From the IMG/VR virus record IMGVR_UViG_3300021335_000095, positions 1 through 23,422 of that record: a stretch of 23,422 bases of DNA; one strand, written 5' to 3'. This DNA comes from a virus. Positions 1-23,422 of the stretch are shown in pieces (within the stretch, counting starts at the first letter, position 1; the number at the start of each line of letters is the position of its first letter). The notes under the pieces were generated by a model. That model was given only the letters and a program-made list of their open reading frames with translations, did not search any database and was not told the DNA's origin. Made by a program: the position numbers and the translations under genes.

Positions 1-821
1 ATTTTTGCAAACTGATCTCTGTGATCATCATCGAAGCACTTACAAAAACCTACACTTAGACCTTTTGATACAGCACTTAAAGCAGCCATTTGAGCAGTGA
101 GTCCTATTTCTAAACTTCCAGTCATTATACGTTCATGATGACTCATTCCAGGTCTGTCTTTTAGGAAAAATACAAATAAATAAGGTGCTAGTGCTTGTGT
201 ATTGTAATGATCATTATTTTGATCCTGTGCATGTTCGAATAATAAATTTCTATATTCCGGATGACTCCAATCCATTACAACAATTTCAAATGGAACTCTG
301 TTTTGTTTACTATTACAGTGTTGATGTATTTCGTAGAGTATACCGCTAATCATTTCTTTATCTACAGGCCTATCACTCCAACCAGTTGTTTGTTTTTTAT
401 TTTGTAAAATTTCTATCCAAGTGTTATCAGGATAAGTCCAATCTGTATATCCGTTTTGTAAACCTGACTTCAACATTGTTATACAAGACTTTACTATAAT
501 TAGATATTTTTCTTCTATGTTTTCGTTGTTAAATAAATTAGTAATTCTAGCTAGTAAATTATCATACGCTAACATTTCTACGTGTGTGCTTACAAGCTGC
601 AATTTATCTCCTCTATAAAAATTTCTAATTACATGATTGATATAAGAAGAGTCGTTCTTTTCTATAGATTTTTCTATAGCGGAAATAATATAGCGCAAAT
701 CTCTTGAGCATTTTTTAAAATGTTTAGTTCTTTTTGGATATTTACTCGAAACAAACTTTGTAACCTTTGCTGCTAATACAACATTATTTTGTCTTAGGAG
801 TGATACTGCTTCCCATGCCAT
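1..821 (-). CDS. Nitroreductase-fold protein with N-terminal phage-type helical region, 3'-truncated
   Basis: The reading frame opens at an ATG (819-821) preceded by a purine-rich AGAGAGAA and stays open for 273 codons to the left edge, so the C-terminus is missing. Residues about 145-185 (SDRPVDKEMISGIL, then NRVPFEIVVM) resemble the first FMN-binding segment of nitroreductases (RSVRxF..PV, then PSSxNxQPW). Residues about 220-262 (APYLFVFF, EIGLTAQMAALSA, KGLSVGF) resemble their central helix and GLG region. The usual SxN before the QPW position is replaced by SKQN. Residues 1-100 are helical, and CSRDLRYIISAIEKSI recalls the CxRDxxYIIDA helical repeats of marine T4-like structural proteins. 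Whether FMN is bound and which substrate is reduced cannot be told. It is transcribed divergently from the 886 operon. The fold call is fairly good; enzymatic activity is uncertain. Confidence 0.6.
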   Translation of the reverse strand, partial: MAWEAVSLLRQNNVVLAAKVTKFVSSKYPKRTKHFKKCSRDLRYIISAIEKSIEKNDSSYINHVIRNFYRGDKLQLVSTHVEMLAYDNLLARITNLFNNENIEEKYLIIVKSCITMLKSGLQNGYTDWTYPDNTWIEILQNKKQTTGWSDRPVDKEMISGILYEIHQHCNSKQNRVPFEIVVMDWSHPEYRNLLFEHAQDQNNDHYNTQALAPYLFVFFLKDRPGMSHHERIMTGSLEIGLTAQMAALSAVSKGLSVGFCKCFDDDHRDQFAK

Positions 822-847
822 ATTTGTTCTCTCTTACTGTTAGCTAC

Positions 848-861
848 AATAAATATTTAGC
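848..861. promoter_or_regulatory. Divergent T4-type late promoter candidate
   Basis: The only gap between the divergent genes starting at 821 and 886 holds AATAAATA on the plus strand (848-855), one base off the T4 gp55 consensus TATAAATA and 30 bases before the ATG at 886. On the minus strand GCTAAATA (854-861, two mismatches) lies about 32 bases before the ATG at 821. The two overlap in the perfect palindrome TAAATATTTA (850-859). No sigma70-like -35/-10 pair stands out. Confidence 0.5.
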
Positions 862-885
862 CATTAACATAGAGACTGAGAAATT

Positions 886-1215
886 ATGGACATCTATACA
901 ATATATGCCGATCATAACGAAGATACAGATGCACACAATTTTGTAAAACTTATGAATAAGTTTTTAAACAAGATGGTAGATCTAGGACGCATAGAAACTT
1001 TTAGAATAACAAGAATGAAACTAGGATTCCGTTCTATGGACTTGCCAGAATTTCGTATTGATATGGAGTTCAAGAATCTACAACAGCTTGACGATGCAAT
1101 GACTAGTGTTATACGCAATGAAGAAAATATCGAAGGCGAGCATGTAGGATTTAATCATCTTGTTGATGTAGAAACAATACAACATTTTTTATATAGGGAC
1201 TTTCCAGATGAATAA
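886..1215 (+). CDS. Small conserved protein, DUF6614-like
   Basis: A 109-residue soluble protein with no signal peptide or membrane segment. It starts MDIYTIYAD, has a basic central stretch (FRITRMKLGFRS) followed by LPEFRIDMEF, and ends HFLYRDFPDE. The order of an opening MDVYTVW-like strand, an ITRxKLGF motif, an LPEFxIxxEF strand and a closing ALYRDFPD matches what I recall of the uncharacterised DUF6614 family of proteobacteria. The alternating strand/helix pattern suggests a ferredoxin-like (dimeric alpha-beta barrel) fold. It is the first gene of a three-gene plus-strand operon, and its stop overlaps the start of the amidinotransferase-like gene by 8 bases, so the two are probably coupled in translation. 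Its role is unknown; an accessory part for the downstream enzyme is an inference from position only. Confidence 0.6.
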   Translation: MDIYTIYADHNEDTDAHNFVKLMNKFLNKMVDLGRIETFRITRMKLGFRSMDLPEFRIDMEFKNLQQLDDAMTSVIRNEENIEGEHVGFNHLVDVETIQHFLYRDFPDE

Positions 1216-2419
1216 AGTAAATAGTTGGGATGAATTCCAGCCATTAGAAGAACTAGTTGTAGGTGCTTGCTACGATAGCAAGTTTTTCGACGATGTGAAA
1301 AACGTAAGAGCAAGAGATGCACTTAAAAAAATTATTGATGATACAAATGAAGATTTAGATAATTTTAAATCTACTATGGAAAGCCATGGCATAAAAATTT
1401 ATCAACCAGACGTTAAAAAACTTGGTTACAAAGATAGTATTTTAGATTATGTAAATGTTAACGGTGAAATTGGATACAGGAAAAATGTAGGCGATGACGA
1501 TGACAAAAACGAAGATAACTTTTGGAATACAGGTGTTAATCCTAGTCTGATTCCAAATCCTCCGTTACAACCTAGAGACGACTGTATTGTAATGGGTAAC
1601 AAATTATTAGCAACAGATCCCTATACATTTGCTACTAAAAAAATGTTACCACAATACAAAGAATGGTTTGGTGAAGAAAATATTGATTTAAGTATTGCTG
1701 ACGGCAAGTATGCATTTGCACGTAGTGATAAAAGTTTAACAAACTTTTTAAAGAAGAATCATATAGAAGTTAACGAAGAAAATTTGCAAAAATACAAATA
1801 CGAAGATGGCTTTATGCTAAGTGCGTTTTGTAGTCCTAACTTAACTCGTATAGGTAAAACTTGTTTAGTAGACACATGGCAAGTACCCGATGTAGTAGAT
1901 GACTGTTTAAAAAATGCATATCCTAACTTCAATTACAAAGAAATCTTTATCGGCGGACACAACGATAGTGTGTTTAGTGTAATTAAGCCAGGATTAGTAG
2001 TTGCAACAAGAGAACTAGAACCTTACAAAGATATATTTAAAGGTTGGGATATTATTTGGTTTGAAGATCCCAACTGGAACAAAGTTAAGGACTGGAAGTT
2101 ACTTAAAAATAAAAATGAAGGCAAATGGTGGGTTCCGGAAGAAGAACACAATGACGAATTTACATACTTTGTAGAAAGTTTCTTACCTAACTGGACAGGA
2201 TTTGTTGAAGAAACTATTTTTGATGTTAACTGTCTTGTACTAGACGATAAACATGTAGTTGTTAATACAGAGAATCCACACCTAATAGATAATTTAAAAG
2301 CACATGGCATGGAAGCAGTTGTGTGTCCGTTACGTCATAGATTCTTCTGGGACGGTGGATGGCATTGTTTAACCTTAGACGTCAAACGAAAAGGTGGACA
2401 AATTGACTACGGAGTTTGA
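1208..2419 (+). CDS. Glycine/arginine amidinotransferase (AGAT)-like enzyme
   Basis: At 403 residues this is close to the length of eukaryotic and bacterial L-arginine:glycine amidinotransferases. All three catalytic landmarks are visible: PRDD at residues 122-125, GGHND at 249-253 with His251, and GGWHCLTLDVKRKG at 383-396 with the nucleophile Cys387, closely matching the GFHCWTxDVRRRG signature. The core between them (KPGLVVATRE at 260-269; FDVNCLVLDDKHVVVN at 338-353) also follows AGAT. Family members move an amidino group from arginine to an amine through an amidino-cysteine intermediate; glycine gives guanidinoacetate plus ornithine. The acceptor here cannot be inferred, and other amidinotransferases or arginine-modifying relatives are possible. 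The start has an AGGGA site about 10 bases upstream. An acidic insert (GDDDDKNED, about 95-103) looks lineage-specific. Confidence 0.85.
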   Translation: MNKVNSWDEFQPLEELVVGACYDSKFFDDVKNVRARDALKKIIDDTNEDLDNFKSTMESHGIKIYQPDVKKLGYKDSILDYVNVNGEIGYRKNVGDDDDKNEDNFWNTGVNPSLIPNPPLQPRDDCIVMGNKLLATDPYTFATKKMLPQYKEWFGEENIDLSIADGKYAFARSDKSLTNFLKKNHIEVNEENLQKYKYEDGFMLSAFCSPNLTRIGKTCLVDTWQVPDVVDDCLKNAYPNFNYKEIFIGGHNDSVFSVIKPGLVVATRELEPYKDIFKGWDIIWFEDPNWNKVKDWKLLKNKNEGKWWVPEEEHNDEFTYFVESFLPNWTGFVEETIFDVNCLVLDDKHVVVNTENPHLIDNLKAHGMEAVVCPLRHRFFWDGGWHCLTLDVKRKGGQIDYGV

Positions 2420-2882
2420 GGACTACATCCGTAATTGGATATTAGAAGATTTAAGCAAGCCTGTTGCATTATTAAATAATTTACCAAAGTGTCCTTATGC
2501 TAAAAAAGCACTACTAGATTCAAAGGTAAAATTTTATACTGCTTCAGGCGATCTGAACTATATTGTAAAAGATATTACTAAACACTGGAATGACGAAGAA
2601 ATAGAAGTTGCTGTTATACATCTTGATTGGGCAGTGTCAACAAAGTCTATGGAAAGTATAATAAAAGTTTATAATAAACAATACAAAGATCAAGATTTTT
2701 TGTTTTTAGACGATCATGTTGATGTCGAAGAGTCTATTCAAGATATAGATTTTTCTAATGGAAAATATAACATACTCCTACTACAGCGTAAAAGTAAAAT
2801 TGACAATGCTCGTAAACAATTACAAAAACTAGATTATTATAAAAATTGGCCCGAAGATTATTACAACGATGTTGTGTTTTGA
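2394..2882 (+). CDS. Unknown protein with a PKCPYAKKAL motif
   Basis: A 162-residue soluble protein that I do not recognise. It overlaps the end of the amidinotransferase-like gene by 26 bases and has no ATG in that region. The longest frame begins at GTG 2394; TTG 2403, with AAGGTGG five bases before it, is an equally good start. The notable feature is NLPKCPYAKKAL at residues 29-40 with Cys33. A CPxAKKA pattern near the N-terminus recalls the W..CPFA(R/K)KA motif of small uncharacterised proteins such as DUF1415, but the rest cannot be matched by eye. The C-terminal half carries an acidic LDDHVDVEESIQDID stretch. Overlap and gene order suggest it works with the amidinotransferase-like enzyme (inference). 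Its 3' end runs into the convergent gene ending at 2861. Confidence 0.55.
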   Translation: MDKLTTEFEDYIRNWILEDLSKPVALLNNLPKCPYAKKALLDSKVKFYTASGDLNYIVKDITKHWNDEEIEVAVIHLDWAVSTKSMESIIKVYNKQYKDQDFLFLDDHVDVEESIQDIDFSNGKYNILLLQRKSKIDNARKQLQKLDYYKNWPEDYYNDVVF

Positions 2883-3637
2883 AAAGATTCAATCCCAGGC
2901 AACAAAAAATCTCTTATAATTTCTTCTTCATACTTAGGCTTGAAGTGAGCTGCGTCACATAATAAATGACGTGAAGGATACTGCTTACGTAAATACGATT
3001 TTGCATCTTTATAACTATTAAAATCCACATAATAGTCTACTTTGTTTTTTATCATATTATCAATTTTATCTTCAATAGATACTTCAGAATGATTCCACCA
3101 AACAATTTTAATATTAAGCATATGGCACAATTGTATTGTTTGAGTATGATCTACCGATGTCAAAAATTTATCCATTTCTTTTTGATTAGCTATAGCAGAG
3201 GCTGCTCTTCTCCAAAGTTTTATAATTTTATCTTGACTATAGTTTTGTATAAAAAATTTATAAGACATATAGTTCGGAAATTCAAAAATTTGTGTTAAAT
3301 CTTCTAAACTATTAACATCTTGTGCTATTTTCCATCTATTTGCATTTAATTCGTATCTACTACCAGTTGAAGGAACTGGTTTTGCAATATCAGCATTTAT
3401 ATTTTTTCTACTATGTATTGATTCAATTAGTGCAATATCAATATTATAAGTGTTTTTTAAATGTACAATAGATTGTAAAAAGCACTCCGATCCCATGCCA
3501 CCGTTGGCACAATTGTAAAATTTATACTCTGGTTTTTTATATTTTTCTAACCAGTGTGTAAAAAGAGGTGTAACACTACCGTCGTTAAGTTTGTGACGTC
3601 CTGTACTGTGACTGCTTCCTAAAATTCCTACTTTCAT
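2861..3637 (-). CDS. SGNH-fold hydrolase/acyltransferase-like protein
   Basis: A 258-residue protein with the SGNH block pattern. Block I is ILGSSHSTG at residues 5-13, with Ser9 as probable nucleophile and serine replacing the usual Asp of GDS. Block II is NGGMGS at 45-50, and block V is DAAH at 228-231, giving an Asp228-His231 pair. SGNH enzymes are serine esterases or carbohydrate O-acyl esterases/transferases; the substrate is not predictable here. No signal peptide or transmembrane segment is seen, so it is probably cytoplasmic. An AGGGA site lies five bases before the ATG, which overlaps the stop of the upstream gene by 4 bases. It is the last gene of the long minus-strand operon, and its end overlaps the convergent plus-strand gene by 22 bases. 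Confidence 0.65.
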   Translation of the reverse strand: MKVGILGSSHSTGRHKLNDGSVTPLFTHWLEKYKKPEYKFYNCANGGMGSECFLQSIVHLKNTYNIDIALIESIHSRKNINADIAKPVPSTGSRYELNANRWKIAQDVNSLEDLTQIFEFPNYMSYKFFIQNYSQDKIIKLWRRAASAIANQKEMDKFLTSVDHTQTIQLCHMLNIKIVWWNHSEVSIEDKIDNMIKNKVDYYVDFNSYKDAKSYLRKQYPSRHLLCDAAHFKPKYEEEIIRDFLLPGIESFQNTTSL

Positions 3638-4035
3638 AATGTCCCTATAATTTCAAATCCATTGAATTGCTGCTTATAATTATCAGGACCACCTAGATAT
3701 AGATAATCATAACCTAGTGCTTTGTAAGTTGCGCACTCGTGCTCTAAACTTTTAATTCCTAGCATTAAATTAGGATTATGATATGTCCATGCAAATTGAT
3801 AATTTTCTGCATTTTTATTATCATATCTCCCTATCATACTAAACGCTTCGATTTTATCATTATCATAGTAAGCTATAATATCATTGTTGTAAAATTCACT
3901 TTCAAACAATGGCATTACACTTTTAAATTTCTTATATTCACAATAGGTCTTATAGATACCTTGTAAATATTCAACGTCTATTTCATCATTAGTTAATATT
4001 TTTGCATTCATCAAACCGCTATAGTTTGTTTGCAT
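3634..4035 (-). CDS. GNAT-like acyltransferase domain protein
   Basis: The longest frame starts at a TTG (4059), but the ATG at 4033-4035 sits in a TGATG overlap with the upstream radical-SAM stop and is preferred, giving 133 residues. From DIIAYYDNDKIEAFSMIG (52-69) through FAWTYHNPNLMLGIKSLEHE (81-100) to ALGYDYLYLG (106-115), the pattern is that of a GNAT half-domain: a strand carrying the substrate or cofactor, then a helix, then the LGYxYLYLG strand also seen in the C-terminal domain of arginyl-tRNA-protein transferases. It is shorter than a full GNAT domain, so it may be a minimal or degenerate member. Position beside two radical-SAM enzymes and an SGNH protein suggests a tailoring acyl transfer, but the acyl donor is unknown. 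Confidence 0.45.
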   Translation of the reverse strand: MQTNYSGLMNAKILTNDEIDVEYLQGIYKTYCEYKKFKSVMPLFESEFYNNDIIAYYDNDKIEAFSMIGRYDNKNAENYQFAWTYHNPNLMLGIKSLEHECATYKALGYDYLYLGGPDNYKQQFNGFEIIGTL

Positions 4036-5567
4036 CAAATTAATTCTACAGAAACGCAATCGTACTCTTCCTCTTCATTATATTCAAGGATATTTTCAGG
4101 AAGCTTTTTACCTGTAATATTTTCATATTCGTCCATTAAATTTTTGTTTCGACGCTTGATCATCCACCACTTTTCGTCATAGTTTAATTGTTCTAGTTTT
4201 GCATATGCTTGTAATAATCTTACTATCCTTACTCTAATATTATTATTTTTATAAACCCAATTATCTGTAGCATCATCTCTTATGCCCATATCATGTGCCA
4301 TTGCTGTTATAGGAGTGCCGCTATATAATTGCATAGTTGGACCGAAACTAATTCTGCGCATATATTTAAATCCGTTTATTGGATTTATTTCAAAAAAACC
4401 TCTTTCTTTTAATTGATCAAGCATATTTAAAGTTTCTTGAAAATCTTCTTTTGTTTCTGTAGGATAACCTACTAGCATCATAATTCCAATTTTTACATTA
4501 TTAGCCTTCAGTTGCTCAAAAGTATACCACATGTCTTGGTTTGTAAAACCTTTTTGCATATGGTTTCTTACAGCTTCACTTGCAGATTCGATACCTATAG
4601 ATACCATATTAGCTCCGCCACGTTTCATAAGTGTAAAGTCTTCTGGCGGCATCTGTGTTTTACTACGAGCGATAAACTGACTTTGCCAACTCCAGTCTTT
4701 ATCCCCTGTTTCTTTTCTATAGTCAGCTAGAGTTTTACACATGTCTCTAAATGCTTTCATACTGCCGTTCACAAGACTATCAGTAAACTCAAATGCTTCT
4801 ATATTGTTATTTTTACGAACTTCGATGATTTCTCCTGCAATATGTTTGCCGCTTCTAAATCTATATTTTGGCCACATTGCAGCTACGTCACAAAATGTGC
4901 AATTTCTTACACATCCTCTGCTGCCTGTTATGTATGCAATACGCTCAGGACTTTGTTCTATACTATAATCGTTCCAATTGATATCAGAATAGTTAGGATA
5001 TAATATTGTATCAAGATCTAATACTTGGTGACTACCGCTGTCAATACCCGGATGATCTAAATTATTTTTAAGCAAAGAAATAAGGCTGTCTTCTCCGTCT
5101 CCTTTCACTATATGATCTGCATAATCGGCTATTTGTCTTTTAATACTAGAATCACTTCCAATTTGCATATTAAAAGTGCCTGCACCTCCTATAATAATTT
5201 TTTGCTCAGGACACAGTTCTTTAATCTTTCTTCCAAGAAATTTTGCAAATAATGCAGAATAATTACTGAATATACTTAGTCCGATATATTTTGCATTTTT
5301 TGAAATTAATTCTTTTGCCCAATATTCAACTCTTGATTCGATTGTAGGATAGAACTCTAACCACTTGTCTAATTTATACCATACTTGATCAGCCGCAAAC
5401 CAATGATGCTCATAATCTTTTCCGAGATGATGAAATATATCTATATTCAAATCAACAACAGACGCACTAAAACCATTTGCTTCGCAATGCGATTTTAACA
5501 CTGCTGGACCAACTGTAGGTGCATCAGGTTGTATCTTAGGTAATATACAGATTATGATATCTTTCAT
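4035..5567 (-). CDS. Radical SAM enzyme with cobalamin-binding-type N-terminal domain
   Basis: A 510-residue protein with two parts. Residues 1-165 form a Rossmann-like domain of the B12-binding radical-SAM type (VGPAVLKSHCEANGFSASVV at 19-38, YIGLSIFSNY at 94-103, KIIIGGAGTF at 123-132, KGDGEDSL at 155-162). No DxHxxG motif is visible, as is common in this class. Residues about 208-430 are the radical-SAM barrel with the [4Fe-4S]-binding motif CVRNCTFC (Cys219, Cys223, Cys226), then FEFTDS, a VSIGIESAS strand and MMLVGYPTET. This is the layout of PhpK/BchE/methylthiotransferase-like enzymes, which alkylate or rearrange carbon centres. The substrate is unknown. The ATG overlaps the preceding radical-SAM stop by 4 bases. 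Family assignment is firm; whether cobalamin is bound is not. Confidence 0.85.
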   Translation of the reverse strand: MKDIIICILPKIQPDAPTVGPAVLKSHCEANGFSASVVDLNIDIFHHLGKDYEHHWFAADQVWYKLDKWLEFYPTIESRVEYWAKELISKNAKYIGLSIFSNYSALFAKFLGRKIKELCPEQKIIIGGAGTFNMQIGSDSSIKRQIADYADHIVKGDGEDSLISLLKNNLDHPGIDSGSHQVLDLDTILYPNYSDINWNDYSIEQSPERIAYITGSRGCVRNCTFCDVAAMWPKYRFRSGKHIAGEIIEVRKNNNIEAFEFTDSLVNGSMKAFRDMCKTLADYRKETGDKDWSWQSQFIARSKTQMPPEDFTLMKRGGANMVSIGIESASEAVRNHMQKGFTNQDMWYTFEQLKANNVKIGIMMLVGYPTETKEDFQETLNMLDQLKERGFFEINPINGFKYMRRISFGPTMQLYSGTPITAMAHDMGIRDDATDNWVYKNNNIRVRIVRLLQAYAKLEQLNYDEKWWMIKRRNKNLMDEYENITGKKLPENILEYNEEEEYDCVSVELI

Positions 5568-6466
5568 CTTTTCTTCTTTTTAAACTTTTTTGTTATTCTT
5601 AAATCAGTGCCACAATTACACCACTCTCTTGGACACGTTTGCATTTTATTTCTCAGCTTATAACCTGTGTTTATATTTCCTAGTTTACCAAATGCTTTAC
5701 ATTCAGATCCGTATATATCTCCATTTGCTTCTATGCCTATATAATCTATGCCTGCTGCGCACAACCAACCCTTATATCTATTTTGCTTGTCACTAATAAG
5801 CTTTCTAGTATCAACTTCTCTTCCAAATAAAAGTGTACTTTCATTCCAATGCTTGTTATATTTACCAACATATTTGCTGTTACTAATATATTCTAACTGC
5901 TTTTTAGTATAACCATCAACTAGGCCTCCACTGCCTGTCCAGTCAGAAACAATTTTCATCCACATAATACAAGGTGTTTTCTTTTTAATAAAGTATTTGT
6001 GAACTTCTTTAACTTTATCAAAATATTTAGGAGGACACATCAAGTATAAAACTTTATTATATCCTTTTTCTTCAAGTATATCTATGACTTTTTCAATATG
6101 TAAATGATCTGCAAATTCAGGATGATAACTTATAACTACTTCGGATACATTTGCTTTCCAATCTTGCCAATAACGCAATGTCCTACTAGCATTAGTAGAA
6201 AAAGTTATAAAGGTATTATCTCCAGTTGCATTTATATCATTACAAAATTCTTCAAATTGCGGCCAGAGAGTAGGTTCGCCGCCCATTATATCAAATTTCA
6301 AAGGCAAATCTTCTCTAAACTTTTTTGCAATGTCTACAATTTTACTGTAATCAGAACTCCAACGATTGTATCCTGCATTTAATTCAGGTATACAATAACT
6401 ACATTTGTAGTTACAATATGTATGTGCTACCCAGGTGATACTTTTGTGCCTAGGTAGGGTAATCAT
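5564..6466 (-). CDS. Radical SAM enzyme with SPASM-like C-terminal cysteines
   Basis: The longest frame starts at TTG 6478; the ATG at 6464-6466, four codons inside and preceded by GGATAGGA, is preferred and gives 300 residues. The cluster motif is CNYKCSYC at Cys18, Cys22 and Cys25, followed by GGEPT at 62-66, which contacts SAM. Near the C-terminus seven to eight lines of residues hold Cys236, an IEANGDIYGSEC strand ending at Cys256, and CPREWCNC at 278-285. This is the ordering expected for a SPASM/twitch auxiliary Fe-S domain. SPASM enzymes act on peptides, small molecules or glycans. The tail ends in a lysine-rich run. Downstream comes the second radical-SAM gene with a 4-base overlap; upstream is a 73-residue ORF. 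Confidence 0.85.
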   Translation of the reverse strand: MITLPRHKSITWVAHTYCNYKCSYCIPELNAGYNRWSSDYSKIVDIAKKFREDLPLKFDIMGGEPTLWPQFEEFCNDINATGDNTFITFSTNASRTLRYWQDWKANVSEVVISYHPEFADHLHIEKVIDILEEKGYNKVLYLMCPPKYFDKVKEVHKYFIKKKTPCIMWMKIVSDWTGSGGLVDGYTKKQLEYISNSKYVGKYNKHWNESTLLFGREVDTRKLISDKQNRYKGWLCAAGIDYIGIEANGDIYGSECKAFGKLGNINTGYKLRNKMQTCPREWCNCGTDLRITKKFKKKKR

Positions 6467-6480
6467 TTTCCTATCCAAAA

Positions 6481-6702
6481 TTATTCCAATATTAGTTTTA
6501 TATCTTTTCCAGGTCCTGTACGACTAGGCAAATCGCCATACTGATCAATATACCATTCAATTACAGCACGATACCAATTTTGACTGTTATGATGAGCACG
6601 TTTGTTAAATTGCCATATGTTATTATTTGTAGCTTGCATTGTACTTAGTGCTCTGGCACTTTCCTTTTGCAATTCTCTTAATTCTAAATCATCTAAATTC
6701 AT
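6481..6702 (-). CDS. Small hypothetical protein, 73 aa
   Basis: A 73-residue soluble ORF starting at ATG 6702 in an ATGA overlap with the methyltransferase-like gene and ending 14 bases before the preferred start of the SPASM-like radical-SAM gene. It begins with an acidic leucine-rich helix (LDDLELRELQKE), continues through a Q/N-rich middle (MQATNNNIWQFNKRAHHNSQ), and ends in a Trp/Tyr-rich segment (NWYRAVIEWYIDQYG) and a charged tail. No family is recognised. Its tight packing supports a real gene. Being next to a radical-SAM enzyme it could be a small partner or substrate peptide, but it has no cysteine and no evident leader/core boundary. Confidence 0.55.
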   Translation of the reverse strand: MNLDDLELRELQKESARALSTMQATNNNIWQFNKRAHHNSQNWYRAVIEWYIDQYGDLPSRTGPGKDIKLILE

Positions 6703-7598
6703 TTTTTACCTATCAACATAAAACGTTTGTATCCTTGTAACTGTAATTCGCCTTCGTACAGTATTTCACTCATTTTAAATTTTTTCTTCATAGCATCTAT
6801 ACTAGTAACACAGTTTACATGTTCTGGAATATCTAAAAGGTTATTACTTTGTATGGCAATAATACTGTCCTGTTTTATATTGTAAAACCACTCTTCGTCC
6901 ATATGTTCTGCACTTGTGTTTATAATAAGATCAGGCTCGAATTTAGTTTGAAATGTTTCACCTTTTTTATTAGTAAGTGGTATAATGCAATGATTGAGAA
7001 ATTGTTCAATATCTTCTATATTAGCACATGAACTTTTTACATTCCAGTCCTCAATATGGTGGTTGTTGACAATCTTATCACTTATCTCACATGCAACAGA
7101 ATCTTGATCTACAATTCTTACTTTTTTAAATTCTACTAGCTTTTCTAAAAATAAAACTAACTGACCCATCCAACCTGCATAAATTAATATGTTATCAAAT
7201 CTTTTATCAATATTTTTTAATTCCTGCACAAGCCATATTTTACTTTGCACTTGACCTCTACTAAATCCATCAGCTATGTGTGTAATATCATATTCGTTAC
7301 GTATGTACTTATGAATCATATCGAGCAAAAATTCATTAGGTATACGCTTTCTCATTATACTACAAGTTTCTAAGAAAGTTATATCTTCACCTTCTAGAAA
7401 TTTAAAATAAAAATTAAATCTAGGAAGCCTATCTTCCTCGTCACCTGAATCACTTAAACATAGATTTTTTACACTATTAGCAGTGTTATCGCTAAAGTAA
7501 ACACTCAGCAACTGATCAGTAAAAAGCTTTGCTTTATGATTTTTAGTAAATCTAAAATATTCCTGTAATCCATATAACCAACTAGGAGGCTGTGTCAT
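6699..7598 (-). CDS. SAM-dependent methyltransferase-like protein
   Basis: A 299-residue protein whose central part looks like a class I methyltransferase fold. FDNILIYAGWMGQL at residues 135-148 is in the place of motif I (glycine-rich SAM loop, here AGWMG). VRIVDQDSVACE at 160-171 carries the acidic residue after strand 2. PDLIINTSAEHM at 222-233 resembles motif IV. Residues 1-110 are an unfamiliar helical extension rich in aromatic and charged residues. An AAAGGAG site eight bases before the ATG firmly supports the start, although it overlaps the upstream glycosyltransferase-like stop by 17 bases. Substrate unknown; sugar or small-molecule methylation would suit the neighbourhood. Fold inferred from motifs only. 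Confidence 0.6.
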   Translation of the reverse strand: MTQPPSWLYGLQEYFRFTKNHKAKLFTDQLLSVYFSDNTANSVKNLCLSDSGDEEDRLPRFNFYFKFLEGEDITFLETCSIMRKRIPNEFLLDMIHKYIRNEYDITHIADGFSRGQVQSKIWLVQELKNIDKRFDNILIYAGWMGQLVLFLEKLVEFKKVRIVDQDSVACEISDKIVNNHHIEDWNVKSSCANIEDIEQFLNHCIIPLTNKKGETFQTKFEPDLIINTSAEHMDEEWFYNIKQDSIIAIQSNNLLDIPEHVNCVTSIDAMKKKFKMSEILYEGELQLQGYKRFMLIGKK

Positions 7599-8265
7599 TA
7601 AACTTCTCCTTTAACCAATCAAAGTTGTTTATCTGTTTTAAAGCGGCAACATTACCTTGATTAGAAAGGCCGTACTCCATACCAGCCCTAGCACCGAGAA
7701 TGGCATACTTGCCAAAGTCTCGATCGTGTCCCACGGTTGTCCAAGTTTTAAGTCTTTCATCAGTTTCTCCTGTTTTCTGTCTATCAATACTCTTACTTGC
7801 TAATTTGGCACATTCTCTAAATGCACTTTTCCAAGTGTTAAATGGATCAGTGTTGTATAATGTTATGTTCGATATCTGCTGCACAGCTTTAAACTTTTCA
7901 CTAATGCTTGTAGTCATATCAGGCTTACTTAGATCCATATCAATGGTCATCTGACGTGGAAATAATTTTACGCCGCCATATCCATAAATTAAGTCATTTA
8001 CTGGATTCTGGCTACGCCATACATGTACAACATCTAAGTCCCAATCATCTACTTTATAGTCAAAATTGAATTTATCGTCAATTACAGCATCGCCGTCTAC
8101 GATCCAAAACATTTTAGTAAAGCATAATTTAGCTGCGGCGATGTGTGCTTGATGTATTCCTTTTACACCGTGTACTCTTTTAGCCGTAGGGAAACGTTCT
8201 TTAAGTGCAGCAAAGTTTTCGTCTGCGTTTGGCTCTTGGTAACTAATAAAGACAATATCATACAT
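7582..8265 (-). CDS. Glycosyltransferase-like protein, EPNA/AKRVHG family
   Basis: A 227-residue protein that opens with strand IVFISYQEPNADENF and AKRVHGVKG, followed by IVDGD (Asp57 and Asp59 forming a DxD metal/nucleotide-sugar motif). YGYGGVKLFP and WKSAFRE lie in the second half, and GKYAILGARAGMEYG near the end. The arrangement of a GT-A Rossmann start, a DxD, and a GG motif in the acceptor-side half suggests a GT-A glycosyltransferase. It is clearly paralogous to the 305-residue protein at 12520-13437, which has every one of these motifs in order. Relatives are, from memory, common in T4-like marine phages, where the sugar is not known. It is cytoplasmic by sequence. Its stop overlaps the methyltransferase-like gene by 17 bases. 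Confidence 0.7.
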   Translation of the reverse strand: MYDIVFISYQEPNADENFAALKERFPTAKRVHGVKGIHQAHIAAAKLCFTKMFWIVDGDAVIDDKFNFDYKVDDWDLDVVHVWRSQNPVNDLIYGYGGVKLFPRQMTIDMDLSKPDMTTSISEKFKAVQQISNITLYNTDPFNTWKSAFRECAKLASKSIDRQKTGETDERLKTWTTVGHDRDFGKYAILGARAGMEYGLSNQGNVAALKQINNFDWLKEKFNDTAS

Positions 8266-8268
8266 ATC

Positions 8269-9072
8269 TTATTTTAACCTCTTTTTTAATTTTTGTCTAG
8301 AAATATCTTTCCATATCAGCTGTGCATTGATTCTATTATCATTTCTACCACAATGTAATAAATCTCTTGCAGTATTTGTATGTTCTAAAAATTCACACTC
8401 GAAATAATGACTAGTTCTTTCAAAAAATGTAGCATAATATGTCCTTGTATCTTTCCATAACTGTCGAACTGCTTCATTGTAGTACAATGATTTAATAATA
8501 GGATTCATTTCACTCCTATTGTGTTCTTTAAAATATTTTGCACTTGACCATATGCCATGATACTCTGGACGATGATCTAAAAATTCAATAAGTCTATCAA
8601 TATTAGTCCATAAATTAACAACAGCCCACGGTTTACCAAAATGTTTACGTAAATTTACATTGTTAAACATCATTGCATCTAATCCTGCACCAGACAATCC
8701 TAGATTCACTACCTCTCGACCGCTGAGTCTAGATAAAAAGTGTGTAATAGTTTCATCTTCAGCAACACCTATACCTGCTGTCATACTACAACCTAACACT
8801 ACTATTGCATTAGGCCAGTCAATTTCATTCCACTCTTTTGCTCTGTAGCCATTAGAATTTACTTTATATTCAATCTGTTTAGTTTTATAATGCCAATCAA
8901 ATGGCTGTGTCTTAAGATGCTTTTCAAAATTTTCTGGAGAGTCAGTATTTGCAAATCTAGTATCAACTTTGTGAGGATCTAGAGGGTGGTGATGCGTAAG
9001 AAACGCAGTAGGAATAAATTTATTTTCTTTTATATATTCAGGTAACGGCGTAGCACCATTTATTTTAAACAA
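8269..9072 (-). CDS. SGNH-fold protein with GCS block
   Basis: No ATG exists in the first part of this frame. TTG 9111 gives a 47-base overlap with the upstream gene, whereas TTG 9072 has AGGA nine bases before it and overlaps only 8 bases; I prefer the latter (267 residues). Motifs are VVLGCSMTAGIGV at residues 91-103 (Ser96 nucleophile, Cys in place of Asp in GDS), NLGLSGAG at 123-130 (block II), LWTNIDR (block III-like) and DLLHCG at 237-242 (Asp237, His240). Residues about 10-75 form an N-terminal extension. It is a member of the GCS-type SGNH group often seen in phage and polysaccharide loci, probably an esterase or O-acyltransferase. It lies between another SGNH gene and a glycosyltransferase-like gene. 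Confidence 0.7.
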   Translation of the reverse strand: MFKINGATPLPEYIKENKFIPTAFLTHHHPLDPHKVDTRFANTDSPENFEKHLKTQPFDWHYKTKQIEYKVNSNGYRAKEWNEIDWPNAIVVLGCSMTAGIGVAEDETITHFLSRLSGREVVNLGLSGAGLDAMMFNNVNLRKHFGKPWAVVNLWTNIDRLIEFLDHRPEYHGIWSSAKYFKEHNRSEMNPIIKSLYYNEAVRQLWKDTRTYYATFFERTSHYFECEFLEHTNTARDLLHCGRNDNRINAQLIWKDISRQKLKKRLK

Positions 9073-9925
9073 TCGAGTTTTTCCTGATATGCTGTTGTAT
9101 TTGATATGCAATTCTTTGATGTCCTAATTTTGTAGGATGAGCACAATTTGTAATATACTCACTCGGCTCTGCAAGATTTGTATAGTATGGATAAAAACCT
9201 CCATCCTTTAACTCTGGCTTGCCTTCTAAATGTAAAAGATCTTCCATAAGTGTATCACAGCCTTCTGGTGCAAAATAATTATCCCAAGGAACTGATTCTG
9301 TTAGATCTGTAATTTCTGGAAGTTCTCTGTGCATCCTTTCTCTAACAAATCTGTTATCGAATGCATTTGCAAAAATAAAATCAAATCCCATACTTTTAGC
9401 AAACGTATATGCATTTTTTACAGCAATAATTGTTTCAATAAATGCAAATTTTTCACTGTATAGATCTCTAGCATAAACTTCCCATAATTTTTTATTAGTT
9501 GCATTTTTATCCCAATGATTAGGCCACATTGTATAAAAATGATGATGGTCAGGAAAATCTCTGTTTACAAAATCAAAACGTTCTAGTCCACTTAAAGCAA
9601 AAATTACAATACCATGTCTTGCATTAGCGAATTCTAGATCAGGATATAAATGTAGTTCACTTGTTGCAGCCCTATTTCCTGTGCCCATAACTCCTAAATT
9701 TATAGGCTTATAGTCTTTATAATAATCTTTACATAGCACATTTAACCAACTATTTTCATATGCCTTTATCTGTAGCGATCTGTCCATTGTAAGCACGTCT
9801 ATTTTGCCATTATGTTCTCTGTAAAGTTCAGGATCCCAACTACCTATACCGTGTGTAAAACTGTCACCTAATCCGATAATAATTTTATCGCCATCATTTA
9901 TTGTTGGAAGTATTTCTTTAAACAT
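9065..9925 (-). CDS. SGNH-fold protein with GDS block and Asn at the catalytic Asp position
   Basis: The longest frame begins at GTG 9946, but ATG 9925 has a GGAG site six bases before it and an 8-base overlap with the upstream stop, so it is preferred (286 residues). Block I is complete, IGLGDSFTHGIGS (Ser22). Block II is NLGVMGTGN and block V reads NCAHPTKLGH with His263. The residue three before this histidine, normally Asp, is Asn260. The block layout indicates an SGNH hydrolase or sugar O-acyltransferase, and the substitution could lower or alter catalysis. The family also contains members that work with a Ser-His dyad. Soluble; adjacent to the GCS-type SGNH gene downstream. Confidence 0.7.
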   Translation of the reverse strand: MFKEILPTINDGDKIIIGLGDSFTHGIGSWDPELYREHNGKIDVLTMDRSLQIKAYENSWLNVLCKDYYKDYKPINLGVMGTGNRAATSELHLYPDLEFANARHGIVIFALSGLERFDFVNRDFPDHHHFYTMWPNHWDKNATNKKLWEVYARDLYSEKFAFIETIIAVKNAYTFAKSMGFDFIFANAFDNRFVRERMHRELPEITDLTESVPWDNYFAPEGCDTLMEDLLHLEGKPELKDGGFYPYYTNLAEPSEYITNCAHPTKLGHQRIAYQIQQHIRKNSIV

Positions 9926-11150
9926 TTTGTGCTCCAAACTTATCACTATAAATTTTTTCTATTGCTGCTACTGTGTCATTCTTGCGCAAGCTTCTGTTTT
10001 TTAGCCTATTGTAGTTATGATTTAAAATAGGCTGCAAATTTCTAAACCATTTCTTTAGGTTATCTTTCTTTTTTAGTCTCTGCAACTCTTTTATTATTGC
10101 ATCCATTCTATCAAACGTATCTAATTCATCATATGATTCGTCAATAAATCCTTCGAAAGTTTTATACCCCAATTCCTTAAGGTTCTTTAAACTACCCTTG
10201 TTACCTAGGATTATAAAAGGATGCCTTGATGCTATTGTTTTAAATGTTTTTTCGCTAATGAAACAAGTATTAGATTCTTCTGAAAAGTGTGCTTCACTAA
10301 TTACCGAAATATATGAATCTAAACAAATATCATATCTGATTCTTCTTATATAAAAGTTGTCATCGTGTAACGTATTAGGCTCATCTATCCATCGAGGTAA
10401 TGTTTTATTAGCTTGTAAAATAGTCTCCGGATCAATACTTTGTCCATCCATATAATGTCCACTAGAAAAATTAGGCATAGAGATTAATCCGTCATCTAAT
10501 AATCCTGCACGAAACAATTTGGTATAAAACCACGCTCTATGATTTCTGTCTCTTTTATTCAAGCAATTAAAAAGTTTGATATTGTTCTTTGCCTTATATT
10601 TGATATTATTTTTTACACTTGTATCTAGCTCTAATTCTTGTGATAATTTAAACATATCTTTTTCGAAATGTACATACGGCAAAACATGTAGTAATTTATC
10701 TTGCGGATTATCAATCAACCATGTTTCATAGTCTTTTTTTACATCCATATTTCCTGTAATATATATTATATTAGTAGGATCTATTTTCCATCTTGCACAT
10801 TCTTTATGAAAATATTGGAACAGCCATGTCTGATGATATCCTTCCAAACTTTGGTCTAGTAATAATAATGCTTTATTATTTTGTAAATCGCTAAGATACT
10901 TTGGAGACAAATATTTAAATAGAGTAACAACTCTACTAAATGGCTTATGTCCTGACCAGTCTTCGGGACAATGATTAACACCACTAGGGATTATATACTT
11001 GTCATCTACTTCATCTATATTGTGTAATTTTAAGTGTCGCCAATGATTCAAAATAGGAGCAGGGGCAAATCTTGTTATCCCAGATTTGCATATATCTTCA
11101 CAAAGATAAAAGTTTCTACGTTCGTCTACGTTTTCAAATACTAACTTCAT
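9918..11150 (-). CDS. Glycosyltransferase-like protein, fucosyltransferase/exostosin-type C-terminal motif
   Basis: The longest frame starts at TTG 11162, but ATG 11150 forms an ATGA overlap with the twitch radical-SAM stop and is chosen, giving 410 residues. Residues 287-340 hold a conserved block: EAHFSEESNTCFISEKTFK, then HPFIILGN, LKELGYKTF and FIDESYD. The SEKTFK...PFI..G..G.L..L...GF.TF..FIDESYD pattern is that of the nucleotide-sugar-binding half of fucosyltransferase (GT10)-like and exostosin-like glycosyltransferases. The N-terminal 200 residues form the acceptor-side domain and are not recognisable by family. It lacks signal or membrane segments. Its place between radical-SAM and SGNH genes fits a glycan-assembly role. 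GT-B-type activity is likely; donor and acceptor are unknown. Confidence 0.7.
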   Translation of the reverse strand: MKLVFENVDERRNFYLCEDICKSGITRFAPAPILNHWRHLKLHNIDEVDDKYIIPSGVNHCPEDWSGHKPFSRVVTLFKYLSPKYLSDLQNNKALLLLDQSLEGYHQTWLFQYFHKECARWKIDPTNIIYITGNMDVKKDYETWLIDNPQDKLLHVLPYVHFEKDMFKLSQELELDTSVKNNIKYKAKNNIKLFNCLNKRDRNHRAWFYTKLFRAGLLDDGLISMPNFSSGHYMDGQSIDPETILQANKTLPRWIDEPNTLHDDNFYIRRIRYDICLDSYISVISEAHFSEESNTCFISEKTFKTIASRHPFIILGNKGSLKNLKELGYKTFEGFIDESYDELDTFDRMDAIIKELQRLKKKDNLKKWFRNLQPILNHNYNRLKNRSLRKNDTVAAIEKIYSDKFGAQNV

Positions 11151-12523
11151 AATTCTGCACAATAATCTATAAAATTTTTCATTTCAGGAAAAGTCTCATA
11201 AATGCTTGTATTTCTCCTGTTGTCGTGTTCTGTAAACCAGGCATAAAAATCTTGCCGTGCTGTAACTAAATCTTGTTCATTATAAAATGTACCTTTCATA
11301 TAATCTACTACACGTTTAAACTTTTCATACTCCATTTGGCTAAATTTAGTTTTATCGTTGTCATCTAAATTTTCATTTATGAAATCTAAATGTTTTTCCA
11401 TGTATGGCATATATTCTACTTTAGGTAAAATATTCATATCATATATGCTAGGTTCTTTCAAATGCGGAGTATCAAATCTAATAAGTTGCCATTGTGATTG
11501 CGTGTCGCTATTATACTTTCTTCTCCATTCTAATATCTTGTTTAATAGTGTGTCAAAACTAGTAACACTAAAAATATTAAATGTTATCATAAATGTTACA
11601 GGCATTTTAGTAGTAGTAAGATAATAATCTAAATTACTTTCCCATAAATCTATATCTAATCCATGTCTTGGATATTCTGCACGTTTTGTCCAAGTGTCGA
11701 TGCTAGTATAAAGTTTAAAACTTCTAATCTTTTTTTCGTCTTTTAACTTTTTTATCTTGTCGGTAAACTTTTTAACAAGACTTTGTTTTACACCTAAATT
11801 ACTATTAAGTTCTATTTGTATGTGAGGCTTAGGATCTGCATCAAGATCGTCTAATAACTTCCACGTTGTAGAATGCATTAATGGTTCGCCGCCAGTAATG
11901 CGTAGTATATTCAGTGTTTTAGATAACTCAGGCCACCATTCTAGCCATGCACTTACATATGGATTATCTTCTTCTTTTGGTTTTAAGTTAATCCAATCTA
12001 TATCCTGTTTATGAGTGGTGCTCATATCATAAGGACCGTGTTTTTCTATTTCTTTCCAATATCTACTGCTTGCTTTTGGATGACAATATCCACACTTAAA
12101 ATTGCATTCATTTGAAAAACTAATTTCAACATATTCTGGATTTACGTCAAACTCCCAGCCGCCTTCTTTTATTTCTTGTAATCTTTCTGGTGTGTAAATA
12201 CTTGCTGTTTTTTGTTTGCGATCACTTATATAATCTTTACCCATAGCTTCAATTTTCCAGCAATAACTACAACCTGCAGGTTTTTTGCCTTCTAGCATGT
12301 CTTTTCTTTGAGACTTTTTCTCTAAAGTATTGTGCAATGCACTTGGATTATTTTTTAATTCTTGTAGATTAATTTTGTGAGGTGCTGGATGATAACAACT
12401 GTGTGTTTCTCCTGTTTGCAAATATATCGTTGTGTGATGCCATTTAGCCATACAAAAAGTAGGAGACATTTCTGCCTCTGTCTTTTTCATTACTTCTTGT
12501 ATATTTTTTAATTCAGTATTCAT
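11147..12523 (-). CDS. Twitch domain-containing radical SAM protein
   Basis: A 458-residue protein of the N-terminal-twitch type. Residues 20-100 carry four cysteines in a short auxiliary-cluster region: Cys24 and Cys43 (TFCMAKW, HSCYHP), then CSYC at 85-88. The radical-SAM motif CNFKCGYC (Cys140, Cys144, Cys147) follows with GGEPL at 211-215, then the barrel with FKLYTSIDTW and FMITFNIFS strands. I recognise this as the marine-phage and bacterial family annotated as twitch domain-containing radical SAM protein. The reaction is unknown, but relatives commonly lie among glycosyltransferases in surface-polysaccharide loci. Here it sits between two glycosyltransferase-like genes. The ATG overlaps the upstream stop by 4 bases; no strong Shine-Dalgarno site is seen, so translational coupling is likely. 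Confidence 0.9.
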   Translation of the reverse strand: MNTELKNIQEVMKKTEAEMSPTFCMAKWHHTTIYLQTGETHSCYHPAPHKINLQELKNNPSALHNTLEKKSQRKDMLEGKKPAGCSYCWKIEAMGKDYISDRKQKTASIYTPERLQEIKEGGWEFDVNPEYVEISFSNECNFKCGYCHPKASSRYWKEIEKHGPYDMSTTHKQDIDWINLKPKEEDNPYVSAWLEWWPELSKTLNILRITGGEPLMHSTTWKLLDDLDADPKPHIQIELNSNLGVKQSLVKKFTDKIKKLKDEKKIRSFKLYTSIDTWTKRAEYPRHGLDIDLWESNLDYYLTTTKMPVTFMITFNIFSVTSFDTLLNKILEWRRKYNSDTQSQWQLIRFDTPHLKEPSIYDMNILPKVEYMPYMEKHLDFINENLDDNDKTKFSQMEYEKFKRVVDYMKGTFYNEQDLVTARQDFYAWFTEHDNRRNTSIYETFPEMKNFIDYCAEL

Positions 12524-13437
12524 TCAGGATCTATAATAAATTGTTGATTAGGATTGCGGCTAGGGTTTTGATAAACTGTTTTGAAAAACTTGCTTTGATT
12601 ACCATCTAACGGATTTTCAGCTATAGGCAGATTTAGTTCATCTATTAAATTTATACCTAATTCAACAATTTCATTATCGATATCTGTATCTTTAACTTCT
12701 GAATTCCACATATTGTTTAAATATTCAAAATCACGAACGTTAACAAAGTCCCAATCAGTACACATAGTTTTGTAAAGACCTTGTCTTGCTCCGTATATTG
12801 CCCAATCACCGTTATCAACATCCATACCAACCATTAGCCATATCCATAATCGATGTAGATTTTTCCAATGGCCTTTTAGTAGTTCTTGCTTTGTAGGCTT
12901 AACACCTCGATCCAGTGCCATTTTTACACCTTCACGGAAACCTGCTCTCCATGCTTGCTGTGCATTAGCATTGTTGTGTACTGTACTATAACAACTATTC
13001 TGCTGTATGTATTGTAAATCCCAGCAAAAATCTACTTGAGCATGAACATTATCAGGATCTGCATTTTCGTGAGTACGCATATTAAGAACATAGTCTTTAG
13101 GCCAACACTTTAATCCACCATTTCCGTACATTAGTCCATTAATGACATTTTTGCCACACCAACTAATAACACTGTGTTCTAGATCTGCATGTTCGTCAAA
13201 ATCTATTTCTTGTTGTAAGAAACTTTCTTTTACAATATTATCACCGTCAACAGTTATAAACCTATCTGTTTCGCTTAATTCAGCACATGCCTTATGTGCA
13301 GCATCACTACCTTCTACACCATGCACACGCTTGGCCCACGGCACTTTACTACAAAGGTCCGCATAGTTTTTTTCTGCATTAGGCTCATCATATGATAGAT
13401 ATATAATGTCACAATCTAATACTTTAAACTTTTTCAT
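12520..13437 (-). CDS. Glycosyltransferase-like protein, EPNA/AKRVHG family, longer paralogue
   Basis: A 305-residue paralogue of the 7582-8265 protein. Shared motifs in order are IIYLSYDEPNAEKNY, AKRVHGVEG, ITVDGD (Asp64 and Asp66), YGNGGLKCWP, AWRAGFRE and GDWAIYGARQGL. Compared with the shorter copy it has an extra C-terminal tail of about 65 residues (from roughly residue 240), ending NQQFIIDPE. The DxD and the N-terminal strand suggest a GT-A glycosyltransferase acting in the cytoplasm. A GAGG site precedes the ATG; the start overlaps the upstream gene by 14 bases and its stop overlaps the twitch radical-SAM ATG by 4. Divergence between the paralogues is large, so duplication was not recent or they were acquired separately. 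Confidence 0.7.
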   Translation of the reverse strand: MKKFKVLDCDIIYLSYDEPNAEKNYADLCSKVPWAKRVHGVEGSDAAHKACAELSETDRFITVDGDNIVKESFLQQEIDFDEHADLEHSVISWCGKNVINGLMYGNGGLKCWPKDYVLNMRTHENADPDNVHAQVDFCWDLQYIQQNSCYSTVHNNANAQQAWRAGFREGVKMALDRGVKPTKQELLKGHWKNLHRLWIWLMVGMDVDNGDWAIYGARQGLYKTMCTDWDFVNVRDFEYLNNMWNSEVKDTDIDNEIVELGINLIDELNLPIAENPLDGNQSKFFKTVYQNPSRNPNQQFIIDPE

Positions 13438-14053
13438 CTAGAACCTCATATTTGTATACATCGAAGTATGTAGAAGTATATACACTAATTTCTGTTTTGT
13501 CAAACTCGAATTGATAATTAAAGGGAAAATATATTGATCCGTGTTCAATTAAATTTCCTATACTACAACTGATAGTTCTATATAAAATATTAGGATCATT
13601 TTTTCTTGTAATACTGAAAAATAAATTTGTTGTAATCCTTACAGATTCTTTTTTAAGATTTTCAATAATTTTATCAGACAGTGTAACAATCCAAGTGCTA
13701 TTAGCAAAATCTTGTTGCAGCAAAACATCAACCTTTTTTGTTTTTTGATGTTTTGATATTTCTTTAAAAGTTACAATAGATCTTTCATCTTCTTCTTGTG
13801 CTCGTTTTATTTCTTTTAGATTGAGTTTTTTAGTGACTATATCATACTCAACTGTAAAATCATCTAAACCCTTTTCACCTTGCATAATAGATGCAACTTT
13901 ACTAGGATCAACTGTAATATAAGAATACGAATCATCTTGTGTCCATGCTCCTACTTTCTCAATTCTTCCAGTTTCCTGATCAAAATAAACATAGGTCTTT
14001 GTATCAATTTTTGTTTCTTTAAACAAGTCATATAAAGATTTTACACTATCCAT
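13424..14053 (-). CDS. Hypothetical protein, possibly T4-like marine phage structural or accessory
   Basis: A 209-residue protein without a recognised catalytic motif. The first 50 residues are beta-rich with an aromatic pattern (TYVYFDQETGRIEKVG, SYSYITVD), the centre is charged and helical (LKEIKRAQEEDERS), and the rest is again beta-rich (STWIVTLSDK, NLFFSITRKNDPN, SIYFPFNYQFEFDK). An N-terminal FDQxTGxI-like strand and the bipartite beta layout recall small proteins beside tail-fibre genes in cyanomyoviruses, but no family is claimed. The start is well supported by AAGGA eight bases before the ATG and by an 8-base overlap with the glycosyltransferase-like gene upstream. It has no signal peptide. 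Confidence 0.55.
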   Translation of the reverse strand: MDSVKSLYDLFKETKIDTKTYVYFDQETGRIEKVGAWTQDDSYSYITVDPSKVASIMQGEKGLDDFTVEYDIVTKKLNLKEIKRAQEEDERSIVTFKEISKHQKTKKVDVLLQQDFANSTWIVTLSDKIIENLKKESVRITTNLFFSITRKNDPNILYRTISCSIGNLIEHGSIYFPFNYQFEFDKTEISVYTSTYFDVYKYEVLDEKV

Positions 14054-14885
14054 TTACTATATCCTTAATACGGTTCTGAAGATAGTTTTTTATAAATGTA
14101 TCTTCTGTATAGTGAAATATACCAGATTGGGTATAATTACCGACTTTAAGTTTACAATCGTCAGTAAGATAACACGCAACATAGTCTTGCCAACTATTTA
14201 CAGATCTATGCCAATTTTGTATTTTTGGTTTCATATGAACAAATTTAGGTAAACTTGTAGACGTTCCTGTAACTTGTTTTTCACATTCCATTATTTTAAT
14301 TGCAATTGCAGCACAAACATCAATACTACAAAAATCAGGACGATTATATTCTAAATGCTGTTTATAAAAATCTTGCCAATTTTGTACAATAATATCTAAC
14401 CAGTTATAAAATTCTTTTGCTAGATCACTTTTTTTGAAATAGTGCATTCCTACATATGTGTCAGGTAGAGAATTTTTTACAAAAGTTTTCCTATAATATC
14501 TATCTGTAATTATTTCTCCTCTATATGTAATAGGTTTTGTTGTAAAATATAAATCATAAGATCCTAGTGCGGAGAAATATTTGTCCAAATCTTCACAAAC
14601 TAAAACATCTGTATCTAATACAACTGTTTCTTCAAACGGAGTCAAATTATAAATTTTTGAACGATTACTAATTTTCCAATTTTCATTAGCTGCAAGATCA
14701 TTGCCGGTGATTTCTATAATATGATCGAAAAACTTTTTGTACTTTGAAGGAATAAAATCATTTGTTGCAATAGCAATCTGTATATTAGAATTGTGTGCCT
14801 TTATAGTAATTGCAGCATAACATGCTTGCTCAACATAATTCGTGTCTTCGGTATTCTGTGCAAATAAAAATATACCTTTACTCAT
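14046..14885 (-). CDS. Glycosyltransferase-like protein (GT8-like DxD), tandem copy 2
   Basis: The longest frame starts at TTG 14891. ATG 14885, two codons inside, is preferred because it gives the MSKG N-terminus shared with the upstream tandem paralogue and an 8-base overlap with its stop (279 residues). Motifs are SKGIFLFAQN, QACYAAITIK, a RSKIYNLTPFEETVVLDTDV segment with Asp91 and Asp93 as the DxD, and GMHYFKKSD later. A DxD just after the PFExTVVLD strand is typical of GT8 and related GT-A enzymes that use a metal-bound nucleotide sugar. The C-terminal HMKPKIQNWHR segment may be the second metal or donor site (HxxxxxxW). Soluble, probably cytoplasmic. Donor sugar unknown. Confidence 0.7.
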   Translation of the reverse strand: MSKGIFLFAQNTEDTNYVEQACYAAITIKAHNSNIQIAIATNDFIPSKYKKFFDHIIEITGNDLAANENWKISNRSKIYNLTPFEETVVLDTDVLVCEDLDKYFSALGSYDLYFTTKPITYRGEIITDRYYRKTFVKNSLPDTYVGMHYFKKSDLAKEFYNWLDIIVQNWQDFYKQHLEYNRPDFCSIDVCAAIAIKIMECEKQVTGTSTSLPKFVHMKPKIQNWHRSVNSWQDYVACYLTDDCKLKVGNYTQSGIFHYTEDTFIKNYLQNRIKDIVNG

Positions 14886-15729
14886 ACCCAAACTCTTTAT
14901 TAATTGCTCTTTCGAGACTGAACTTATTCATAATGTGTACAGTTCTACCCTTTATTCTAATAGGTGTATATTCTCCTAAATAGTTTTCCTTTTCTATTAA
15001 GAAAAACATATCGTCGCCATTCATGTCCCATAGCACATCGTTATCTGTACTAAACCACATATATCCAGGCATAGGATGTGCAAAACTACCTTTTGAAAAT
15101 CCGTTCATAATATGAATAGCAATACTAAATGCATAATCATTTCTAAACATAGGATTTGTTATTTGATAAACTTTTCTATAGTGTACATAATTGTCTTGTA
15201 TATGTTTAACTAGATCAAAAAATATTTTATTAGCTTCTGTCTTTCTAAAAAATACACAAGTGGCCCAATAAAATGGTATACTACTATCACTAATGTTTTC
15301 GAATTCTATTTCGCTTCTGACTCTTGATATGTCAGTTGCGTCTTTATAAATTAAGAAGTCGTGTTTACTATTGAAACATTCTGCTAAATGATTATTACTA
15401 ATAATATAATCACTATCTATAACTAGCGTTTCATCATACGGTGACAAATCATAAGAATCTGCTCTACCAATATTTTTAAAAGATGCAGTTTTGGTCCACA
15501 TTGCACCGTCTTTAAAGTTTCTATTGTTGTTTGCTTCGATAGTTTCAATTTTAATAATTTTGTCTAAAACAGATACGTCATATCTTTTCTTTAAGTATTC
15601 GACATTTTCAGTAGCGATTGAAACTGGTACATTTAGATATTGTTTTACACGCACTGCTGCAAAATAAGCCTGCTTAACATAATCTAATTGGTCATTGTTT
15701 CTAGCAAAAATTAAAACGCCTTTACTCAT
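14878..15729 (-). CDS. Glycosyltransferase-like protein (GT8-like DxD), tandem copy 1
   Basis: A 283-residue protein that begins MSKGVLIFARN and continues QAYFAAVRVK, with SYDLSPYDETLVIDSDYI holding the DxD at Asp105 and Asp107. The late segment GRTVHIMNKFSLE corresponds to the HMKPKIQNW region of the downstream copy. All landmarks line up with that copy, so the two are a tandem duplication or an ancient paralogous pair; an insert near residues 64-82 (ANNNRNFKDGAMWTK) lengthens this one. The fold is GT-A, probably GT8-like; substrate unknown. ATG 15729 overlaps the upstream 116-residue gene by 8 bases, with GAGAA upstream as a weak Shine-Dalgarno site. Confidence 0.7.
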   Translation of the reverse strand: MSKGVLIFARNNDQLDYVKQAYFAAVRVKQYLNVPVSIATENVEYLKKRYDVSVLDKIIKIETIEANNNRNFKDGAMWTKTASFKNIGRADSYDLSPYDETLVIDSDYIISNNHLAECFNSKHDFLIYKDATDISRVRSEIEFENISDSSIPFYWATCVFFRKTEANKIFFDLVKHIQDNYVHYRKVYQITNPMFRNDYAFSIAIHIMNGFSKGSFAHPMPGYMWFSTDNDVLWDMNGDDMFFLIEKENYLGEYTPIRIKGRTVHIMNKFSLERAINKEFGYE

Positions 15730-16072
15730 GATTTACAAGTTTCTCTACCGATCTATTAGTTTTAAGTGCGTAATACTCTGTATAATATTCGTTTGATGCT
15801 TGCATATACTGATCTACAATATCGTCATAAAATTTTGACAAATCTTTAATTTGAGCAGGCAAATTATTATCATCAAGTAATACTGCTTCAGTCTGTCCTC
15901 GGTGTATCATGAATCCAACAAAAGAAATTAATTCTCTATCTATAGTAAATTGACAGCCGTCAGCAAAATAAAGTGTATCTTCAAAATACTTTTCTTTGAT
16001 AATCTGTTTTTGATTATTGAGTGTAACTATATAGTTTGAAAACTCTAAAGCTTTATCAAGTCGTTCGTCCAT
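15722..16072 (-). CDS. Small hypothetical protein heading the biosynthetic operon
   Basis: A 116-residue soluble protein with no recognised domain. It is helical at both ends (LDKALEFSNYIVTLNNQKQ; KFYDDIVDQYMQASNEYYTEYYALK), with a short central strand/turn region around TLYFADGCQFTIDRELISFVG. Such small proteins with one cysteine between two helices occur beside fibre genes in marine T4-like phages, where assembly or chaperone roles are sometimes guessed; nothing here proves one. It is the first gene of the sixteen-gene minus-strand unit and follows a late-promoter candidate. Its AAGGAG site lies eight or nine bases before the ATG and is enclosed in a possible small hairpin. Confidence 0.55.
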   Translation of the reverse strand: MDERLDKALEFSNYIVTLNNQKQIIKEKYFEDTLYFADGCQFTIDRELISFVGFMIHRGQTEAVLLDDNNLPAQIKDLSKFYDDIVDQYMQASNEYYTEYYALKTNRSVEKLVNHE

Positions 16073-16074
16073 AC

Positions 16075-16094
16075 AAATGCTCCTTTATGCATTT
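16075..16094 (-). promoter_or_regulatory. Possible hairpin presenting the ribosome binding site of the 15722 gene
   Basis: On the minus strand AAATGC (16089-16094) and GCATTT (16075-16080) can pair around an eight-base loop, ATAAAGGA, that contains most of the Shine-Dalgarno sequence; the ATG begins three bases after the stem. The stem has only six pairs, two of them G-C, so it would be marginal at low temperature and may be fortuitous. Confidence 0.3.
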
Positions 16095-16100
16095 AGTATA

Positions 16101-16108
16101 CATTTATA
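16101..16108 (-). promoter_or_regulatory. T4-type late promoter candidate for the 16-gene operon
   Basis: Minus-strand TATAAATG matches the T4 late consensus TATAAATA in seven of eight positions and lies 28 bases before the ATG at 16072, inside the 56-base gap that separates structural genes from the biosynthetic cluster. As no later gap in the operon exceeds about 14 bases, it may drive everything to 2861. Confidence 0.55.
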
Positions 16109-16128
16109 TTACAAAAATGTCAAGCTTA

Positions 16129-17376
16129 TTATAGATTAATTGTAGTAAGGCCGGTAAGATAAGAATAATTTACAGTGTCGTAAACATCGCCGCCGACTGT
16201 AAATGAACCGTTAGGTCTGTTAACCGTAACAGTATTAGAAATAGTACCGTTTACATTTTCATCAACTGGATCAGGGCCAAATGTGCCGCCAGGTAACCCA
16301 GAGCCACCTGAGTCTAAATCTCTAAATCTAACACGGAAAACTAATGCAGCACCCGAAGTCTTTACATCAATATCCATTCTGTTAGCTGCATAAGATGCAC
16401 CTGAAATTGTAAAAATTTGTTGATAAGAACTTGTCAAATTATACGGTGTAATACTTGCTGTTACGCTTCCACCTGGTCCTTGATTTAATCTACTTGTTCC
16501 TGTTGCTGAAAAAATAATTGTTCCTGCATTGTTAAGTATGTTTCTCCAGTCGGCAGTTTTAGAGCCTGATCCGCCTGTTAGATTTTGAAACATTCTTACA
16601 TCGCCGCCTGCATTAAAATATCCTGTTCTAGAACCAGCGTCAGGAAAATTTAATTGGAATTCATGTGTAATAGTACCGTTCCATGACGATGTTCGTGTGC
16701 TTGTTATGTTAGTGTTTGTGCCATCTCTAAGGTTACCTAAGGAGAATTGATTAGGATCTAAAATACCATATTCTGATTCAACTAAAGTCATTAGATCTTC
16801 TAGATCAATTACATATTGTTCGAAGCTTGTGTCGCCAACTTGGATTGTTGCAGAGTTTGGTACGTTATAACTAGCTCCAATTTGATGAACCCTACACGAT
16901 GCTATGTCCAAATATAAATTAAAGTAATCAGCTTGTCGTGCAACGTCACCTTCTAGATGATTCAATATATGGGTTCCTGTAGAACCACTCAATAAATCTA
17001 CAATTCTTGAAAATGTTCCAGTATCTTCATCATATTCGTAATAAAGTTCTACAGTGTTAGCATTAATACTTCTTACATAATAGTGAGCATCCTCAATTAG
17101 GTTACCTACAATCGGATCGTTGCCATTTGCATCGTATTCAACACGATCACCATTTGGTATACTGTGAGAAGCTAGAGTAATTTGATTAGTAGTATAGTTT
17201 ACTCCTGTTGCTGCATTGAAGTTTTTTGCAAATAATTGTAGAGCAGCTTTTGTTCCTGTCCTAGAATTCATACCATAGCCAGTTGTAGACGAGGGCGTTG
17301 AAGGATCGCCGTATATAGCATCTGCTCTTGCTTTTAGATTATTAAGCCTAGTAGATAATTTACTTACTTCAGCCAT
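16129..17376 (-). CDS. Putative virion structural protein with an inserted beta module
   Basis: A 415-residue, Gly/Ser/Thr/Asn-rich protein of the type found beside tail fibres in T4-like marine phages. Its N-terminus (LSTRLNNLKARADAIYG) matches the 300-residue neighbour (ITAARFNNLQARIATVMG in general form). The second half shares STRTSSWNGTITHEF, YFNAGGDVRM, a GGSGSKTADWRNIL block and a closing DENVNGT with it. Residues about 52-141 have no counterpart there: they start NQITLASHSIPNGDRVEY and run through HYYVRSINANTVELYY to GTHIL, the pattern of small beta modules common in phage and bacterial surface proteins. A GGAGA site six bases before the ATG supports the start. It is probably a tail, neck or fibre-associated component; its precise place in the virion is unknown. 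Confidence 0.65.
   Translation of the reverse strand: MAEVSKLSTRLNNLKARADAIYGDPSTPSSTTGYGMNSRTGTKAALQLFAKNFNAATGVNYTTNQITLASHSIPNGDRVEYDANGNDPIVGNLIEDAHYYVRSINANTVELYYEYDEDTGTFSRIVDLLSGSTGTHILNHLEGDVARQADYFNLYLDIASCRVHQIGASYNVPNSATIQVGDTSFEQYVIDLEDLMTLVESEYGILDPNQFSLGNLRDGTNTNITSTRTSSWNGTITHEFQLNFPDAGSRTGYFNAGGDVRMFQNLTGGSGSKTADWRNILNNAGTIIFSATGTSRLNQGPGGSVTASITPYNLTSSYQQIFTISGASYAANRMDIDVKTSGAALVFRVRFRDLDSGGSGLPGGTFGPDPVDENVNGTISNTVTVNRPNGSFTVGGDVYDTVNYSYLTGLTTINL
16953..17223 (-). other. Inserted beta-strand module within the 415-aa structural gene
   Basis: Codons about 52-141 encode a self-contained pattern (ITLASHSIPNGDRVEY, then GNLIEDAHYYVRSINANTV, then VDLLSGSTGTHIL). It replaces a short linker, SVLTSADVNATDMSN, of the paralogous 300-residue protein. 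Flanks are homologous on both sides (before: NNLKARADAIYG; after: YLDIASCRVHQIGA versus YLDMTKARFHQVGA). Boundaries are estimated by eye to within about ten residues. Confidence 0.6.
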
Positions 17377-17386
17377 TCAATTCTCC

Positions 17387-17437
17387 GTTGACAGTATATT
17401 TATTAAAATTATATACTAGTTTAATTTTTTTGTCAAC
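17387..17437. repeat. Nested inverted repeat spanning a late promoter
   Basis: The gap between two structural genes holds GTTGACA (17387-17393) and its exact complement TGTCAAC (17431-17437). Inside it AGTATAT (17393-17399) pairs with ATATACT (17411-17417) around an 11-base AT loop. The minus-strand octamer AATAAATA lies partly in the inner arm. The outer arm includes the TGA stop of the 300-residue gene. A long T run on the plus strand (17424-17431) sits between inner and outer right arms, so it does not form a standard terminator for the minus-strand transcript. Confidence 0.55.
17397..17404 (-). promoter_or_regulatory. T4-type late promoter candidate
   Basis: Minus-strand AATAAATA (preceded by T) differs from the T4 late consensus by one base and is placed 20 bases before the ATG at 17376, in the 56-base gap between the two paralogous structural genes. 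Confidence 0.5.
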
Positions 17438-18335
17438 CTAACGGAGAGACTGTGTAGTAACCAGGTGCATCGACTTCAACATAAGTACCTGCTGCTCTAA
17501 AATGCTGAATGCTCGTAGAAGTAGTACCGTCAACGTTTTCGTCAAAGTTGGGATCTCCTGTGTCCGCATCTAAAAATTCAACTTTGAACTTGATTTCTGA
17601 TGGACTAAGTTGAGATGCATAAATGTTGTATTCGTTTTCTGCGTATGCAGCAGAAACGTCACTCCCTACTTTTGTAAAAATCTTTGTTTCACTTGCTGTT
17701 ATATCATAGTTACCAATTAAACTACCTGTTCCAGTACCAGTTGATGTTGTAGAAGTATAGTTAAACTTAACTACACCTACATTCGAAAGAATCAATCTCC
17801 AGTCACTTGATTTAGCTTGTGAACCGCCTGATACATTTGATGTGATTCTTATTTCGCCGCCTGAGTTGAAAAAATATCTTCTTGCATTTACATCAGCAAA
17901 TTGAACAACGAATTCATAAGACACTGCACCATTCCATGCTGTACTTCTTGAACTGCTTATTCCTGTTTCAACTTTTGCTGTTGCTGCATTACTAGAAAGC
18001 AAATACTTGTCTGCTTCAATGTCTATCATTAAATTTTCAAATGCTGCAAAAGATTTTGGATCAAATGGAGCAGCATTATCATCTAATATGATGTCGCCTC
18101 TTATAATATTTTCAATTTCAGTAGGTAAAGCACCTACCTGATGGAAACGTGCTTTTGTCATATCTAAGTATAAATTAGACATATCAGTTGCATTTACATC
18201 TGCTGATGTAAGCACACTATTACTATCAAGAGACTGACCGTAACCTTCTGCGCCGCCTCCGACACCCATAACTGTTGCTATTCGTGCTTGTAAATTATTA
18301 AATCTTGCTGCTGTAACTATATCTCCGACGGCCAT
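17433..18335 (-). CDS. Putative virion structural protein, short paralogue
   Basis: A 300-residue protein starting MAVGDIVTAARFNNLQARIA, then YLDMTKARFHQVGA and a second half with SSRSTAWNGAVSYEF, FNSGGEIRITS, SQAKSSDWRLILSNVGVV and DENVDGTTS. These all recur in the 415-residue gene downstream, which differs by an inserted module. The composition (Ser/Thr/Asn/Gly-rich, no cysteine, few lysines) and position after two fibre genes indicate a virion component, possibly fibre- or baseplate-associated. AAGGA lies just upstream of the ATG. It is 12 bases downstream of the 490-residue fibre gene and probably cotranscribed with it. Confidence 0.65.
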   Translation of the reverse strand: MAVGDIVTAARFNNLQARIATVMGVGGGAEGYGQSLDSNSVLTSADVNATDMSNLYLDMTKARFHQVGALPTEIENIIRGDIILDDNAAPFDPKSFAAFENLMIDIEADKYLLSSNAATAKVETGISSSRSTAWNGAVSYEFVVQFADVNARRYFFNSGGEIRITSNVSGGSQAKSSDWRLILSNVGVVKFNYTSTTSTGTGTGSLIGNYDITASETKIFTKVGSDVSAAYAENEYNIYASQLSPSEIKFKVEFLDADTGDPNFDENVDGTTSTSIQHFRAAGTYVEVDAPGYYTVSPLG

Positions 18336-18347
18336 ACTTTTGTTCCT

Positions 18348-19820
18348 TTATACTTTTAGTACGCACTCTACTAGTTTTTCGCCCTCGTCGTTGTTAGTCT
18401 CCAAAGCAACACCTACTAATGCAGAAGTTTGTATAGTTTTGCATACACCCTCGTTCCATGCATACACCGCTTGTCCTTTTTTGACCGGACCACTAACCCT
18501 TACTGGGACACGCCCTTTAAGTGCAACTGCTTGCCCTTCAGCTTCTGCGTTCATTAAGTAGGCAGGCTTGTCAGAAATTACACCAATGCAAACAGATCCT
18601 GCAGATGCTTCATCTACTTCGTGATCGTCATGATCACATACTTGTACAGCAGTTCCTACTGCAAGTTCGCAACATGTTGAATAATTTTCAGCCAAGTCAG
18701 CATATTTTGCTTGAAGTGCTGTACCTTGGAAGATATTTGCAACTAAATCACCAGCTGCTGTCCTTACTGCTACAGTTGAACCTACCGCAGCACTAGATGC
18801 TAATCTATCGTTTGCACCTTCTTTTAATTTATTTGCAACTGTTGCTGCACCATTAAATAAATTAGCGTGTACAGTATTCCACTTTAATGAGTTTGATCCT
18901 AAACTATATGCATTATCTGCGCTCGGAATTATTCCATCTTTGGTTACAGACATAGGATGCACAGTTGTTCCGCCACTGTCTGTAACTTTCATTTTAATTA
19001 CTGTGTCATTACCTACATCATTTTGTATAACACCCTGGTCATTACTTTCGATAAAGATTTTTAAGTCTAATGAATCGCCTATAGCTATTCCTGCATCAGG
19101 AAAAGTAACTTGACTTGTAAAGTTAGGGTTAGTTGATGTTAAGTAAGAGCTTGCTAGAAGTCCACCTAATCTATCTGAATCGCTAGCAGTACCCCAATAG
19201 CGATGATCAGTTGTTGTTTTACCTGAATTAGCACCTGTTGCAGGTGTGTTTAACATTGTCACACCTTTTTTGATTACAGAAAAACCTGTAATAGGGTTAA
19301 CAGAGTTTAGGGTAAATTCATCTGGGCTTATTACAAAAATAACTTCATCTGCTAGTGTAGCAGAAATAATGCTATGAGGGTTATTAGAAACGTCTAATAC
19401 AGTCTGGCTTACCATTTGGGTCAAACCCTCACCTGCATTTTGTGGTCCAATTAATACAAAATTAACACCATTATAAACATAAAGCTGATCATTAGCACTA
19501 TCCCACCAAAAATCACCTTCTGTAAGTCCTGTTGGTTCAGTTGCAGAGACTTCTGATCCGCCTGTTGTTCTCCATTTTGCACCGTCATAAAACTTTAATT
19601 TACTTCCGCTGCTGTCGAACCAAACTTGACCACTAATTGCTCTTGGCGGAGGATTAGCACCACTAAAGTTTTCTAAAAGATATAGAAAATTTTCGTTTTG
19701 TATTTCCCCATAACCTGCATAGTTTTTACCAATGAACTTTAGGTCTGTGGTTTGATCAATTGTACCGTCTTGTACAACTGTAAGTACTGTATTGTTGTAT
19801 CTATCAATTTGATAAGCCAT
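18348..19820 (-). CDS. Tail-fibre/structural protein with conserved C-terminal beta domain
   Basis: A 490-residue protein. Residues 1-130 (MAYQIDRYNNTVLTVVQDGTI; NYAGYGEIQNENFLYLLENF; GQVWFDSSGSKLKFYDG; FVLIGPQ) form the same N-terminal domain as the 717-residue gene upstream, with two tryptophan-containing W.D..(N/S)....Y.G repeats. The middle holds AYSLGSNSLKWNTVHANLFNG, a motif of cyanomyovirus fibre proteins. The C-terminal 120 residues (YADLAENYS, IGVISDKPAYLMN, LKGRVPVRVSGPVKKGQAVY, VGVALE) are a widespread phage fibre terminal domain, often seen before or without an S74 peptidase; no chaperone domain follows here. Late-promoter octamer GATAAATA lies 24 bases before the ATG. Probably an attachment- or baseplate-linked fibre. 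Confidence 0.75.
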   Translation of the reverse strand: MAYQIDRYNNTVLTVVQDGTIDQTTDLKFIGKNYAGYGEIQNENFLYLLENFSGANPPPRAISGQVWFDSSGSKLKFYDGAKWRTTGGSEVSATEPTGLTEGDFWWDSANDQLYVYNGVNFVLIGPQNAGEGLTQMVSQTVLDVSNNPHSIISATLADEVIFVISPDEFTLNSVNPITGFSVIKKGVTMLNTPATGANSGKTTTDHRYWGTASDSDRLGGLLASSYLTSTNPNFTSQVTFPDAGIAIGDSLDLKIFIESNDQGVIQNDVGNDTVIKMKVTDSGGTTVHPMSVTKDGIIPSADNAYSLGSNSLKWNTVHANLFNGAATVANKLKEGANDRLASSAAVGSTVAVRTAAGDLVANIFQGTALQAKYADLAENYSTCCELAVGTAVQVCDHDDHEVDEASAGSVCIGVISDKPAYLMNAEAEGQAVALKGRVPVRVSGPVKKGQAVYAWNEGVCKTIQTSALVGVALETNNDEGEKLVECVLKV

Positions 19821-19844
19821 CTATTAAACCCTTTTGCTTTATAT

Positions 19845-19852
19845 TATTTATC
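19845..19852 (-). promoter_or_regulatory. T4-type late promoter candidate
   Basis: Minus-strand GATAAATA, one base off TATAAATA, lies 24 bases before the ATG at 19820 in the 42-base gap between two fibre genes. Confidence 0.55.
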
Positions 19853-19862
19853 GTATTCTTAA

Positions 19863-22016
19863 TTAAAGTCCTGTTGGTAAGTCTGCATCAAATACCCACG
19901 AAGTACCTTGAACTCTAAATCTTTTTAACCCTCTTGTAATAGCAATTTCAACGGTACCACTAGCTGGGAAGAATGCAATATCCTGAACAACTGATTCGTT
20001 TTGTGTACCGTTAGCATCAACAGCAACGAATGAAATATTCTTTGCAGCGTCGACATCGATATTTTCAGCTGTAGATGCAGAAGATTCAGTAGTGTGTATG
20101 AACGCATATGTACCGTTTGTTTTATTTGCTGCCGGGAACATACTTTGTAAAATAGTAGCTATCTGTGTATCAGGTGTTGCTAAACCAGTAATGTCTAAAG
20201 AAAATACAATAGGTTGGCTTGCAATTTCTGTGTCTACATAGTATTTTGTAGCTGCATCTTGATCATCAGTCGGATCGTCGACGTTTACAATTTTTTGTCT
20301 AGTAGTAAGTGTAATATTGCCGCCCGTAGAATTAATTTGTAGGGCTGTACCACCTGTTGTAGATATACTGCTATTGTTTATATTGATGTTGTCAACATTT
20401 AAATATTCTAATGTACCTACTTCAACTAAACCTGTAGCTTGTGTAATAGAAGGATCTATATATGTGTTAGTAACTTTGTCTACGCCGCCGATTTTATACG
20501 ATTTATCAGAAGTTTTAAGGTCAAAGTTTCTGTTACTTGTCCATGAATCTGTTGCTATGCGCCATAGTAGTGTTTTATCAACACCGCTTACTCTTGCAAT
20601 TACACCTGCATTATCCATTTCTTCGTCTGATAATAGTGTAGAGTCTTCAGCAATACCTAATTCTATATTTTTATCTTCAACTTGTAAGTTTTGTACACTT
20701 AAACTTGTATAATCTCCTAATACATTTGCACTATTTGTGACATATGTTCCTGCTTGTGCAGACGTATCTAAGTCAAGTGTAGCAGTATTTTCTGTTGTAC
20801 TAAGTACATCGTGATAACCGTTTAATAAATCTAAATCAACTGCTGGTGCAGGTGACGGTGCAATTTGCACTCTAGCATTTGCAATGCGTACTTGCTTACC
20901 AGCTGTGAGTTTATGAGGCAATGTACCAAAATCAATAACTGTTTCTGTACCGAATGTAACAGATCCTATTACTTGTGCAGATTCACCTCTTACAATTAAG
21001 TTACCTTCGATTATAACATCCTGGTTTTGAACACTATCAGGATTATTGCTGCTACCTATGTGTAGCATTGCTTGTGGATTGTCGTTAAAAATACCTACAG
21101 CAGCAGTATCTGCTTTTACAAACATAGCATCTGTTTTTGTGCCGCCAAAAGATGAAGAAACAACTCTTAATCTATAATTTGCATCACGTAACTGGTTTTC
21201 AGAAACTGTTGCATTTCCTAGAATAAACTGTCTAAAGTTTTCACTTGTACCTATGCTAAGGCCACCTGAGTTACGAATACTTAATGTACCTGTTGTAACG
21301 TCATTAGATATCGAACTTAAAAACTGATCGGCTGTAACAACATCGCCGCCGCCAGTTACAAGTGATTCAGATGCAACTGCTGTACCGTGAAATTTAAAGT
21401 TTTCGGTATCAATTATGTTAAAGCCTTCTTTGATAATACCATCAGGATTATCATCCGTAACAAGGCCATCAATTCTTTGACTAAATGTTGGCGTAAATTG
21501 TATGTTAGAGACTACTGAAACAAGATTTTCATCCGAGTCGCCACCAACATATAATTTTGCAACTGGTCTAGATCTAGATTGTTCATCTAGTATACTATCA
21601 ATTTTGAATCCTGTAAGACCTTGGAATGAATTATACTGCGGTCCTACTAATACTAAATCTGTACCGTCATAAAAATAAAACTGGTTATTAAGATTATCTA
21701 TCCATAAGTCGCCTGCAACCATTTGAGGTTGAAAGTTTTGTACAAACGGACCACCTGAAGCTTTCCATTGTGTTCCGTCCCATAATTTTAATCGCGCTTC
21801 GGACTTATCCCACCATAATTGACCTTCTAATGGATTGCTAGGTGCAGCAGTACTTGCAAAATTTTCTAGCAATTTAATAAAGTTTTCATTCAAAAACTCG
21901 CCAAAACCGCTATAGTTTCTACCAACTAGTGTTAAATTAGTACTAGCACTATCAATTTGCCCATCTATAAGATCTATTAATATTGTTCCGTCTGTTTTAT
22001 TTAATTGATAGCTCAT
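19863..22016 (-). CDS. Large tail-fibre/structural protein
   Basis: A 717-residue protein that shares its first 130 or so residues with the 490-residue gene: MSYQLNKTDGTILIDLIDGQI, NYSGFGEFLNENFIKLLENF, GQLWWDKSEARLKLWDG and LVLVGPQ. The middle is a long beta-rich stalk-like region with AMLHIGSSNNPD, ENLRQ-like and QNLQVEDKNIELGI motifs typical of marine T4-like fibre proteins. Near the C-terminus VDDPTDDQDAATKYYVD (about 575-591) is the classic DAATKxYVD tail-fibre motif. The final 140 residues are a beta domain ending FRVQGTSWVFDADLPTGL. The ATG is four bases from the stop of the upstream collar-domain gene. Most likely a structural fibre or a baseplate-wedge-associated protein. Confidence 0.75.
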   Translation of the reverse strand: MSYQLNKTDGTILIDLIDGQIDSASTNLTLVGRNYSGFGEFLNENFIKLLENFASTAAPSNPLEGQLWWDKSEARLKLWDGTQWKASGGPFVQNFQPQMVAGDLWIDNLNNQFYFYDGTDLVLVGPQYNSFQGLTGFKIDSILDEQSRSRPVAKLYVGGDSDENLVSVVSNIQFTPTFSQRIDGLVTDDNPDGIIKEGFNIIDTENFKFHGTAVASESLVTGGGDVVTADQFLSSISNDVTTGTLSIRNSGGLSIGTSENFRQFILGNATVSENQLRDANYRLRVVSSSFGGTKTDAMFVKADTAAVGIFNDNPQAMLHIGSSNNPDSVQNQDVIIEGNLIVRGESAQVIGSVTFGTETVIDFGTLPHKLTAGKQVRIANARVQIAPSPAPAVDLDLLNGYHDVLSTTENTATLDLDTSAQAGTYVTNSANVLGDYTSLSVQNLQVEDKNIELGIAEDSTLLSDEEMDNAGVIARVSGVDKTLLWRIATDSWTSNRNFDLKTSDKSYKIGGVDKVTNTYIDPSITQATGLVEVGTLEYLNVDNININNSSISTTGGTALQINSTGGNITLTTRQKIVNVDDPTDDQDAATKYYVDTEIASQPIVFSLDITGLATPDTQIATILQSMFPAANKTNGTYAFIHTTESSASTAENIDVDAAKNISFVAVDANGTQNESVVQDIAFFPASGTVEIAITRGLKRFRVQGTSWVFDADLPTGL

Positions 22017-22020
22017 TTTG

Positions 22021-23422
22021 TTATCCAGTGTATATAATGTAATTTAGTGAAATATATGGGTTCATAATATCTAAGGGCTGCCCTAATGCAGTAGTAGTTC
22101 TTATGCCACCACTAGACGGTAATGCTTGTCCTGCGTTTGTGCCTGTCGGAGCATCAAACTGAATAGCATTTGTATCTGCAGGAACACCTGAATTATCTCT
22201 AATTGCATAGTACTGAGCGCCAGTATCGCCACGCATATCATGTTCGTGTTCAGGTAAGTTATCTACATCTATGCTTGCAGTTTCACTTCCTAAGTTGTTA
22301 CCAACTGCTGTAGCACCTGCACTTGTTACCCTATTAGCAGCAGCGCCGCCCATATTATCAACACCCAATGGGAATCGACCTCTTAGATCAGGTAAAGCAA
22401 AGAAGTTTACCCCGTTATCACTTAGTTCTGCAGGATCTTTAAAGTTATAACCGATAGCAATAAACAAATCGCCAAATTCTGATTTTCTAACTTCTGATCC
22501 ATCACATAATAGCCAACCTGTAGGTGCTAGTAATCCACCATAAGGAATAATAACGCCAGCTGGTATAATTGGAATACTCTTAAGTAAGTTAGCTTGACTA
22601 ACTTTATAAAGCCCTTGCTCTTCACCTGACGTTTTGTTGATTAGTATTTCATCTCCAGGATTTACATCATAAAGTGTATCTTTAGTAGAAATAATACTAT
22701 TACTGATAGAAGTTACAAAAGTTTTTGTGCTGCCGCCAGTTTTTCCATCAAAACTAAAACTTGCTGCACTTACATCGCCTGTCATTGCAAACTGTGTAGC
22801 ACTTGCTAATCTATCTGTACTTCCAGATTTACCAGAAACTGTGCCGCTTACATTACCTTGCACATTACCAAAAAATGTATTTGACCAAACTTGATCATAT
22901 CTATTTAATGTTGAGCCGATATTACGTGTACTTGTGCTATCGGGTAAAATATCTGCACTAGTAAATGAACTGTTAACAGATAAACTTCCGCCTACATTTA
23001 GATTTTTTGTAACGCCAACGCCGCCTTTAGTAGTAATACTTCCTGTTGCAAATGTATCACTATCTACAACACTTTCTACTTTTAACACACCTGTTTCAGC
23101 ATCACCTGCTGCTGGTGTAATTTGTATGTTACCTACAACGTCTAGTGCTTCATCTGGTGCAAGATTATTAATTCCTACATTTGTTGTACTGTCAATCCTC
23201 ATAACAGTCTTAGTTTGACTGCCGTCTCTAACTCTAATATCTATGTTAGATCCACTAGTATTGTGTTGTATAATACCAGCTTCGCCTTCTACGCCCACAT
23301 TTAGTTGTCCGCCTGCGCCAATTTGCAAGCCGTCGTTACTTTTTACCCTAATTTGTTCTGTTGTTGTGCTTGGAACATCACCTCTTAAAAATTCATTTGC
23401 ATCAACATTTTTTGTTCCGTCG
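22021..23422 (-). CDS. Tail fibre protein with Phage Tail Collar domain, 5'-truncated
   Basis: The frame stays open past the TTG at 23328 to the right edge (at least 31 more codons), so the true start is outside the window. The visible part has repeated beta-rich segments with VGINNLAPDEALDVVGN, GSITTKGGVGVTKNLNVGG and the TSTRNIGSTLNRYDQVW motif of T4-like marine fibres. From about 22570 down comes the Phage Tail Collar domain: IPAGVIIPYGG, PTGWLLCDGSEV, FALPDLRGRFPLG. It is followed by LPEHEHD, whose His-x-His could bind metal as in short tail fibres such as T4 gp12, and a NPYISLNYIIYTG ending. This is the likely short tail fibre or a related receptor-binding fibre. Confidence 0.85.
   Translation of the reverse strand, partial: DGTKNVDANEFLRGDVPSTTTEQIRVKSNDGLQIGAGGQLNVGVEGEAGIIQHNTSGSNIDIRVRDGSQTKTVMRIDSTTNVGINNLAPDEALDVVGNIQITPAAGDAETGVLKVESVVDSDTFATGSITTKGGVGVTKNLNVGGSLSVNSSFTSADILPDSTSTRNIGSTLNRYDQVWSNTFFGNVQGNVSGTVSGKSGSTDRLASATQFAMTGDVSAASFSFDGKTGGSTKTFVTSISNSIISTKDTLYDVNPGDEILINKTSGEEQGLYKVSQANLLKSIPIIPAGVIIPYGGLLAPTGWLLCDGSEVRKSEFGDLFIAIGYNFKDPAELSDNGVNFFALPDLRGRFPLGVDNMGGAAANRVTSAGATAVGNNLGSETASIDVDNLPEHEHDMRGDTGAQYYAIRDNSGVPADTNAIQFDAPTGTNAGQALPSSGGIRTTTALGQPLDIMNPYISLNYIIYTG

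Follow-up and report, generated by a model that had tools for sequence, protein, structure and literature searches.

In temperate-phage gtrABC serotype conversion, phage glycosyltransferases change the sugars on the host surface and prevent superinfection. The closest known kind of system to the locus presented in this work is the marine-myophage host-recognition or LPS island. As described in the available part of PMC7029224, the pelagimyophage host recognition cluster (HRC) is a hypervariable island of T4-like marine phages, located between VrlC and gp14 and proposed for host-surface change and superinfection exclusion. Cyanomyophages P-SSM2, S-SSM7 and S-SM2 carry multi-gene LPS clusters, which are thought to change the O-antigen (PMC3037559, PMC7824862). 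TARA_ERS488813_N000010, a T4-like environmental viral genome of about 183 kb, contains 12 radical-SAM genes and, in the accessible text of the source, such genes of genomes of this type are read as Fe-S metabolism (PMC5332604).

We analysed a block of 16 same-strand ORFs, which exactly fill positions 2861–16072 of the window (the whole stretch of 23,422 nt) and are read on the minus strand from 16072 to 2861. Neighbouring ORFs overlap or stand at most 3 nt apart, so the packed 16-gene operon of the original prediction is borne out, as is its placement directly after fibre genes. Five such genes precede the block on the same strand: f1 (22021–23422, its 5' end off the contig), encoding a Phage Tail Collar domain (PF07484, 1.2e-14), and the fibre-like structural genes f2 (19863–22016), whose family lies upstream of g1 in 107/160 relative loci, f3 (18348–19820), f4 (17433–18335), also seen in relative loci, and f5 (16129–17376), a second f4-like gene. 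The first gene of the block, g1 (15722–16072), encodes a 116-aa phage-specific protein. Catalytic motifs are intact across the block enzymes.

Four of the five glycosyltransferases proposed earlier were supported. The alignment of g2 (14878–15729) and its paralogue g3 (14046–14885, with an ATG start two codons past TTG) matched the profile of glycogenin-1 (GT8) at E 1.4e-4, and this similarity, together with the invariant D105-x-D107, places both in the GT8 family; because no GT8 match was obtained in Pfam, we regard them as distant members. In the family alignment of g5 (G5, 12520–13437) there are 48 invariant columns, D64-x-D66 among them. Its sequence profile found only weak, unrelated chains in the PDB, while the predicted structure (pLDDT 89, pTM 0.89) had peptide S-glycosyltransferases SunS/ThuS as the best Foldseek matches (E 2e-4). 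The model also aligned with B4GALNT1 (Z 10.4, rmsd 3.0 Å, 141 residues), with moderate Z and low TM-scores (about 0.3) that speak for the fold only and not for the donor. The GT-A fold is thus assigned to g5 by the model and the DxD motif, and to g10 (G10, 7582–8265, DGD motif) by paralogy to g5, seen in BLAST linkage and in the tree. In Dyadobacter the G10 domain is fused to a GT2-type domain amid apparent glycosyltransferase genes. The profiles of g7 and g10 found no PDB relative. The fifth candidate, g7 (9918–11150), belongs to a 130-member family with a conserved SEKTFK...PFI...G motif, but is unconfirmed as a glycosyltransferase, as nothing in PDB, Pfam or NCBIfam matched it above the cut-off.

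The presence of three different radical-SAM enzymes, each with the CxxxCxxC motif, was confirmed. The product of g6 (11147–12523) is a member of the N-terminal-twitch family N_Twi_rSAM (NF033640), with 317 bits (cut-off 170) over positions 1–397 of the 398-position profile; in the literature we found no reaction or pathway assigned to this family. The other two were assigned by Pfam PF04055: g13 (5564–6466, ATG start four codons in) at 1.2e-10, with weak similarity to several RiPP maturases, and g14 (4035–5567) at 7e-17, with a B12-binding domain (8e-5) and a methyltransferase-like character. The latter matched TIGR03975 (RiPP C-methyltransferase) at 6e-28, below the cut-off of this model, and has two homologues in bacterial islands at 1e-110. 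An Fe-S carrier as an obligate partner was rejected, as an A-type carrier gene occurs in only 3/22 records.

Labels of the remaining products are weaker than was first proposed. Among the three SGNH-like proteins, g9 (8269–9111) matched Lipase_GDSL_3 at 4.4e-4, below the Pfam cut-off, and g8 (9065–9946, esterase/acyltransferase-like; GDS block, N-x-x-H) and g16 (2861–3637; GSS block, D-x-x-H) are recognized by motif only. Sub-threshold matches were likewise obtained for the Rossmann/methyltransferase-like g11 (6699–7598; Spermine_synth, 0.003), a partner of g10 whose bacterial homologues adjoin G10/G5, and for the small acyltransferase-like g15 (3634–4035, ATG start eight codons in; ATE_C, 0.004), previously labelled GNAT-like. 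The phage-only g4 (13424–14053) is a two-domain protein with a C-terminal beta-sandwich in its AlphaFold model (pLDDT 89); the model matched no PDB fold under E 1e-3, which leaves a structural role unsupported, and its matches in BFVD are uncharacterised phage proteins only. On the plus strand, gB (1208–2419), amidinotransferase-like by eye, has homologues in a bacterial N_Twi rSAM island (5e-35) and in 12 phage loci, and probably belongs with the system of the block.

Late expression from a late-promoter octamer had been predicted for the block, and neither claim held. The exact late octamer TATAAATA occurs nowhere in the window, and its closest counterpart before g1, the 7/8 match TATAAATG (16101–16108), falls within the spacer of a sigma-70 promoter (TTGACA-N17-TATACT, minus strand, 16123–16095) matching the consensus at 11/12 positions. 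A sigma-70 site at the same position precedes g1 in 48% of 83 loci versus 0% in shuffles, and in 65% of 54 further loci versus 0.2%. Late-type signals mark the fibres instead: GATAAATA at 19845–19852 before f3, and ATAAATA before 89% of f3 homologues versus 4% in shuffles, compared with about 0% upstream of the core genes that follow g1 in the block. Upstream of f5 both AATAAATA (17397–17404) and a perfect sigma-70 match (17436–17408) are found. In two long contigs gp55 and gp47 have perfect sigma-70 sites upstream and gp41 a site with one mismatch, while TATAAATA is present upstream of the sheath gene and depleted genome-wide. The UDP-sugar dehydrogenase gene carries its own late octamer in some sister loci. 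With TATAAATA absent before g1 and a sigma-70 site there instead, we rejected a T4-type late operon; judged by promoter type, the block is best read as an early-type operon driven from a host promoter, with late read-through from the fibre genes being possible.

The gene set is far beyond chance, because hundreds of viral-contig relatives keep the gene order. The order fibre–g1–GT8–GT8–g4–G5–rSAM is near-invariant: 78/80 GT8-anchored loci begin with g1, directly upstream of GT8, G5 is no more than three genes away in 58/60 loci, and the tie of the block to fibre genes is constant. Comparison across relatives thus indicates that the core moves together, while the part behind G5, which is rSAM-rich and of high gene turnover, is partly scattered. 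Each contig contains 2–17 N_Twi rSAM matches. Sister loci also hold genes of UDP-glucose/GDP-mannose dehydrogenase, NAD epimerase, DegT aminotransferase, a DAHP/KDO8P-synthase-family protein and 2OG oxygenases. The carriers are T4-superfamily phages, as seen on contigs of long relatives rather than in the 23-kb window: Gp23 major capsid protein is encoded in 11/14 long relatives carrying the block, and contigs G005 and G008 both encode gp20, gp21, gp46, gp47 and gp55, G005 also gp17 and gp18. A Pfam search for gp14 was silent in every record, controls included. Neither pelagimyophage nor cyanophage identity was supported (csgG of curli and psbA each in 0/22 records, which are partial). MAG contigs, taken as a guide to the host, fell into four unrelated bins (Neomarinimicrobiota, Neisseriaceae, Rickettsiales, Bdellovibrionales) and were set aside as uninformative. 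No match was obtained by tblastn of g1, g2, g5, g6 and g7 against 50,697 phage records (INPHARED).

Homologues of G5, G10, N_Twi rSAM, g13, g11 and g14 also form clusters, devoid of fibre genes, on chromosomes of Bdellovibrionota. G5/G10 lie within 10 kb of N_Twi rSAM in 11/15 genomes (1.0 expected), and N_Twi rSAM above cut-off is present in 15/15 genomes bearing G5/G10 versus 3/15 without them (p 1e-5). The bacterial N_Twi islands hold carbamoyltransferase, SIS/GmhA-like, DegT, nucleotidyltransferase and GT2 genes. A literature search for radical-SAM, glycosyltransferase and SGNH proteins together in Bdellovibrio found none, and the rSAM–glycosyltransferase module common to phages and bacteria appears to be undescribed.

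Glycosyltransferases of the block and the sugar genes of sister loci (UDP-sugar dehydrogenase, epimerase, DegT, DAHP/KDO8P-synthase family) keep a coherent, conserved glycan-chemistry set, as first proposed, as the best reading. The claim of a full pathway fell, as the window is devoid of nucleotide-sugar synthesis, lipid-carrier, flippase and polymerase genes. No membrane-spanning segment was found by hydropathy in the 16 block proteins, which does not fit a Wzx/Wzy or GtrABC surface polysaccharide pathway, and with neither membrane nor nucleotide-sugar proteins in the block any surface route would rely on the host. We hold with moderate confidence that the operon assembles and tailors a glycan, under early sigma-70 transcription, with the host envelope as the likeliest acceptor and a role in superinfection. 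In such a scheme, the block, which uncultured marine phages of the T4 superfamily carry in a variable island after their tail-fibre genes, would be transcribed early in infection from its own promoter, with possible later read-through. The soluble GT8 and GT-A enzymes (g2, g3, g5, g10) would attach sugars, and then g6, g13, the B12-dependent g14, the SGNH proteins, g11 and g15 might epimerise, dehydrogenate, methylate or acylate the product. The acceptor would most likely be a glycan of the host envelope (precursors of lipid A-core or capsule at the cytoplasmic side), host machinery would export the modified precursors, and the altered envelope glycan could change the receptor and block adsorption of competing phages. 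We infer the glycan nature of the product, its place at the host surface, each reaction and the role in superinfection alike. The N_Twi rSAMs might instead act on a protein or peptide.

Virion glycan decoration and host-surface remodelling had been offered side by side; the host surface now leads. Under the former, the block enzymes would add sugars to the neighbouring tail-fibre proteins and modify them by radical chemistry, so that receptor binding is altered or the virion is shielded; a parallel is known in mycobacteriophages, where virions are glycosylated by phage glycosyltransferases encoded near structural genes. The near-invariant linkage to fibres, the soluble appearance of all block proteins, required for cytoplasmic protein acceptors, the resemblance of the GT8s to protein-glycosylating glycogenin and of g5 to peptide S-glycosyltransferases, and the phage-only g4 with its beta-sandwich all fit it. 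It is nevertheless weakened by the sigma-70 rather than late promoter of g1 and by the bacterial G5/G10/rSAM/g11/g14 clusters lacking fibres, and the sugar genes of sister loci and bacterial islands point to polysaccharide, which makes it unlikely, if worth keeping in mind. We consider it rather improbable that N_Twi rSAM maturases and GT-A enzymes make a peptide or small-molecule natural product, such as a toxin, a signal or an iron-binding compound. The RiPP-like matches of g14 (below cut-off) and g13, the resemblance of g5 to SunS/ThuS and a PqqD-type RRE protein (by eye) beside N_Twi rSAM in one bacterial island (L252) speak in its favour, but the islands contain sugar-type enzymes and no precursor peptide was recognized among the ORFs of the block: the 73-aa g12 (6481–6702) is uniformly conserved (67–80% identity), has no variable core, is present in only 27/160 loci and was rejected for this role.

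High gene turnover behind G5 would suit a passive island, in which auxiliary genes under loose selection take up head space and share no common pathway, much as the LPS genes of cyanophages have been discussed as possible 'stuffer DNA' (PMC3037559), but the invariant core order, conserved promoter, intact catalytic motifs and the recurrence of this set of partners in bacteria make it very improbable. Hypermodification of phage DNA by early glycosyltransferases and radical-SAM enzymes, evading nucleases as with the T4 alpha- and beta-glucosyltransferases (a-gt, b-gt), agrees with the early-type promoter of g1 but is hardly credible in a block lacking base hydroxymethylase and nucleotide kinase, with bacterial chromosomal counterparts and with SGNH, DegT and KDO8P-type genes that do not fit.

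Returning to the host-envelope reading, we propose more tentatively that G5, G10, g11 and the expanded N_Twi/B12 radical-SAM enzymes may constitute an undescribed system common to T4-superfamily marine phages and Bdellovibrionota, yielding an rSAM-tailored surface glycan; in the phages it would be joined to a phage-specific core (g1, two GT8s, g4) behind the fibres and serve early host-envelope remodelling. A single marine T4-like viral record can hold as many as 17 matches to the N_Twi radical-SAM family, and the link of these enzymes to a pair of ancient, paralogous glycosyltransferases, seen in phages as well as predatory-type bacteria, gives this family a testable substrate class. In place of 'late virion decoration', the phage operon would be an early-type programme of host modification.

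Compared with the known systems, gtrABC works like the proposed block, which differs in having no membrane flippase or membrane glycosyltransferase and in its T4-like context. The TARA_ERS488813_N000010-type genomes share the T4-like character and many radical-SAM genes and possibly belong to the same phage group as the block carriers; in the available part of PMC5332604 we found these genes connected neither with glycosyltransferases or fibres nor with promoters or bacterial clusters. Cyanomyophage LPS clusters are likewise multi-gene glycosyltransferase/sugar clusters of T4-like marine phages, but they lie near hli, phoH and tRNAs and include sugar-nucleotide synthesis (PMC3037559, PMC7824862), whereas here psbA is absent (0/22 partial records), no tRNA was found in the 23,422-nt window and radical-SAM enzymes dominate. 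The HRC differs in position, as judged from gp13 (in G005 gp13 lies at 142 kb and the block at 27–47 kb), and in csgG, absent here from the same 22 partial records, and the conserved core order, sigma-70 promoter and bacterial counterpart were not found described in the accessible text of PMC7029224. According to that text, the HRC combines fibres, GT8s, UDP-glucose dehydrogenase and radical-SAM cassettes in one island, and here too fibres, glycosyltransferases and radical-SAM cassettes share one variable island.

In the 23,422-nt window, which is the entire virus record, sixteen minus-strand ORFs (g1 to g16) cover 16072 to 2861, overlapping or with gaps of at most 3 nt, and lie downstream of five fibre-like genes (f1 to f5), the first with a tail-collar domain; the packed, fibre-adjacent block of the original prediction was thus recovered. 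Long g8/g9 and g7/g8 overlaps probably result from over-long GTG/TTG starts. The three radical-SAM (rSAM) enzymes are firm: g6 (NF033640, the N-terminal-twitch or N_Twi family, 317 bits), g13 and g14. From five proposed glycosyltransferases (GTs) four were retained, namely g2 and g3, which match glycogenin in profile comparison, g5 and its paralogue g10, while g7 had only a motif or sub-threshold basis; motifs or sub-threshold matches likewise lie behind the SGNH (g8/g16), methyltransferase (g11) and GNAT-like (g15) labels. The high-confidence model of g5 (pLDDT 89, pTM 0.89) has a GT-A-type domain and, behind it, a helical C-terminal region. Its best structural neighbours are mostly GTs; the model matches SunS/ThuS (Foldseek, E about 2e-4) and B4GALNT1 (VIA-align, Z 10.4, rmsd 3.0, 141 residues). 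Across 52 sequences D64-x-D66 never varies. The idea of a full pathway found no support: genes for nucleotide-sugar synthesis, lipid carriers or export are absent from the window. The 3′ ends of gC (+) and g16 (−), which are convergent, overlap by 22 bases (2861-2882). The system probably extends to the amidinotransferase-like gene gB (1208-2419, +), convergent with the block, which has homologues in a bacterial N_Twi rSAM island (L247) and 12 phage loci; directly upstream lies a gene for a small protein (886-1215, +; PF20319, DUF6614, 2.5e-22).

Hundreds of block relatives were found in IMG/VR; among INPHARED phage records g1, g2, g5, g6 and g7 gave no tblastn match. T4-type Gp23 is encoded by 11 of 14 long relatives, and two of them, G005 (185 kb) and G008, carry gp20, gp21, gp46, gp47 and a late sigma factor similar to gp55; G005 additionally has gp17, gp18 and gp41. 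Two relatives, G001 (381,886 bases) and G002 (275,366 bases), are of jumbo-phage size and both have an A-type Fe-S carrier gene. With few exceptions the order is fibre-(fibre)-g1-GT8-GT8-g4-G5 (G5 and G10 denoting the g5 and g10 families), and the region behind G5 varies, holding one to five rSAMs together with g7, UDP-sugar dehydrogenase, SGNH proteins and a G10-g11-(g12) submodule. The core stays together: in GT8-anchored loci, a sample separate from the first set of relatives, g1 is directly upstream of GT8 in 78/80 and two GT8 genes occur in 78/80, while of the 60 testable for G5 and N_Twi rSAM, 58 have G5 within three genes (slightly further in the other two) and 57 an N_Twi rSAM no more than five genes away. 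N_Twi rSAMs are near G10 in 56/61 loci and exceed the cut-off (170 bits) in 22/22 long relatives, with 2-17 matches each.

The predicted late expression was not borne out by the promoters. The octamer TATAAATA is absent from the entire window, and the 56-nt gap before g1 contains TTGACA-N17-TATACT. With up to one mismatch allowed, 48% of 83 distinct regions upstream of g1 contain a sigma-70 site, versus 0% in shuffles, and TATAAATA is not enriched; in a second set of 54 further non-redundant g1 regions the values were 65% and 0.2%, with sigma-70 in 31% of G10 upstream regions. ATAAATA precedes 89% of f3 homologues, 44% of f4 homologues and 86% of F13, another gene family upstream of fibres, as well as 43% of UDP-sugar dehydrogenase genes in sister loci, but few g1 genes (8%) and almost none of the other core genes (about 0%). 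Since in G005/G008 gp55 and gp47 have perfect sigma-70 sites upstream, gp41 a one-mismatch site and the sheath gene TATAAATA, sigma-70 marks T4-type early genes in this phage group and the octamer late ones. By promoter type, as distinct from measured timing, the block is therefore headed by an early-type site, with read-through from fibre transcripts possible. Genome-wide, TATAAATA is depleted about 4-6 fold in these two genomes (7 versus 40 expected; 9 versus 33), and most remaining copies stand just before genes, structural ones included, which suggests selection against spurious late promoters. The f4-f5 gap (17377-17436) holds a perfect sigma-70 match and the octamer AATAAATA; this phage may therefore use two kinds of promoter for its last fibre gene. 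Other f4 homologues seldom have a sigma-70 site upstream.

A genome scan with a G10 profile revealed Bdellovibrionota chromosomal clusters in which G10 and/or G5 stand beside N_Twi rSAM, g13-like rSAM, g11 and sometimes g14-type B12-rSAM; fibre genes are absent from them. The family occurs in 18 of 291 genomes of the phylum sample. N_Twi rSAMs exceeded the cut-off in 15/15 G5/G10 genomes checked versus 3/15 without (Fisher p about 1e-5, genomes being non-independent and negatives the first listed), and in 11/15 the two lie within 10 kb (about 1.0 expected). In these genomes, N_Twi rSAM islands hold carbamoyltransferase, SIS-domain, DegT aminotransferase, nucleotidyltransferase, GT2 and Asp/Asn hydroxylase genes and a gB homologue, and in Dyadobacter a GT2-type domain is fused to a G10 domain, with GT-like and methyltransferase-like neighbours. 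In the tree G5 and G10 are ancient paralogues, both comprising a phage part and a bacterial part, hence among sampled sequences the pair was together before the phage/bacteria split; in N_Twi subfamilies phage and bacterial rows are mixed (at least 15 label changes forced by supported branches). One chromosomal island (G223:C1:745000-774000) packs about thirteen N_Twi rSAM genes into 30 kb, among the densest radical-SAM arrays observed in this analysis. In a genome without G5/G10, a 101-aa protein that by eye resembles a PqqD-type RRE (L252:14451-14756, −) adjoins an N_Twi rSAM, hinting that some act on peptides. For g1, both GT8s and g4 no counterpart was found in the bacterial islands examined except L231 (G190:C21:120000-139000), a phage-like Bdellovibrionales MAG contig where fibre, g1, two GT8s, g4, G5 and rSAMs adjoin a fused G10 gene; its genome bin has no Gp23 match, and prophage remnant, odd phage and misbinned contig are candidate readings.

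The best reading is an early-type operon in which soluble GTs, joined by enzymes for radical, acyl and methyl tailoring, would assemble a modified glycan and so alter the surface of the infected cell; precursors of the host envelope are the most probable acceptor. A glycan product is inferred from the GT folds and from sugar enzymes encoded both in sister loci and in bacterial islands. That the enzymes act instead on virion fibres would fit their solubility and the constant linkage to fibres, yet we consider this reading less likely, as promoter type and fibre-less bacterial homologues point to the host envelope as acceptor. By analogy with published marine phage islands (PMC7029224, PMC7824862), the envelope-modifying operon might serve superinfection exclusion.

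Our literature search found no paper naming N_Twi_rSAM or tying such enzymes to the G5/G10 pair; in 2017, T4-like genomes from the environment that are rich in rSAM genes were described and interpreted in terms of Fe-S metabolism (PMC5332604). Neither csgG of pelagimyophages nor psbA of cyanophages was found with the block in 22 partial relative records, and its location, judged in G005, differs from that of the pelagimyophage host recognition cluster (PMC7029224). In the way it works, the block resembles that cluster and the LPS clusters of cyanophages.
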